Shown one piece after another: positions 1 through 64,000 of a DNA stretch of 64,000 bases. This stretch comes from Sulfurirhabdus autotrophica (GTDB lineage Bacteria; Pseudomonadota; Gammaproteobacteria; Burkholderiales; SMCO01). Each line of letters opens with the position of its first letter. The first letter of the stretch is position 1. The position numbers were made by a program, and so were the translations under genes. Under the pieces are notes generated by a model, which had not been told where the DNA came from, did no database searches, and was given only the letters and a program-made list of their open reading frames with translations. The stretch lies in contig NZ_SMCO01000002.1 of the NCBI RefSeq assembly GCF_004346685.1, forward strand, positions 1-64,000, given 5' to 3'.

Positions 1-231
1 ATTGTTGGGGCCCAAAGCATGCTAAAGGCGCTGGATTCGAAGGAACAACACTACTCAGTTGATTTGGCAGAGTCAGTTATCTCGGAATCACGTCTAGAAC
101 TGTTATGCGAGGATGACCAGGTTGATGAACTTGTAGAGATCATTCGAAGTAAGGGGCGTACTGGCCAACCCGAGGCAGGCTGGGTGGTTGTGATGGATGT
201 AGCAAAGGCTGTCCGGATCGATGTAGCATGA
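1..231 (+). CDS. PII-family signalling protein, 3' fragment
   Basis: The frame is open from the first base of the window and ends in TGA, so only the C-terminal ~76 residues are present and the true start lies upstream. The stretch reading LVEIIRSKGRTGQPEAGW followed by VAKAVRID matches the C-terminal half of PII (GlnB/GlnK-like) trimers: the beta-strand, the helix ending in a TG turn, and the closing 'AVRI' strand. PII proteins sense 2-oxoglutarate and ATP/ADP and bind partner enzymes or transporters. The T-loop and the usual uridylylated Tyr are outside the window, so subtype (GlnB, GlnK or a PII-like divergent member) cannot be told. The next gene is an unrelated insertion sequence. An internal ATG at 19 is in frame but is unlikely to be the start because homology begins before it. 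Confidence 0.7.
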   Translation: MVGAQSMLKALDSKEQHYSVDLAESVISESRLELLCEDDQVDELVEIIRSKGRTGQPEAGWVVVMDVAKAVRIDVA

Positions 232-491
232 GAAATTGTCAAGTTGACTGTTCAGGCAGGCCCACGTGCTACTTACGGCAAGTCTGTAGATTTAAGTCTT
301 CCGCCATAAATTTTCATGTTGAGATGTCTGGCCTTGGAATTAGATACTAGTGAGACGTTACAACTTTCCGAATGATAGTATGGGGCAGAACATTATACAA
401 ATTGGTAGGTCAGTGAGGCGCGCAATTCAACTGTGTCACTTATCAGAGGCTGAACGGACCCTTGATGGATAGGCTATGACAGTCTCTAAAG

Positions 492-2198
492 GGTCGAGGT
501 TGTGTGAAAACACCCCAAACATGTAAACGAATAACGTCCACCATGCGTTAAATTTCATGTAGCAACATTGATTGAGGTGAACATGAAACGATTCATTCAG
601 GGCCAAGGTCGAAACCAAGTCACGTTGCTGCCGGAATGCCTCGATGACTACATCAGTGAAGACAACCCAGTGCGCGTTATTGATGTGTTTGTTGAAGAAC
701 TGAATCTCATTGAGCTGGGTTTTACAGGAACTTCACCCGCCGCGACAGGACGGCCCGGTTACCATCCCGCCACACTGCTGAAGATTTATCTCTACGGCTA
801 CCTGAATCGCATCCAATCCAGCAGACGCTTAGAGCGTGAAGCGCAACGCAATATTGAGTTGATGTGGCTCACAGAAAGACTATCCCCAGACTTCAAGACC
901 ATCGCTGACTTCCGTCATGACAACGGCACCGGTATCCGCAATACCTGTCGACGCTTTGTCGCAATGTGTCGTCAGTTCAATCTGTTCACCCAAGCCATGG
1001 TGGCTATCGACGGCAGCAAGTTCAAAACCGTCAACAACCGCGACAAGAACTTCACCCAGCACAAGCTTGAACAGCGGATGAAACAGATCGATGAAAGCAT
1101 CGAACGCTACATGCGTGCGCTGGACAGTGCAGACCGCGCGCAAACGATCGAAACTGAATTCACGACAGCGCGGTTGAAAGAGAAATTGGCCAAGCTCAGA
1201 AAGCATATGCAGGCACTCAAGGCAGTCGAGCAGAATTTACAGCAACAGCCTGATAATCAATTATCCCTGACTGATCCAGACTCGCGCTCCATGGCCACCA
1301 GTGGTCGAGGTACAGGTATGGTCGGTTACAACGTACAAACCGCAGTTGACACTCAGCACCACTTGATCGTTGCACACGAAGTAACCAACCTTGGGCATGA
1401 CCGCACACAACTTGCCAACATGGCTTTCCAGGCACGAGAGGCAACGGGTGCCGACGCATTGGAAGTCATCGCTGACAGGGGGTATTACAAGGGGCCAGAA
1501 TTGCTGGCCTGCGAACAAGCGGGTATCACGGCCTTTGTGCCCAAAACCATGACCTCCAACAATAAGACACTGGGGTTGGTGGATAAACGTGACTTCATCT
1601 ATATCAAGCAAGACAACGAGTATCTGTGTCCCGCAGGAGAAAGGCTGGCCCAACGTCATTCAACAATAGAGCATGAAATGAAGATCAATGTGTACTACAC
1701 CAGAGCATGCCACAGTTGTGCGCTCAAAGCGCAGTGCACAACCGCTAAAGAGCGACGCATCAGACGCTGGGAACACGAAGACGTGCTAGATGTCATGCAG
1801 GCTCGCCTGGATAACAATCCTGGCAAGATGAAGCAACGACGATGTACCGTTGAACATGTCTTTGGCACATTAAAACTGTGGATGGGATCTGCGCACTTCC
1901 TGATGAAAACCATTGAGCATGTGAGCACTGAGATGAGCTTGCACGTCCTCGCCTACAATCTGCGACGTGTCATGAATATCATGGGTATCTCAGAAATGTT
2001 GACAGCGTTGCGACTGGCAGTCGCTTGAGAAGTTAGAGGGATTTTATGTTTATTGGACCTGATAAACCAGCCAAACCACTCTCAGTTTGATCTAAGCGCG
2101 TTTTAACAACATCAATCAGAAATTGAAATGAGCTTGGGGCAAAAGCCAACTCAGCAAAGCGCCAAGTTATAGGATTGCGTTTTCACACAATCTCGGTC
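492..2198 (+). mobile_element. IS1182-family insertion sequence, complete
   Basis: A transposase gene is flanked by terminal inverted repeats: 492..511 and 2179..2198 match at 17 of 20 positions when one is reverse-complemented (core TTGTGTGAAAAC / GTTTTCACACAA). The resulting 1.7-kb unit is in the usual IS1182 size range. I could not identify a clear target-site duplication. The interval 232..491 to its left shows no gene or structure I can name. Immediately right of the element lies a degenerate copy of the repeat also found near 41 kb. Confidence 0.8.
583..2028 (+). CDS. IS1182-family transposase
   Basis: The 481-residue protein is a DDE transposase that moves its own insertion sequence. 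Visible features are the N-terminal DUF772-like region (residues ~15-110, containing GRPGYHPATLLKIYLYGY), the first catalytic Asp in AIDGSKF (about residue 143), the second Asp in VIADRGYY, a Cys-rich segment (CHSCALKAQC), and the final acidic block RCTVEHVFGTLK with the catalytic Glu. All three acidic residues and full length are kept, so the gene looks intact. ATG 583 is preferred over the in-frame TTG 568 because GAGGT lies five bases before it. Confidence 0.9.
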   Translation: MKRFIQGQGRNQVTLLPECLDDYISEDNPVRVIDVFVEELNLIELGFTGTSPAATGRPGYHPATLLKIYLYGYLNRIQSSRRLEREAQRNIELMWLTERLSPDFKTIADFRHDNGTGIRNTCRRFVAMCRQFNLFTQAMVAIDGSKFKTVNNRDKNFTQHKLEQRMKQIDESIERYMRALDSADRAQTIETEFTTARLKEKLAKLRKHMQALKAVEQNLQQQPDNQLSLTDPDSRSMATSGRGTGMVGYNVQTAVDTQHHLIVAHEVTNLGHDRTQLANMAFQAREATGADALEVIADRGYYKGPELLACEQAGITAFVPKTMTSNNKTLGLVDKRDFIYIKQDNEYLCPAGERLAQRHSTIEHEMKINVYYTRACHSCALKAQCTTAKERRIRRWEHEDVLDVMQARLDNNPGKMKQRRCTVEHVFGTLKLWMGSAHFLMKTIEHVSTEMSLHVLAYNLRRVMNIMGISEMLTALRLAVA

Positions 2199-2216
2199 GG
2201 GTACGACCACACACCT

Positions 2217-2376
2217 TCCAACAAAGCTGACATACGCAAATAATTTTGTAGATAATATTTATCAACTACAGTGGCTGAAAACTGGCTTGCAGCCTTGGAC
2301 AGACAGACTATAGTGTAAAAGTATTTTTGCACGAGCATTTTTATTGATACGCCAACAGACTTTATTGTTTTAGATC
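2217..2376. repeat. Degenerate copy of the 41-kb repeat (Tn7-like end motifs)
   Basis: Read on the plus strand, this stretch aligns over about 150 bases with the reverse complement of 41100..41248. Shared blocks include CCAACAAAGCTGACATACGC, GTAGATA..ATTTATCA, ACTGGCTTG.AGCC, CAGACTATA.TGTAAAAG and CAGACTTTATTG-type motifs. It is a decayed partial copy: one CAGACT-type site is intact and the left part of the 41-kb element is missing. It sits directly between the IS right end and the ykgJ-like gene. Confidence 0.6.
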
Positions 2377-2470
2377 ACTACTTAGTTTCATGCGACGCAA
2401 TTCCGCTGAGTTTTTTGATTAAAAACCAGCATTGTGATCGCCACGCCCCCTTTTGCTGATTTTTTAAGAC

Positions 2471-2824
2471 TCAAACAAGCACTTGGCGTGTTTCCGCAAA
2501 AAAACGGTGGATCTGCTGCTCTATTCGTGGATCGATCATCACCTCCGGGCGCTTGCCATTCGGACAGGGAAGTCGTGGCGTCGTTCCGAACAGTCGGCAA
2601 ATCAGCGGACGCTCTGCATAAACTTGGCATCCCTTGTCACCAAGGTGGGGGCAACTCCATTCAGCAAGCGCAGCCTCATGTTCCGCATCGCTTTTGGCTG
2701 GCAGTCTTGCCATCTCCTCAGCAGAGGTGGTCACCGGCCCACAGCAGTCGTGACATCCGGGTACGCACTCAAATGATGGAATTCGCTCTCGGAAAAAACG
2801 GATTTTGTGAATGTTACTGGTCAT
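2471..2824 (-). CDS. YkgJ-family cysteine cluster protein
   Basis: The ~117-residue protein carries the pattern of the CxxCxxCC family (PF03692): CVPGCHDCCG near the N-terminus, then a CP-HL segment, GCQVYAERPLICRLFG and CPNG. These clustered Cys residues are predicted to bind zinc or an iron-sulfur cluster. The family's function is poorly known. The gene stands alone on the minus strand, between the repeat at 2.2-2.4 kb and zwf on the other strand. An in-frame GTG at 2836 would add four residues. Neither start has a strong ribosome-binding site; ATG 2824 is chosen as the conventional codon. Confidence 0.75.
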   Translation of the reverse strand: MTSNIHKIRFFRERIPSFECVPGCHDCCGPVTTSAEEMARLPAKSDAEHEAALAEWSCPHLGDKGCQVYAERPLICRLFGTTPRLPCPNGKRPEVMIDPRIEQQIHRFFAETRQVLV

Positions 2825-3144
2825 TCGATATCGCACTTAGAAAAAAACAGGTTATTTCGAATCTGCCTATACACAGTCCACCAATAGCCGTCCAAATTAA
2901 AGGCTTTCGCTGACGCAAGTTGTTTTTGTCAGTTAGTCTGCGGCGTCAGTATGCATTACTTTGAAACACTCGTCATCTGGAAAAATCAACAATGAATCAC
3001 GTTACGTAATCACATAAGGATTAATCTCCAGGGTCGTCATTGGCTTAAATTATGAACGTCTGGCAGTACCGTTCTTGGTGAAGATGGAACTGACTGCGAC
3101 ATTTTTGGTCGAATGCCAAGTACGCAACGGAGAAGAAAAATACG
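2825..3144. other. Intergenic region between divergent ykgJ-like gene and zwf
   Basis: This 320-base gap must hold the upstream signals of both divergent genes. I see no convincing -35/-10 pair, hairpin or remnant gene in it. The zwf ribosome-binding site (GGAGAA at 3129) is at its right end. Confidence 0.4.
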
Positions 3145-4656
3145 ATGAAATCGACGTCTACCCCAAGTGATACCCAGTTTGTTCTATTCGGTGCCGGTGG
3201 CGACCTATCCTGGCGCCTGGTGGTTCCTGCTCTTTTTAACCTTTTTCTTGATGGAAATCTGCCAAAACGATTTCAGCTACTGGCCGTGGATCGTTTGGAC
3301 ACCAACAACGCTGACCTCGCCGAGCACTACTTTAAAGGCATCACGGAGAATTCGCGTCGGGGAGAGCCGCCTCCTGATTCTTGGGAAACTTTCACCAGTA
3401 TGATCCACCCCATCATGCTCGATGCGACCGACGCAGAAGGTTTCAAGAAACTGGCCCAAGCGTTGGACTCGAAAGAATCTGAATGGGATTGCAAGGCAGA
3501 GCGGGTTTTTTATCTGGCTACACCCCCTTCACTGTTCGAGCCCATTGCGATTGGTCTCGGTGCAGTTGGCCTGGCGCAGGATCGCGAGCATGTGCGCCTG
3601 GTGGTCGAAAAGCCACTCGGGAACGACTTGGCATCCTTCCACCAAATCAACGATGTGTTGTGCCGAATTTTTGAAGAACGACAACTTTTCCGTATTGATC
3701 ATTTTCTCGGCAAAGAAACAGTGCAAAACATTCTGGCCATGCGTTTCGCGAACCCGATCTTTGAGCCAATATGGAACCGACGCTATGTGGACCATGTTGT
3801 TATCACCGTTGCCGAAACCTTGGGCGTTGAAAAGCGCGGCAGTTTCTATGAACATGCCGGAGCATTGCGCGACATGGTGCAAAATCATTTGCTGCAATTG
3901 CTGTGTCTTGTCGCCATGGAACCTCCCGTGGCCTACGATGCAACTGACATCCGGAACAAAAAGGTTGATGTACTGCATGCTTTGCGTCCCATTCCACACG
4001 ATGAGGTGGATGCCTTTGCTGCACGTGGTCAGTATGCCGAGGGATGTATCCATGGTGAGAAGCGCCCGGCTTATCGCAACGAGCCCAATGTTGACCTACA
4101 TTCAAATACCGAAACCTATGCTGCGCTCAAACTCTATGTTGACAACTGGCGTTGGCAGGACGTGCCATTCTATTTACGAACCGGCAAAAGGATGGCGGCC
4201 GATGTTTCAGAAATCTCTATTCGTTTTCGCGATGTGCCGCACCGCGCTTTTCCCGCTTCAGCTGGTCTGAATACCCAACCAACACGGCTTGTCATACAGC
4301 TCAATCCGGAGCAAGGTATCGTGCTCAAATTTATGGCCAAAGAGCCTGGCTCGCAATTACGGCTAAGCCCCTTCGATATGCGCTTCAGCTATAAGGAAGC
4401 CTTCCAGGTTGAAACACCAGCCGCTTATGAAACGTTATTATGGGATGTCATGGTTGGTGATGCCACCTTGTTCATGCGTGCCGATCAGGTAGAAGCTGCG
4501 TGGGAAATGGTGATGCCGATTATCGATGCATGGGCAAAAAATACTGCGGCGGATTTTCCCAATTATTCTGCCGGATCGTGGGGGCCAGAATCGGCCGACA
4601 TGTTAGTGGCTCGCGACGAACACAGTTGGCTGACGCCGACCCTTACGAATGACTAA
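3145..4656 (+). CDS. zwf: Glucose-6-phosphate 1-dehydrogenase
   Basis: The enzyme oxidises glucose-6-phosphate to 6-phosphogluconolactone with NAD(P)+, the entry to the oxidative pentose phosphate and Entner-Doudoroff routes. At 503 residues it has normal family length. Visible motifs are the nucleotide-binding loop GAGGDLSWR (residues 16-24, usually GASGDLxxR), EKPLG (155-159) and the substrate/catalytic signature RIDHFLGKE (183-191). The position after the Rossmann Arg that is often Lys is Leu here, which may affect NADP preference. ATG 3145 follows GGAGAA at a good distance. The GH15 gene starts 38 bases downstream, suggesting co-transcription for glucose release and oxidation. Confidence 0.95.
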   Translation: MKSTSTPSDTQFVLFGAGGDLSWRLVVPALFNLFLDGNLPKRFQLLAVDRLDTNNADLAEHYFKGITENSRRGEPPPDSWETFTSMIHPIMLDATDAEGFKKLAQALDSKESEWDCKAERVFYLATPPSLFEPIAIGLGAVGLAQDREHVRLVVEKPLGNDLASFHQINDVLCRIFEERQLFRIDHFLGKETVQNILAMRFANPIFEPIWNRRYVDHVVITVAETLGVEKRGSFYEHAGALRDMVQNHLLQLLCLVAMEPPVAYDATDIRNKKVDVLHALRPIPHDEVDAFAARGQYAEGCIHGEKRPAYRNEPNVDLHSNTETYAALKLYVDNWRWQDVPFYLRTGKRMAADVSEISIRFRDVPHRAFPASAGLNTQPTRLVIQLNPEQGIVLKFMAKEPGSQLRLSPFDMRFSYKEAFQVETPAAYETLLWDVMVGDATLFMRADQVEAAWEMVMPIIDAWAKNTAADFPNYSAGSWGPESADMLVARDEHSWLTPTLTND

Positions 4657-4694
4657 CGGACCATGAGCTTAGTGATGCAAGGACAAACTGAATA

Positions 4695-7067
4695 ATGAAT
4701 AATGTATCTGTGCAAACCCCCAACCTAGAAGCGCCTGGCAGTCCGGGTATCTCGCCTACATGGTGTAGCAGCGCCAAGGAAGCGGTTGGCTGTGCATTAG
4801 GGCCTTCGCGTGTATGGTTCACCATCGGTGGCGGCATCGTGAACGAAGTATATTACCCGCGCATCGATATTCCGCAGATTCGTGACCTTGGTTTCATCGT
4901 CGCTGACAATCAAGGTTTTTGGGTAGAGGTGAAGCGTTTAGACAGCCATAAGCTGGTTTGGGCAGCTCAAGGCATCCCGGCAATAGAAATCGTTCATCAA
5001 CATGACCGTTTCACACTTACGCTGAGGATAACACCTGATCCCCAGCGCGACGTATTGCTTGTGGATGTCCAACTTGATGGCGATGCTAGCCTGCGACCAT
5101 ATGTACTTCTCGCTCCACACCTGGGTGGAAGTGGAAATAACAACCAAGCCGAAGTAAGCACCTATCGCGGCCGCCGTATACTGTGGGCAGAACAAGGCCC
5201 TTTTGGTTTGGCCCTGGCTGCGGTAGAAAAAAACCAGCTCGATGCATGGGGTTGCGCAAGTGCGGGATACGTAGGTACCAGCGATGGCTGGCAAGACTTC
5301 AATCGCCATGGCCGCATGCAATGGCAGTACGCCGGCGCTGGTCCCGGAAACGTGGCGCTAACGGGTGAGCTTCCTCGGCAAGCGACCCTTGCCCTTGGTT
5401 TCGCCGGCAGCAAGGAATCGGCAGCGACCCTGGCAGTTTCCGCCCTACTGCAACCCTTTAATGAACCTTGGCAACAACAGATCGACGACTGGACGACTTG
5501 GCATCGTTGCTGCGAAAAGCAGAACGACGGCCTGCACAGCATTCCAGATCTGCTGCGTGACCAATTCTTCACTTCGGCCATGGTATTGCGCTCCCACCAG
5601 GACAAAATCTACCCCGGAGCGATGGTGGCAAGTCTGAGTATTCCCTGGGGTAACACGCGCGACGAACGCGGCGGCTACCACCTCGTATGGCCACGAGATT
5701 TGGTTGAAAGTGCAGGTGCATTATTAGCCCTCGGCGCCGAAGATGAAGCGCGGGACATACTGCGCTATCTCATCACAACCCAACATGCCGATGGGCACTG
5801 GTATCAAAATCAGTGGCTCGGTGGAAAACCCTACTGGCAGGGCATGCAACTTGACTAATCGGCATTTCCCATCTTGCTCGCAGCTCGCTTAAAAGAGCGC
5901 AACGCGCTGAAAGGCGTTGAAGTTTCTGACATGATCTCTCGTGCCATCGGATTTATTTCGCGCACCGGGCCAATCAGCCAGCAGGATCGGTGGGAAGAAG
6001 ATGCAGGGATAAACGCCTTTACTTTGTCCATATGTATCGCTGCCCTTGTCGAGGGGGCTGAATGGCTTGAACCCAAAGCACGCGTGTTCACCCTGGCGCT
6101 GGCGGATTTTTGGAATGCTCATATCGAGGACTGGACCGCAGTTTATGATACGGATCTTGCCCGTCAAATCGGTGTACGCGGCTATTACATCCGTAATGCA
6201 CCGACCGAGCTTGAAAACAATCCCCGCGCACTACTCGATGTGCTGCCAATCAAAAATCTGGCCCTTGATCCGGCACTGCCCGCCGCAGAACAGATTGGCA
6301 TCGATTGCCTGCAACTTGTTCGGTTCGGCTTACGCCTGGCCGACGACCCATTGATGCTTGATAGTCTTCAGGTCATCGACAAATTATTAAAAGTGGATAC
6401 GCCGAACGGACCTTCCTGGCATCGCTATAATTGCGACGGCTATGGAGAGCATGATGACGGCGCACCCTTTGATGGCGTAGGGAAGGGCCGAGCCTGGCCG
6501 CTACTCACAGGCGAGCGTGGCCACTATGAACTTGCCGCCGGCAAAGATCCGCTTCCCTATCTGGAAGCTATGGCTGCCATGAGTGGTATGGGCGGTATGA
6601 TCCCGGAGCAAGTATGGGACAGCACACAGATTCAATCACTAGGACTCTATCCGGGCCGCCCCAGTGGGTCTGCAATGCCACTCGTGTGGGCACACGCCGA
6701 ATACGTTAAGCTGCTGACCTCCAGGCAACTGGGTTACCCCTATGACCGGCCGCCAGCAACCTGGCGGCGATACCAGGGAAAGCGTCCCGTTATTCAGCAT
6801 GCCATCTGGTTAGCACAGGACCCTATTCAGGAAATTGCAGCTGGGCAAACACTGCTGGTTTCCTTGTTCGAACCGAGCATTATTCATTGGGGCATTGATG
6901 GATGGCAATCGAGTCAAAATACAGCAACACTAGAAACAGCCGTTGGGATGCATGTTGCCGAAATCGATACTAAAGGATTACATTCAGGGCAGCGTGTTGA
7001 TTTCACGTTCCAGAGTGCAGATACAGGTAAGTGGTTGGGCCAAGACTACCTCATTGGAGTAAAATGA
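4695..7067 (+). pseudogene. Glucoamylase (GH15) interrupted by an in-frame stop
   Basis: The frame would encode a ~790-residue glycoside hydrolase family 15 enzyme that removes glucose from the ends of alpha-glucans. The first open segment (4695..5858) has the N-terminal beta-sandwich typical of bacterial glucoamylases (WFTIGGGIVNEVYYPRID) and the start of the (alpha/alpha)6 barrel (YHLVWPRDLVES). The rest continues in the same frame after a TAA at 5856..5858. Both catalytic Glu residues lie after the stop: the general acid in RWEEDAGINAF and the general base in PEQVWDS. The upstream fragment therefore cannot be active alone, and no ribosome-binding site precedes the second segment. Residues around the stop (MQLD-stop-SAFPILLA) align to the family pattern QxDE.AFPILLA, so a single GAA to TAA change explains it. 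Sequencing error or readthrough are alternatives. Confidence 0.85.
5856..5858 (+). other. Premature TAA stop in the GH15 gene
   Basis: The TAA is in the frame shared by both halves of the glucoamylase, with no length change. The expected residue at this position in the family is Glu (GAA or GAG), one base away. Confidence 0.85.
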
Positions 7068-7264
7068 CGGTGAAGTGAGAGGTTGAGCCTCTTTCGATAA
7101 TGAATCACTATTAAAACTATGTGTATGGTCACCAAGGTAACGGTACCCTGCACTTTTGCGTAGCTGAATCAGCATAGGAAAGGCTGATATACACCAGTAA
7201 ATTCGTCATTTAATTTGCAAACCAAAGCAACTTAACACTGGCCTTGGGATTTGATCAGACAGAC

Positions 7265-7852
7265 TTATTGTTCATGTACGATTGAGTTGATCGCATGGGC
7301 AATTTTCAGCCCCAGCGCGTTAAGTGCTTTTGCATGTGCGGAGATTAATGGCGCCACACCGGGATTCGCTACCTTTTCAACCAAGACAGAACGCGCTTCG
7401 CGTAAACGCTTTCCTGATCTGTTTCGCACACTCCACGCAGCTTCCAATGTGATGGAATCACCCGGTACTGACTCGAACCGCAACACATCTATCAGCACAA
7501 AGTAATCCGCACCCTGTCCGCCTTGCTGCAAATCTACCGCAACATGGGCTACTGGCAGTTGCTGCCCAACCGCTTCTGCGATAACGCGGGGGATCTCGCG
7601 TTTCAAGGACTCAGACCATCGTTCGGCATCAGAAATACTGTAACGATTCGGCGCTACACGGAGCACAATTTGGGGTCGGTCCAAAGCCTCTGGCAAGGTT
7701 GCAGGTTCAATTACAACGCGATATTCAGGCTTGCTTACCGCTTTTACTGGCGGTGGCGACTCACTGGAAAGCACATAAAAATTTGTTTTCTCTGGTGTCG
7801 CGCAAGCTGCCAGCACCATGATAGATATGATCAAAACTGCCAGACGCATCAT
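7265..7852 (-). CDS. pqiC: PqiC-type lipoprotein of the Pqi lipid-transport system
   Basis: The 195-residue protein begins with a lipoprotein signal (LIISIMVLAAC) whose Cys would be lipidated. The body matches the ABC-type transport auxiliary lipoprotein family (DUF330/PqiC): FYVLSS, then VVIEPATLPEALDRPQIVLR and RWSESLKREIPRVIAEAV. PqiC is an outer-membrane partner of the PqiB tunnel that links inner and outer membranes. It overlaps the end of pqiB by four bases (ATGA), the last gene of this minus-strand operon. Confidence 0.88.
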   Translation of the reverse strand: MMRLAVLIISIMVLAACATPEKTNFYVLSSESPPPVKAVSKPEYRVVIEPATLPEALDRPQIVLRVAPNRYSISDAERWSESLKREIPRVIAEAVGQQLPVAHVAVDLQQGGQGADYFVLIDVLRFESVPGDSITLEAAWSVRNRSGKRLREARSVLVEKVANPGVAPLISAHAKALNALGLKIAHAINSIVHEQ

Positions 7853-9435
7853 TTCGCAGGCTCCTCTACACGCCCGCGTAAAATCGCACCGGGTTTGCGC
7901 TCAAGATAGTCTGCAAGGCTGCGCAAAGCTTCGGCGGCACGCGAAACCTCTCTCAGCGTCTCACGCACGTCACGCTGTATGGGCGCATCGTCCGCAAGCA
8001 AGCCATCAAGCCCTTGATCAACACGCGCCAAAGTATGGCTCAGGTCAGCCAATGTTTTTGCTGCTTGCGGGGTTACATCACTGTCAATCCTTTTTATAGC
8101 GCGATCTGTTGTGGCAAGCGTGCTTTCAAGGGCTTTTATCGATTTGCGTGCGTCAGCGACTGTTGACTCAAGGGGTAAATTATCCAATTTTCGTGCGAGC
8201 CTCAACAGTGTGGATTGCAATTCCTGTACGCTACTAACAACCGTCGGGATTTCTGCACGGCCGGCCTGCTTGCTCATCGCCACTTTAGGTTTTTCAGAAA
8301 AAATATCAAGCGCTACGTAAAGCTGCCCTGTAAGAAGGCTTCCGCTCCGCAACTGTGCGCGCAATCCCCGTGAGACAAGCTTTTCCATAAAGGAGCCTCG
8401 CTGAACAGCACCATTTTTTTCCTTGCCTCGCAATCGATCAGGATAAAGACGTACTTCAACGGGTACACGAACATCTGCATTTTTTGCATCAAAATCGACG
8501 TCGATGGCAGTCACCTCGCCTATTACAACCCCCCTGAAATCAACAGGCGCCCCAACTGACAGACCACGAACCGATTCGTCGAACACCATACGATAAGTTT
8601 CCTCAGCAGTATCTGGCAGGCGCATAGCTTTGCCACGGTCGGAATAAAGCAGGAAACTGGTATTTCCCTGTGCCGATGGCGCCGACACTGATTCAACAGG
8701 TGTCTCAAAGGATACGCCACCAAACAGTAGCGAAACGGCAGATTCAGTATTCAAGCGAATCCCATTAGCATCAAGAGCCAAATCAAAGCCACTGGCTTGC
8801 CAAAAACGGGTATTGGCTTTGACATAACGATCATAAGGGGCTTTGACAAACACATGCAACTGCACCCCTGTCCCGTCTTTATCTAGCTCATAGTTAACAA
8901 TTGAACCTACCTGAACGCGACGAAAATAGACCGGCGAACCAATATCCAGCGAACCGAGATCTTCAGAATGTAGCTGAAAATGTTGTCCGGGTAAGTCAAC
9001 AGTGACAATCGGCGGCATATCGAGCCCGACAAACTTGCGCTTAGAATCACCAGATGAGCCTACATCCATACCGATATAGGCTCCCGACAACAACGTATTC
9101 AACCCGGAAATCTGTGTGCCGCTAACTCGCGGCCGCACAACCCAGAAGCGGGTATCTGCAACCAGAAATGGCTCTGCCTGTTTACTGAGTATCACGGTAG
9201 CAACGACCCGCGTACGGTCTTCCGAAAACGCCACGTTAGTAACACGACCAATATCCACACTGTGATATTTAACGCGCGTCTTCTCAGGCTCTAATCCTTC
9301 CGCAGTGCTAAAACTGATTGTGATAGTCGGCCCACGATCGAGTACCGCCTTCACGGCAAGCCAGCCACCAATGAGCGCAGCAACTATGGGTATCAGCCAC
9401 ACCAGTTGCAATGACCACCTTCGACGCGGTACCAC
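7849..9435 (-). CDS. pqiB: PqiB, MCE-domain intermembrane transport protein
   Basis: The protein has one N-terminal membrane segment (LVWLIPIVAALIGGWLAV) followed by three MlaD/MCE domains (about residues 30-130, 150-215 and 270-375) and a long C-terminal helical region. This is the arrangement of PqiB, which forms a periplasm-spanning hexameric tunnel for lipids. GTG 9435 is the first conventional start and is preceded by GAGG. However, the frame remains open upstream to an ATA at 9486 that overlaps the pqiA2 stop and has a perfect AGGAGG seven bases before it; homologues usually carry such an N-terminal extension (EQPPNIQDIS...). The true start may therefore be a non-standard ATA or ATC codon. 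Confidence 0.9.
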   Translation of the reverse strand: MVPRRRWSLQLVWLIPIVAALIGGWLAVKAVLDRGPTITISFSTAEGLEPEKTRVKYHSVDIGRVTNVAFSEDRTRVVATVILSKQAEPFLVADTRFWVVRPRVSGTQISGLNTLLSGAYIGMDVGSSGDSKRKFVGLDMPPIVTVDLPGQHFQLHSEDLGSLDIGSPVYFRRVQVGSIVNYELDKDGTGVQLHVFVKAPYDRYVKANTRFWQASGFDLALDANGIRLNTESAVSLLFGGVSFETPVESVSAPSAQGNTSFLLYSDRGKAMRLPDTAEETYRMVFDESVRGLSVGAPVDFRGVVIGEVTAIDVDFDAKNADVRVPVEVRLYPDRLRGKEKNGAVQRGSFMEKLVSRGLRAQLRSGSLLTGQLYVALDIFSEKPKVAMSKQAGRAEIPTVVSSVQELQSTLLRLARKLDNLPLESTVADARKSIKALESTLATTDRAIKRIDSDVTPQAAKTLADLSHTLARVDQGLDGLLADDAPIQRDVRETLREVSRAAEALRSLADYLERKPGAILRGRVEEPAK

Positions 9436-9482
9436 ACGGGCCTCAGGAACTGTCGATATATCTTGTATGTTTGGTGGCTGCT

Positions 9483-10109
9483 CTATGATGCTTCCTCCTG
9501 TGTATCCCAGATCAATCGTGGGTCAAAACTTGTAGCAGAAAACATGGTAAGTACTACCACTGCGCCAAATGCCGCTGCACCAGGCCCGGCATGAATCGAT
9601 GCGAGTGTACTCACCTGAACCAGCGCCACAAGAATTGTTACGACGTAAATATCGAGCATAGACCAGCGGCCAGCGAACTCTATCAAGCGATAAAGCCGCG
9701 TGCGAGTCCGTCGATATCTGACAGAGCCCATTTGCACTGAACCGGCAAGTATTGCAAGTGCAATCATCTTTAGCAGGGGAACCAGCACACTGGCAAAAAA
9801 TACGACCATCGCCAAAACATAAGACCCCGAAGTCCAAAGAAATGCAATGCCAGAAAGAATAGTATCGTTCTGCGTCCCGAATAGCGAACTTGTGTCCATA
9901 ATCGGCAGAACATTGGCTGGTACATACAGAATCATCGCTGCGATTAGAAATGCCCATGTTCGAACCAGACTTGCAGGCTTTCTCGTATGCAGCGCCGCTC
10001 CGCAGCGTGGACAGTGAGCTACATCACCTGTAGATGGCGCGCGACTTACCAGCCTGCAAACTTCACAAGCCAGCAACCCTATCCGGGCTGTAATGGGTGC
10101 TGGATTCAA
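9483..10109 (-). CDS. pqiA: PqiA domain protein, second half
   Basis: This ~208-residue protein has a Cys4 zinc-ribbon-like N-terminus (CEVC and CPRCG) and about four membrane segments, including WAFLIAAMILYVPANVLPIM, the signature region of PqiA. It corresponds to one of the two repeated halves of E. coli PqiA, an inner-membrane partner of PqiB. The start is taken as TTG 10109: it overlaps the previous gene's TGA (TTGA) and has GGAGG six to seven bases upstream. An upstream TTG at 10133 would overlap the neighbour more and lacks this signal. Confidence 0.85.
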   Translation of the reverse strand: MNPAPITARIGLLACEVCRLVSRAPSTGDVAHCPRCGAALHTRKPASLVRTWAFLIAAMILYVPANVLPIMDTSSLFGTQNDTILSGIAFLWTSGSYVLAMVVFFASVLVPLLKMIALAILAGSVQMGSVRYRRTRTRLYRLIEFAGRWSMLDIYVVTILVALVQVSTLASIHAGPGAAAFGAVVVLTMFSATSFDPRLIWDTQEEAS

Positions 10110-10735
10110 TTTACTGCCTCCAACTGCACCCAAGCGGCATCAGCATCGAACGAAGCGGCAGACGCTGCAATAAATACCATCAATGCACCAAAGGTAAACA
10201 GGGCCATTCCTGGTTCAATTATCGCGATATGCGCAAGTTTTACCAACGACACCAGAACACCGAGCAAAAACACCTCTACCATGCCCCATGGCTTGACTCT
10301 CTCAATAAAATGAAGGATTGGAACAGCTCCCCATCCCTGCGAACCGCTACGCAGCACTACAAGCACCCATGTGAGTCCGATAAGTTCAGCCGCCGGCACG
10401 AAAATTGTAGTAAAGAATACCAAGGTGGCTACCGCACGTGAGTTGTCATCCCACAGTGACTCCACCGCACCGAAGAGTGTGGTGCTGGTGTGAGTCCCTT
10501 GTACTTCCAAACCAAATATAGGGTATATATTAGCTATCACAAATAGAATACATGCCGTCAGCGCCAGTGCCAGCGCTCGTTCATTGGAATCTGATGGTGC
10601 TTGCCGATAAAGAAATGCACCGCAGCGTACACAACGCGCCACACCTTTTGGCGGCAGCGTCGCATGACGATGTAATAAATCGCATTCTTGACAAGCTACA
10701 AAAGTAACTGAACTCGTATCCAGATTATTAGCCAT
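10106..10735 (-). CDS. pqiA: PqiA domain protein, first half
   Basis: The ~209-residue inner-membrane protein starts MANNLDTSS and contains a Cys4 motif (CQECDLLHRH ... CVRCGAFLY), then membrane segments including LALTACILFVIANIYPIF. It matches the first half of PqiA. In E. coli both halves are fused; here they are separate genes joined by a TTGA overlap. It is the first gene of the pqiA-pqiA-pqiB-pqiC operon. ATG 10735 is preferred over the frame's upstream extension to 10825, which adds non-homologous residues. It is divergent from moxR across an AT-rich gap of 270 bases with no clear promoter. Confidence 0.85.
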   Translation of the reverse strand: MANNLDTSSVTFVACQECDLLHRHATLPPKGVARCVRCGAFLYRQAPSDSNERALALALTACILFVIANIYPIFGLEVQGTHTSTTLFGAVESLWDDNSRAVATLVFFTTIFVPAAELIGLTWVLVVLRSGSQGWGAVPILHFIERVKPWGMVEVFLLGVLVSLVKLAHIAIIEPGMALFTFGALMVFIAASAASFDADAAWVQLEAVN

Positions 10736-11005
10736 AGAAGCATGAAAAACTTGGGTGAAAAAGCCTGAAAAACAAACTGCATTTTTATCAATTAACAATT
10801 GCCTGCTCAAAACCAGTATCAACACAAATTAATATCATTCAAAAATACGGTTAATTTTAATAAAAACATAGCAATTATCTTCTATTTAATTTGTTTCAAC
10901 GCAATAAGTATGTCTATTGAAACAGGTGAAGTCCAGCCTCTTTGAACTTTTTAAAAAAAATATTCTCTACATCAATTCAAGTGAACTTATTTGGAAGACA
11001 TTACG

Positions 11006-11998
11006 ATGGATGCAGTTACAGCGCCCTTTATCACTTCTGCGCATGCGGCTTTCAACAGTCTGCGAGACTATCTTAACGACCAGATTTTGGGACAGGAAAA
11101 CCTGGTCGAACGTCTGTTGGTGGCCCTGCTTGCTGATGGCCACTTACTGGTTGAAGGGCCGCCGGGATTAGCCAAGACTCGTGCCATCAAAGCTCTGGCC
11201 CATGGCCTGGAGGCCGATTTCCAGCGCGTGCAGTTCACGCCGGACATGTTACCGGCAGATCTCACTGGATCCGACATCTATCGTCCTCAGGAAGGTGAAT
11301 TCCATTTCCAGCGCGGCCCACTGTTTCATAATCTGATTTTGGCAGATGAGGTGAACCGTGCACCTGCCAAAGTTCAATCAGCCCTGCTTGAAGCCATGGG
11401 TGAACATCAGATCAGCGTTGGCACCAATACCTATCGTCTGCCCGGCCTGTTTCTGGTGATGGCAACCCAAAATCCGATTGAACATGAAGGCACCTACCCC
11501 CTCCCAGAGGCACAGTTAGACCGATTCATGCTCAACACCCTGGTGGATTATCCCGACCGTGCTACCACCTTACGCATCATGGCGTTATCACGGCACGAAG
11601 CTCAGGAGGCCAAGGAACTATCACCCCCTCCCAGATTATTGTCACAGGAATTAGTCTTTATTGCTCGCCGTGAAGTACTGGGTCTCACGCTCGTCGATTC
11701 GGTAGCCGAATATATCGCCGCTCTGGTCGAAGCCACACGAAAACCTGAAAAATACAGCCCCAAACTGACCGAGTGGTTACGATGGGGTGCCAGTCCACGT
11801 GCAGCTATCGCCATGGAGCGGGGAGCCAGGGCACTTGCATGGTTAGAGGGACGAGACTATGTTAGCCCGGAAGATGTTCAGGCTATCGCCCCTGATGCAC
11901 TCCGCCATCGATTATTACTGGATTACACAGCCCAAGCCCGTGGTGTAACGACCAAGGAGTGCATCACTGAATTGCTGCAACAGGTTCCAGTCCCATGA
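11006..11998 (+). CDS. MoxR-family AAA+ ATPase
   Basis: A 330-residue AAA+ ATPase of the MoxR/RavA class, thought to act as a chaperone-like remodeller for VWA-domain partners. Walker A is visible in EGPPGLAKTRAIKAL, Walker B in LILADEVNRAPAKVQSAL, and sensor and arginine-finger regions in MATQNPIEHEGTYPLPEAQLDRFML. The C-terminal lid is present. ATG 11006 is used; the longer frame starts at TTG 10991. It is the first gene of a seven-gene overlapping operon, the Bat (Bacteroides aerotolerance-like) type locus. Confidence 0.93.
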   Translation: MDAVTAPFITSAHAAFNSLRDYLNDQILGQENLVERLLVALLADGHLLVEGPPGLAKTRAIKALAHGLEADFQRVQFTPDMLPADLTGSDIYRPQEGEFHFQRGPLFHNLILADEVNRAPAKVQSALLEAMGEHQISVGTNTYRLPGLFLVMATQNPIEHEGTYPLPEAQLDRFMLNTLVDYPDRATTLRIMALSRHEAQEAKELSPPPRLLSQELVFIARREVLGLTLVDSVAEYIAALVEATRKPEKYSPKLTEWLRWGASPRAAIAMERGARALAWLEGRDYVSPEDVQAIAPDALRHRLLLDYTAQARGVTTKECITELLQQVPVP

Positions 11999-12891
11999 TT
12001 CTCCCTGATCTGACGGAACTGGTTGCCATGCGCGGTGCCGCGCATGGCCTCAGCTTACACACCCACCGGCCCGCCTTGGCAATGTTACACGGGGGACACC
12101 GCAGCGCCCAGCGAGGTCGAGGTCTGGATTTCGAAGAAGTGCGACGCTATGCTCCCGGAGACGATGCCCGCACCATCGACTGGCGAGTCACTGCCCGACG
12201 CGGTCAGCTCTATACAAAACTGTTCAGAGAAGAACGAGAACGGCCTGTCTGGTTGGTGGCAGATCTGCACTCTGGCCTTTTTTTCGGCAGTCGCTATCAG
12301 TTGAAATCAGCTCTGTTGTTACGCACGGCAAGTATGCTGGCCTGGGTTGCCGCCCTCGGCGGTGACCGCCTGGGAGCATTGATCACCAACAATCAGTCAT
12401 TACCCCAGATCTTTCCGCCTCGCGCCAGAGAAGCCGGCGTACTGCCCGTGCTGGAAGCACTGGTAGAGGCCCAACCAAAGATGCCTGGCGCACCTGATGA
12501 AAAAGGGCTTAACCTGGCTCTGGCTTCCTTGCGCCCTCTTCTCCAGCCTGGCAGTCTGGTGATGATTTTAAGCGATTTCAGCGGACTGAATGACCTTACT
12601 GAAGCCAGCTTGGCAGGTATAGCATTTCACAATGACTGTCGACTGTTGTGGCTGACCGATCCGTTAGAAAGTTCTGGCTTACCCACTGGGAAATATCGGG
12701 TTGGCCTGCCTGGTCAGCTTTGGTGGATGAATGGCGAGCAAAGTCGTACCGCCTGGCAAGAAAAGTGGGCCGCACGAGAAACGCGTTTAGACCAGATTGC
12801 TCGCCGCCTCAACCTCCCGCTCATTCGGCTTGATACCCAAAACCCTGTTACTGAAACCCTCCCACCGCTGCTCCGGGAATCAACATGGTAG
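11995..12891 (+). CDS. DUF58 domain-containing protein
   Basis: The 298-residue protein carries the DUF58 signature (GRGLDFEEVRRYAPGDDARTIDWRVTARR, here spread over residues ~38-66) and a VWA-like fold after it. DUF58 proteins accompany MoxR ATPases and VWA proteins; their biochemical role is uncertain. It begins in an ATGA overlap with the moxR stop, so translation is probably coupled. No membrane segment is seen, in contrast to the following genes. Confidence 0.9.
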   Translation: MILPDLTELVAMRGAAHGLSLHTHRPALAMLHGGHRSAQRGRGLDFEEVRRYAPGDDARTIDWRVTARRGQLYTKLFREERERPVWLVADLHSGLFFGSRYQLKSALLLRTASMLAWVAALGGDRLGALITNNQSLPQIFPPRAREAGVLPVLEALVEAQPKMPGAPDEKGLNLALASLRPLLQPGSLVMILSDFSGLNDLTEASLAGIAFHNDCRLLWLTDPLESSGLPTGKYRVGLPGQLWWMNGEQSRTAWQEKWAARETRLDQIARRLNLPLIRLDTQNPVTETLPPLLRESTW

Positions 12892-13343
12892 AAAATAACA
12901 CTGACTGGCTCTCCAAACTGGCTCCACCACATGCACCAACACCCGCAGGCTGGTGGCCACCTGCACCGGGTTGGTGGGCATTAGCGCTCATTCTGCTAAT
13001 TATTTCCGGGATCATCATCTACCGAAATTCTCGTCATAAAACCCACCTTAGTCGCATCGCCTTACGCGAACTCAAACAACTGGAATCCACCTCTATCAAT
13101 GATGTTCAGCTTGCCAGCGAACTGGAGCATCTGATGCGCCGCTATGCGCTTGCCATCTATGGCAGAGAGTATGTGGCCAACTTGAGTGGCGACACCTGGC
13201 TGGCCTTTATTGCCAGTCATGGGGCCAAGGAAATGACTGGAGAAGCCGGTAAAAGCTTTTTATGTGCCGCATATGGCAGCCAGGTAAAAACTGATCGTAC
13301 ACAATGGTTGCAAGGTGCCAGAAACTTCTTGAGGCGCTATTGA
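12885..13343 (+). CDS. DUF4381 domain-containing membrane protein
   Basis: A 152-residue protein with one membrane segment (WWALALILLIISGIIIY, about residues 27-43) preceded by a Pro/Trp-rich stretch, then a cytosolic helical domain with an ELEHLMRRYALAIYG motif. This is the DUF4381 pattern found between DUF58 and VWA genes in MoxR/Bat operons of proteobacteria. It overlaps the preceding gene by seven bases and the next start by one (TGATG). Confidence 0.85.
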   Translation: MVENNTDWLSKLAPPHAPTPAGWWPPAPGWWALALILLIISGIIIYRNSRHKTHLSRIALRELKQLESTSINDVQLASELEHLMRRYALAIYGREYVANLSGDTWLAFIASHGAKEMTGEAGKSFLCAAYGSQVKTDRTQWLQGARNFLRRY

Positions 13344-14314
13344 TGATTCATGTTGAATGGCCATGGATGCTAGTTTTCTTGCCCCTGCCCTGGCTGCTGA
13401 ATCATTGGTTGCCACCCGCTCAGCCGTCCGGTGCCGCTTTGTTTTTACCTTTTGCTGCAAAGATAGCGACTGGTTCGACACCTGCAGTTCGCACCCTGCC
13501 TCGGCTTCGTAAATGGCTGTTCGCATTTGTCTGGTTGTTACTGATGCTGGCAGCCATCCGTCCTCAATGGCTAGGCAATCCGGAATCTGTGCCTATTACC
13601 GGTCGGCGTCTGCTATTAGCGGTAGATGTTTCCGGCTCAATGTCCACTGAAGACATGGCCGGAGGCTATACCCGGCTCCAGGTTGTACAAAAAGTGGCGG
13701 GAGATTTCATCCGCCGCAGGAAGGGTGACCAACTAGGGCTCATCTTGTTTGGTACTCGACCTTATCTGCAGGCACCACTCACCACCGATCAACATACCGT
13801 AGGTCAGTTTCTGAATGAAGCCATGGTCGGCGTAGCTGGAACGCAAACAGCCATTGGCGATGCCATCGGTCTTGCTATCAAAAGATTGCGGGACAATCCA
13901 GACAAGACCGGACATAAGGGTGACACGGTGTTGATCCTGCTTACTGATGGAAGCAGCAACGCTGGCGCCATGCCTCCGGAAGAGGCAGCAAAAATGGCGG
14001 CGACCGCCGGCCTGCGTATTTATACCATCGGCGTGGGTTCCAACGCGCAACCGGATTTCTTCGGGCTTGGTGGCGGAAGCGATCTCGACGAAGACACCTT
14101 GAAATTCATTGCTAAAACTACGAATGGAGAATACTTCCGGGCAACAGACGCCAGCGACCTTGAAAAGGTCTACGCCCGGATCGACAAACTCGAACCTAGC
14201 GCCGCAAAACAACAATGGTATCGCCCAAGGGACGAGTGGTTCCAATGGCCACTTGGAATGGCCCTGCTTCTCAGCTTACCAGCCGTATTGTGGAGTGAAA
14301 AAAAATGGATCTGA
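13343..14314 (+). CDS. batA: VWA domain protein, BatA-like
   Basis: The 323-residue inner-membrane protein has N-terminal hydrophobic segments (WPWMLVFLPLPWLL and WLFAFVWLLLMLAAI), a von Willebrand A domain with the metal-binding DVSGS motif (MIDAS) and LLTDGSSNAG, and a C-terminal membrane segment. BatA-type proteins are believed to bind partner proteins in the periplasm under control of MoxR. ATG 13343 is chosen because it makes a TGATG overlap with the previous stop and begins the usual MIHVEWPWML N-terminus; the frame extends to 13304 without support. Confidence 0.9.
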   Translation: MIHVEWPWMLVFLPLPWLLNHWLPPAQPSGAALFLPFAAKIATGSTPAVRTLPRLRKWLFAFVWLLLMLAAIRPQWLGNPESVPITGRRLLLAVDVSGSMSTEDMAGGYTRLQVVQKVAGDFIRRRKGDQLGLILFGTRPYLQAPLTTDQHTVGQFLNEAMVGVAGTQTAIGDAIGLAIKRLRDNPDKTGHKGDTVLILLTDGSSNAGAMPPEEAAKMAATAGLRIYTIGVGSNAQPDFFGLGGGSDLDEDTLKFIAKTTNGEYFRATDASDLEKVYARIDKLEPSAAKQQWYRPRDEWFQWPLGMALLLSLPAVLWSEKKWI

Positions 14315-15300
14315 TGCAGAATTTTCACTTGCTGCGCCCTGGCTGGTTGCTTGCGTTGCCACTGCTTTGGGGAACGAGTTTCTGGCTGGCTCGCCGCAAT
14401 AGTGGAGACGGAGACTGGAAACAGCTTGTTGACTCAGATCTGCTGCCCGGCCTGCTTCTGGCGAGCGATAGCAAGCGCAACTGGACTCCATGGCCATGGT
14501 TAGCACTGGCCTGGACAATAGCAGTATTGGCTCTGTCAGGTCCAAGCTGGCAAAAGGAAACCTCTGTCGCATTTCGTGGCACTGAAGAATGGGCGCTTAT
14601 ACTGGATTTATCTCCATCAATGGCGGCCTCTGATGTAAAACCGAATCGCTTCACTCGCGCCCGTTATGCATTGGATGACATCCTCAACTCCGCCAAAGAT
14701 GCACGCGTGAGTTTAATCGCATTTAGCGATGAGCCCTATACCGTCACACCAATGACGGACGATGTTGCCACGATACGTGCGCTCTTGCCCCCACTAAGCC
14801 CCAACATCATGCCCAGTGCGGGAGACAATGTCGCTCCCGCCCTTGAGCAAGCTGAAAAATTGATCAGACAGGGCGGTGCTAATAAAGGCCAGATAATAGT
14901 ACTGACTGACGGTTTTTCGGATCCAGCAGCAGCATTCGTTGCAGCCAAAAAACTCAAATCACAAGGTATGACAGTCAATGTGGTGGCAATTGGCACCCCT
15001 GCAGGCGCACCGCTCAGCAAGCAGGATGGTAGTTTCGTCCAAAATGCGCAGGGCACACTGAAAATGGCCAGCCTTGATGTAGAGCTATTACAGCAACTAG
15101 CCTCCGCAGGAGGTGGCCGCTATGTGGAATTGTCCCAATTACCTGATTTGCTAACTAACCTTCAAGCACGGTCAGAACAAACTGGCAAAGTGAATGCTGA
15201 GAAAAATATCCAGGTACAACATTGGCTGGATGGCGGAGTATGGCTCTTGCCATTCCTGTTATTGGCCTCTGCTTTTCTGGCTAGGCGGGGATGGTTATGA
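14305..15300 (+). CDS. batB: VWA domain protein, second, BatB-like
   Basis: A 331-residue paralogue of the preceding protein with the same plan: N-terminal hydrophobic segments (PGWLLALPLLWG, WLALAWTIAVLALSGPSW), a VWA domain whose MIDAS reads DLSPS with LTDGFSD downstream, and a closing membrane helix. The middle MIDAS residue differs from the first paralogue (P for G), which the motif DxSxS allows. It overlaps the previous gene by ten bases. Confidence 0.88.
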   Translation: MDLMQNFHLLRPGWLLALPLLWGTSFWLARRNSGDGDWKQLVDSDLLPGLLLASDSKRNWTPWPWLALAWTIAVLALSGPSWQKETSVAFRGTEEWALILDLSPSMAASDVKPNRFTRARYALDDILNSAKDARVSLIAFSDEPYTVTPMTDDVATIRALLPPLSPNIMPSAGDNVAPALEQAEKLIRQGGANKGQIIVLTDGFSDPAAAFVAAKKLKSQGMTVNVVAIGTPAGAPLSKQDGSFVQNAQGTLKMASLDVELLQQLASAGGGRYVELSQLPDLLTNLQARSEQTGKVNAEKNIQVQHWLDGGVWLLPFLLLASAFLARRGWL

Positions 15301-16259
15301 TGCGAGGTCTGTTAATCATATGTCTGCTGGTATGGACAGCCATCGCCCAGGCTAGCGATACATGGAAAAACTTGTGGCTCACCGCAGATCAACAAGGTGA
15401 ACAACTGATGCAACAGGGTAAGGCCAAAGAAGCTGCCAGGATTTTCAGCAACCCACGGCGTAAAGCTTATGCAGAATTGCAAGCTAAAGATTACCAGCAT
15501 GCTGCAAAAGATTTCGAAACGTTCAATGACAGCGATGGACATTACAATCGAGGCAATGCGTTAGCTAAAGCCGGTCAGCTGCAAGAAGCTATCAAAGCCT
15601 ATGATGCAGCCCTGGCACATGACCCAAAGAATGAGGATGCCCGCCACAATCGTGAGTTAGTAGCCAAGGCACTTCAAAAACAACCACCCCAGCCTAAACC
15701 TTCTCCCACTGACAAATCTTCAAGCAACGAGAACAAAAATACCAGTAACAATCAGCCCGGCAATAAAAAAGATGCTAACAAGCAGGCTGATGATAAAAAG
15801 AGCTCCACTTCCAAAGACACAGAAAATAATGGGCAACAAAACCAAAACAATCGAGCTAAATCCAATCAGGACAAAGCCGATCAGAGTAAAAATAACAATA
15901 CCAATACTAAACAGAAAGATGCTAATTCTGGGCAGAAAAACGCTAATTCAGAACAGAAAGCTAACCAGGAACAGGAACAACAAGCACAGGAAAATCAACC
16001 AGGCCAGGCCAGCAAACCGAATACTCAGCCTCAACCAGGCAACGATGCAAATGAAGCTAAACAAGCCAAACAAGACGCAGAAGCTGCACTGAATAAATTA
16101 CCTGCGGGCCAAAAAGCAGTATCCTCAAACACACCTGTCAGCGAAAAACAACTTGCGCAAGAGCAATGGCTGCAGCGTATTCCGGACGACCCCGGTGGTT
16201 TGTTACGACGTAAATTTATGATCGAACATATGATCCGACAGCAAGGCACTAATCCATGA
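15297..16259 (+). CDS. batC: TPR protein, BatC-like, with long Asn/Gln/Lys-rich tail
   Basis: The protein has a signal peptide (LLIICLLVWTAIAQAS), a short TPR region (about residues 40-125, including YNRGNALAKAGQLQEAIKAY) and then a ~130-residue low-complexity tail rich in N, Q, K and D. This matches the TPR member of Bat operons, probably a periplasmic scaffold for the VWA proteins. Several start codons are stacked (15291, 15297, 15300); 15297 gives an ATGA overlap with the previous stop. The low-complexity tail is compositionally unlike the neighbours. Confidence 0.85.
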   Translation: MMRGLLIICLLVWTAIAQASDTWKNLWLTADQQGEQLMQQGKAKEAARIFSNPRRKAYAELQAKDYQHAAKDFETFNDSDGHYNRGNALAKAGQLQEAIKAYDAALAHDPKNEDARHNRELVAKALQKQPPQPKPSPTDKSSSNENKNTSNNQPGNKKDANKQADDKKSSTSKDTENNGQQNQNNRAKSNQDKADQSKNNNTNTKQKDANSGQKNANSEQKANQEQEQQAQENQPGQASKPNTQPQPGNDANEAKQAKQDAEAALNKLPAGQKAVSSNTPVSEKQLAQEQWLQRIPDDPGGLLRRKFMIEHMIRQQGTNP

Positions 16260-18034
16260 AAAAAACAGTTCTTTTCTTTATTTTATTGTTAATTTCCGGA
16301 CTGAGCCTGCCAGCCTCGGCAGCAATCACCGCCTTGCTGGACAAAAATCAGGTCGGGATTGGCGAATCTGTTCAGCTCACTCTGCAACACGATGGGCAAA
16401 CCGACAGCCAACCCGATCTAACCCCTCTAAAACAAGATTTTAATGTACTCGGGCGAAGCACTGGTTCCACCATTCAGTTCATCAATGGAAAAATGTCCTC
16501 ACAAGTGCAGGTAAGCCTTGCTATTGCGCCTAAACACAGTGGTAAATTAATCGTGCCAGCACTGCAATGGGATGGACAGTTTTCTCCTGTGCTTGCGTTA
16601 ACCGTCAGCAGTAACAGCGCAACGGGGCAAACGGCAAACCAGTCCAATGGAAATGCAACTCACGAATTCGTCACTACCGCACTGGACCAGAAACAACCTT
16701 ATGTACAAGCTGCGGTTACACTGACCGTACGTCTTTATACTGACGAACCCCTGATAGAAGCCAGTCTGGACATTCAACCCAACAATGATGTCCAGATCCA
16801 GCAACTTGGGAAAGACCGTCAAACCAGCGAAACGCGCAACGGCCGAAATTACCAGGTTATTGAACGTAAATATCTGTTGTTTCCACAACGCAGTGGCCGG
16901 ATAACGCTGGATGGGCCAGTGCTAAACGCCCAAGTAAAGGATACACGCAATACCGATTCAATCAGCCAGGACCCATTTTTCAATAATTTTTTGGGGCATA
17001 ATCCGCTTGCCGGCATGTTCAATGCTACCCGGCCCTTACGACTTCAGGGTGAACAGATCGTATTAAACGTATTGCCACGCCCTGCAGGTAATACTGGGAA
17101 GAATTGGCTTCCAGCGCAAAATGTCACGCTAGAGGAAACCTGGCAACCAGATAATGGGCTTGTCCACGCTGGAGAACCCATTACCAGGCATCTTCATCTT
17201 GTTGCCAAGGGGTTAACCGCAAACCAATTGCCTGACATGAGTTCATTGATGAACCTGCCAGCAAATCTTCGAGCCTATCCAGACCAGCCCAGTCTGAATA
17301 CAGAGGTTCAAGGAGAAGGGGTGATCGGTACCCGGGATCAAGACATCGCTTTAATAGCCAATCAGCCTGGTAAATTTGTCATTCCCGCTACGCATCTATT
17401 CTGGTGGGACACTAACAAAAATATTCAGCGTGAGATTGTTTTACCTATACATACACTGGATGTGCTACCCAGCACGACTGCCGTATCGACTAGCTCTACG
17501 CCCTCCAGCAGTCAGGTTGCTCCTGCTTCGAGACCACCAGTCAAGAACGATTCCCTTACACCTGCAAAGCAAAAATACACGGAGAATGCTTACTGGCCAT
17601 GGATCAGCCTGGGTCTGATAGTGCTTTGGATCGCAACTATTTTCGCATGGTGGCGCACCAGTCGTTCCAGGCACCCTAAAATGCCAACCGGACTTATACA
17701 GAACGCAGCCATTCCGGCTTCAAAATCCAGCGCTGACAACGCCCACAAAGCTTTTCAGCAAGCCTGCCTGAAAAATGATCCTCAGTCAGCACGTCGCCAC
17801 CTCCAGGACTGGGCAAAGAACACTTGGCCGAATGACCCTCCTATTGGCCTCAAAGCAATTTCAGAGCGATTGGGCATATCAAATCTGAAACCATTACTGA
17901 ATCAGCTTGATCGAGCCTGTTATGCAGGCGAGAAATGGGAGGGAAAGGCATTAAAGGAAGCACTCAAATCAATACCCGTCACCACAAAGAAGGGTATTAA
18001 ATCTACGCCAGAACTATCTGAGTTATATCCATAA
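16256..18034 (+). CDS. batD: BatD-family protein
   Basis: The ~592-residue protein has a signal peptide (LFFILLLISGLSLPASA), tandem beta-sandwich domains typical of BatD ('oxygen tolerance' family), a Ser/Pro-rich linker, a membrane helix near residues 445-465 (YWPWISLGLIVLWIATIFAWW) and a cytosolic helical C-terminal domain. It begins in an ATGA overlap and closes the operon. It is convergent with ccmI, 113 bases away. No clear terminator hairpin is seen in the gap. Confidence 0.88.
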   Translation: MKKTVLFFILLLISGLSLPASAAITALLDKNQVGIGESVQLTLQHDGQTDSQPDLTPLKQDFNVLGRSTGSTIQFINGKMSSQVQVSLAIAPKHSGKLIVPALQWDGQFSPVLALTVSSNSATGQTANQSNGNATHEFVTTALDQKQPYVQAAVTLTVRLYTDEPLIEASLDIQPNNDVQIQQLGKDRQTSETRNGRNYQVIERKYLLFPQRSGRITLDGPVLNAQVKDTRNTDSISQDPFFNNFLGHNPLAGMFNATRPLRLQGEQIVLNVLPRPAGNTGKNWLPAQNVTLEETWQPDNGLVHAGEPITRHLHLVAKGLTANQLPDMSSLMNLPANLRAYPDQPSLNTEVQGEGVIGTRDQDIALIANQPGKFVIPATHLFWWDTNKNIQREIVLPIHTLDVLPSTTAVSTSSTPSSSQVAPASRPPVKNDSLTPAKQKYTENAYWPWISLGLIVLWIATIFAWWRTSRSRHPKMPTGLIQNAAIPASKSSADNAHKAFQQACLKNDPQSARRHLQDWAKNTWPNDPPIGLKAISERLGISNLKPLLNQLDRACYAGEKWEGKALKEALKSIPVTTKKGIKSTPELSELYP

Positions 18035-18147
18035 TCCGCTTGAATGTATTGGTCGGCACAGTAGTGCTGTGGCACAAACAACTTAAGGTCGTGCTCCAAG
18101 TCTATCGTACAGAGCCAAGCATTTTGAAACATATCCAACCTTGAAGT

Positions 18148-19401
18148 TCAGGGCACAGCTGAATCAATGGTAATAAGAATATTCTTTTCACCAATCTTGA
18201 CTTTACCGCTTCCCCCTTGCAAGTCACCCGACTGCGGCATTGCATTACCCGATTTTGATACCCTTGAAAGCACTTCAACTTCTGGAAAATTAGACAGCTT
18301 GAGTTGCGCCATCATTGCCATGTCATCTGTCAGCGTGAATTTGAAAGGCAAGTCTTTGACCTGCTTTTCGATAATCGCGAGGGGCATTTTAGTTCCGTTC
18401 AGTGCACGAGCATAGACAAACACTTTATCAGAGGGTGATGCTTTTGAAACAAGCGAAGGGCTCAAAACAACCTCACCACTAACGCTGGCACTGACAGTTG
18501 CCGATTTGTTTTCACCAGAAGCAAAATCAGCAAGATTATCCAACTTTTCTTCAGCTCGTGCCCCAGGTGTGAGCCTATTCCTGGCTTCATTAATACTCAT
18601 GGAAATGTCGCGCGCATCTTCAGAATCGGGTGGCAACTGCTTGAGCAATTTTTCCCAGTAGTTCACCGCACCAGCAAAATCCTTGCGCTCAAAAGCTTCA
18701 GAACCAGCGAGCATCAACACCTTGGCATTATTTGCATCCACTGCCAGTGCTTGTTTAATCAACTCAGCCGGTTTACCTTCTAAGCGTCGATTATTCACCA
18801 TCGCCTGAGCATCAGCGTAATCAGCCAGCAACCGCGCATCTGCAGGCAACAGCTTGACCGCATTTTCGAATGCATTTACCGCATCCGAAAAACGTCCAAT
18901 CTCGGCATAGGAATGAGCAAGAAGCGCCCAGCCTGCACCATCTTCAGGTGAGTTTTGCAAATGTGTCGCCAGCTTTTCCACCAACGGATTGAGCTGACCG
19001 CCTGTTGCATGTCCCATTTCGGGAGCAGCAACCGCAGGTTGCGGCACTACTGCTTGTGGCGACCCCAGCTTAAGGTAAAGCAAAACAGCTGTAAGCGGGA
19101 CAACCACCAGCAACGCAGCTGCCAGCGGCAAGTTGCGGCCTGCAGTAGTTGAAACATCCTTTGCCTGAGCATCAGCCAACATGCGGCGTTCCAGTTCACG
19201 GCGACTTTCATCGTATTGCTCAGAATTCAGCGCACCATTATTCAGATCGCGTTCCAATTCAGCAAACTGTTCACGATAGAGCGCAACGTTCATAGCAGCA
19301 TGCTCTCCTCGTATATTTCGATACATGCCAAGCAAGGGAGGTAGCAAAAAAGCTAGCGCCACGTATATCAACCCGGCAAGAGAAAACCAGAATACCGTCA
19401 T
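18148..19401 (-). CDS. ccmI: Cytochrome c biogenesis protein CcmI
   Basis: The 417-residue protein has two N-terminal membrane segments (FWFSLAGLIYVALAFLLPPLL and LPLAAALLVVVPLTAVLLYL) separated by a cytosolic helical loop, followed by a periplasmic TPR domain and a C-terminal beta domain (SGEVVLSPSLVSKASPSDKVFVYARAL). CcmI binds apocytochrome c C-termini and presents CXXCH sites to CcmF/H. It is the last gene of ccmABCDEFGHI and overlaps ccmH by four bases. Confidence 0.93.
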   Translation of the reverse strand: MTVFWFSLAGLIYVALAFLLPPLLGMYRNIRGEHAAMNVALYREQFAELERDLNNGALNSEQYDESRRELERRMLADAQAKDVSTTAGRNLPLAAALLVVVPLTAVLLYLKLGSPQAVVPQPAVAAPEMGHATGGQLNPLVEKLATHLQNSPEDGAGWALLAHSYAEIGRFSDAVNAFENAVKLLPADARLLADYADAQAMVNNRRLEGKPAELIKQALAVDANNAKVLMLAGSEAFERKDFAGAVNYWEKLLKQLPPDSEDARDISMSINEARNRLTPGARAEEKLDNLADFASGENKSATVSASVSGEVVLSPSLVSKASPSDKVFVYARALNGTKMPLAIIEKQVKDLPFKFTLTDDMAMMAQLKLSNFPEVEVLSRVSKSGNAMPQSGDLQGGSGKVKIGEKNILITIDSAVP

Positions 19402-19862
19402 ACTTGCTCTCCATTATTTTGTAGCAATGCTTCCGCTTTTTTGTGGTCATCTTCACTGAGCTGACCTTGTGCTGCCAGACGTTGACGACGGGTTTTCAGA
19501 TACCGAACCAACATCAATCCAACGCCTATAAGCAATACAAATGGCCCAAACCATAGCGCCAGTGTTTTAGCATTTAGTGGCGGTCGATACAGCACGAAAT
19601 CACCATAGCGACTTACCATGAACGCAACAATTTCCTTGTCGCTCATACCCTTCTCAGCCATACCACGCATTTCCCGACGCAGGTCACCTGCCAGATCAGA
19701 GTGTGAATCAGCCAAAGTCTGATTCTGGCAAACCAGACAACGCAATTCATTAGCCAGCGCCATCATGCGCGCTTCTACTTCGGGGTTTTCTGCCAATGGC
19801 TCAGCTTCTTTCGCAAAGGCTATGACAGGCAGGAAAAACAAAATCAGGAGAAAATGTTTCAC
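19398..19862 (-). CDS. ccmH: Cytochrome c biogenesis protein CcmH
   Basis: A 154-residue protein with a signal peptide, the redox motif RCLVCQNQ (Cys 42 and 45) and a C-terminal membrane helix (LALWFGPFVLLIGVGLMLVRYL). CcmH reduces apocytochrome disulfides so that CcmF can attach haem. It overlaps ccmG and ccmI by four bases each, as expected for coupled translation in this operon. Confidence 0.94.
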   Translation of the reverse strand: MKHFLLILFFLPVIAFAKEAEPLAENPEVEARMMALANELRCLVCQNQTLADSHSDLAGDLRREMRGMAEKGMSDKEIVAFMVSRYGDFVLYRPPLNAKTLALWFGPFVLLIGVGLMLVRYLKTRRQRLAAQGQLSEDDHKKAEALLQNNGEQV

Positions 19863-20383
19863 TTTTGCAACTCCTTTACCATCGGCATAATCTTGTCACG
19901 CAAAATTTCAGGCGTAATCGGACCAGTTTGCTTATAGCGAATCACGCCTTGCCGATCAATTAAATAAGTTTCAGGTACGCCATAAACGCCATAATTAATG
20001 CCCACGCGGCCATCTTCGTCAAAAGCCACTGTTTCATAGGGATTGCCCATACCGCTCAGCCAGCGCATACCATCGATCCGGTTGTCTTTGTAATCCAGAC
20101 CGATAATTGGCACAACACCACTTTTTCCGAATTCAACTAATAGCGGATGTTCCTCACGACAAGCGCTACACCAGGATGCCCATACATTGAGCAGCCAGAC
20201 CTTACCCAGCATTTCCTTTTGCACGAAAATTTCGGCTGGATTTTCCAGTTTCGGCAAATTAAATTCAGGTGCTGCTTTGCCCACCAAAGGCGAAGGTACA
20301 TCACGCGGATTCAAGTTCAGGCCAATACCTAGAAATACCAGCAGAACAATAAACACGCCCAACGGTAATAAGTAACGATTCAT
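19859..20383 (-). CDS. ccmG: Thiol:disulfide interchange protein CcmG/DsbE
   Basis: A 174-residue membrane-anchored thioredoxin-fold protein (anchor at residues ~5-24). The active site is WCSAC (Cys 72 and 75) within NVWASWCSACREEHP, and the cis-Pro region reads YGVYGVPETYLID. It keeps cytochrome CXXCH cysteines reduced. The family's common active site is WCxxC, often WCPTC or WCAPC. It overlaps both neighbours by four bases. Confidence 0.94.
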   Translation of the reverse strand: MNRYLLPLGVFIVLLVFLGIGLNLNPRDVPSPLVGKAAPEFNLPKLENPAEIFVQKEMLGKVWLLNVWASWCSACREEHPLLVEFGKSGVVPIIGLDYKDNRIDGMRWLSGMGNPYETVAFDEDGRVGINYGVYGVPETYLIDRQGVIRYKQTGPITPEILRDKIMPMVKELQK

Positions 20384-22371
20384 GCCTTGGCACCTTGTAC
20401 CTGCAAGGGGGAATGCTCAGCCTGCTTTGCAATCCGTTTCTTCATACGATATCGTTTATCGCTCACTGCCAGAAAGCCACCCATTGCCATAATGATGCAA
20501 CCACCCCAAATCCAGTCCACTAGAGGTTTGTAATAAACACGTACACTCCAGGCCCCGTTCTCCACAGGCTCACCCAGCGACACATACAAATCGCCAAGAA
20601 GGGTTGGTCTGATCGCAGCTTCTGTCTGCGGCATGGTGGATGAAAAATACGTGCGTTTTTCCGGATGCAATTCAGTGACGGGCTGACCATTGCGGCTTAC
20701 CAGCACCGTACCATGCATGGCTTTGTAGTTTGGCCCTGGAATTTCTGTCACACCCTTAAACTGGAACTGGTAGTTGCTTACATGCACCACATCGTTCACT
20801 TCCATCTTTACATCTTTTTCCACCTCGAAACCTTTAACCATCGTGACGCCGGCAACAAAAATCGCAATACCAAAATGCGCCAGCTGCATACCCCACCAAC
20901 TGCGTGACTGCTTGGACAAACGCGACAATACACCACCAGTGGCTGCACTGTGTTTGACAGCATCGGCAAATCCCGCAGCTACACTGAATGCCACCCATAA
21001 AGCCAATGCAATTCCCAGCGCAATCATTGGCGTCCATTTACCCAAGGCAAATGGCACGAGCACCCCGAGCACGACGCTAGCTATCAACGGCCAACGCAAC
21101 CGGGCCAGCATTTCCTGCATATTTCCTTTTTTCCAGCGCATCAGCGGCCCTACTCCCATGAGCAATAGCGCAGGCACCAGCAACGGCACGAATACGGCTT
21201 CAAAATAAGGGGGGCCAACAGAAATCTTACCCAACCCCAACGCATCCAGAACCAAGGGGTATAGCGTACCAAGTAACACTGTTGCTGCAGCTACGCTCAG
21301 CAAAACGTTGTTACCCAGCAGCATTGACTCACGTGATGCAAGCTCAAACGCCCCTCCCAAACCGATTTTTGGCGCGCGCCAGGCAAACAGAATCAACGAG
21401 CTACCCACAACAAAAGCAAGAAACATTAGAATGAAAATGCCGCGTTTAGGGTCAGTCGCAAAAGCATGCACTGAAGTCAGCACGCCGGAACGCACCAGAA
21501 AGGTACCCAGCAGGCTCAATGAAAAAGCACTAATCGCCAGTAATATTGTCCAGCTTTTGAAGCCTCCGCGCTTTTCCGTTACCGCCAGAGAATGTATCAA
21601 TGCAGTTCCCACAAGCCATGGAATGAACGATGCATTTTCAACCGGATCCCAGAACCACCAGCCTCCCCAGCCCAGTTCGTAATAAGCCCACATACTCCCC
21701 ATGGCAATGCCAACAGTAAGGCACATCCAGGCCATTGTCGTCCATGGCCGCGACCACCGTGCCCACGCCGCATCAAGCCGCCCAGACATCAGTGCAGCAA
21801 TGGCAAAGGCAAAGGCTACCGAAAACCCCACATAACCCATATACAACATGGGTGGATGAAATACCAATCCGGGATCCTGCAATAACGGATTCAGATCGCG
21901 CCCATTAAACGGCATGGGGAAGAGGCGATCGAATGGATTGGAAGTGAATAACAGAAATGCCAGAAAACCAACACTCACCAAACCCATGACGCCAATCACC
22001 CGCGCCACTGTGTCATCCGGCAAATGCTTACTGAATATCGACACGGCAAATGTCCAGCCACCGAGTATCAGCACCCATAGTAATAGCGAGCCTTCATGTC
22101 CGCCCCACACTGCACCAAAACGATACACTGCAGGCAAATCAGAATTGGAATTCGAAGCCACATACAACACGGAAAAATCGTTGGTGAGAAAAGCATAGAC
22201 CAAACAACCGAAAGCGAATAACACCATAAAAAACTGGCCACGCGCTACAGGTCTGGCTAACGCAATCAGCGTAGCATCGCTGCGAGCCGCACCTATCAGA
22301 GGAAATATGCCCTGAATCAACGCAAGCAGGGCAGCCAGTATAAGTGCGAATTGTCCAAGTTCAGGGATCAT
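20380..22371 (-). CDS. ccmF: Haem lyase CcmF
   Basis: The 663-residue polytopic membrane protein joins haem to apocytochromes. The tryptophan-rich WWD signature is clear ([20 protein letters not shown]), with conserved His in the adjoining segment ([12 protein letters not shown]) and periplasmic His near both sides (e.g. GHEGSLLLW). About 14-15 membrane segments fit the family, and length is normal. It overlaps ccmE by four bases. Confidence 0.96.
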
Positions 22372-22811
22372 GGTTTAACTCCTTTCTGCTTTTGTGCCTG
22401 CTCGATTGCGCTTTTAGCTTCAGGCGGCATGTAGTTTTCGTCGTGTTTGGCCAACACATCTTCGGCACGGAACACCCCATCTGCTTCCAGTTTACCTTGT
22501 GCTACCACACCTTTTCCCTCACGAAAAAGGTCTGGCAATATACCTTTGAATACAACCGGCATGCTACGCGCCGTATCAGTGACAACAAAATGAACGGTCA
22601 ATCCATCCCCTTCGCGTTTCATGCTTCCAGCCTCAACAAGACCACCAATCCGAAATGCTTTATTCAGCGGCACTTCCTTGTTAAACACTTGAGTTGGCGT
22701 AAAGTAAAATGCGACGTTGCTATTGAGCGCATTCAGTATCAGTGCAGTGGCAATGCCTATCACCATCAAGCCAACCATGATATAAGCAAAGCGTTTTTGC
22801 CGAACTTTCAA
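22368..22811 (-). CDS. ccmE: Haem chaperone CcmE
   Basis: A ~147-residue membrane-anchored OB-fold protein that carries haem covalently between CcmC and CcmF. The haem-binding His is in [12 protein letters not shown] (about His 123 with Tyr 127). I place the start at TTG 22811: this gives [14 protein letters not shown], the usual CcmE N-terminus; it overlaps the ccmD stop as TTGA, and GGGAG lies at the right distance. The frame extends upstream to 22877, but that part overlaps ccmD by 70 bases and has no family counterpart. Confidence 0.92.
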
Positions 22812-22972
22812 GATTTTCTCCCATGCAACATAATCAGGCGTTTCAGTAATTCTTTGCGCCGCTGCTTCAGAAACCACACTTCAAACACCAGGCATATCAA
22901 CGTTACTCCAAAGGAGCCCCATACATAAAAAGCATAGCCACCCATATGGAAAAAGTCGAAAACCGATTTCAT
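22808..22972 (-). CDS. ccmD: Haem exporter protein CcmD, small membrane protein
   Basis: A 54-residue product fills the gap between ccmC and ccmE. It starts [20 protein letters not shown], has one membrane helix ([15 protein letters not shown]) and a basic C-terminus ([11 protein letters not shown]), which is the CcmD pattern. CcmD helps release haem-loaded CcmE from CcmC. Its ATG overlaps the ccmC stop, and its TGA overlaps the proposed TTG of ccmE. Confidence 0.92.
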
Positions 22973-23715
22973 TTTTTCATCCCCTCTATGAGCTCAGCCA
23001 CCCAAGTTGTTTTTCGTTCCCTTTCCAGTATCTCGCAGCGAACACGCGCAAGGGATACGGCAATCGAATACATCCAGCACGCCAAAGCCATCAATAACAT
23101 ACCAGTAAGCATAGTGGCTGCCATACTGGGAGATTTGGTCATACTCACCGAGGCTCCCTGATGCAGGGTATTCCACCACTTCACTGAAAAATAGATGATC
23201 GGCACATTGACTGCACCAACCAGCGCCAACACTGCACCCGCCTTGTCTGCGCGACGCGTATCGTCAATAGCTGCCTGTAACGCCATGAAACCAAGATACA
23301 AGAACAACAGAATCAATTCAGATGTCAGCCGTGCATCCCACACCCAATATGCGCCCCACATTGGCTTACCCCACAATGCGCCAGTCCACAAAGCGATAAA
23401 GGTGAACAACGCACCGGTAGGAGCCAATGCGCGCGCCATCATGTCCGACAACCGCGTGTTAAGAACCAAACCAAACCCGGCGTATGCAGCCATCAACAGA
23501 TAAATAAACATCGACATCCACGCGGCAGGCACATGGATAAAAATAATGCGATAAGCTTCACCCTGTTGTGCATCGGTAGGCGCTACAAAAAAGCCAACAT
23601 ACAACCCTGCAATGGCAAACCCCACCGCCAACAGGGAAAACCAGGGAATCATTTTGCCAGCCAGGCCGTAAAAAACCTTGGGAGCGGCGAATCTGAACAA
23701 GCTAAATTCCTTCAT
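22969..23715 (-). CDS. ccmC: Haem transporter CcmC
   Basis: A ~248-residue membrane protein with six segments. The WWD-type haem-binding domain is visible in GKPMWGAYWVWDARLTSELILL, with His residues in the flanking loops (IFIHVPAAWMSM and NTLHQGASVS). CcmC loads haem onto CcmE. ATG 23715 (MKEFSLFRFAAP) follows GGAAGC and the ccmB stop at a normal distance; an in-frame extension to 23736 would overlap ccmB. Confidence 0.94.
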   Translation of the reverse strand: MKEFSLFRFAAPKVFYGLAGKMIPWFSLLAVGFAIAGLYVGFFVAPTDAQQGEAYRIIFIHVPAAWMSMFIYLLMAAYAGFGLVLNTRLSDMMARALAPTGALFTFIALWTGALWGKPMWGAYWVWDARLTSELILLFLYLGFMALQAAIDDTRRADKAGAVLALVGAVNVPIIYFSVKWWNTLHQGASVSMTKSPSMAATMLTGMLLMALACWMYSIAVSLARVRCEILERERKTTWVAELIEGMKK

Positions 23716-23722
23716 TGCTTCC

Positions 23723-24388
23723 TTACTCCAACGCAATCCGCAAAGCTGCTGCTGTCGCTAGCGGCGCAAGCAAAAGCGACAATAAAAGCAGCGCACCCAG
23801 AATCGAAAAATGAGCTTCAGCGCTTAAGCCGCCACTCACTGCTTCCACTGCACCAGCACCAAAAACCAATACAGGAATGTACAGCGGCAACACCAGCAAC
23901 GCAAGCAATGCACCACCGCCTCGCAATCCAAGGGTCAGTGCGGCACCAATACCACCAATCAAACTCAATACCGGCGTACCCAGCAAAAGCGCAATCACCA
24001 AAACTGTCAGAGACTCTCCTGACAAACCATATTGCACGCCGATCACCGGCGCAATCAATGTCAGTGGCAACCCGGTCACAATCCAATGCGCCAGCGCCTT
24101 CCCAAGTGTCAGCAACGCTAACGGGCGAGGCGACAATACCATCTGTTCCAACGTACCGTCCGCATAATCAGCCGCAAACATTCTGCTCAATGACAACAGC
24201 GCAGCGAGCAATGCGGATACCCAGATAACTCCTGGCCCCATAGCCCGCAACAATTTCGTTTCCGGCCCGACGCCAAGTGGGAAGAGGCTAGCTGCCACTA
24301 TGAAGAAGAAAAACACTGTCAGCACGTCTGCACGTCGGCGCAGTGCCAGCTGGATATCACGCCTTATAATGCAAAAAACATCACCCAT
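23723..24388 (-). CDS. ccmB: Haem exporter permease CcmB
   Basis: A 221-residue membrane protein with about six segments, the permease of the CcmAB ABC transporter that drives release of haem-CcmE. Family features include the N-terminal IIRRDIQLALRRRADVL and ADYADGTLEQMVLSP. It shares one base with the ccmA stop and is followed closely by ccmC. Confidence 0.93.
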   Translation of the reverse strand: MGDVFCIIRRDIQLALRRRADVLTVFFFFIVAASLFPLGVGPETKLLRAMGPGVIWVSALLAALLSLSRMFAADYADGTLEQMVLSPRPLALLTLGKALAHWIVTGLPLTLIAPVIGVQYGLSGESLTVLVIALLLGTPVLSLIGGIGAALTLGLRGGGALLALLVLPLYIPVLVFGAGAVEAVSGGLSAEAHFSILGALLLLSLLLAPLATAAALRIALE

Positions 24389-24996
24389 CAGCCGACACGA
24401 ATCTCAAAATTGAAACTGATCTTAAGTGGCTGATGCGTCGTAAGCACTACTAGCCCACCCCCTGTCAGATGTTCTGACAGCATTTCCTCAACCAGTGCTA
24501 CTGCCTGCACATCCAATGCGGCAAGCGGTTCATCCAGAATCCACAAACGAGATTCAGCAAGCAGCAATCGTGCCAGTGCTATGCGACGCCGTTGTCCTTG
24601 AGACAACATTTTTGCCGGAAGTTCCTCACATCCACAAAGACCAACCCGGTTCAGCACCTCCCCAATCTTATCTTCAGGCGCAACAACGCCTGCCACAGTA
24701 GCGGCAAAGCTCAAGTTTTCCAAGGGGGACAATTCTTCTTTTACACCATTGTGATGGCCGAGGTAAGCCATGCTATGGCAATACTCACTTCGTTGATCCT
24801 GAATATTTTCGCCTTGCCAATGCACCTCACCCGTTGCAGGTTGTGCAAGACCACACAATAAACGCAGCAAGCTGGTTTTACCCGTACCGTTGGATCCACT
24901 CACCAACAGCATTTCGCCCGAGCCAAGTGCAAAGTTCAGGTTATTGAATAGCTCGCGATCGCCGCGCACACACTGAAGGGAAATCGCTTCCAGCAT
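24388..24996 (-). CDS. ccmA: Haem exporter ATPase CcmA
   Basis: A 202-residue ABC ATPase with Walker A GSNGTGKTSLL, signature LSQGQRRRIALARLL and Walker B LWILDEPLAALD. It powers the CcmB permease during haem-CcmE release. It is the first gene of the ccm operon. The 225-base gap upstream, down to the CcmI-like gene, contains a TATAAT on the minus strand (25074..25079) but no good -35 partner, so it may be read through from the cytochrome genes upstream. Confidence 0.94.
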   Translation of the reverse strand: MLEAISLQCVRGDRELFNNLNFALGSGEMLLVSGSNGTGKTSLLRLLCGLAQPATGEVHWQGENIQDQRSEYCHSMAYLGHHNGVKEELSPLENLSFAATVAGVVAPEDKIGEVLNRVGLCGCEELPAKMLSQGQRRRIALARLLLAESRLWILDEPLAALDVQAVALVEEMLSEHLTGGGLVVLTTHQPLKISFNFEIRVG

Positions 24997-25221
24997 AAAA
25001 TGTCATGTGGTTATTGGGACAACACAAATCATGGTCGATCAAAATTAACCGGCAATGACTAAAAATTTCTTAAATTATAACAGACTAGCGCGGTTTGAAT
25101 GCCAGTTAAATATAGTTAAGAATCTACTTTATAATCAAGTTTGACACAAGATACAAACCATCCCACTGAACCTTGCATAGAAATCAACGCCAGGCTGAAA
25201 TATCATGACACCCTTATTTGG

Positions 25222-26079
25222 TCACTTTCCCGCCAATTTGGAGTTTGCTTCCTTGATATTCATCTCAGCCAGTTTTGCAAACTGTGAATCAGCGGGGGCA
25301 GCTGCCTGCAACCGCTTCCAGAGAATCACCGCCTGCTTGTAATCAGCTCGGTCAAAAGCTTCGCTACCAGCCAGCGCAAGTGCTTTCAGATTTTTCGGAT
25401 CAGAAACCAATGCCCGTTTCACGATATCGCGCGATTCATCATCCCATTTTCGTCCATTAGCAAGCACATGAGCATCTGCCCACTCGCTTAGCATTGCAGC
25501 ATTTAAGGGGATCAGTGCAGCTGCTTTAGAATAAGCGGCTGCCGCTTCTTTACTCTGACGAAGCTCCCCATAAGTACGTGCAAGCAAAAGCCAACCTTCG
25601 CCATTATTAGGATCTTTGGCCATTTTATCTGCCAGATGCTTAACAGCCACATTAAGGTCACCACCTGAGTTAGCCTTCGGAGGAGACTGCAACTGTGTTT
25701 TAGGTGGCTGTGCATTCATCTCTGAAAAAGCCACCGGTGCAGGCGTTGTTTCTATGTCTTTCGGCTTACCAATGAAAGCGTACAATACAACTAGCGGTAC
25801 CACCACTACGGAAATAACCACAATTACTATCATTCGCAGGTTGGGCTGCTTCGCTGTTGGATCTTGCTGCGGCGAGCCAATCAACGAAGCGTGTAGCGCA
25901 GCCTGACGTCGCTCGAATTCTTCACTGCTCACTTTTCCCTCTGCTCGCTCAAGCAAAAGCACCCTTAATGCAGCACTAATCTCGCTCCCTTGGTCCCTGC
26001 TCCAGAAGGGTAAAAAACCGCCAACAGCTAGCACAGCAAAAATAAGAGCGACAACAACTATAATGGTAAAAAAAATCAC
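25222..26079 (-). CDS. Second CcmI-like TPR protein in the cytochrome cluster
   Basis: The 285-residue protein has an N-terminal membrane helix (FFTIIVVVALIFAVLAVGGFL), a short cytosolic helical loop (ALRVLLLERAEGKVSSEEFERRQAAL), a second helix (MIVIVVISVVVVPLVVLYAF), and a periplasmic TPR domain (residues ~135-280). This is the CcmI/CycH plan without the C-terminal beta domain found in the ccmI gene at 18-19 kb. It lies directly after the outer-membrane protein and giant cytochrome genes on the same strand, so it may be a dedicated apocytochrome chaperone for them. A general NrfG-like role is possible. Confidence 0.8.
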   Translation of the reverse strand: MIFFTIIVVVALIFAVLAVGGFLPFWSRDQGSEISAALRVLLLERAEGKVSSEEFERRQAALHASLIGSPQQDPTAKQPNLRMIVIVVISVVVVPLVVLYAFIGKPKDIETTPAPVAFSEMNAQPPKTQLQSPPKANSGGDLNVAVKHLADKMAKDPNNGEGWLLLARTYGELRQSKEAAAAYSKAAALIPLNAAMLSEWADAHVLANGRKWDDESRDIVKRALVSDPKNLKALALAGSEAFDRADYKQAVILWKRLQAAAPADSQFAKLAEMNIKEANSKLAGK

Positions 26080-26192
26080 GGTTGAATCTCCGGTGGCGTT
26101 TTTATGAAATGATGATTAGGTATTCGTTCTGAAGCAATGAAAAGCCGGAAGATACTATCCAGTGTAGTTTTAGAAAAGACGTGCGCACATTT

Positions 26193-28580
26193 TTAATGTA
26201 TGTCCCACCGTACACCCATATACATATAATCCCGGCTAGAGTGATCGTCGCGGGTTGGCCCAGAGGAATTAGACACCTCATGCCCCACTTCCCCTTCCAG
26301 GTAAAGGCTGGTACGCCATTGATAGGCAAGCTTCAGACTAGGTGAGATCCGGTCCTGCTTATTATCGCTATCATCCTTCTGAGTATAATAACGAAGATTA
26401 GTATCAAGTCGCCATTTTTCCCAGAATGGGAAGACATAACTTAAGCTCAACGCTTGCCCTGAATAAGTCGGTGCTTGAATCAAGCTGAGGTTTGCTACTC
26501 CAACAGCATTGGAAGAAAATAAATTGGTACCCACAGCCTGAAAAGACACTACATGGTTCATGCCTGATGCCTGCTGAGAAGCTGTGTCGATTATACAAGT
26601 CTCATTCACTGGGTCAATTACGCCAATACAGGTGCCGATCAACGCTAGCGGCAATACTGCCTTGACAGGCTCAGTGCTGGAAATGGAGGACAATCTGTAG
26701 TCCACACCAACCTGCCAGTTCTCCGAAAGAGGATGCGTTACACCTATTGCGAACATATCAGATATAGCTGTCAAGGAAGTGGCTTGTGTACGTACCTGGT
26801 CAAGGCCTTGCAACGCAATCATTTCCTGCAGTGACAATCCAGGTGCAGCGGGCAAAGCGTTGGTCAAACTATAAGATGGTGCGCGACGATGATCTAATAC
26901 AAAAAAGTAATTATCCCCTTTGTCACTCAAGTAATTTCCCTGCAACAAGGCAATATTGACACCTTTATACAAAACATCATAGTCGAGCATACCGTATGCT
27001 GTTACATGCCCATCGAAATAACGGACCTCCGTTCCAATAGCGCGACGGTTAGCAAGATCATCTAAGGTCTGCTCAATTGCGTAAACACTGACTCCAGGCA
27101 ATCCGATTTGAGGCAACAGATCGACGCTCGCGCCATAAAAGTTTTTCTTGAATGGAGAATTGAACTCTACAGCATCCCCATATACCCCATTAATCCGCCA
27201 TTCCGGATTCAGGTTAAAACCAGCCTGGAGACCATCAAAACGGTCCATGACGCCCATGCCATTCGGGTTTTGCCTCCCCACTCTGAAGTAATATCCCGCT
27301 TGACGATCAGTATGGTCAAGATAGGCTGAGTAAAGTCGTGTGTAACTGCGAGTGGGCGAAAGGTAATTATGATTGTCCGTACCACGAACGACTAAGCGTG
27401 TATCCCTGAAGGCATCCCGTCGTCTGGCATTGAGATTAATAGAGGTAATCAACGAATCCTGATCTACCAACGACAAAGTATCACGATTAAAAGTCAGCTG
27501 CCCCGGAGGCGGAGGAACTAATGTCTCGATCTGCGATTTTCCTGTGTAATAGTAAGAGGAAACACTACCGTTGAAAGTCCAGTCTGCTGGACCAGCCTCC
27601 TTTGGTAACGCCCTTGTAGTAGATCGAGCAATAGATGCACCCTTAGGCAAAGCAGCAAGGCGCTCTTTGACATGCTGGGCATTGGGGCCAGAGGGAAACA
27701 ACTTGAGATACAAATCATACTCAGCACGAGCCTTAAGAACCTCACCACTCATCTCTCTTGCCTCACCAATAAGTGCTTGAGCAGCTTCTGTTTGACTGCT
27801 GGCAGGTAGACCTAAAACCCGATATAAACGATTAACCGCTGTCGCAGAATCTTTTGCAGCAATTGCGTGTCGCGCCTCATCCATATAAGCCTTAGCGCGC
27901 GTTTCAATCTCGGTTGAGGAAGGCATAGGGGCTTGAGGAACCGGGGATACCCCACTTTCTTTGGCTCCTTGTGACATCGCATCAATCGGTTGGCTCACTG
28001 GTGGCGTTTTAATTGGTGCTGGTGCAGGTTGAATCACAGGCGCAACTTTTGACGGAACCGATAGTGGGGCCGGCATTACCGTGGAAACAGGTGGCAATTC
28101 TTTTGCAATTTTTTCTATCGGTTTTTTTACCTCTGGCACTGGAGCAGAAGATTTTTTTTCTGCCGGGAGCAAAGGCACTGTGATAGCAATACTTTGACCA
28201 TCCGAACCGGGTCGTACCGAATATTTAGTTGACTGTGAAAAAGTAACCAACATCCCATTAATCAGCTCTGGGTATAATATGGTTAAATCCGGAACTCGTT
28301 CGGTTTTAGGTGACCGAACAATTTCCTGTACCAGATCACTTTCCAATAGATTAGTATCAATCAGTCGTAAGAAAATACGCAGTTTTACCCCTTCATTTAA
28401 GGGAATGTGCCTTAAATACAGAATTTTTTCTGAAAAATGGATAACAATCTCTGCATCATGCTCACCTGGCGTGACATCGATGTGGTCAATGATCTGGGCG
28501 TTAGCTACTGAACATACGAACAATAAAAAAACTGTCAGAAAGCAGCGTAGCTGGGAAGAAAGACAATTAATAAATGACAT
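26193..28580 (-). CDS. Outer-membrane beta-barrel protein with AMIN-like and TPR regions
   Basis: The ~795-residue protein has a signal peptide (FLTVFLLFVCSVANA), an N-terminal beta domain resembling AMIN (residues ~30-150), a Pro-rich linker (~150-235), a TPR segment (~240-330) and then a long region of alternating strands ending in an aromatic-containing terminus (GVRWDIH), typical of an outer-membrane barrel. Phrases such as YYFRVGRQNPNGMGVMDRFDG resemble porin strands. I recognise no named family. Its place after the 63-haem cytochrome makes it the best candidate for the barrel of a porin-cytochrome conduit. ATG 28580 is chosen; GTG 28598 is also in frame. Confidence 0.7.
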   Translation of the reverse strand: MSFINCLSSQLRCFLTVFLLFVCSVANAQIIDHIDVTPGEHDAEIVIHFSEKILYLRHIPLNEGVKLRIFLRLIDTNLLESDLVQEIVRSPKTERVPDLTILYPELINGMLVTFSQSTKYSVRPGSDGQSIAITVPLLPAEKKSSAPVPEVKKPIEKIAKELPPVSTVMPAPLSVPSKVAPVIQPAPAPIKTPPVSQPIDAMSQGAKESGVSPVPQAPMPSSTEIETRAKAYMDEARHAIAAKDSATAVNRLYRVLGLPASSQTEAAQALIGEAREMSGEVLKARAEYDLYLKLFPSGPNAQHVKERLAALPKGASIARSTTRALPKEAGPADWTFNGSVSSYYYTGKSQIETLVPPPPGQLTFNRDTLSLVDQDSLITSINLNARRRDAFRDTRLVVRGTDNHNYLSPTRSYTRLYSAYLDHTDRQAGYYFRVGRQNPNGMGVMDRFDGLQAGFNLNPEWRINGVYGDAVEFNSPFKKNFYGASVDLLPQIGLPGVSVYAIEQTLDDLANRRAIGTEVRYFDGHVTAYGMLDYDVLYKGVNIALLQGNYLSDKGDNYFFVLDHRRAPSYSLTNALPAAPGLSLQEMIALQGLDQVRTQATSLTAISDMFAIGVTHPLSENWQVGVDYRLSSISSTEPVKAVLPLALIGTCIGVIDPVNETCIIDTASQQASGMNHVVSFQAVGTNLFSSNAVGVANLSLIQAPTYSGQALSLSYVFPFWEKWRLDTNLRYYTQKDDSDNKQDRISPSLKLAYQWRTSLYLEGEVGHEVSNSSGPTRDDHSSRDYMYMGVRWDIH

Positions 28581-28671
28581 ATTCAGCAATGTAAGCACTA
28601 AGCAAGCCGATTTTTCGGTGCATGAATTAAAATCGCAAGGCTTACTTGAGCCTTAAACAGGTTACGCAACA

Positions 28672-31600
28672 TCAGTTCCATTTAATGTAAGTACTACCCT
28701 TAGAACCCAGTGGCTTATGACAGCCACTTGAAGAGCAATCTTTACCAACCGCATTTACACCATGGTGATTCGACGTACGGGTGCTCTTTATCATGTTTCC
28801 GAGGTAAGATGCTGACGCGTCATGACAAGTTATGCACGAAGTCTGCATGCTACCGTGATTCATTCTTTCAACTGCGAATGAAGTTGTGCTGCTGTGACAC
28901 AAAGAGCATTCATTTCCTGGCATTCCGGCAGGGGTAAGGGTCGGAATATGATTTCCAGGTTTCACAGTGATATCTGTATAAGAACCACCATGGCAAGTTT
29001 GGCAAGTTCCCGTTACAACTCCAGAATGATTAAACGTCGTTGGCAACCAAGTGGAAAAACTATGGTGGCAGGATTCACATGCTCCCGTAGTAGGCAAGTG
29101 ATTAGCAGGTTTTACGTCAATATTTGGATAAGCACTGCTATGACAATTACTGCAACCGGTTGAAGCTACACCAGTATGCGAATAAGGAGTAATAAGTGGT
29201 AGCCAAGAAAGCCCGGTTCGATGACAGGCATCGCAAGACTGTGTCGTCGGGATGTGCGGGGTAGACTTACCGCTTGCATTGACGTTGTTGTGACAAGTAG
29301 CACAAGTGCCAGCCACGACGCCAACGTGAGCGAAACTGGTGGGTTTCCAGGCGGTTGTTGAATGACAAGCATCGCAGGACTGGGTTGTAGGTATATGTGT
29401 TGCATTTTTGGCCAAGGCATTAATAGCAACATAGGCTCCATTATGACAAGTTGCGCAATTACCTGTTGCAACCGGGCCTGTTGTACTGCTGTGACTCATT
29501 ACAGCCGGATTAAAAGCCGTGTAATTCAAATGGCAAGTATCGCACTGTGCTGTAGTAGGTATATGCGTGGATGGCTTACCTAGTGCATTCGTACCGTTAT
29601 GACAAGTTGAGCAACGGCCGGTGGCTGGCGGGCTTGCGGTAGCATGATTATAAGTGCCTGTCGTCCATGTAGTGGTCGAGTTATGACAGGTATCGCACTG
29701 CGCTGTAGTCAAAATATGAGTTGGGGTTTTTGTCTGCGCATTTTGAGCAACATAGGCACCGCTGTGACAAGTGGAGCATTGACCAGTCAACCCTGCGTGA
29801 TTCATCACAGACGGAGACCAGGCAGCATAGCCCCGAGTATGGCAGCTATCGCATTGGGATGTTGTCGGGATATGCGTAGCAGGCTTGGCTAATGCGTTAA
29901 CCGGAATATAGCTGCCATTGTGACAAGTCGTGCAATTAGCTACTGCGACCGGTCCCGTCGTTGCAGTGTGACTCATCGTGGCAGGACGGAAGCTATTGTA
30001 GTTATTATGACAGGTAGAACATTGTGCAGAGGTAGGAATATGGGTGGTTGGTTTACCCAGAGCAGTCGTTCCATTATGGCAAGTAGAACATTGGCCTACC
30101 GCTGAAGCATCGTGTGTATAAGTGGCAGTAGCCCAAGATGTTGTCGATTTATGGCAAGTATCGCATTGTGCAGTGGTACTGACGTGAGTTGCTGGCTTGA
30201 CCTGCGCGTTGAGCGAAAGATATGCCCCAGTGTGACAGGTTGAACAATTGCCTGCCGTCAATGGCCCAGTAGAACCCGCATGGTTCATATAGGCTGGAGC
30301 AAACGCGTTGAAATTGGTATGACACACATCACACGATGCACTTGTCGGCAAATGGGTCGACAATTTTCCGAGAGCTGTCGAACCATTGTGACAGCTTGCA
30401 CAAGTTCCGGCTATTACGCCCTGATGGGAGTAACTGGTTGGTTTCCAGGCAACCGTACCATGACAAGTATCGCAGGATTGCGTGGTCGGGATATGTGTAG
30501 CCGGCTTGATTTGTGCATTGATAGCAACATAAGCGCCGCTATGACACGTAGCGCAATTGCCAGCAGCAACTGGACCACTTGTACCACTATGATTCATAAG
30601 CCCCGGAGCAAAGGCAACAAAACCAGTATGGCAGGTATCACACTGCGCTGCCGTAGGAATGTGGTTGGTTGGCTTACCAAGGGCATTAGTGCCATTATGG
30701 CAAGTGGAACAGCGACCAGTAACAGGCGGGGATGCAACTGAATGGTTAAAGGTAGAAGTTGCCCAAGTGGTCGTTGAACTGTGACAAGTATCGCACTGTG
30801 CCGTGGTGGATATATGAGTCGGCGACTTCATCTGGGCGTTTTGAGCAAGATAGGTACCGCTGTGACAAGTAGAACAATTCCCCGCCGCAACCGGTGAGTT
30901 TGTGCTGGCATGACTCATAACGCCAGGAGCGAAAGCGGTGAAACCGTTCACGTGGCAAACGTCGCACTGAGCGCCAGTCGGGATGTGAATAGCCGGCTTA
31001 CTCAGTGCATTGACTGTAGTATAAGACCCGCTGTGACAGGTAGAGCATTGACCAGTTAATCCAGCATGATTCATCCTCGCTGGTTTAAATGCAGTGTAAT
31101 TAGTATGGCAGGCATCACACTGCACGTTAGTAGGGATATGCGTTACCGGCTTGCCTATAACTGTAGCGCCGTTATGACATGACGAACAGTTACCGGTTGC
31201 GGTGGCGTCGTGCGTATAAGAAGCGCCAGCCCAGGTGATCGTTGACTTATGGCATACATCGCATTGGGCAGATGTGATCAGATGCGTAGGTGTTTTGGTC
31301 AGCGCATTGGAGGCAAGAAAAGTGCCATTATGACACGTTGAGCAGTTTCCAGTAGAAACCGGCCCGGTAGTATTGCCATGGCTCATGGCTGCTGGAGCGA
31401 AGGCGGTTGTATTAGTATGACAAGTGTCGCACTGAGCAGTGGTCGGAATGTGATTTGTTGGCTTACCCAAAGCAGAAGTACCATTGTGGCAAGTAGCGCA
31501 ACGACCTGCCACTGGGGGCGAAGCTGCGCCATGGTTAAAGGTGCCGGTCGCCCAACTTACGGTTGAATTGTGACAGGTATCACACTGAGCTGTGGTCGCT

Positions 31601-33735
31601 ATATGAGTTGGCGTCTTCATCTGCGCATTTTGCGCAACGAAAGCACCACTATGGCAGTTCGAACATGAACCCTGAAGGCCTGTATGATTCATCACAGATG
31701 GCATCCAGGCTACAAAACCAGCCGTATGACAGGTATCGCACTGGGAAATAGTCGGAATATGGTTAACCGGTCTGCCCAATGCATTTGCAAATACGAAACT
31801 GCCACTATGACAAGAAGCACACTGGCCTGACGTTCCGGTATGACTCATCCGGGCTGGTCTGAAAGACGAGAAGTTAGTATGACAGGTATCGCACTGTACG
31901 CTTGTTGGTATGTGGTTAGTTGGTTTACCTAGCGCTGTTGTGCCATTATGACATGTAGAGCATTGACCGTTAGCGCTGGCATCATGCGCATAAACTGCTG
32001 TTGCCCATGAAATTGTAGATGAGTGGCAGCTATCGCACTGCGCAGTTGTACTGATATGCGTAACAGGCTTCATCTGGGCATTCTGAGCGAGGTAAGCTCC
32101 ACTGTGGCAAGCAGAACACAATCCGTTCAACCCGCTATGGTTCATCGTGGCGGGGCTCCAGTTAACAAAACCACTAATGTGACAGGTATCGCATTGGGCA
32201 ATGCTTGGAATGTGGTTGATTGGCCGTGTTAGCGCATTCGCGAAAAGATAGGAGCCATTGTGGCAAGTAGAACACTGCCCACTCAAACCGCCATGGTTCA
32301 TCTGTGCCGGCTTGAAGGCAGTGAAACTAGTATGACAACTGTCACACTGCGCTCCAGTTGGAATATGTGAAACCGGCTTACCAAGCGCCGACGAGCCGTT
32401 ATGGCAGCTTGAACAACGGCCAGTTACTGCGGGACTAGCAGCAGCGTGATTAAAAACCGCCGTCGCAAAGGAAGTTGTTGAATTATGACAGGAATCGCAC
32501 TGGGCGGTAGTACTGACATGAGTTACTGGCTTGGTTTGCGCGTTCTGGGAAATAAACACACCGCTGTGGCAAGTTGCACATTTCCCTGCCATACCCGTAT
32601 GGTCCATTGTCGCAGGCGACCAGGATATGAAACCACTGACGTGACATGTATCACACTGTGCAGTTGTTGGGATGTGTATATTGGGTTTTGCTTGAGCGTT
32701 TGCGAAATTGTAAGCACCGCTGTGACAAGTTGAACATTGACCGACCGTACCAATATGATTCATGAGTGCTGGCTTGAATGCCGCGAAATTAGTATGACAA
32801 CTATCACACTGTTTTGAAGTAGGGATGTGATTAGAAGGTTTTCCCAGTGCATTGACACTATTATGACAATCCGAACAACGCCCCACTACAGACGGGGTGA
32901 TCGTTGCATGATTTGGTTTGGCAGCAGTTGCCCATGAAGTCGTAGAACTGTGGCAAGTATCGCACTGTGCAGTGGTGGGAATGTGTGTTGGTGGTTTGAC
33001 CTGGGCATTCTGCGAAAGAAACGAACCGCTGTGACAGGTAGAACAATTACCAGCCGCTGCTGGGCCTGCCATATTTGCGTGCATTCCGCTCACACCAACA
33101 GATATTGGCGCAAAGGATACACCAGCCGCATGACAAGAATCACAGGAAGCCGTAGTAGGAATATGCGTTGCCGGCTTGCCTGTAGCGCGCGTTCCATTAT
33201 GACAGGTGGCGCATGTACCAGGAGCTACAAGGGCGTGAGTATAGCCGGCAGGTAGCCAGGATGAAGTTTTATGACACGAATCGCAAGAAGAACTTGTCTG
33301 AACGTGCGTAGAAGGTTTACCAGTTGCAGTACCACCGTTATGGCAAGTATTGCACGCGCCCTGAACGATTCCTTGTGTTGTACGATGTTGAAAATTGCTG
33401 GGGGCCCAGGTTATATTACCGTGACAAGCATCACAGGCTGTGGTTGTTGGCACGTGCGTTGCTGTTTTACCGGGTGATCGCCCACCGGGTCGGTGGCATG
33501 TTGCACAATCCCGAGGAGTGCCGCGAAACTGCCCCTGAATGTGGCAGGATTCACAAGTTTCTTTGGCATGGGCGCCATCCAGAAAAAAACCTGTGGTGTT
33601 ATGATCGAAAGACAAGCCTCCAGAAACAGAGGTTGCAGCTGAGGTTACACCAGAAAAAAATGCGGCAAACACAAAAAAGACCGTTAAGGTCAATTGTCGT
33701 ATCAGGCGATCAATAAGCTTTTTCCGAGAAATCAT
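28672..33735 (-). CDS. Giant multihaem c-type cytochrome (62 CXXCH + 1 CX4CH)
   Basis: The 1687-residue protein has a signal peptide (LTVFFVFAAFFSGVTSA) and then little except haem-binding motifs. By hand count there are 62 CXXCH motifs and one CX4CH (CSSSGCH) near the C-terminus, one haem per ~27 residues. Most are CDTCH, CDSCH, CSTCH or CATCH. Non-motif His residues (in THIPTT, NHIPT, MNH) occur about once per haem, suggesting bis-His ligation throughout. From haem 8 to haem 53 the chain is built of repeated six-haem and four-haem modules. No lipobox, membrane anchor or known catalytic domain is seen. It is probably periplasmic or extracellular and could act as a molecular wire or haem capacitor. 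Upstream is the 24-haem cytochrome; downstream is the barrel protein. Confidence 0.93.
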   Translation of the reverse strand: MISRKKLIDRLIRQLTLTVFFVFAAFFSGVTSAATSVSGGLSFDHNTTGFFLDGAHAKETCESCHIQGQFRGTPRDCATCHRPGGRSPGKTATHVPTTTACDACHGNITWAPSNFQHRTTQGIVQGACNTCHNGGTATGKPSTHVQTSSSCDSCHKTSSWLPAGYTHALVAPGTCATCHNGTRATGKPATHIPTTASCDSCHAAGVSFAPISVGVSGMHANMAGPAAAGNCSTCHSGSFLSQNAQVKPPTHIPTTAQCDTCHSSTTSWATAAKPNHATITPSVVGRCSDCHNSVNALGKPSNHIPTSKQCDSCHTNFAAFKPALMNHIGTVGQCSTCHSGAYNFANAQAKPNIHIPTTAQCDTCHVSGFISWSPATMDHTGMAGKCATCHSGVFISQNAQTKPVTHVSTTAQCDSCHNSTTSFATAVFNHAAASPAVTGRCSSCHNGSSALGKPVSHIPTGAQCDSCHTSFTAFKPAQMNHGGLSGQCSTCHNGSYLFANALTRPINHIPSIAQCDTCHISGFVNWSPATMNHSGLNGLCSACHSGAYLAQNAQMKPVTHISTTAQCDSCHSSTISWATAVYAHDASANGQCSTCHNGTTALGKPTNHIPTSVQCDTCHTNFSSFRPARMSHTGTSGQCASCHSGSFVFANALGRPVNHIPTISQCDTCHTAGFVAWMPSVMNHTGLQGSCSNCHSGAFVAQNAQMKTPTHIATTAQCDTCHNSTVSWATGTFNHGAASPPVAGRCATCHNGTSALGKPTNHIPTTAQCDTCHTNTTAFAPAAMSHGNTTGPVSTGNCSTCHNGTFLASNALTKTPTHLITSAQCDVCHKSTITWAGASYTHDATATGNCSSCHNGATVIGKPVTHIPTNVQCDACHTNYTAFKPARMNHAGLTGQCSTCHSGSYTTVNALSKPAIHIPTGAQCDVCHVNGFTAFAPGVMSHASTNSPVAAGNCSTCHSGTYLAQNAQMKSPTHISTTAQCDTCHSSTTTWATSTFNHSVASPPVTGRCSTCHNGTNALGKPTNHIPTAAQCDTCHTGFVAFAPGLMNHSGTSGPVAAGNCATCHSGAYVAINAQIKPATHIPTTQSCDTCHGTVAWKPTSYSHQGVIAGTCASCHNGSTALGKLSTHLPTSASCDVCHTNFNAFAPAYMNHAGSTGPLTAGNCSTCHTGAYLSLNAQVKPATHVSTTAQCDTCHKSTTSWATATYTHDASAVGQCSTCHNGTTALGKPTTHIPTSAQCSTCHNNYNSFRPATMSHTATTGPVAVANCTTCHNGSYIPVNALAKPATHIPTTSQCDSCHTRGYAAWSPSVMNHAGLTGQCSTCHSGAYVAQNAQTKTPTHILTTAQCDTCHNSTTTWTTGTYNHATASPPATGRCSTCHNGTNALGKPSTHIPTTAQCDTCHLNYTAFNPAVMSHSSTTGPVATGNCATCHNGAYVAINALAKNATHIPTTQSCDACHSTTAWKPTSFAHVGVVAGTCATCHNNVNASGKSTPHIPTTQSCDACHRTGLSWLPLITPYSHTGVASTGCSNCHSSAYPNIDVKPANHLPTTGACESCHHSFSTWLPTTFNHSGVVTGTCQTCHGGSYTDITVKPGNHIPTLTPAGMPGNECSLCHSSTTSFAVERMNHGSMQTSCITCHDASASYLGNMIKSTRTSNHHGVNAVGKDCSSSGCHKPLGSKGSTYIKWN
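29458..33045 (-). repeat. Tandem six-haem and four-haem coding modules
   Basis: Haems 8-53 follow a regular order: S (C.TCHSG...NAQ.KP.THI), D (CD.CH.ST.SWA), N (CSTCHNG..ALGKP..HIPT), D (CD.CHTNF.AF.PA.MNH), sometimes extended by S' (CSTCHSGS...NAL) and D (CD.CH..GF..W.P..MNH). Six-haem modules are ~155 residues (~465 bases). The order is 6,6,6,4,6,4,4,6,4 haems. DNA-level similarity among modules should be high, favouring expansion or contraction. Confidence 0.8.
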
Positions 33736-33905
33736 TTTTTATTTTCATATGGTTAAACCCAACCGACAGAGATGACATGTGGGTTACCTTCACTTTTTTC
33801 GCAATTGTATATCAACAATCAAAAAAAGTTCAATTAATTTTGTGTTAACTAAAAATAATTTCTATAACTCCATGAAAACCATGGGTGAACCACCCACAAC
33901 CACTT

Positions 33906-35726
33906 CTATCTACGTACTTTTTTCCAGCTGCTTGCAACATGACAACGCTCACATTGACCGCTGAAGCCGCCATTGTGCACATCGTCCTTCAAGTGACAAC
34001 TGACACATGCTCTGCCAGGTTTGCTCTGACTACCGGCTGTTTCCTTATGACAGTCATAACAGGCCACTTTTATGTGCGCCCCATCCAGTGCAAAGCGAGT
34101 AGTACCATGGTCAAAGTCCCATGATTGCCATGTACCAGTGTAGTGACAAGACTCACACTTGGTGCCGAACCGCCGCTTGTGCTTGTCATCTTTTTCATGG
34201 CATGCAATACAGGTGGAAGGCGCATCTTTGAATGCCGGAGTCAGATGACATTTCTTGCATTCCACCTTGGCGTGGCTACCTGTCAATTGAAAACGCGACT
34301 TATTATGATCAAAAGGGGCTTCTTGCCAGCGCTTCTCGTTATGGCAACTTTCGCACTTATTGCCAAGCTGCCCCTTGTGCTTGTCATCCCCGCGGTGGCA
34401 ATCAATACACTGGCTGCCTAACTTGACTTTATAGATGGGCCCTTTCTCGGGAACATGGCAGGCATCGCACTTGGTTTTTATGTGCTTGCCCTTCAGCGCG
34501 TATTTGGTTTCTCGATCGTGATTGAAGATACTGGTCTTCCAGTCCTTCGCTGTATGGCAGGTTTCACATTTTGCGCCATAGCGACCTTTGTGACCTTTGG
34601 CGTCATCGTCCTTGCGGTGACAAGCCACGCATTCCTTATCCACTTTTATTTTGGCATTCGGACCGGAAATACCGCCCTTGTGACAGGACTCACATTTAGC
34701 ATCCCGGTGCTTATCCCGCAGGGGAAAATCCGTATCATCATGATCAAAGACTGAATTTTTCCATCCGCGTTCGTTATGGCAGGTCTCGCATTTTTCACCC
34801 AAGTTACCGCGGTGCCCCTTGTCCTGATCATCTTTTTTATGGCAGGCAACACATTTTGTCGGCAACTTTTGCTGCTGATATAGCGCCCCTTTCTCAGGTA
34901 AATGACAGGACTCACATTTAGCCTGCCGATGTTTCCCCTTCAATGCATAGTGGGTATCAGCATCGTGATTAAATGTGATCTCTTTCCACCCTTTATCGTT
35001 ATGGCAGGATTCGCATTTAGTGCCATATCTACCCTTGTGGCCTTTTTCCTGATCATCCTTTTTATGGCAACCATTACAGGTAAGCGGCGTGTGCTGGAAT
35101 GTTTTATCCGCATGACACTCCTTGCACTTAACGTCCGCGTGTTTCCCGCCTAGCAGCGAGAATTTGGTTTTCTCGTGATCGAAACGAGCTTCTTTCCAGG
35201 ATTTTTCGTCGTGGCAGCTTTCGCACTTCTTGCCCAGACTGCCCTTATGCCCTTTTTCCTGGTCGTCCTGCTTGTGGCAGTCATTGCACAATTTAGGCGT
35301 GTCACGGTACTTTACTTTGGAAACATGGCAGCTGGCACACTTGGTGCGCGCATCCTTGTGCGCACCCTTGAGTTGAAAATTGGTGTAACTGTGATCAAAT
35401 TTTTCTTTATCTAAAACCGCAAGCTTTGCGTTGCGCCCCTTATGCTCGGTATGACAATTACGACAAGTGCTATCCTCAAGCTTCCCGTGCATTCTTGTCT
35501 TGCTGCTAATATCCGCTGCGATTTCCTTGTGACAATCGACGCAAAGCTTGGCTTGGGCGACTTTGTCAAAACGCTTGTGACATTTGTTGCAGTCCAGTTC
35601 GTATTTGGCGTGACCTTGAATCACTGCGCCCGGCATCAAAGCCTTTTCAAACTGAGCAGCATTCGCCACACCAGCAAAGCTGGTCAGCAATAGCAACAAG
35701 CTAGTAAAGATGAACCGCAATAACAT
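33906..35726 (-). CDS. 24-haem lysine-rich cytochrome c
   Basis: The ~606-residue protein begins with a signal peptide (LRFIFTSLLLLLTSFAGVANA) and contains 24 CXXCH motifs by hand count. Most of it is a three-haem repeat of ~70-75 residues: C..CHKKDDQEKGHKG.YGTK, CESCH..K.WKE..F.HD...YALKGKH, then C..CH. The many Lys residues make it strongly basic, unlike the giant cytochrome. It is likely a periplasmic shuttle or conduit. ATG 35726 lies inside the end of the preceding membrane gene (26-base overlap), implying coupled translation. An upstream in-frame start at 35834 would place 36 non-signal residues before the signal peptide and is rejected. Confidence 0.9.
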   Translation of the reverse strand: MLLRFIFTSLLLLLTSFAGVANAAQFEKALMPGAVIQGHAKYELDCNKCHKRFDKVAQAKLCVDCHKEIAADISSKTRMHGKLEDSTCRNCHTEHKGRNAKLAVLDKEKFDHSYTNFQLKGAHKDARTKCASCHVSKVKYRDTPKLCNDCHKQDDQEKGHKGSLGKKCESCHDEKSWKEARFDHEKTKFSLLGGKHADVKCKECHADKTFQHTPLTCNGCHKKDDQEKGHKGRYGTKCESCHNDKGWKEITFNHDADTHYALKGKHRQAKCESCHLPEKGALYQQQKLPTKCVACHKKDDQDKGHRGNLGEKCETCHNERGWKNSVFDHDDTDFPLRDKHRDAKCESCHKGGISGPNAKIKVDKECVACHRKDDDAKGHKGRYGAKCETCHTAKDWKTSIFNHDRETKYALKGKHIKTKCDACHVPEKGPIYKVKLGSQCIDCHRGDDKHKGQLGNKCESCHNEKRWQEAPFDHNKSRFQLTGSHAKVECKKCHLTPAFKDAPSTCIACHEKDDKHKRRFGTKCESCHYTGTWQSWDFDHGTTRFALDGAHIKVACYDCHKETAGSQSKPGRACVSCHLKDDVHNGGFSGQCERCHVASSWKKVRR

Positions 35727-36588
35727 GAGCGATCCCGCTGAAGACCAACAGATAGATGAAAGGTACATGAGCAAGATGCCAGAGAGAGAACAATTTTGTC
35801 CACCCCGCCATCTGGGCGAGCCGGATGATTGCAAAAAGATAGTCGTCTATTTGTCGTTTGGCCAAGTTGTAGTTAAGTAGAAGTTGCGCGTGGGGCCAGC
35901 CCTGCTTTTTTGCTTCTGCAACCAACACTTTTTTGGCATCGTGACGAATTCTACGCGAGAGCTTTTTCCCCCTATGTCGCATCGTCATGAAACGCCAGAC
36001 TCGATGTAGCGTACTGTCAATCGGAGCAAAAGCTGCCTGATGAAAATCCTTAAGCCTGTGCTCAATGTTTGGTTGTAACGAAAAAACCGATCCAATATGT
36101 TCCTGGCGCTCCTTGAATTCGGCCTCCAGTTCTGCCAGTGTAATTTCTCTTCCGTACATACCGCGGTGAATACGGCGGTAAACAAAACGTCCTACTACAC
36201 CACTCAAAGCAACCAGCAACATTGAGAGCAAGGCAATATTGGCATTCATCGAGCCGGTTTTGAAGGTGGTATGAAACAGGATAAGCACTGGGCCGCCAAT
36301 TCCCATGAACATATGGTAACGAAACCAGTTTTCCATTTGCCCAAGTCGTTCCAGCGCACGAACACGCTTACGCAAGGGATAAAGCAACAGGCTAAGCATG
36401 ATTAACCCACCTGCCAAGCCAAGGTTATAGCCTAAATCAGATCCTGCAACAAAAAGGTCGGCGAAAGCCACCAACCAGGCCAGGCCAAGAACAAGCAGTA
36501 CTAATAGCCCAACGGAAAAGCGCCACAGCCACAGCAGTGCGGTTTTTGTGATGGGTTTAATTTGTATATCTAAGGGTATGGCGTTCAT
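35701..36588 (-). CDS. Membrane protein with paired His, b-type-cytochrome-like
   Basis: A ~295-residue protein with about five membrane segments (near residues 17-43, 55-72, 92-108, 117-135 and 264-290) and a long charged loop between the fourth and fifth. His residues sit in or beside helices: H92 (RYHMFMG), H106 (LFHTTF), H271 and H274 (LWHLAHVPF), H288 and H293 near the C-terminus. That pattern suits b-haem ligation and quinone-linked electron transfer, as in cytochrome b561/ferric-reductase-like proteins, but I cannot assign a named family. It starts the cytochrome operon and overlaps the 24-haem cytochrome gene. ATG 36588 is used; an in-frame extension to 36672 runs through the promoter-like sequence. 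Confidence 0.72.
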   Translation of the reverse strand: MNAIPLDIQIKPITKTALLWLWRFSVGLLVLLVLGLAWLVAFADLFVAGSDLGYNLGLAGGLIMLSLLLYPLRKRVRALERLGQMENWFRYHMFMGIGGPVLILFHTTFKTGSMNANIALLSMLLVALSGVVGRFVYRRIHRGMYGREITLAELEAEFKERQEHIGSVFSLQPNIEHRLKDFHQAAFAPIDSTLHRVWRFMTMRHRGKKLSRRIRHDAKKVLVAEAKKQGWPHAQLLLNYNLAKRQIDDYLFAIIRLAQMAGWTKLFSLWHLAHVPFIYLLVFSGIAHVIAVHLY

Positions 36589-36622
36589 TAATTTTGAATA
36601 TAATTGGTTATGCTTTATTTTA

Positions 36623-36651
36623 TTTATATCCAGGGAATACGGTAAAGTGAA
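36623..36651 (-). promoter_or_regulatory. Candidate sigma70 promoter of the multihaem cytochrome operon
   Basis: On the minus strand TTCACT (36646..36651) and TATAAA (36623..36628) are separated by 17 bases, matching four and five of six consensus positions. The start codon lies about 35 bases downstream. It lies in the 147-base gap shared with the divergent flavoprotein gene. Confidence 0.45.
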
Positions 36652-36735
36652 CAATCCGTCACTTAAACCCATCTATACACATGGGTATTCGCGATTATAA
36701 TGTTCCGTTACCAATTTTGTCATTAATATTAATTT

Positions 36736-38031
36736 ATGTCTGATTTCGTCTTCTATCTTGTACCGGCATTGTTCGTCCTGATTGCGATTGCACTACATAT
36801 AAGATCCAATAAAAAGGCCCACAAACGCCATGCGGAAGTTCTGAAAGAGGCTGTGGAATCAGGCTTGACTGAGCCTCCTTCGTTGCACCCCGTCGTAGAC
36901 GCCACCATCTGCATAGGTTCCGGTGCTTGTGTCCGCGCATGTCCGGAAAGTGCATTGGGTGTCATCAGTGGCAAGGGCCTGCTGGTTAACCCTTCTCACT
37001 GCATCGGCCACGGCGCATGTGCACCAGCGTGCCCCGTTGGCGCAATCAAATTAGTTTTTGGTACAGCCAAACGTGGTATGGAAATCCCCCATGTCACACC
37101 GGAATTCGAAACCAATGTTCCCGGCATCTTCATTGCTGGTGAACTGGGAGGTATGGGATTAATTCGCAACGCAGTCAGGCAAGGCACTCAGGCTATCGGA
37201 ACAATCTCAAGTCGCCCAAGAGGTAAGGCTGATTTAGATGTTGTCATTGTGGGAGCCGGGCCTGCCGGAATTTCCGCCTCGCTTGCCGCCAAGCAGAGTA
37301 ATTTACATTCTGTCACTATCGAACAGGAAGATTCTCTCGGCGGCACCACTTACCATTATCCGCGTAATAAACTGGTGATGACCTCACCGATGAATTTACC
37401 CCTGATCGGCGAGATAAAAGTGCGTGAAATAAGCAAGGAGTCGCTAATGGAAATCTGGCTGGGTGTACTTAAAAAGACCAGCCTGGACATCCACTTCAGT
37501 GAACGGATGGAAGATATCAGCCAAGAAGATGGCTTATTCGTGGTTAAAACCAACAAAGGCAGCTACCGCACTGCAAATGTATTGCTCTCCATTGGACGTA
37601 GGGGCACCCCTCGCAAACTGGGCGCCAAAGGGGAAGAACACCCCAAAGTTGTTTATCGACTGATCGAAGCCGAACAGTATCGAAACCTCCACGTACTGGT
37701 AGTTGGCGGTGGAGACAGCGCACTTGAAGCGGCTTTGGATATCAGCGACCAACCTGGCACCATCGTCACAATTTCTTATCGCAGCAACGCCTTCAGCCGG
37801 GTCAAACCCAAAAACCGCGACAGGCTAGACCAAGCCATCGCCAAACATCGCGTTCAAGTTGAATTAGAAACGACAGTCAAAGAAATCACCCCAGAACTGG
37901 CAATTCTTAAAAAAGGTGACGAACTAATCGAACTACCCAACCAGGCAATCATCGTTTGCGCAGGGGGAGAATTACCTACCCCCATGCTCAAAAAAATTGG
38001 GGTTCAAGTGAATGCGCACTATGGCACTTAA
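36736..38031 (+). CDS. Membrane-anchored ferredoxin-flavoprotein oxidoreductase
   Basis: The 431-residue protein has an N-terminal membrane helix (residues ~4-22), two ferredoxin-like motifs (CIGSGACVRACP at 59-70 and CIGHGACAPACP at 89-100), and a thioredoxin-reductase-like flavin/NAD(P) module with GAGPAG (173-178) and a second dinucleotide motif VVGGGDSALEAA. Each ferredoxin motif has Ser or His where the second Cys of CxxCxxCxxxCP is expected. It probably passes electrons between NAD(P)H or flavin and the membrane or periplasmic chain. It is divergent from the cytochrome operon and followed 27 bases later by a cytochrome c gene. Confidence 0.82.
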   Translation: MSDFVFYLVPALFVLIAIALHIRSNKKAHKRHAEVLKEAVESGLTEPPSLHPVVDATICIGSGACVRACPESALGVISGKGLLVNPSHCIGHGACAPACPVGAIKLVFGTAKRGMEIPHVTPEFETNVPGIFIAGELGGMGLIRNAVRQGTQAIGTISSRPRGKADLDVVIVGAGPAGISASLAAKQSNLHSVTIEQEDSLGGTTYHYPRNKLVMTSPMNLPLIGEIKVREISKESLMEIWLGVLKKTSLDIHFSERMEDISQEDGLFVVKTNKGSYRTANVLLSIGRRGTPRKLGAKGEEHPKVVYRLIEAEQYRNLHVLVVGGGDSALEAALDISDQPGTIVTISYRSNAFSRVKPKNRDRLDQAIAKHRVQVELETTVKEITPELAILKKGDELIELPNQAIIVCAGGELPTPMLKKIGVQVNAHYGT

Positions 38032-38058
38032 GATGACAGGGTAGGAACCCAAGACGAA

Positions 38059-38901
38059 ATGAAGAACGTAGCTCACATTTCATGTATCCAAATTCTTAGC
38101 CGCCTTGCTGTCTACGCACTGCTCACAATTATATTGCCAGTAGCCACCAACGTTACATACGCGGCAGAACCGTCGATTGATATTTCATTCGGCACGCAAA
38201 AGCAACACCTTACCCGCACAGAACTACTCAGGCTCCCTGCCCTACGAACCATTAAAGTTCGAAGCGACATAGTATATAAACGCACAACAAGCTATCAGGC
38301 CATACCTTTATCCGCATTGATCACATCGATGCCGCTCATCGAATCAGTACAGTTTACTGCGCTAGATGGATTTGTAGCCAATATTCCCGGTAGCTTGCTT
38401 ACCAGCGAAGCACAACCATGGTTGGCAATAGAACAGGCTAATAAAGGATGGCCACCATTAAAGTCGGGAAGCAGCAGCGCAGGGCCATTCTATTTGGTAT
38501 GGCTAGCGCCTGAAAAAGCGGGTATCTCACCTGAGCAGTGGCCGTATCAGATTGCAAAAATTTCGGAAGCAGCGCCACTGGAAAAACGCTACCCGCAAAT
38601 TCTGCCGAAGACCGAAGCGAACAGCCCTGAGCAACGCGGAATGCATGTGTTTATTGCCAACTGTGCGACATGTCACAAGATGAATGGCGGCGGCGATGCG
38701 GCGGTGGGACCGGATCTAAACATTCCTTTAAGCCCCACCGAATATTTCAAGGAACCATTTTTACGCAAACTGATTCGCGACCCGACATCGGTACGAAACT
38801 GGAATAGGCTCGCCATGCCTGGATTTACACCGTCTGTGTTGAGCGATACGCAGCTGGACGAACTTTTATCCTATCTTCAACAGATGGCAATTCAGCGCTA
38901 A
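38059..38901 (+). CDS. Monohaem cytochrome c with N-terminal molybdopterin-domain-like region
   Basis: The 280-residue protein has a signal peptide (to about residue 35), a ~140-residue N-terminal domain, and a C-terminal class I cytochrome c domain with CATCH (202-206) and a likely axial Met in RLAMPGFTP (Met 253). The N-terminal part (TRTELLRLPALRTI... AIPLSALI ... FTALDGFVANIP) resembles a stripped sulfite-oxidase-type fold, but I see no molybdenum-ligating Cys, so cofactor binding is doubtful. It is co-directional with the ferredoxin-flavoprotein and probably a periplasmic electron carrier of the same system. Confidence 0.8.
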   Translation: MKNVAHISCIQILSRLAVYALLTIILPVATNVTYAAEPSIDISFGTQKQHLTRTELLRLPALRTIKVRSDIVYKRTTSYQAIPLSALITSMPLIESVQFTALDGFVANIPGSLLTSEAQPWLAIEQANKGWPPLKSGSSSAGPFYLVWLAPEKAGISPEQWPYQIAKISEAAPLEKRYPQILPKTEANSPEQRGMHVFIANCATCHKMNGGGDAAVGPDLNIPLSPTEYFKEPFLRKLIRDPTSVRNWNRLAMPGFTPSVLSDTQLDELLSYLQQMAIQR

Positions 38902-39112
38902 TATTGTAAATGAGTGATTTGGCGTTAATTGGCATATTATCCAGCAGCGTTGGATCCTGACAAGTTACTCACTGACAGCTCTCATTCGCAGGCACAGATC
39001 AACAAAAAGTGACCGTAGCTGGTACACTGCAGGAATTGCATTCTGCTAACAGCGTGCCGCAAAGTCGTCATTCATCGTTAACCGAATTCTGGCGGTAGCG
39101 GCAGACCGCTTT

Positions 39113-39518
39113 GGCCGATTATGCACAGCGCTTGATTATGAGAAGTAGCGAGGTAGTTTTTCGCTAGAGTGGTTGTTGGGAGCGGCCCCGACGTTGATTG
39201 ACAACTGCGAGCGCTTAACATAATTTCCACTTTTGTTTGGACTGAGATGTAACGGACAACGGACTGTTATGTAACACATCTCTTTCCATCAGGCCGAGTG
39301 TATCCCCAACCAGGCTGCCCTGTCGGTGAAGTCCTGTGCATTTGAATTATGAACGCCTGCCAAAATCCATCGTTATCGTCCGCCTTGCTCACAGGTGGAT
39401 GGCCTTATGGCTCGGTGATTATGTGAAGATCGAAATTCGTGCTTGCCGTGGCAAATCAGCGTTTGGTGCGCATTTTGATCCTTCACTTGACATAATCAAG
39501 CACTGTGCATAATCGGCC
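39113..39518. repeat. Inverted repeat pair bounding ~400 bp
   Basis: 39113..39140 and 39491..39518 are 28-base inverted copies with one mismatch (core GATTATGCACAG.GCTTGATT). Shorter related motifs (GATTATGTGAAG near 39417; TTATGTGAAG in the adjacent palindrome) recur between and beside them. The arrangement resembles clustered tyrosine-recombinase binding sites or the ends of a small non-coding element. Confidence 0.6.
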
Positions 39519-39544
39519 TTATGTGAAGCTTCACATAAGGCCGA
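39513..39544. repeat. Perfect 32-bp palindrome
   Basis: Each 16-base arm reads TCGGCCTTATGTGAAG and meets its exact complement with no loop. It overlaps the right inverted-repeat arm by six bases. No T-run follows, so it is not a simple terminator. Confidence 0.8.
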
Positions 39545-39764
39545 GATATTATCGTTGACATGATTCGCATTTGGATATCTTGGGGGCAAGCATTACATCC
39601 CTAACCAAAGTTACTGGAATCGAATTTTTTGGAGGTAGTAACAAAGCTGAAATGAAATCGACTCAGGTACCTTTGATTTTGTTATTTTCTGCTCTAGACT
39701 CGGCAATATGCAGCATATTTACATCAGATGCAGTATAATTATGCACTTTATTTAATTGTTTGCC

Positions 39765-39835
39765 GCCCCAGTGGTGGCTTAGGTATACGACCGTTAATTC
39801 ACAGGCCGTAGATTCGAAGCCTACTCGGGGAGCCA
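39765..39835 (+). pseudogene. Decayed tRNA-Asn-like sequence
   Basis: The 71-base stretch keeps recognisable tRNA parts: a D-loop-like GCTTAGGTA, a GTTAA anticodon-loop-like core, a T arm GTAGATTCGAAGCCTAC with four of five pairs, and an encoded GCCA end after CGGGGA. Acceptor pairing is limited to CCCC/GGGG, and the anticodon stem does not form. It is too damaged to call a working tRNA. Confidence 0.4.
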
Positions 39836-39853
39836 GACATAGCAAGCAATCAG

Positions 39854-39879
39854 GCCATCCTTTGAGGTGGCTTTTTTTT
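39854..39879 (+). terminator. Intrinsic terminator after the tRNA-like remnant
   Basis: GCCATCC and GGTGGC pair around TTTGA with one bulged T, followed by eight T residues. Confidence 0.65.
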
Positions 39880-40044
39880 CGAGCGGATCAGTCTCTGACT
39901 GCCAGCGACGATGTGTTCAAGAAAGACTCGGACGCAAGACATGATCGCTTCAAAGCTGTATTGGCAGTCTAGGAGTCCAGTGGGTAATCCCTTCAGCGAG
40001 ATGGGATCCCAGTGGGTTTCAACAAATATTAAGGAGCAATACCA

Positions 40045-40593
40045 GTGACCAACGCACAACGCAAAGCACTCAGTCGCATGGCTGAAATGAATTCATCAAG
40101 TAACGACAGCAAACCTGAACCAACGCACAGTAGCGCGTTCTGCCCGCATGAGGCAGGCGCGTATTACCTTGCGACAGTGGGAACTGTCGGCAAGGTCATC
40201 AACCTATTCGCCAAGGAAATCGAGCCGCCCGTTTACACATACGCCATCACCACCATTCATTTTGAACAGGATCCCGATACCGGCAAATGGATATGGTTCG
40301 ATAGTAAAGAAAAGCTATCACCACGCAAAAACCAGGATGGTTGGCGTCTTGGCAGCAAGAAGTTATATGACACACGCGAAGGCGCAGAGGCTGAGCTTCA
40401 GCGCATGATGGTCAAAAACGGTGACCGGGTGACCAAGGTACATGACCTGCCAGATGATATGACTAAACTGAAAAAGATCCGTAGTACCCACCATCCAGAC
40501 CGCAACAACCCCGATTCCGATCATGATCTCTATCAAGCTGTTATCGAGAAAATTGACAGGATGCGTGCGGTGAGTTTGAGAACCACACCGTAG
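40045..40593 (+). CDS. Uncharacterised protein with J-domain-like C-terminus
   Basis: The 182-residue soluble protein starts at GTG, with AAGGAG eight bases before it. I recognise no family for the first 130 residues, which include an aromatic-rich segment (YTYAITTIHFEQDPDTGKWIWF). The C-terminal part, LKKIRSTHHPDRNNPDSDHD followed by YQAVIEKIDRMR, resembles helix II, the HPD loop and helix III of a DnaJ domain, but helix I is not obvious. It sits alone in an accessory region between two terminators. It may belong to a mobile element. Confidence 0.6.
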   Translation: MTNAQRKALSRMAEMNSSSNDSKPEPTHSSAFCPHEAGAYYLATVGTVGKVINLFAKEIEPPVYTYAITTIHFEQDPDTGKWIWFDSKEKLSPRKNQDGWRLGSKKLYDTREGAEAELQRMMVKNGDRVTKVHDLPDDMTKLKKIRSTHHPDRNNPDSDHDLYQAVIEKIDRMRAVSLRTTP

Positions 40594-40606
40594 CCTGACC
40601 GAGTAC

Positions 40607-40631
40607 CCCACCTTTGCCCGGTGGGTTTTTT
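40607..40631 (+). terminator. Intrinsic terminator of the J-like gene
   Basis: CCCACC and GGTGGG pair around a seven-base loop and are followed by six T residues, 14 bases after the stop codon at 40593. The rest of the gap to 40989 shows no gene. Confidence 0.85.
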
Positions 40632-40989
40632 CATGGCAAAGCATCGCACAGTTTCACCTTCTTTGGATTGCTTTTTGTGAAATTCACATTTCCCGATAAT
40701 CGTTCGGAACCTAAGGGGCGGAGCCCAAATGAATTTGTGAAAAGAATAGAGCTCCGTCCCAAGCAGTTCGATTGTGACTGTTCAGGTGAAGCGAACATTG
40801 TGGCAGGTAACGCCGACATCATTTTCATAACCTCTTCAGTGTTTCCTTAGGCCGACTTTGAGACACCTTCAACTCTAAACGAAAACTGCCATTTGGCACG
40901 CTAGAGAATGGCAGAACACATTCGAAATGCAAAATACCATGATTAAATTTAAGAAGCCCAGTGTAAAAACCAGGCCTTTTAAACGTTAA

Positions 40990-41167
40990 TGTCCGACAGA
41001 CTTTATTGTTTTATATTGATCTAAAACAATAAAGTCTATCGAAAACGAAACTCATAGCTATTTGATTTCTATGGCAGTTGAAAATTAACAAAATCATTGC
41101 AAAGTCTGTCGGATTATCAATAAAAGCACTCCGACAAAAACACTTTTACAATATAGTCTGTCGGACA
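40990..41167. mobile_element. 178-bp mini-element with Tn7-like end motifs
   Basis: Both tips read TGTCCGACAGACT inward (40990 rightwards; 41167 leftwards). Inside are further copies of the same motif: one at the left tip (40990..41013) and three in the opposite orientation at 41022..41041, 41089..41113 and 41143..41167. The ACAATAAAGTCT core recalls TnsB-binding repeats of Tn7. No gene fits inside, so it would be non-autonomous. No clear five-base target duplication is present. Confidence 0.55.
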
Positions 41168-41250
41168 TAGGCTACAAGCCAGTTTCTAGCCACATGTAGC
41201 TGATAAATAATATCTACAAAATATTTGCGTATGTCAGCTTTGTTGGTAGG
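41168..41250. repeat. Flank of the mini-element shared with 2.2 kb
   Basis: The ~80 bases right of the mini-element match, in inverted orientation, the sequence at 2217..2304 at most positions. The repeated unit is therefore larger than the 178-base element. The remaining 41251..41383 shows nothing I can name. Confidence 0.6.
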
Positions 41251-41383
41251 CGTACCGCCATACCTGACCCTAAGCAGGCAGTCATGTTGAAGAAACTTGA
41301 AACGCTAATATCTCTGATAATTTTGCATTAATGGCAGGCAACATCCAGTTTTAATAGCGTTGTCCAAACATATCTCAAAAGCC

Positions 41384-41692
41384 TTATTCAACTGCTGGCA
41401 AGTCAAAAAAAAGTGAATCCGACTCATTTAACCAACTATTTTCAGGTGCAATCGAAGCAAGCTGCAAGGCATTAGGCAAGTCGCCCATCTTCGAAGTGTA
41501 GCTAGCAAGACGCCACTCTTTCAGGAGATGGAGCGCAAGTTCAAACGCGTCATAGGGTAATTCATATAACTTCACCAATCTGAATTCTAAACCAGCATCC
41601 AGGGCAGTTAGAAGCTCGCCTAGCGTGTTAGCCGCTTCTGTGCCTTCGTTTTTCAAAAGGTACCTGTTAAATTTTATAAGCAGTTTATCCAT
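41384..41692 (-). CDS. Small hypothetical protein
   Basis: A ~102-residue acidic, helical protein (MDKLLIKFNRYLLKNEG...) without signal peptide or membrane helix; no family is recognised. It begins at ATG 41692, with GGAGA nine to ten bases upstream, and lies at the end of the TonB/porin operon, 56 bases after the ankyrin gene. Co-transcription is likely from spacing alone. The upstream in-frame TTG 41707 would itself include the ribosome-binding sequence and is rejected. Confidence 0.6.
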   Translation of the reverse strand: MDKLLIKFNRYLLKNEGTEAANTLGELLTALDAGLEFRLVKLYELPYDAFELALHLLKEWRLASYTSKMGDLPNALQLASIAPENSWLNESDSLFFDLPAVE

Positions 41693-41747
41693 TGCCGGTG
41701 TCTCCAAATTTGCTACAAATAACTACAGATACCTAACTGGCGCGTAC

Positions 41748-42509
41748 TTATTCAATAGCACCGGACTGCTTTAACATATTTGCAATCGCGGATTGATTCA
41801 TCGCATTTGCCCAGTGCAGAGGCGTGTAGCCTTGAGTTCGCAAATTCGGATTAGCACCATTTGCCAACAAAAGTGGTATTAATTCATCCGTCCCTTCCAT
41901 CACATCCCAAAAAACAACAGATCGACCTTCTTTATCAAGGACATTAAGTTCCGGTGATTTCTTCAATATATTTTTTGTTAACGCTATATCACCGTTCTTA
42001 ACTGCCAACATGACTGGCGTCATACCCTCACGATTGAGAGTGTTCACATCCGCGCCGTGTTGCAACAGCAAATCAGCAATTTTCGAGTATCCCAATTCAA
42101 TGGCGTTAGACAATGCCGAATTACCATCATCGTTAATTGCATCAACATCCGCGCCAGCTTTCAAGAGTATTTTCACCATGCTTAAATCACCACGTAATGC
42201 GGCAATACCCAGCGGTGTAAATCCTGAACTTCCTTTAGTATTCACAGGGACATTCTCATCCAGCATGAACCGCAGCATTGTTTGATTACCACCGGTAGCA
42301 GCCAGCAATACAGCATTGTTTCCTGAAGCATCCGTCGCCTGTGGGTTGGCACCCATTCCAATCAACATTTTTACCAGTCGCATGTCACCTTGCCCTGCAG
42401 CCTCCATCAAATTAAGATCATTTTCAGTAGCTGACCATGATGGATTTGAGGCCAACATACTAATGGCGCACATAAGCAAGGTCAAATTTCGCAGATTGTT
42501 ATATTTCAT
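41748..42509 (-). CDS. Exported ankyrin-repeat protein
   Basis: The 253-residue protein has a signal peptide (LTLLMCAISMLASNPSWSA) followed by about six to seven ankyrin repeats (e.g. GFTPLGIAALRGDLSMVKIL, GNSALSNAIELGYSKIADLL). It is therefore a periplasmic or surface protein-interaction scaffold. It overlaps the coiled-coil gene by four bases (ATGA), so the two are probably made together. No catalytic domain is seen. Confidence 0.85.
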   Translation of the reverse strand: MKYNNLRNLTLLMCAISMLASNPSWSATENDLNLMEAAGQGDMRLVKMLIGMGANPQATDASGNNAVLLAATGGNQTMLRFMLDENVPVNTKGSSGFTPLGIAALRGDLSMVKILLKAGADVDAINDDGNSALSNAIELGYSKIADLLLQHGADVNTLNREGMTPVMLAVKNGDIALTKNILKKSPELNVLDKEGRSVVFWDVMEGTDELIPLLLANGANPNLRTQGYTPLHWANAMNQSAIANMLKQSGAIE

Positions 42510-43144
42510 TGCAAGCTACTGCTTTTATCTACCCGTTGCATATCAAGTTTATCTCTGTAATCACTCACAGCAGACTCGATTTTTACACTTTCAATTTGCG
42601 TAAAAGGTTCATTTTGTAAAAGCGAGTCCAGGAAACCTTTATTCTTATATTTCTCTAGCAATTCGACATTCAGCTCATACAGCGTAATGTTTTTCTTCTC
42701 ACATGAAGCTAATGATTGACCACGTGTCGCTAAAGAAGCTTCCAGTTTTACTTTTTCTTGTGAAGCGATTTCCTGATCAACTGCGGATTTTTTTAGCAGT
42801 GCAGCTAGATTGGTGTCCGTTAAACTCAGTTTTGCTTTTAAGCTATCATTCTCAACGCGCAACTTTTCAAATTCCTTCTCAACTGCATTTTTACCCCGAT
42901 TGGCACGCGCAGCCTCATCTTTTAAACCGCCCGACTGAGAAGTTAATTCACTTAACTGTTTGGCAAGGTCGCTTTTTTCCTGCTCAAGCACTGATTTTTC
43001 TTCTGCTGCCTTTTTCTGTATCAGTTGAATTTTGCGCATGGCTTCCCGTTCGGGATCCCTTTTTGCTGCTAAAGAAGGGCCAGCAAACATTAAACATACC
43101 AAAATTATCGAAAGAGTCGTAAAACCAGATTTAGAATTTCGCAT
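42506..43144 (-). CDS. Exported coiled-coil protein
   Basis: A ~212-residue protein with a signal peptide (LSIILVCLMFAGPSLAA) and a long coiled coil (residues ~30-150) rich in Glu, Lys and Leu, including EEKSVLEQEKSDLAKQLSEL. The start at 43144 overlaps the end of the porin gene by 14 bases; an in-frame GTG at 43186 would overlap it more. It resembles periplasmic scaffold proteins that accompany TonB systems, but I cannot name a family. Confidence 0.7.
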   Translation of the reverse strand: MRNSKSGFTTLSIILVCLMFAGPSLAAKRDPEREAMRKIQLIQKKAAEEKSVLEQEKSDLAKQLSELTSQSGGLKDEAARANRGKNAVEKEFEKLRVENDSLKAKLSLTDTNLAALLKKSAVDQEIASQEKVKLEASLATRGQSLASCEKKNITLYELNVELLEKYKNKGFLDSLLQNEPFTQIESVKIESAVSDYRDKLDMQRVDKSSSLQ

Positions 43145-44663
43145 TGAGATCAACCTGTAATACATCAATTGCCAGTGGCGGACCATCTATTGCATCAGCA
43201 CTCATATAACGCATACTGAGCCAGGCATTTTTTCCGATACCGTAATTTCCACCAACAAAATAACCTTTGGTATCGGTACCGCCCAAATGAAAGTCTGAGT
43301 CAGTGAATGCGTCCAGCACTGCATCACGCTCTAGATGCCGGTAACCAACATAAGCTTGCCAATCCCCCAGCTTATAGGTATCCAGCATGCCAAGAGTGAC
43401 TTTTGTCTGGTAACCCTTCACCCTAGGCTCAATATCCTGTCCAGTGCGCTGTAATATTTCGGAACGGTTAAACCCGACGTTTTTTACGTAATCTCCGGTT
43501 ACAACCACATGAACCGGATCAAATGCGGCAAAATCTGCTGAAGCGGTTAAATTGATTTCACGGAAATTTGAAGATAGCGCCCAAAGATTCGTAGCGGGAT
43601 TTCCGTCGTTATCAATATTAAATACCGAGTTTCCCTTCTGGCGAAATTGCGGGGCAGTCCCGTTGAAATTAGAGGAATTAAGAACTGCATTTGGTTTCCC
43701 CGCCACATTCATATACTGATAATAGGCAAGCCCCACCTTGAATTTCGACTGGTTATCAGAGATCCATTCTCCCCCACCCTGAATACCATATAGCCACTTG
43801 CTTTTTGCTTTTACCGTGTCAGAAGATTCTATTTCCTGCAAAGGGAATGCGCCACCCGTTAAGAATCCTGTCAGATTGTCTGTAATGCGTGGTTTTAATG
43901 TGGCTGCTACACCTTCAAAATTCAAATCCTTATCCCATACCAGGTCTGTAGAAAACCATGGGTTAGGAATACGACCTCCCGAAGCACTCAGCCAGCGATA
44001 AGGGTCATATTTCAAGTAAACCTGATCAAACATCACGCTGTATTTGTTAAATGAAGTGCCCAGCGTTTGATTAGTGGAAACAGGGTCCGTGGTATTTCCA
44101 GTAGTCAGCCTCAAGCCAGCAACAAGATCATCTGTCACTTTAGCTTTCACGTTTAGTCTGGCACGTAATCGTAATCTCTCCCTGTCTTCTGATGTGTTAT
44201 TAATATTAATTCCGAATGGCGCCAGCTGCGTAGGCGTAAAATTGTCTTTCTGAAATATATCCTTCTGATAACGTAAACGTACATCTCCATCCAGTTTGAA
44301 TCTTCCCACCCAATCAGGCAATGCACCTGGATCTCCCCACCGTTCATTTTTAGCCTGGGCCAATACTTCATGTTTAATCTGCTCGCGAATTTCCTTTTTA
44401 ACTGACTCAGGCACATAAGGCACACGAATCACGCCTGCTTCAGTTTTACTAGAGAAAGCATCAGTTACAGGAGACGCAGCCGCACGGGTTATCAAAGCTT
44501 CGGCCTGTTTTTTAGGCAGCAATCCCTGATCCACTAACGCCTGAATTAAATTCAGTGTTGTCTGCCGTAATGCTTCCAGCTCTTCTTTTTCACCAGCTGA
44601 GGCGCCTTGACAAGCAAGCGCTAAGGACACAGCCAATACGAGTTTTTTGGTTTTGAAATTCAT
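43131..44663 (-). CDS. Outer-membrane porin with N-terminal coiled region
   Basis: The 510-residue protein has a signal peptide (LVLAVSLALACQGASA), a helical segment of ~90 residues, and a C-terminal barrel of alternating strands ending in LQVDLNAKF, with the terminal Phe expected for outer-membrane insertion. It fits the 'putative porin' family of beta- and gammaproteobacteria. Its position after exbB-exbD-tonB suggests it is a partner in uptake, though it lacks the plug domain of a TonB-dependent receptor. Confidence 0.85.
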   Translation of the reverse strand: MNFKTKKLVLAVSLALACQGASAGEKEELEALRQTTLNLIQALVDQGLLPKKQAEALITRAAASPVTDAFSSKTEAGVIRVPYVPESVKKEIREQIKHEVLAQAKNERWGDPGALPDWVGRFKLDGDVRLRYQKDIFQKDNFTPTQLAPFGININNTSEDRERLRLRARLNVKAKVTDDLVAGLRLTTGNTTDPVSTNQTLGTSFNKYSVMFDQVYLKYDPYRWLSASGGRIPNPWFSTDLVWDKDLNFEGVAATLKPRITDNLTGFLTGGAFPLQEIESSDTVKAKSKWLYGIQGGGEWISDNQSKFKVGLAYYQYMNVAGKPNAVLNSSNFNGTAPQFRQKGNSVFNIDNDGNPATNLWALSSNFREINLTASADFAAFDPVHVVVTGDYVKNVGFNRSEILQRTGQDIEPRVKGYQTKVTLGMLDTYKLGDWQAYVGYRHLERDAVLDAFTDSDFHLGGTDTKGYFVGGNYGIGKNAWLSMRYMSADAIDGPPLAIDVLQVDLNAKF

Positions 44664-44718
44664 GGTACTCCAGTTTCAATATATCTATCAGCAATGCAAA
44701 TGACTGAAAGTGAAAATT

Positions 44719-45381
44719 TTATGTTCTTGAACTGATACGCAACTTAACAGGTTGTGGCATATCATCCGGCGGCATATCTCTTAATGGCGGCATCGCTGTC
44801 AATGCAACCTTGATTGCAGCATCTGTTTCGGGATTCCCGCTCGACCCTGTTAACTCAAAGTGATCAAGGCTTCCATCATGTTTAAGCCATACTTTTACAA
44901 TTGCCTTGTAATCCCCGTTACGCAGGCGTTTATCCTTGGCAAGCGCCTCCTGTATTCGTTGCTTGAGCAAGCCGGTATATCCTGAAAACTTACCCCCGCC
45001 ACCGCCAAACAAATCTCTCCCCCCTTTTTTACCAATCAACCCGAAACCGTCTGCTCCTAGGCCACCATCAGCATCAACGCCCAGATCTTTACCTGCGGGA
45101 GTATCGTCTTGTGTTTGTTGTGGTGTTTCTGGTTCTGGCTGAGGTTGATCGATTTTCACCTCTTCTTTCTTGATTTCTGGTTCAGGCGGTTTTTCTTCTG
45201 GTTTGGGTGGAGGAGGAGGTGGCGGTCTAAGCAGCGATATTTGCTGAACTACCGGTTTTTTTACCGGTGAATCCGAATTCAACATACTGCGCACAAACAA
45301 GAAAAACAATGCTGCCAAACCAACAAATCCGGCCCCTATCAATACTTTTTTCAATACCCTGTTATTCTTTTCATTAGTCAT
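44719..45381 (-). CDS. TonB-family energy transducer
   Basis: The 220-residue protein has an N-terminal membrane helix (VLIGAGFVGLAALFFLFV), a Pro/Glu/Lys-rich periplasmic spacer (PPPPPPPKPEEKPPEPEIKKEE), a Gly-rich stretch and a C-terminal TonB-like domain (YKAIVKVWLKHDGSLDHFELTGSSGNPETD). It would transmit proton-motive energy from ExbB/ExbD to an outer-membrane protein. No TonB-dependent receptor is present in the window. Confidence 0.88.
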   Translation of the reverse strand: MTNEKNNRVLKKVLIGAGFVGLAALFFLFVRSMLNSDSPVKKPVVQQISLLRPPPPPPPKPEEKPPEPEIKKEEVKIDQPQPEPETPQQTQDDTPAGKDLGVDADGGLGADGFGLIGKKGGRDLFGGGGGKFSGYTGLLKQRIQEALAKDKRLRNGDYKAIVKVWLKHDGSLDHFELTGSSGNPETDAAIKVALTAMPPLRDMPPDDMPQPVKLRISSRT

Positions 45382-45402
45382 ACATGCGCACTCAGTACAA
45401 CC

Positions 45403-45807
45403 CTATTTGACCAGACGCTGGGTTACTAATCCAAGCTGGGTGATATCAAGCCGCCCCAACAATTCCAACACTTCAACTACCTTATCGTATTGAACATGCG
45501 CATCCCCTTTGATCACCACGGGAAAATCAGGTGTCACAGCCTTCATCTGCTGCAGGCGTGTTTCCAGTTCGGCCAATGTCACAGGGTAGGTATCCAGAAA
45601 AATCTGTCCATCCTCGGCTATTGTGACTGCCTTGGTACTGGGTTTGGCCAAACTTGGCGAGGAACTTGCCTTGGGCAAATTCACCTTAATGCCTTGCACT
45701 GAAGCGGTTGTCATGATGATAAAGATAATCAACAATACGTACGCCAAATCCAGCATGGGCGTAATATTGATTTCGTCATACGGTTGATTTTCTGCCTGAA
45801 CCTTCAT
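45403..45807 (-). CDS. exbD: ExbD-family biopolymer transport protein
   Basis: A 134-residue protein with a single N-terminal helix containing the essential Asp (INITPMLDLAYVLLIIFIIM) and a periplasmic ExbD/TolR domain. With ExbB it forms the proton-driven motor for TonB. It is 15 bases downstream of the ExbB fusion and 21 bases upstream of tonB. Confidence 0.92.
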   Translation of the reverse strand: MKVQAENQPYDEINITPMLDLAYVLLIIFIIMTTASVQGIKVNLPKASSSPSLAKPSTKAVTIAEDGQIFLDTYPVTLAELETRLQQMKAVTPDFPVVIKGDAHVQYDKVVEVLELLGRLDITQLGLVTQRLVK

Positions 45808-45822
45808 GTTTTTTCCTTACTG

Positions 45823-47667
45823 CTAAGCGTGATAGTGTTCAGCTACTTTGCTGATGAACTCATCGACAAATACATGCATGTCAGCAGTAATATCCTTGAT
45901 TTGACTGCCCAGATAGTTATAACCAAACAGTGCCGGAATCGCGACTCCCAGGCCAGCAACTGTCGCCACCAAAGCCGCAGCAATACCTGGCGCAATCGCA
46001 TTAACGTTCACATCCCCACTCGCGGCAATGGCTGCAAAGGTAATCATTACCCCTACCACTGTCCCCAGCAGACCCAGGAATGGCCCACCACTAATAGCAA
46101 TTGTCAGCAATACCATTTTACTATTAAGCCGCTGGTTTTCCCGTATGAGTGTTGCATCCAGACTTGCACGAATAGCATCAATCGCTTGTGGCGAAAGTGT
46201 TTCACCATGCAATTTGGCAGGATCAGTACTTCCAAATCTGTTTTTGATTTCCTGCACACCAACGTGATAAATACGGAATATAGGTGAATTTTTAAAATCA
46301 CCATGAGAACCGAATAATGAATGTGAAAATTCGGATTTGTTGGATTCGTCTACATCCAGTGCACCAGGATCTCGCGCCAGCTTCTTGAATGAATCTGTGA
46401 ACTTTGCATTATCTGCACTCATGCGGTTAATAATCATGCCTTTCCCGATCATGACTATCCAGCTTATGACTGCCATCACCATGAGAATACCGATGACGAC
46501 CCAACCATCCAGCGTCACACTGTGCAAAATTGTGCCAAAGTAGGAGGCGCTTTCAGTTTCGGCGCCTTCTTCTTCGCCTTCGGCAAAGGAAATCATCTTG
46601 GCATCCTGACCTTGTGATAAAGCTTCCGCTTTGATCCACTCAGCAGAGCGCGCTCCATTCAATATCTGCACTTCATCCAATTCACCCTGAAAGAAATGCT
46701 CGCCTGATGCAGTTGCACCCATTACCATATCGCCGTCAAGCGCAACCATTGCTGCGGGCTCAGATGCAACCTGTTTGCCATCAACATAAATCGTTACAGC
46801 ATTTGAAACCGTGACAGCAATATGATGCCAAACGCCCGGCGCAATCAGTACATTACTTTTCACCTCGACCGGTTTTGCACTCTTCAAGCTGACATATAAA
46901 CCAGAGGCGTCCATTCCAATTTCTATGCCACCAGCACTACCTTGCCGAGAAAAAAGCACTTCATCCTTTGCCGCTTCCTCTTTAACCCCGGCCTTGCTTC
47001 CAACTTCTTTGGGCGCATTGACTTTCACCCAGGTCATGAAAGTAAAACCCTTATCGGCCGAAATACTATTGGCAGGAGTCCCGGTTATGACAATTTTGCT
47101 TTTTCCATTGAACGACGCTGAAGACCCAATCACCGAACCACTCTGCATTGTCACACCCTGAGAAGTGATTGGATTGCCATAAGCTGTAGCATCTTTGAAG
47201 CCATTTTTATCTTCAAAATGCAGAACTGCTAACTGGTTAACGTCATAAATACCCTTATCATCACTGACGGTTGCTTTTTCATTACCGTAATACATCCAGA
47301 ATGAATCGGCTTTTGATGCGCCAGCCACTTTGGGTAAGTTCACCCAGATAAGCGCCAGTTCATTTAAAGGATCAAATTTTTCGATATGAAATTTCAGGGG
47401 CGTTTTATCATCACCAGCAACAAAACGAATATCAGAGCCATCCACTTTTGCGTTTGCAAAAGGAAAATTTCCTGTATGCAAACGAACCAGTACCGGAACC
47501 TGGTCAAGACTTTGTTTGATATCTGCTCCGGTCTGGGTCGTGTCCAATTTTACTTGTGTTCGGCTGGCCCAGTCGTTGCTCCATTTAGCTTGAGCCAGGG
47601 TTGGCAAAAGCAAAGCGATAGCAAGGCAACTAATTATTCGTTTCTTTATTAGGATATTTAATTTCAT
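45823..47667 (-). CDS. ExbB fused to DUF2341 and LamG-like domains
   Basis: The 614-residue protein has a signal peptide, a DUF2341 domain (residues ~30-140, WVNLPKVAGASKADSFWMYYG), a LamG/concanavalin-A-like domain (~195-345, APGVWHHIAVTVSNAVTIYVDGK), then the MotA/TolQ/ExbB channel with three membrane helices (GWVVIGILMVMAVISWIVMIG; GPFLGLLGTVVGVMITFAA; IAAALVATVAGLGVAIPALFGY). A periplasmic sugar- or ligand-binding-like region on a proton-channel subunit is unusual. It precedes exbD and tonB and follows tpsA. Confidence 0.9.
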   Translation of the reverse strand: MKLNILIKKRIISCLAIALLLPTLAQAKWSNDWASRTQVKLDTTQTGADIKQSLDQVPVLVRLHTGNFPFANAKVDGSDIRFVAGDDKTPLKFHIEKFDPLNELALIWVNLPKVAGASKADSFWMYYGNEKATVSDDKGIYDVNQLAVLHFEDKNGFKDATAYGNPITSQGVTMQSGSVIGSSASFNGKSKIVITGTPANSISADKGFTFMTWVKVNAPKEVGSKAGVKEEAAKDEVLFSRQGSAGGIEIGMDASGLYVSLKSAKPVEVKSNVLIAPGVWHHIAVTVSNAVTIYVDGKQVASEPAAMVALDGDMVMGATASGEHFFQGELDEVQILNGARSAEWIKAEALSQGQDAKMISFAEGEEEGAETESASYFGTILHSVTLDGWVVIGILMVMAVISWIVMIGKGMIINRMSADNAKFTDSFKKLARDPGALDVDESNKSEFSHSLFGSHGDFKNSPIFRIYHVGVQEIKNRFGSTDPAKLHGETLSPQAIDAIRASLDATLIRENQRLNSKMVLLTIAISGGPFLGLLGTVVGVMITFAAIAASGDVNVNAIAPGIAAALVATVAGLGVAIPALFGYNYLGSQIKDITADMHVFVDEFISKVAEHYHA

Positions 47668-47733
47668 GATGAAAGCTTAATAGATTAATGTTTCAGAATT
47701 GTTATGAAGAAATAACTTGTGCGTAAATAAGGA

Positions 47734-50700
47734 CTATTCACCCAATCCAATGACTTCTACGTTAAGGAAAGAAGGCTTATAAGTTTCCTGTGTCGATCTG
47801 GCTGCATCCCCCAGGTTTTTCGAAATATCACTTCCTGCCTTACCAGCATCCGCACCAGGATTGCTGACCCCGGTTAAGCCGGCTGCAATCGGAGAACTTG
47901 CCACAGGGATACCAGTGGCAGTGCCTGCCACTTGGATATTAGAAGCGCCATCCACTCGCACTGCTGCCAAATGCAGATCACCAGCAGAACCAATACCGGC
48001 ATCACCGGCATTGATAAATCCTTTTGGTGCGATCAGATCTACCGAACCTGCCTTCGCATTGCCTGTTAACAGAACACGAATACCGCTTCCCGTTGCAGCG
48101 CCGCGATATTCCACCTTGGTTGAACCGTCCGCCTGAGGGGTAATAATGGGTGGAGGTACGGATTGAGCCGTTTTTGCCCCTTTACCTGCGTCAATATTGC
48201 CATCGGACGACCAGAGCAGAATATTGCCTCCCTGCAAAGTAAATACCCTTGAAGAATTTACCAGAAAATCTCCGCTGGAAACTGAACGAACATTGCCCCC
48301 CTTCATTGTCACAACACCAATCACGGAAGGCAGTAACGCTTTATCATCTACCTTGGTTGAAATCATCTCCATCGGAATATTGGCAAGACCAGCATTCACT
48401 GCTCCACCCGGAACATAAATATCAATATTGCCACCTCGCTCGGTTTTTATTTGGCTGAAGAAAAGATTCAAGTCACCTTTGTAGCTAGTATTAGGGAACA
48501 AACTACCGATTTCATTGAGTCCAGCTGTGTATTTTTTGATTGGATCAGTTTCTCTACCTGAATCTCTGAGAGCACCAAAAAATGTGTTGGCAAATCCAGT
48601 ATAAATACCGTTATCGGTAAATGTTGCGTTGGAATTTGCATTAGATACCCCCGCGATAACAGTAATATCCGCACCTTGATCAGGTAAGGCCAGATTATTT
48701 TGATTACCTTTGGTGACGGCACCTACAGAATTACCTAAATCAATATTTCTGCCTGCCGTCATCAGCAGCCTGCCAGGTCCGCTCAACTCTATGGTTCGGA
48801 AATTAGTCTTCAGTGAATTGGAATCGTTACGGGGCAAAACATAGTAGATGTCGCGCCCTGCGCTGATGGTCGTTACATCCGAGGCATGCATATTCTGGCC
48901 GAGCAAATCAAGACCAACAATATCCCTTCCGGCTTCAATTAACGCTGATTTTGGAAGCAAATAGGTAGACTCATCTTCCTGAGCTGAACTTTGCGCGATA
49001 ATATCGCCTTTTTCAGCAATAATTCTCACTGGCGTATTATCATTACTATGGAGCAAAGCCGCTGAATGGGCTTCTGGCGTCTTAAGCCTGTATACCAATT
49101 TCTGATTGGTGTCTGTGTACTTGGTTACAGGAGTCGTTACGCCTGGCAATAATCCAGGGTCAAGATCAGACATATTTATCTGACCGTGCGTCGTAATATT
49201 ACCTTCCGCAAGTAAAGACAAGTTACCTGTTGCTGAGGGGAAAAGTGAAAACTGCTTATTTACTTCAATGTTGCCCCCCAAAGCAGTAACTGCCAGGCTG
49301 CCAGGATAGATTAGAAGCGAGTTAAACTCATCGCTTGAATTAGTCAGCTTGGTCAGATTATTCAAGTCGCTAATGTTATTTTCCAGGCTGACATTTCCAG
49401 TAATTGATGTCAGAGCCACTTTACTTGTCGGCGCGTAAGTAAAGAAAAATGAAGTGACACTCTTCTGTCCGCTACCCACGGCATACACCGTAGGGTTCAT
49501 TACAGTGCCTAGATGCAAATCTCCTGAAGAAGTCAGTTTAAAATCGCCGTCGCCAAGAGCTAGAACCGAATAGATAGGGTTACCAGTGATTGTTCCGGAA
49601 ACAATGGATCCGCCAGCCGTTAATTCACCATGACCGCGACCCACATAAAATACACCACTCTTTATATCACCGTCGGCATGTACAGTAAGATCTCCCCCAC
49701 CCTGGACATCTATCTTCGCTGTAGCAACATTACTGCCACTCACTCTACCAGTCGTTGGAATAACAGCCGAGGCATTGGTTATATTTCCACCCGCCACCAG
49801 TTCCAGATCGCCTCCACCCAACGTACCAAAATTCTGCATGAAGCCGCCACTGGTCGTCGTTTTCTTTGTAATTTTATTGGTTGTCGTTACAGGAACTAAA
49901 TGTAACCACCATGAAGGATTTGAATTTGCCGCAAAAGTACTATCAGTATTTACTTGCCCTTGCCGATACAGCCAATCCGTTACTATTTGGTTACTTGTCT
50001 GCCCCTTAATGTCGCCTTGAGCATAAATAGACAAATTGCCGCCATTTTTGGCATAGATAGCCTGTGCATCTGATGCCGTAAATCCAGATAAAGGATCCGC
50101 TGTCTCACCTGCGGTATAGATCGCTGAATTGCTGTTACCGAGCGCTATATTATTTCCTGCTGCAACAGCGATACTGCCTGTACCTGTTCGCACCAGCTTA
50201 TCAGCAGCAATATTGACATTACCTTTATTGCTGCTTGTCAGATTCTCTTTGGATATCAGTGCCAGCGGGTTAGCAGCATTCAAGTCCGCTCCTGCAACCA
50301 GCTTATAGGAGGCAGAAGCTCCGTTTGCCAATGCAGCGGAACTCGTGGACCCGACAAAACCGTCACTTAACGTGCCGTTAATATTAAGGTTACCTGCTGC
50401 GCGAAGTATAAGATCCACCGGTCTGCCTGCAAAATTCCAGCCAGCATTTGTAGCTGGATCAAAAGCAGCAGACAAATTCAGATCGGTATTCAGCGCGAGA
50501 TCACCTGTTGAACGAATTTCAATTCCTGCTCTTAATTGCGCATTGTTTCCCAGTCGTTTCTCAATGGCAGTAGCGTTTGCCATCAAGTTTCCTATGCCGT
50601 TTTGCACCTGACCGGCAGCTAGCGTGCTACTGGTAATGGAGGAGAAATTATCATAAACCGTAACTGCCTCAGCGATGACATCTCTTGCACCATTGGCGAT

Positions 50701-53700
50701 GACAGAGCTGCCCAACTGCGCTGCAATACCCTTAATTCCCTTGCTTGCGTCAGCGGCGTCAACAAGTCCATTATCGACCGGCGCCCGCAATATTACCTTT
50801 CCACCATCTTTGGCAACATTGACCGTTGCGCCAGAAACATCAATCCGGGAGCCAACCTGACCATCCAGCATACCGGATGTCGTGGATAATTCCACAGTAC
50901 CACCGTGGCTTACTTTCCCGTGTGCATTCAAGCTGCTGCCGTTGTACAAAGTGACATTATCCCGAGCAGCAATCAATACATCCCCACCCTTGTCGCCGGA
51001 TGCATCCACCTTGCCCTTTACATCGATCTTGCCCGCATCTGCAGCCAGAATGAACTGATGGGCGTGAGCTTCATCTCCAGCATCGATTTCGATATCACCT
51101 TGACGTACGCGAATATTTCTTTGCTCACCAAAGCTACCCGCCTCAAGTGAGGTATTCAGTGCCGTAAAACTCGTTAACGTTTTACTGTCCTGGGTATAAC
51201 TGCCTTGATGGCTACCGCTCTGAGCGCTACCTTTAACCACCCCTGCCAGATTTACTTTCCCCTGTGTAGCAATTGTAGTCACGCTGCCTGCGTCACCCCC
51301 CTCTTTAGAACCGGAAACATCAATCTCAGCGCCAGATTTAATATCAACATTGCCATTAGCAGAAGTCAAAATCACATGACCACCAGGTGCAGAAACTGTT
51401 ACATCGCCAAATGGTTTTGCTACACCGGCAACATTCATATTTGAGCCAGCACCCAGCGTGACATTATCCTCGGCTGCAATACCAGTAGCAGTGAGTTTGA
51501 CTATACCTGCGGGCAATTCGATATTGCCATTTTGTTCTATGCTTTTTCCGGAAATTGCCAGTCGTCCATTAATAGGTGCATCGGCAAGTGTCAGCGCATT
51601 TACCGATCTGGCTATACTTACTTTCCCGTCTGCCGTCAGACTCTGGTCCGAGTTACTTGCAGTCGTCAATCGGGCTGCTTGCAGCGAGAGATCTCCTCCG
51701 TTTACTTTTAAGCTTCCTGTTCCATTCCCTGAAATTTCTCCATCTGTGATCATTCCCACACTGGCAAAACCACTTACTTGCTTTTCACCTGCACCTACTG
51801 TGACATTGCGTTTTCCAGACAAGCTGAGGGACATACCCGAAACGGGTGCCAATAATGTAGTCGCGCTACCGTTATTTTTCAGCGTGATATCCCCAGCTAC
51901 TAGGCTCGCTTCATTTGCATTTTTGCCATAGCCGCGCAGTCCAGCAGCATCCAGGGAAAGATGATTGATGGTTTGATCCGCGGTAGCGCCACCGACTTTT
52001 ACGTTGCCATAAAAATCAATCGTACTGTAGCTTTTCAAATACAGACTATCGATGCTACCCAATGCTGCAAGCAATGCGTTGGGAAGCGCAAGCCCGTTAG
52101 ACAAACCTGTGGTTTCTCCCAGGTTAATGAGATTGGCTCCAAGGCTCAAACTACCACCATGTATTTTCAGTTCAGCTGCAGATACGGTAGAAAGTGTTGC
52201 ATCCAGCACTATCGACTTGCCATCCAGCACCACATTATTTTGCACATCCAGCGTACCGGTTACCTTGCTGACATTTTCTCGCTTTACTGCGGCATAATCA
52301 CCCGGGGACACACGTAACAAAGCCCCATCTCCATTACCATCGCGCCCTAAAATAAGATTCTGGGAAGCGTCAACGGATCCTGCAGCCTGAATGATACTTC
52401 CTTTGGAAACCGTCAATTTATCTTTGGCGACCAGCAATACTTCCGGTGCTTTTAGTGCATTATCCACACTGGTTGCAATGAACAAGTTATCTGATTTTGT
52501 TGTAATGACCTGACCATCTGATGCAACGCTTCGGGTACCCCCAAGAAGCAAACTTTCTGCGCCAAGACTATTCAAAGAAACTGTATCTATCCCTACATAA
52601 CCAGCAGGTATGTCATTCGCCCCCCCAACAGCCAGGCTCTGCGCAACGATGTCAACAATCGCGCCTTTGCCTCCCGCTTTGTTCGCTATTAATGGCGATC
52701 CACCTAATGAAAACGTCTGAGTGGCTGAAAGTATCAATTGGCCCGCATCCATCGGCAAACGTGGTGTGATTGCGCCACTCACAACATTATCCGTAAAGAA
52801 TTTGTTGCCGTAGGACTCCAGGTAAACCGCTTCTTTTTTAATATCTGTGCCGGTACGCACAGCGAAACCAGAAAAACGTGTCGAGTCATTGACCTGATTC
52901 ACAACTGTACGATAGCCCGCAACGATATTTGTGCCATCAGCCTGAATAATCGGTTGTTGCGGCAACATATCACGGTAGCCGCCTACCGCCTGCACCATGA
53001 AAGCGCCCGGAAGCAACGCATAACGTGCTGGCAAAAGTGTATAAACGCCAGCAGGCAGGCCAGCCATCCCCGACAAATAAACGCTATCGCCCGGTTTAAC
53101 CGTTGACCCCGTATAAGACTGTGCGTCATAAGGAGCATATGTACCATTCAAGCCAGGCATAACCGCAAAAGTATCTGGCGCATTCAAAATATCAACAGAT
53201 CTCGTTGGCGGGCCGGGAAGAAACTCTGTTCCAAATATATCCCCACCGCCGCTGATATCAACTTTGGCACCGGGTTCAACAGTCACATTTTTGCCATCGA
53301 GGGACACAATTTTTTCTGTCGGCTTCAGAATGGCTATTTTTGCATCTTGATTGAGGGTATAAAGCCAATCTTTTCCGTTTGAAGTACCACCAAGGGGAAT
53401 AATCTGGCCTTCTGCTGAAGCTGAAGTAATACTGTCTTTCCCTATCGTCAGGTTTTCGCTTGCTTTAAAAGCGATAGTCCCCAGTGGCGCTTTAATCACA
53501 CCTTCTTGCAGGATATTCGCCGCAACAACCGTCAATTTTCCGCCTGCAGATAGAACTGGCGTATCAACGGCACCCGTTGTAGCAATGCGAATTTGTCCCA
53601 GAGAATCGTTGCTCAGCACGCCAAGGTTAAACTGGGTTAATGTAGTTGGATATATCTGGCGTGCCAGCAATGACAGATCAGACCATGCCGACAATGCGCC

Positions 53701-56700
53701 GGTTAAGGCCGGATTAACCGTATCGTTATTCCAGACACCTTTCAGTCGTATGTCACCATTACTGTTTAACGCGGTATGAGTAAACCCGCTCAGCGCAACA
53801 TTGCCTTCCAGATCGATCAAGTCAGCATTGCCCGTCAGTTTGGCTGTCCCTGTTTGCGCCACTGGAATTGTTTGGTAATTGGCGTCGCTGTTAGCGATAT
53901 GCAAATAACGGGTGTTCAAGTTCACAATTGCATCATGTGTCGCCGCAATGACCGGTGCATCCAGCGTGATTGCACGCGCCGTATCCAGCGACACATCTCC
54001 TGAGAATCGAACCGCCTGCTGGGCCTGTAATTCAACTTGGCTGAAGCCACCAACCTTCAAGCTGTCTGCAGCAACCATCCCCTTGCCGTTGTAGTTCGCA
54101 GTATTAATGACATCTTCTGGTTTAATCCCCGCAGGTAAAAATCCAGCATGCTGCGCCAGAATAATCTGGCGATCATTGGTCGGATAGGGATTAGTGACCT
54201 GATCACTCGGGATTGCCAAATTGTTCTTTGTGTCAACACTGAGACTAAACGTGCCGGCCTGCGCACCCTTGCCGCCTGCCTTGCCAATCATGCTGCCATC
54301 CAGCAACGCACCCTCACGGGTTGAAATGCTGATTGACCCTGCATCACTTGCGACTGCCACAGGCTGATAGCTTGTTCCATTAGCACTTGAACGCAGAATG
54401 TCTACAGTACCGCTTGTGCCGGAAACATCCATAACTGATCCGCTTTCAGCCACTACGTAGCCTTTATTCGCCACGATAGATATTACACCACCATTGAGCA
54501 CTTCACCCTGACGCAAGCCGTTAACGGCGTCAGGGTGCGTTTGATCCGCACCTCTGCTCAACAATTGAGCATTATGATCCAGCCAGATTGACTGATTTGA
54601 AAGAAAACCAACTTCACCGCTAGTACCAGGCGTACCCAGCATGGTTAAATTAATGGCGCCTGCCGGTGCCTCTACCGTGCCACTGAGCGTCATTTGACGA
54701 CCAGCCACAAGATTGACAGTACCCTTCGGCTCTACCCGAAGCACGGCATTTTGCTCCAACTGCAACGTACCACGATTCACGTTATCGGAAGACAAGGTCA
54801 GGCTGACAGGCTTGCGCAAAAGTGGGTCCAGCAAAGCATGTTGGCTAATGGACGCCATTCTGCTGCCTGTCGGTGCCGATTGAGAAGCAGGTTTCAGAAT
54901 CAGGCTTTCAGCCTTTGCATCGATGGTTGTCCCGGCTGCAACAGAGAGTGATTCAATACCATTTACTTTGTATGAATTAAAACCACCTGCAGTGAAAAAA
55001 CGCTCAGGCAGCACTAAAACGCCTGACTCCACTTGGCCACCTATTTTCACCTTGCTTGTAGAAACAGCCAGGCTACCCCCCTTGTTCAGGGCATAACCAC
55101 TTAGGCTTCCATCAAGCGTGAGCGCAGATTCATTTAGTTGCAAGGCAGGCTGCCCCATGCCACTTTTTATCGAAATGGCGCCCGCATCTGCGCCACTACC
55201 CAACTTGCCGTTACCTTTCAGCCACCCCCCGCTGGAAACATCCAGTTTGCTTGTGTTACTTAATACAATATTTGAATAGGCATTGATATCAATTGCACCG
55301 CCTTTAACCAGCAATGGATCTTGTGGAGCAAAACCAGCTGGATAAAGCGAATCATTTATCCAGCCACCGCTTGCATCCAGCACGCCACTGACTGTCACTG
55401 ACTTTCCGGCTTGCCCATTAACACTTTGCGCCTGTAATGTAATCTTGCCGGATTGGGCCGTTATAGAACCCGATACATTCACCTCATTTCCTGCCAGTTT
55501 GACACTACCATCTGGCATATTCAGCCTTGCATCTGCAGCAACATCCACCTTGCCATTGCTGTAAACTTCAAGATTGGAAACCGCGTTTTTACCCATCATG
55601 CCGGCCGATAACTGCACGCTATTGACTCTGTCTGCAGGTAAAGCATTGCCCTGATTAAACCCGGCAAGTAATGGCGCAGCACTCGCCACAATACTGACAT
55701 CCGGTGTTTTGAAATCAGGTGGAACCGAATCGGTTATATGGGATACATCACCAATAACAAGGGTCGCCCCTTTTGGTGCCATGGTGTAGCGTGCTTTGTA
55801 AAGCGCACTGGCAGGGTTGCCAGAATCAATTTCTGAATAGGGCTGTCGCTGATAAATACCCGCTGTGGTCTGGCCGACTATACTGCCATTCAACACCATG
55901 GATGGCGCAAAGAATTGAACCGTACCGGCGTTCTTACCTTCCGTGTATCCAGAAGCCGGATCGCCTCGACCGCTTGCCACGGAGGGTGCAGTCCAAGTTT
56001 TGGTTACGCCCCATTTTGAATAATCACGAGTCAGTACCCCGGCGAAGCCATCGTAAATACGGTCAGGAGATGCTTCACTGATGTCGTACACCACACCTTG
56101 AGAAATCAGTTTGGTGGTATTCAAGAAACCATCAAGGTACTTGATCGACCCGCCAGACACATCGATCTTTCCTCCATCTTTCATGACGATATCGCCTTCC
56201 GAAGCGATTTTTACCGTGCCACCTGTTGAAGTCCGTTCAGCTACAGAGCGTTCGATTTTACTTTCATACCCGGAATAATCGGCAAGTGGCGTCCCTTTAC
56301 TGATATCCACGCTAACGGTTTTGCCATGCAGAAAGCTGTTGCTTTGCAGGGGTGAATCTTTAAGCTCAGCTCCGTACAAATCCACCTGAACCAGATTTCT
56401 TTCAATGGCCACCGGCACATCTTTACTACCGGAAACGTCAATCAAACTGCCGCTATCCAGAAACACCCTGCTACTATTTTTTGCAGTACCTGGCACGGTT
56501 AGCGGCAAATCGAAAGGCTTGAGCGTTAGCGGGTTTTCTACAGCACTTAATGTGACCTGCCCACCCGTTGCGATGATTTTGCTATTTCCCAGCATATTTA
56601 TCTGGTTACCCACCACCTCAACCCGAGAAGGATTAAACTGCTGGGCATCAGGGCTGGTTGCTGTATCTTTCAAATCTGGCAACACTTCCGTAACACTGCC

Positions 56701-57765
56701 ATCACCAAGCGTTACGGTGCCGGTATTTGTCGCATTAACAAATTTGTCGGTGCTTCCACTACCGTTGGCACGTAATATACTTGTTACGGTATCTCTTGCC
56801 AGCAAACGAATAGAACCATTCGCATTTACCGAGGTAGTCGCAGTAATTCTGCCCTGCTGGTTCACCGCCAATCCAATCAGGGTAGCATTGCCGCGTTCCG
56901 CTAAAATCGTACCCAAATTTGCGGCTGTTCCACCGTTGTCTACCTCAACCAGCAAACCACGCAAATTATTACTTAATGAGGCACCATTCCCCAGATTGCC
57001 GGTGTTTTGCAAATTCGTGGCATCATCAATCGAAGTCAGATACACCTTGCTGCCCGCAGCAAGAATAGTCTGCCCGTCAGGAGTCGTAATGACGCCGTGA
57101 TTTTCTACGTTAGGCGCAAAAAGCATAATCTTGCCGCCAGTTGAGGCAGATAAATTAGCCCCCTCTTCCACCCGAATAAAACCACTGCCAGAACCACCTG
57201 CAAAGACCGGGCTACCATCTTTCACATTACCAATTCCACCATTGAAAATGGTGTCCTCAATGTTCAAAGATGAGGCAATCAAAGAACTGGCATTAACCTG
57301 AGAATCTTTACCAAAAATAATGCCATTCTGGTTAACCAGGTAAATTTGACCATTTGCCGTCAAATGGCCTTGGATTACGGATGGATTGTTATCAAAAATC
57401 CGGTTCAGTGCAGTAGCACTGGAATTAGGTTGATTGAATACAACCGCACTGTCGCGGGCAATATTAAATGACTGCCAATTAAAAATGGCACTCTGGCTTA
57501 TCTGATTAATGGTCAGCGTATTACCAGATCGAGTAGGATCATTAGCCAAAGTTGCTGCGCTACCTCGCCAGCTCGCGCTTGCAACAGGCAAAGTTCCTGA
57601 TGGCAAAACTGGCGCAACAGTCGTATCTGCAATCGCCGCTGTGCAAGATAAAACACCACATGCCCACAACACAAAAATACTGGAAGTGACTTTACGTTTG
57701 GAGAATAACGCCACCCATTGGGGTATAAATTCGCGTGTTTCGATATTAGTGTGATCAGAATTCAT
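47734..57765 (-). CDS. Giant filamentous-haemagglutinin-family exoprotein (TpsA)
   Basis: The 3343-residue protein has an extended signal peptide region (MNSDHTNIETREFIPQW... VTSSIFVLWACGVLSCTAAIA) and an N-terminal two-partner-secretion domain: FNWQSFNIARDSAVVFNQP, NRIFDNNPSVIQG, LVNQNGIIFG. The rest is a very long beta-helix rich in Gly, Ala, Ser, Thr and Asn with repeats such as GGxVxLxA. No C-terminal toxin domain is visible, so an adhesin or surface filament role is favoured. ATG 57765 follows AGGA and overlaps the tpsB stop by 11 bases; the frame extends to 57849 within tpsB. Cys is rare, as typical for such exoproteins. Confidence 0.93.
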   Translation of the reverse strand: MNSDHTNIETREFIPQWVALFSKRKVTSSIFVLWACGVLSCTAAIADTTVAPVLPSGTLPVASASWRGSAATLANDPTRSGNTLTINQISQSAIFNWQSFNIARDSAVVFNQPNSSATALNRIFDNNPSVIQGHLTANGQIYLVNQNGIIFGKDSQVNASSLIASSLNIEDTIFNGGIGNVKDGSPVFAGGSGSGFIRVEEGANLSASTGGKIMLFAPNVENHGVITTPDGQTILAAGSKVYLTSIDDATNLQNTGNLGNGASLSNNLRGLLVEVDNGGTAANLGTILAERGNATLIGLAVNQQGRITATTSVNANGSIRLLARDTVTSILRANGSGSTDKFVNATNTGTVTLGDGSVTEVLPDLKDTATSPDAQQFNPSRVEVVGNQINMLGNSKIIATGGQVTLSAVENPLTLKPFDLPLTVPGTAKNSSRVFLDSGSLIDVSGSKDVPVAIERNLVQVDLYGAELKDSPLQSNSFLHGKTVSVDISKGTPLADYSGYESKIERSVAERTSTGGTVKIASEGDIVMKDGGKIDVSGGSIKYLDGFLNTTKLISQGVVYDISEASPDRIYDGFAGVLTRDYSKWGVTKTWTAPSVASGRGDPASGYTEGKNAGTVQFFAPSMVLNGSIVGQTTAGIYQRQPYSEIDSGNPASALYKARYTMAPKGATLVIGDVSHITDSVPPDFKTPDVSIVASAAPLLAGFNQGNALPADRVNSVQLSAGMMGKNAVSNLEVYSNGKVDVAADARLNMPDGSVKLAGNEVNVSGSITAQSGKITLQAQSVNGQAGKSVTVSGVLDASGGWINDSLYPAGFAPQDPLLVKGGAIDINAYSNIVLSNTSKLDVSSGGWLKGNGKLGSGADAGAISIKSGMGQPALQLNESALTLDGSLSGYALNKGGSLAVSTSKVKIGGQVESGVLVLPERFFTAGGFNSYKVNGIESLSVAAGTTIDAKAESLILKPASQSAPTGSRMASISQHALLDPLLRKPVSLTLSSDNVNRGTLQLEQNAVLRVEPKGTVNLVAGRQMTLSGTVEAPAGAINLTMLGTPGTSGEVGFLSNQSIWLDHNAQLLSRGADQTHPDAVNGLRQGEVLNGGVISIVANKGYVVAESGSVMDVSGTSGTVDILRSSANGTSYQPVAVASDAGSISISTREGALLDGSMIGKAGGKGAQAGTFSLSVDTKNNLAIPSDQVTNPYPTNDRQIILAQHAGFLPAGIKPEDVINTANYNGKGMVAADSLKVGGFSQVELQAQQAVRFSGDVSLDTARAITLDAPVIAATHDAIVNLNTRYLHIANSDANYQTIPVAQTGTAKLTGNADLIDLEGNVALSGFTHTALNSNGDIRLKGVWNNDTVNPALTGALSAWSDLSLLARQIYPTTLTQFNLGVLSNDSLGQIRIATTGAVDTPVLSAGGKLTVVAANILQEGVIKAPLGTIAFKASENLTIGKDSITSASAEGQIIPLGGTSNGKDWLYTLNQDAKIAILKPTEKIVSLDGKNVTVEPGAKVDISGGGDIFGTEFLPGPPTRSVDILNAPDTFAVMPGLNGTYAPYDAQSYTGSTVKPGDSVYLSGMAGLPAGVYTLLPARYALLPGAFMVQAVGGYRDMLPQQPIIQADGTNIVAGYRTVVNQVNDSTRFSGFAVRTGTDIKKEAVYLESYGNKFFTDNVVSGAITPRLPMDAGQLILSATQTFSLGGSPLIANKAGGKGAIVDIVAQSLAVGGANDIPAGYVGIDTVSLNSLGAESLLLGGTRSVASDGQVITTKSDNLFIATSVDNALKAPEVLLVAKDKLTVSKGSIIQAAGSVDASQNLILGRDGNGDGALLRVSPGDYAAVKRENVSKVTGTLDVQNNVVLDGKSIVLDATLSTVSAAELKIHGGSLSLGANLINLGETTGLSNGLALPNALLAALGSIDSLYLKSYSTIDFYGNVKVGGATADQTINHLSLDAAGLRGYGKNANEASLVAGDITLKNNGSATTLLAPVSGMSLSLSGKRNVTVGAGEKQVSGFASVGMITDGEISGNGTGSLKVNGGDLSLQAARLTTASNSDQSLTADGKVSIARSVNALTLADAPINGRLAISGKSIEQNGNIELPAGIVKLTATGIAAEDNVTLGAGSNMNVAGVAKPFGDVTVSAPGGHVILTSANGNVDIKSGAEIDVSGSKEGGDAGSVTTIATQGKVNLAGVVKGSAQSGSHQGSYTQDSKTLTSFTALNTSLEAGSFGEQRNIRVRQGDIEIDAGDEAHAHQFILAADAGKIDVKGKVDASGDKGGDVLIAARDNVTLYNGSSLNAHGKVSHGGTVELSTTSGMLDGQVGSRIDVSGATVNVAKDGGKVILRAPVDNGLVDAADASKGIKGIAAQLGSSVIANGARDVIAEAVTVYDNFSSITSSTLAAGQVQNGIGNLMANATAIEKRLGNNAQLRAGIEIRSTGDLALNTDLNLSAAFDPATNAGWNFAGRPVDLILRAAGNLNINGTLSDGFVGSTSSAALANGASASYKLVAGADLNAANPLALISKENLTSSNKGNVNIAADKLVRTGTGSIAVAAGNNIALGNSNSAIYTAGETADPLSGFTASDAQAIYAKNGGNLSIYAQGDIKGQTSNQIVTDWLYRQGQVNTDSTFAANSNPSWWLHLVPVTTTNKITKKTTTSGGFMQNFGTLGGGDLELVAGGNITNASAVIPTTGRVSGSNVATAKIDVQGGGDLTVHADGDIKSGVFYVGRGHGELTAGGSIVSGTITGNPIYSVLALGDGDFKLTSSGDLHLGTVMNPTVYAVGSGQKSVTSFFFTYAPTSKVALTSITGNVSLENNISDLNNLTKLTNSSDEFNSLLIYPGSLAVTALGGNIEVNKQFSLFPSATGNLSLLAEGNITTHGQINMSDLDPGLLPGVTTPVTKYTDTNQKLVYRLKTPEAHSAALLHSNDNTPVRIIAEKGDIIAQSSAQEDESTYLLPKSALIEAGRDIVGLDLLGQNMHASDVTTISAGRDIYYVLPRNDSNSLKTNFRTIELSGPGRLLMTAGRNIDLGNSVGAVTKGNQNNLALPDQGADITVIAGVSNANSNATFTDNGIYTGFANTFFGALRDSGRETDPIKKYTAGLNEIGSLFPNTSYKGDLNLFFSQIKTERGGNIDIYVPGGAVNAGLANIPMEMISTKVDDKALLPSVIGVVTMKGGNVRSVSSGDFLVNSSRVFTLQGGNILLWSSDGNIDAGKGAKTAQSVPPPIITPQADGSTKVEYRGAATGSGIRVLLTGNAKAGSVDLIAPKGFINAGDAGIGSAGDLHLAAVRVDGASNIQVAGTATGIPVASSPIAAGLTGVSNPGADAGKAGSDISKNLGDAARSTQETYKPSFLNVEVIGLGE

Positions 57766-59320
57766 AAAGCATCCTAAAGTGCATGCGTATATCACCGGAA
57801 TGGGTATTGGTTGATTCCCTGAATGCCCTGCCCAAATCAAAAGAAGCACTTAAGTTGCGCCAGGCTTTCATCCGTGCGCCAAAACCTGCACTTGTTAACG
57901 TATAACGTGATTTTTGCTGCGGTAGCGGATCAGTAACGCGAAGCGCAGCGCTATCCATGAATACAAGAAAATGCAGATCGTCTAGATTGCTGGAAATCAG
58001 ATTCGCGACCGACGGACTGCGGAGCTCCAACGTGGCATGCAAGGCATCATCGCCCAGCGCTTCAGACTCCAGATAACCGCGAACGGTATCGCCCCCCCCT
58101 GCACCATATTGTTCATTACTGATAAGCGGCTGATCTGCCCACTGTCCGCCGATTTTTGCCATATAGCTGTAATTACCAAACAGCTTGCTGCTATGCTCAA
58201 CCTCGCCACGCAGATAAAAATAATTCGGCTGAGCCAGATAGCGTTTGTTACCAAACTCTTCCGGTTTATTACTCAATCCCCGTACTGCAAAATTAGCACT
58301 CAGGTTATATTGAGTAAGGCTTTGCTCAAGCTGACTGGTGGCATTGTATGAAAGCGAAAATGGCAGGTAGCTGATGGGCGTACTGAAACTGTCAGACCCA
58401 CGCAATGTCAGGTCCTCTTTAAAGTCTTTATAATCCGCACCAAATGACAAAGAGTGGAATAACTGGCTGCTGCCCGGCAAGGGAACAATGCGTCGAATGC
58501 CATAAATCGTACCGTTACCCTGCACGGTAATTTCACCCACAGCAGCCACATCACTACGGGTGCGAATGGCATACATAGCCAGCGCATCCCCTTTATCAGA
58601 AAGAGGGATGAGGTAAGATGCGGAAAACACACCAACCTGACTAGGTTCTTTAGGCGCAGTCTGATATTGCAGACTTAAGCTGTGCTCCCGTTGCCATAAA
58701 TTATCGTAACGCACCATTCCAATTGCCCGCCAAGGGGTCGTATTCGCACCATGGCGATCATTGAGTTCCAGGCTGGCATGCAAGGGCAGTTTGTCATCTA
58801 CTTTGAGATCAACATCTACCGTACCAGGAGTTTTACCGGCTTTCAGGATTGGCGTAACGCGGCGGTCTGCAGTGGTATTGACTGAAGCAATATCTTTTTG
58901 CAAATCAGGAAAGTAAGGCACACTGCCTTCGGCAATCGAAGGCGTTTTTGCGAGAATTCGGTCCTGTGAAAAGTAACGAGAGCCAGTAACCCGCACTTTA
59001 CTGATAGTCCCTTCAGTCACCTTCAGATAAATAATCCCGCTATCCACCTTTTGCTCAGGAATATCCACCAGCACAGTAGAATATCCTGCGTCATGATACG
59101 CGCGTTCCAAATCTTCCCGCGCGTGCTCCACATCATCAACGGTTTTTTTCTCACCCAACCATGGGTACACCACTTCTTCAACAGCGATCACCGGCAATAC
59201 CGAATTACCTTCGATCTGATATTCCATCACGTCGAAACGGGGTTTTTCCTCTACTTTATCTTCCCCAGCAAAAGCTTGAGTCGCCAGAATGAATCCCATC
59301 AATAACAATGTAAGCCGCAT
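57755..59320 (-). CDS. TpsB transporter (ShlB/FhaC/HecB family)
   Basis: The 521-residue outer-membrane protein has a signal peptide, POTRA domains (residues ~28-180: YQIEGNSVLPVIAVEEVVYPWLG and YLKVTEGTISKVRVTGSRYFS) and a 16-stranded barrel ending LYEF with terminal Phe. It secretes the TpsA protein encoded immediately downstream. Motifs such as GGGDTVRGY in the barrel match the VRGY lid-lock loop of Omp85-superfamily transporters. Confidence 0.94.
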   Translation of the reverse strand: MRLTLLLMGFILATQAFAGEDKVEEKPRFDVMEYQIEGNSVLPVIAVEEVVYPWLGEKKTVDDVEHAREDLERAYHDAGYSTVLVDIPEQKVDSGIIYLKVTEGTISKVRVTGSRYFSQDRILAKTPSIAEGSVPYFPDLQKDIASVNTTADRRVTPILKAGKTPGTVDVDLKVDDKLPLHASLELNDRHGANTTPWRAIGMVRYDNLWQREHSLSLQYQTAPKEPSQVGVFSASYLIPLSDKGDALAMYAIRTRSDVAAVGEITVQGNGTIYGIRRIVPLPGSSQLFHSLSFGADYKDFKEDLTLRGSDSFSTPISYLPFSLSYNATSQLEQSLTQYNLSANFAVRGLSNKPEEFGNKRYLAQPNYFYLRGEVEHSSKLFGNYSYMAKIGGQWADQPLISNEQYGAGGGDTVRGYLESEALGDDALHATLELRSPSVANLISSNLDDLHFLVFMDSAALRVTDPLPQQKSRYTLTSAGFGARMKAWRNLSASFDLGRAFRESTNTHSGDIRMHFRMLYEF

Positions 59321-59385
59321 TTTTATCCTGTTTTTATCACTACTTTTGGTTATTTATCCACCCCTTCATCAGAGACGGATAAATA

Positions 59386-59421
59386 ACCAAACCATTCTCA
59401 GAAAATGAAGAATGGTTTGGT
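59386..59421 (-). terminator. Terminator after the PstS-like gene
   Basis: A 13-base perfect stem (ACCAAACCATTCT and its complement) with a ten-base loop is followed on the minus strand by TATTTAT. It separates the PstS-like gene from tpsB, which therefore probably has its own promoter in 59321..59385. Confidence 0.75.
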
Positions 59422-59487
59422 GGGTTGTACGGCAAAACAACATTGCATTGCTTTACCGTACTTGCATGACACTACTTAAGAAACAAC

Positions 59488-60747
59488 TTAGTAGAACAAC
59501 TGGGTTGGTTGGCAAGTGTTGTTCAGTTTAGTACCTTTCATGACCTGACCAACTGGGTACAGCGAAGGATCATAGTTGGTTGGCAGAGCAGCAACGCCTG
59601 GCAATGTAGCCAAAATGGTTGGTTCGCCTGAACGTGTCTTGAATTGATCAAGGAAGGTCGCCATATTGCCAGAAGGAGCAGCTACACCGGCAACAGTTGC
59701 ATTACGCCACTGGATAGACTGTTCAACAAAGTAGTCATACTTGCCAGCAACAGCATTGGCAACCGTTGCAGGGATACCATCGATTGAAACAAAGTGCCAG
59801 TGATCTGTACCTGCTACAGGGGTGTTCTCAGTAGAAACCAAACCAATCGCCTTGTTGCCAACGGTGAAAGAGGTATTCAAGCCAGCTTTCACACCACCGG
59901 TAGAGGAATTTTCAACGACGGTATAGCCAGTGATTAATGTGGTTGGGGTTGCAGCAACTGAACCAGCAGCCAAAGGCACACCATTTGCGGAACAAGGCAA
60001 TCCACCGAAATAAGCATTAGCAGATGCTTGTGTGCCGGAACCGGCACCACGACGTTCAACCATTACAGGACCAGACAAGGCTGGGTCAACTAAACTCCAG
60101 TCTGCATAGTTGCCTGTCAACAAACTGGTTATCTGTGAACGGCTCAAGTTAGTAACAGATACGTTATCGCTCACAGCAATACCAAATACCACAGCGTTCT
60201 GGCTGGCTGGGCTTATATGGCCCAGTTCAGTAGTGCTAAGAGCGGTTTCGCCAGCTGGAAGGTTAGGATAAACAAACAAAGCTGGCTCCACATCGGAAAC
60301 ACCCGCATCAGGCACCGCTTTCACAGTGCTGGTACATTTGAAAGTAGCAGATGGGTAAGCCGCACCTGTAGAAGCACAAGTAGCTGCTTCAATTTTCATA
60401 CGGTCAATTAACTGAGCACGAGCAACGGGGCCAACACCCTGGAAAGAACCGCCCGCAGCACGGTTATGCATTAATACTTTCTTGCCATCCAGCGCTGTGC
60501 CAGTACCGGACACAGTACCAAAATAGGCGCGATAATCCTTACCACCGGTAGCATTGTCGTAATATACATCGATCGTGCCGGCAGTCATCATACCTTCGGC
60601 AATCTTGCCCAGTGTGCCTTGCAGGGCAGAAGAACCGGAAATAAATACTTGCAGATCAGGGGTAACAGCAGGACCATGGGCAAAAGCCTGAGTTGCTAGC
60701 GTAGCAACAGCCAAACCACAAGCGGCAGCAATTTTGTTCAGTTTCAT
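59488..60747 (-). CDS. Secreted PstS-like periplasmic binding protein
   Basis: The 419-residue protein has a signal peptide (AAACGLAVATLATQAFA) and a type 2 periplasmic-binding-like fold: FISGSSALQGTLGKIAEGM at the N-terminus (as in PstS substrate-binding proteins), LSRSQITSLLTGNYADWS and ERRGAGSGTQASANAYF. The SGTQ segment matches the PstS ligand-loop region. There is no neighbouring ABC transporter, so phosphate import is unlikely to be its main role. It lies between a VPLPA-CTERM gene and tpsB. Confidence 0.75.
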   Translation of the reverse strand: MKLNKIAAACGLAVATLATQAFAHGPAVTPDLQVFISGSSALQGTLGKIAEGMMTAGTIDVYYDNATGGKDYRAYFGTVSGTGTALDGKKVLMHNRAAGGSFQGVGPVARAQLIDRMKIEAATCASTGAAYPSATFKCTSTVKAVPDAGVSDVEPALFVYPNLPAGETALSTTELGHISPASQNAVVFGIAVSDNVSVTNLSRSQITSLLTGNYADWSLVDPALSGPVMVERRGAGSGTQASANAYFGGLPCSANGVPLAAGSVAATPTTLITGYTVVENSSTGGVKAGLNTSFTVGNKAIGLVSTENTPVAGTDHWHFVSIDGIPATVANAVAGKYDYFVEQSIQWRNATVAGVAAPSGNMATFLDQFKTRSGEPTILATLPGVAALPTNYDPSLYPVGQVMKGTKLNNTCQPTQLFY

Positions 60748-60792
60748 GATAAATCCTTTGAATAATTTAGACTAAGTGACGGTTATATTATT

Positions 60793-60817
60793 CAGGTGAC
60801 CCACAATAAGTCACCTG
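60793..60817. other. Perfect hairpin between VPLPA-CTERM and PstS-like genes
   Basis: CAGGTGAC and GTCACCTG form an eight-base stem with a nine-base loop. No T-run follows on the minus strand, so it may be an RNA-processing or stability element rather than a terminator. Confidence 0.5.
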
Positions 60818-60831
60818 TCATACGATGCCTA

Positions 60832-61623
60832 TTACTTAACTTTGCGGCGAGCTACACCAACCATGCCGATCAGACCCGAACCCAATAGCCACACAGCTGC
60901 AGGTACTGGAACAGCAGAAGGAGCAGGAGAAACGTAACTCAGGGTACCGTTGCTGGCCAATGTCCAGGTAGCGGCGCCATCTGCGTTACCAAACTGGGTA
61001 ACAGTAGCCTTATGTAATCCACTGTTGTCACTTGGTGTCAACGCAAAGAAATTCAAACTACTACCTACTGCAGCAGTGCTATCAAATACTGCCTTCTTAT
61101 TCCAATTATTACCGAAGCTATTTCCGAAATAGGATGAGCCATCAGCAGAAGCAGCTGTACTGGAATTGTTAGTTACAAAGTCGGTAGCACCCGCGTTAAC
61201 GGCGTTTACATAACCATCAACTGTAGCAAAACCAGCCAGGTTAGTATTGGTTTGAGTTTTGACGGTAGCCAAGGACGCATTAGTTGTACTAAGGAATTGC
61301 ATACCTACAAATGAATTTCCTGGATTAACAGTACTATCAAGCGCAGCCACGTTCCACAGCAGGTTGCTGTTTGTAGCTAACGATCCAAAAGCGGAAGCCA
61401 GCAGTGAGTCACCAGCAAAAGACAAAGAATATCCAGCATTAGAACCACTTGCGTTAAAGGTATTCATGTCGATACCCAGATCACGGGTATAAGATGTTAG
61501 CGCAACGGAATCATAAACCGACAGGAACAGTTCGCCATTACCGGAAGAACCAGGAGCAATTGCAGCAGCAGCCTGACCGGCTACAGCAAACATGGTTGCA
61601 GCAACTAATAATTTCATTTTCAT
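60832..61623 (-). CDS. VPLPA-CTERM (PEP-CTERM variant) sorted exoprotein
   Basis: The 263-residue protein has a signal peptide (LLVAATMFAVAGQAAA) and a C-terminal sorting signal: VPVPAAVWLLGSGLIGMVG then ARRKVK. This tripartite motif-helix-basic tail marks targets of exosortase, which trims and exports proteins to the surface or exopolysaccharide. The central region is Ser/Asn/Ala-rich with no known catalytic domain. No exosortase gene is present in the window. The mRNA leader contains a candidate cyclic di-GMP riboswitch. Confidence 0.88.
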   Translation of the reverse strand: MKMKLLVAATMFAVAGQAAAAIAPGSSGNGELFLSVYDSVALTSYTRDLGIDMNTFNASGSNAGYSLSFAGDSLLASAFGSLATNSNLLWNVAALDSTVNPGNSFVGMQFLSTTNASLATVKTQTNTNLAGFATVDGYVNAVNAGATDFVTNNSSTAASADGSSYFGNSFGNNWNKKAVFDSTAAVGSSLNFFALTPSDNSGLHKATVTQFGNADGAATWTLASNGTLSYVSPAPSAVPVPAAVWLLGSGLIGMVGVARRKVK

Positions 61624-61710
61624 TTTGGAGACCTTTTAAAAAATTAAGTTAAAAAGAAAACACCTCGTCAGGGAAAGAACTGGGTGCTTTCATGCCACCT
61701 GAACAACCGG

Positions 61711-61753
61711 AAATAAAAATGCCGGATTGCCTCTTTCCATAAGGCAACCCGGC
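61711..61753 (-). terminator. Leader terminator overlapping the riboswitch
   Basis: GCCGGGTTGCCT (61753..61742) pairs with AGGCAATCCGGC (61732..61721) with a single G-T wobble, and is followed by ATTTTTATTT. The 5' arm is also the 3' edge of the candidate aptamer, so the two structures should be mutually exclusive. Confidence 0.75.
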
Positions 61754-61825
61754 TATCTCTTCATTGCTTGAGACCCGAAGCTTTCCGAACCTGCCTCACG
61801 ACAGGGGTGGCTTTAACTTTTTCCG
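61742..61825 (-). promoter_or_regulatory. GEMM-I-like (cyclic di-GMP) riboswitch, candidate
   Basis: Minus-strand sequence shows a six-base stem CCTGTC/GGCAGG with a GTGA (GNRA) tetraloop, then GGTTCGGAAAGC, CGGGTCTC and GAGATAGCCGGGTTGCC. These match in order the tetraloop stem, the GCAAAGC tract, the receptor stem CGGGTCT and the closing AGCCGGGTTGCC of class I c-di-GMP aptamers. The 5' strand (AAAGCCACC) departs from the usual GGCAAACC, so ligand identity is uncertain. An overlapping terminator completes an expression platform ahead of the VPLPA-CTERM gene. Confidence 0.6.
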
Positions 61826-62103
61826 ATACACGCAGTTTCTTGTTTCGGTGTTCAACAATTTACAGAACGACTATTACAGTTCGTGCAGGATTTTTAACTG
61901 ATTTCATAGACCGATCGGACTATACGAATTACGATAAATACTTTTAAAAATATATAGATAGGTTACATTAACCGATTGAAATTGATTCTCAATATCCGAT
62001 TTTTTTGTATGATGTGTTTAATACAAGAGACTTAATAAGCTCAGCCTGCATGAATAAATGACGTGAAAGATAACTTTCATAGATAACAAATCTTTGACGG
62101 TGA

Positions 62104-62880
62104 TTATTGAAGTAACCCACACCGCATTGCCAGCGTAATTGCGTGTGCTCGATTATTGGCTTGTAATTTGTAGAGGATTTTTTGCACGTGGTTTTTAACA
62201 GTAAGCGGACTAACCTGTAGCTTCTCTGCAATCGCACTATTTGAAAGCCCTTCATTCAGGTGCTTAAGTACTTCTTTTTCACGCGCAGTCAGATTTGTTT
62301 TCCCCATGGGGATTTTTTTTGCGCTGGCAGTTTCCTTGCTTAGCACACGTATCAGCGCTGTATACAGATGAGGAACCAGTATTTCAAGCAGGTAATGATG
62401 CCGCATGCCTAGCGGTTCAGAAACACGGGAAAAACTGAAAAAACCGAGAACGGCACCATTGGTGTGGGTGACGCCATGTGCAGCAATATTTTTTAACCCG
62501 GAATCCTGCAAAATACTATCTTTACCCAGGAGCCTTCGATCAACAGGGAAAGAGGCTTCGCGCCTTTGTTCAAACAAGCAAGGATGCCCTGATTTTTGCC
62601 ACAAACCAATGATATGGGAAATGATGCCCTCTTCTGGATGCGTGACGCGATCAAAATGCTCCGCAGTAAAATCTTGAACAGAAGAAAAAGAATGCATGCC
62701 GAGTCCCCTGCCATCTATGTCACTTAGCCCGCATATGAGAATTTCATGGGGCAATAGTCCCTGCAATTCCATTTGCACCAATGAATAAAAATGATGTCGC
62801 TTGCGGATTTTTAACGTTGCTTCGATTATGCGAAACAGCCGCTCTCGCTCTTCTGCATTTAGCTCAGGCGCTTTAGGCAT
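62104..62880 (-). CDS. epsA: EpsA-like LuxR-family regulator
   Basis: The ~258-residue regulator has a ~185-residue N-terminal sensor-like region and a C-terminal LuxR-type helix-turn-helix (LTAREKEVLKHLNEGLSNSA and then VSPLTVKNHVQKILYKL). The sequence fits the XrtB/PEP-CTERM-associated regulator EpsA of betaproteobacteria, linked to exosortase and exopolysaccharide genes. ATG 62880 follows GGGGGAG; an in-frame start at 62895 would include that site. It lies downstream of the riboswitch-controlled VPLPA gene's leader, on the same strand. Confidence 0.82.
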   Translation of the reverse strand: MPKAPELNAEERERLFRIIEATLKIRKRHHFYSLVQMELQGLLPHEILICGLSDIDGRGLGMHSFSSVQDFTAEHFDRVTHPEEGIISHIIGLWQKSGHPCLFEQRREASFPVDRRLLGKDSILQDSGLKNIAAHGVTHTNGAVLGFFSFSRVSEPLGMRHHYLLEILVPHLYTALIRVLSKETASAKKIPMGKTNLTAREKEVLKHLNEGLSNSAIAEKLQVSPLTVKNHVQKILYKLQANNRAHAITLAMRCGLLQ

Positions 62881-62913
62881 ACTCCCCCACTTCATTCTTT
62901 TATTTTTAGGAAT

Positions 62914-62941
62914 ACGTCATAATGAACTAAATTTATGACGT
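62914..62941. promoter_or_regulatory. Inverted repeat upstream of epsA, possible operator
   Basis: ACGTCATAA (62914..62922) and TTATGACGT (62933..62941) are perfect inverted arms with a ten-base spacer, about 35-60 bases before the epsA start. The geometry suits a dimeric regulator such as the adjacent LuxR-type protein. Confidence 0.45.
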
Positions 62942-63005
62942 TATTATGAAACCAAAATAACAGGCAACAAGCCAGCATATGAAGTCATGGATTTGTGTTT
63001 TTTAC

Positions 63006-63617
63006 TTAATTGTGATTATTGAAGCCACCTTGAGGAATTGTCGTTTGATTCTGATTGCGATTGAATACGGGCTTTGCAGTTGCTGAATTAGCTTGCTGAC
63101 CGCTATTGTTTATAGCGTCTGCGGCATTACTGGATTGCTTAGGCACGTAGATAAATTTCCATTCTGTATATTTGCTTTTCCCTTCCAGATCCTGATCCGC
63201 CATCTTAAAATTATTCTGTTTTAACGGGACATCTTCCGACAGACTGTATACGCCCATAATGCCGCCATCGGGACTTTCAACCAACCCCCACTCTTTGCTT
63301 TTAGTGAGTGGATCCCAATATATTTTTCTGAGATATCGCTGCGTGAATACATTGCGATTATCCTGTAACAACGAATCCAGTGTTTTGGGGTATTGTTTTT
63401 TTGAACTGGCTGAACCCGGTGTTTTTTCAAAATAAAAACCAATTGCTTGTCGAAACTGATTACCAACAAAAATCAATTCATGCTCTTTTTCTCGCTTCTG
63501 GGCTAAATGCCAGACGTTTCCTGCCGTAGCAGCAACAATACCCATGATCATAATGAGAAAAAGCAGCCCCAAATAAGTAAAGCCGGTCTGAGATAATGAT
63601 GTTGAAAAACGCTTCAT
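63006..63617 (-). CDS. Type II secretion-type pseudopilin
   Basis: The 203-residue protein begins with a prepilin signal MKRFSTSLSQTG-FTYLGLLFLI, cleaved after Gly, followed by the hydrophobic helix of pilins. The usual Glu at position 5 of the mature protein is Gly, as in some minor pseudopilins. The body contains AQKREKEHELIFVGNQFRQAI and a Gln/Asn-rich tail. It follows the GspG-like gene by three bases, so both likely serve the same secretion or pilus machine. Confidence 0.82.
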   Translation of the reverse strand: MKRFSTSLSQTGFTYLGLLFLIMIMGIVAATAGNVWHLAQKREKEHELIFVGNQFRQAIGFYFEKTPGSASSKKQYPKTLDSLLQDNRNVFTQRYLRKIYWDPLTKSKEWGLVESPDGGIMGVYSLSEDVPLKQNNFKMADQDLEGKSKYTEWKFIYVPKQSSNAADAINNSGQQANSATAKPVFNRNQNQTTIPQGGFNNHN

Positions 63618-63620
63618 TCA

Positions 63621-64000
63621 TTACAACGCAGTATAAGGCTGACCATCGCGACCATTGCCCGTTGCGCCACTGTGAATATCATAAACACTGCCGCTCAGTG
63701 CATCTTCTGGTGGCGTAACAACCCAGCTTGTTGCACTATCGGTTATTGGATCGGGTGGAATGATGCGCAGGTATTTCTTGCTGACCAGATCATCCAGCGC
63801 GTCGGGATATTTTCCGTTATCGCCGTAAAATTTATCAATGGCATCACGCATGATATTCAGATCTTCTTTCAGCACAGCCTCTTTGGATTTTTCCAGACTA
63901 TGAAAATAGCGTGGCACAGCAATGCTTAGCAAGGTTGCAATGATCGCCATGACAACCAAAAGTTCGATCAGTGTAAATCCATTATTTTTACTGAACAGCC
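63621..64000 (-). CDS. GspG-like major pseudopilin, N-terminus beyond window
   Basis: The frame is open to the window edge and reads LFSKNNGFTLIELLVVMAII, the class III signal and helix of type II secretion major pseudopilins, then FYGDNGKYPDALDDLVSKKYLRIIPPDPIT, typical of GspG. Only the first few residues and the start codon lie outside. The complete protein would be about 130-140 residues. Confidence 0.88.
   Translation of the reverse strand, partial: LFSKNNGFTLIELLVVMAIIATLLSIAVPRYFHSLEKSKEAVLKEDLNIMRDAIDKFYGDNGKYPDALDDLVSKKYLRIIPPDPITDSATSWVVTPPEDALSGSVYDIHSGATGNGRDGQPYTAL

Follow-up and report, generated by a model that had tools for sequence, protein, structure and literature searches.

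The open reading frame at positions 28672-33735 of the Sulfurirhabdus autotrophica DNA studied here (a stretch of 64,000 nucleotides, hereafter the window) encodes a single cytochrome chain with 63 haem sites, and the best overall explanation, which we hold with fair confidence, is that it is the outermost cytochrome of a PCC3 conduit. The genes around it almost certainly constitute a PCC3 cluster. What appears to be new is that, judging from gene content across genomes, PCC3 is almost always accompanied by a flavin enzyme, which we propose as a fifth component.

A 63-haem chain in a PCC3 gene cluster

The reading frame starts with ATG on the minus strand and encodes 1687 residues. An earlier note on this DNA had counted 62 CXXCH motifs and one CX4CH, about one per 27 residues, behind a signal peptide. 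A motif scan of the translation agrees exactly on the count, places the CX4CH at residue 1667 and gives one motif per 26.8 residues, and the N-terminus (MISRKKLIDRLIRQLTLTVFFVFAAFFSGVTSAA) resembles, as judged by eye, a Sec signal peptide. The scan found no CXCH, CX3CH or CXXCK in the chain; its one CX15CH is coincidental and overlaps true sites. In 500 residue shuffles, CXXCH arose by chance 0.78 times on average and five times at most. All 126 Cys lie inside the 63 motifs, and a lipobox is therefore impossible, while the 128 His make bis-His ligation possible for every haem. Pfam matches on the chain are repeated cytochrome c7 / c3 units, and two caps can be delimited at its ends:

33493..33612, minus strand: N-terminal cap, residues 42-81, with a pair of haem sites spaced by 16 aa, kept across homologues and like the periplasmic cytochrome repeat
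28672..28938, minus strand: C-terminal cap, residues 1600-1687; carries the single CX4CH

PCC3 is defined by four genes, which encode a porin and outer, periplasmic and inner-membrane proteins (He et al. 2017, PMC5566968). In the window all four, the porin gene as a probable one, lie on the minus strand between 26193 and 36672, in the published order and co-orientation:

26193..28598, minus strand: PCC3 porin-like protein, 801 aa; TPR-like stretch, probable beta barrel, weak family matches
28672..33735, minus strand: outer (putative extracellular) PCC3 cytochrome, 1687 aa; 62 CXXCH and one CX4CH
33906..35726, minus strand: periplasmic PCC3 cytochrome, 606 aa; 24 CXXCH in triplets, likely ATG at 35726
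35701..36672, minus strand: PCC3 inner-membrane protein, 323 aa; paired HX13H (two b haems predicted), SGXXG

From its likely start at 35726, the periplasmic cytochrome gene overlaps the inner-membrane gene by 26 nt. The inner-membrane protein fits the published definition of about 300 aa, SGXXG and two WX3HX13H motifs (PMC5566968), and W116, H120, H134, S157, G158, G161, W298, H302 and H316 are invariant in 16 homologues. The two cytochromes also fit, the outer one by its 63 sites and few residues per haem (26.8) and the periplasmic one by its 24 CXXCH motifs (PCC3, about 21-27 haems). The porin-like protein gives a sub-threshold barrel match, stands in the expected position and has homologues in 52 loci. 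The reading of the earlier note is supported as far as a giant multihaem cytochrome goes; the chain is of c-type and probably an electron conduit. We assign it a role as the outer conduit with good confidence, its outside location and electron transfer through the complex being predicted, as they are in published work.

The chain could instead be periplasmic, or be released by type II secretion, in either case forming no complex with the porin. The lack of a lipobox, a GspD homologue in the genome and an array whose fold could not be predicted are all compatible with this, but the constant linkage to a porin gene and to a separate 24-haem chain argues against it, and we consider it quite improbable. 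AlphaFold without haem, applied to an 18-haem stretch of the array with a 29-row alignment, returned a mean pLDDT of 36 and no usable fold, length or geometry. The model of the periplasmic chain was weak (pLDDT 69, pTM 0.34), and a PDB fold search with it gave no match. In a PDB search by sequence, the outer chain matched only 8k9e (8.5e-6), and the periplasmic profile matched no entry. We found no account in the literature of a PCC3 complex having been purified.

Genes for cytochrome c maturation adjoin the cluster:

18148..22877, minus strand: CcmE, CcmF, CcmG, CcmH and CcmI-like proteins (rest of the ccm operon), putatively named from translations and gene order
22969..24996, minus strand: ccmC, ccmB and ccmA, haem handling for cytochrome c maturation
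25222..26079, minus strand: CcmI/CcmH-like TPR protein, probable apocytochrome chaperone, between the ccm operon and the porin gene

The ccmB of this operon is the only one in the genome. Ccm or CcmI-like genes stand beside PCC3 in about one third of loci, a recurrence that suits a complex requiring 87 haems. Elsewhere in the window, a two-partner secretion pair (47734-59320) consists of a 3371-aa haemagglutinin-type exoprotein (TPS, DUF3739) and a ShlB/FhaC-type transporter; a TolQ/ExbB-like gene adjoins it (45823-47667), and a 182-aa frame at 40045-40593 has no Pfam match.

Conservation of the haem array

Since the gene is repetitive and the genome is a draft in 59 contigs, an assembly or frame artefact might be suspected, and a shorter array or a frameshift was the doubt that the earlier note itself had raised. 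Both are contradicted by the data. TRF detected no tandem array in the gene; its longest exact direct internal repeat is 20 nt and its copies are diverged, so that repeat collapse is unlikely even with short reads. Furthermore, orthologues with 63 haems and all 62 spacings identical occur in two other genomes, one in a single contig (G181) and one in two contigs (G242). We therefore reject an artefact, whose probability is negligible. The two-contig genome belongs to Sulfuricella denitrificans skB26, as shown by 100% identity between NC_022358.1 and the opening 6 kb of the plasmid contig; this organism has already been named as containing PCC3 (PMC5566968).

The outer chains of the three genomes are 83-86% identical, and comparison of the relatives with the window gives a dN of 0.07-0.09, a pS of 0.75-0.78 and a high or saturated dS. 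Identical spacings in three genomes, together with low dN against high dS, indicate strong selection on the haem register. In 29 of 29 segments tested for each relative, the same array position in the relative is closer to the window's chain (85-88%) than any other position is (67%), so array length and register have been fixed since those lineages split. Arrays in other lineages are homogenised, with internal identity of about 0.9 (L056, L091, L102 and L124), and related pairs there differ by whole modules (47 versus 45 haems in L102/L109, 53 versus 47 in L124/L125).

A variable outer chain and a near-constant periplasmic chain

A profile search with the inner-membrane protein in one-per-species genomes returned 470 relatives. 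We inspected 80 loci and 15 more from the same order, of which 90 were unique after five duplicates were dropped. The 51 complete unique pairs carry 11-91 outer haems (median 35), whereas the periplasmic count is 24 in 43 of them and 21 or 27 in the remainder; these counts are approximate, as a few outer frames in other loci may be mis-framed. Exactly 24 periplasmic haems occur in 64 loci, the window included, and the number is always a multiple of three between 18 and 27, the value 18 being found in loci that have no giant outer chain. Around the variable middle of the outer chain the ends are conserved: the start pair, 16 aa apart and resembling the periplasmic cytochrome repeat, and a CX4CH end in most of the homologues shown. 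The simplest reading of these haem counts would be a fixed distance inside, across the periplasm, and a free length outside.

Taking all outer homologues together, the range is 11 to 107 haems, with chains of 77, 91 and 107 among them. The largest (L159:5579-13945) has 2789 aa, 106 CXXCH, one CX4CH and no spare Cys, and exceeds the 85 haems given for PCC3 in 2017. The earlier note had given about 20-35 haems for the larger Geobacter and iron-oxidiser cytochromes, which is not supported as a known ceiling: the PCC3 outer cytochromes of Amphritea atlantica and Agromonas oligotrophica, with 63 and 85 haems respectively, were published in 2017 (PMC5566968), and an archaeal protein with 113 followed in 2020 (PMC7082337). 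Comparison with homologues, which that note had proposed, thus upholds giant size, and a record haem number is rejected. The 63-haem chain is a confirmed, well-conserved PCC3 member of extreme but not record size.

One possible explanation for such arrays is that they act mainly as an electron store, a capacitor of up to 63 electrons per chain, and not as a wire that extends reach. The very large number of haems per chain is in keeping with this, and a capacitor role has been suggested before (PMC10734462). Storage alone, however, does not predict 62 exactly kept spacings and leaves the conserved caps at both ends unexplained, and many small cytochromes could serve equally. Storage as the main role is thus rather unlikely, although it is possible as a second role beside conduction. 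Outer length is under tight selection in one lineage yet varies about tenfold across PCC3, against a near-constant periplasmic partner, and PCC3 outer chains thereby offer a natural length series for the question of wire versus store.

Several loci depart from the common pattern. One outer cytochrome (L063:7907-15061; 2385 aa, 59 haems) has sparser spacing and, near its C-terminus, a gap of 335 residues from one haem site to the next, and sparse arrays also occur in L104 and L134. In another locus (L058:9042-12193, on a contig shared with L098), the outer cytochrome is spread over three overlapping frames with 17, 8 and 10 haems, which would be explained by a frameshift or a sequencing error. 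Four variant clusters (L122, L143, L147 and L148) have an inner-membrane gene, an 18- or 21-haem chain and then an Fe-S/FAD gene on the same strand; three of them carry 12- and 4-haem cytochromes upstream on the opposite strand, and no giant outer chain was seen in the four. No homologue of the inner-membrane protein turned up in one scan of viral contigs.

An Fe-S/FAD oxidoreductase as a candidate fifth component

Next to the inner-membrane gene of the window, and transcribed away from it, is a gene that recurs with PCC3:

36736..38031, plus strand: membrane-anchored Fe-S/FAD pyridine-nucleotide oxidoreductase, 431 aa; proposed fifth PCC3 component

At its N-terminus the protein has a membrane helix with positive residues after it; it also has two Fe-S motifs, both CX5CX3CP, and a Pyr_redox domain. 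Both Fe-S motifs are without the usual second Cys, which is mostly Ser in the first and a nearly invariant His in the second, and [3Fe-4S] clusters or clusters with non-Cys ligands are therefore possible. In thioredoxin-reductase-like enzymes one FAD motif (ETNVPGIFIAGELGG) is C-terminal; in this protein it precedes the FAD domain, and HMMER aligns it weakly to the C-terminal part of PDB 5ygq and 7a76; by its sequence, the protein looks circularly permuted relative to thioredoxin-reductase-like flavoproteins. Directly downstream, at 38059-38901, is a gene for a 280-aa protein whose C-terminal domain is a monohaem cytochrome c.

Across 300 genomes of the order, the flavoprotein gene (E<=1e-60) is present in 16 of 16 genomes with the inner-membrane gene (E<=1e-40) and in none of the 284 others. 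Across 369 genomes of the class, it is present in 41 of the 42 genomes with the inner-membrane gene and in 2 of 327 without; one of those two exceptions is a genome 72% complete, and in the other the match is partial. Fisher values are 7e-27 for the order and 7e-51 for the class, figures that ignore kinship, though the genomes span many families. Copy numbers match as well: in the five genomes where the inner-membrane gene is present twice, so is the flavoprotein gene. In 70 of the 90 unique loci the flavoprotein gene lies in the PCC3 neighbourhood, in varying arrangements; of 18 genomes checked in which it is absent beside PCC3, 17 encode it elsewhere. From this co-occurrence, which is no proof of physical contact, we lean towards the view that the flavoprotein is a functional partner of PCC3.

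Ferric reductases and NADPH oxidases have two b haems, which receive electrons from a flavin domain on the cytosolic side. The PCC3 inner-membrane protein has the haem-ligand layout of those enzymes (PMC5566968), and since the flavoprotein is almost never missing, it is a natural candidate for the missing half. The main texts of five studies (PMC5566968, PMC10734462, PMC12442390, PMC8788666 and PMC12016527) describe PCC3 by four genes, and in the passages of those main texts that we consulted, we found no mention of the Fe-S/FAD gene. The point at which electrons enter or leave metabolism through PCC3 has been assumed since 2017 to be the quinone pool; a fifth component, if true, would give PCC3 a connection with NAD(P)H or ferredoxin and not with quinones alone, and its gene provides a genetic target.

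Proposed mechanism

We tentatively propose, as a model that may well need revision, that PCC3 is a five-part trans-envelope line from cytosolic NAD(P)H or ferredoxin, through an Fe-S/flavin enzyme, to the outside: a split NADPH-oxidase-like electron exporter or, with the flow reversed, a system that reduces NAD(P) directly. After Sec export, the Ccm system would load 63 haems onto the outer chain, which would fold into a row of two-haem modules, each haem with bis-His ligation; given the GspD homologue, type II secretion of this chain is possible. At the porin, or within it, the conserved N-terminal cap would contact the 24-haem periplasmic cytochrome; the array would reach up to about 50 nm beyond the outer membrane with the C-terminal cap at its tip. 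Electrons would hop along the haems between an extracellular partner (a mineral, humic matter or another cell) and the 24-haem chain, which would exchange them with the two b haems of the inner-membrane protein and these, in turn, with the cytosolic Fe-S/FAD protein and hence NAD(P)H or ferredoxin. The full path would run NAD(P)H/ferredoxin - FAD/Fe-S - b haems - 24 c haems - porin - 63 c haems - outside. Gene content, conservation and co-occurrence come from the sequences; we infer the contacts, the direction and the outside location.

The known filament cytochromes OmcS, OmcE and OmcZ hold 6, 4 and 8 haems per subunit. Their subunit rises are 47, 34 and 58 Å (PMC12954529), from which we compute an extended length of about 46-54 nm for 63 haems. 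The earlier note had suggested that such a chain could be a micrometre-scale wire element, which is not supported for one chain; about twenty of these chains would be needed for one micrometre.

Electron flow could also be chiefly inward: Fe(II), minerals or other cells would donate electrons to the outer cytochrome, and the inner-membrane protein would hand them on to the quinone pool, as in the model of He et al. 2017 (PMC5566968); the flavoprotein would then be an accessory. PCC3 is found in iron oxidisers and was published as such (PMC5566968, PMC10734462), and Sideroxydans CL21 cells oxidising iron had more expression of the inner-membrane gene from one of their PCC3 copies (PMC12442390). 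On the other hand, expression of both PCC3 clusters in S. lithotrophicus was lower with Fe(II) than with thiosulfate, and they were judged uninvolved under the conditions used (PMC8788666), one cluster's outer cytochrome was undetected on magnetite (PMC12016527), and a near-constant Fe-S/FAD partner would be superfluous for quinone reduction. We regard this inward, quinone-linked role as unlikely, if the most serious of the competing roles. For the five-part line proposed here, outward flow is the likelier direction, being easier on energetic grounds, and inward flow from low-potential donors is possible. The host of the window has dsrA, fitting for a sulfur oxidiser.

Comparison with known systems

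The window resembles published PCC3 in its four genes, with the porin as a probable one, and in their order, in its 27 residues per haem, in its T/S/A/G-rich repeats and in its inner-membrane motifs, and differs in the flanking operon with the genome's only ccmB, in the CcmI-like gene and in the divergent Fe-S/FAD gene. MtrCAB and MtoAB are alike in concept, a porin with inner and outer multihaem chains. Their cytochromes carry ten haems each and the outer MtrC is a lipoprotein, whereas the chain of the window has 63 haems and no free Cys for a lipid anchor. Neither the OmcA/MtrC (TIGR03507) nor the DmsE (TIGR03508) decahaem family gave a whole-model match to it, only repeated partial stretches, from which the summed TIGR03508 score of 199.5 passes the cut-off of 192.2. 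OmcS, OmcE and OmcZ of Geobacter are likewise c-haem chains for extracellular electron transfer, yet they are non-covalent polymers with 4-8 haems per subunit, in contrast to 63 in one covalent chain.

The 113-haem MHC/S-layer protein of Ca. Methanoperedens manganireducens (PMC7082337) is also a giant single-chain multihaem cytochrome, but it is an archaeal S-layer fusion with more haems and with no PCC3 cluster reported. The flavoprotein shares its Pyr_redox domain, by sequence, with trxR-type ferredoxin-NADP reductases (PDB 5ygq, 3ab1) and with YpdA (7a7b), and differs from all three in having ETNVPGIFIAGELGG ahead of the FAD domain. Ferric reductases and NADPH oxidases, finally, have the paired HX13H of the PCC3 inner-membrane protein, while the window has two separate genes and two three-Cys Fe-S motifs.
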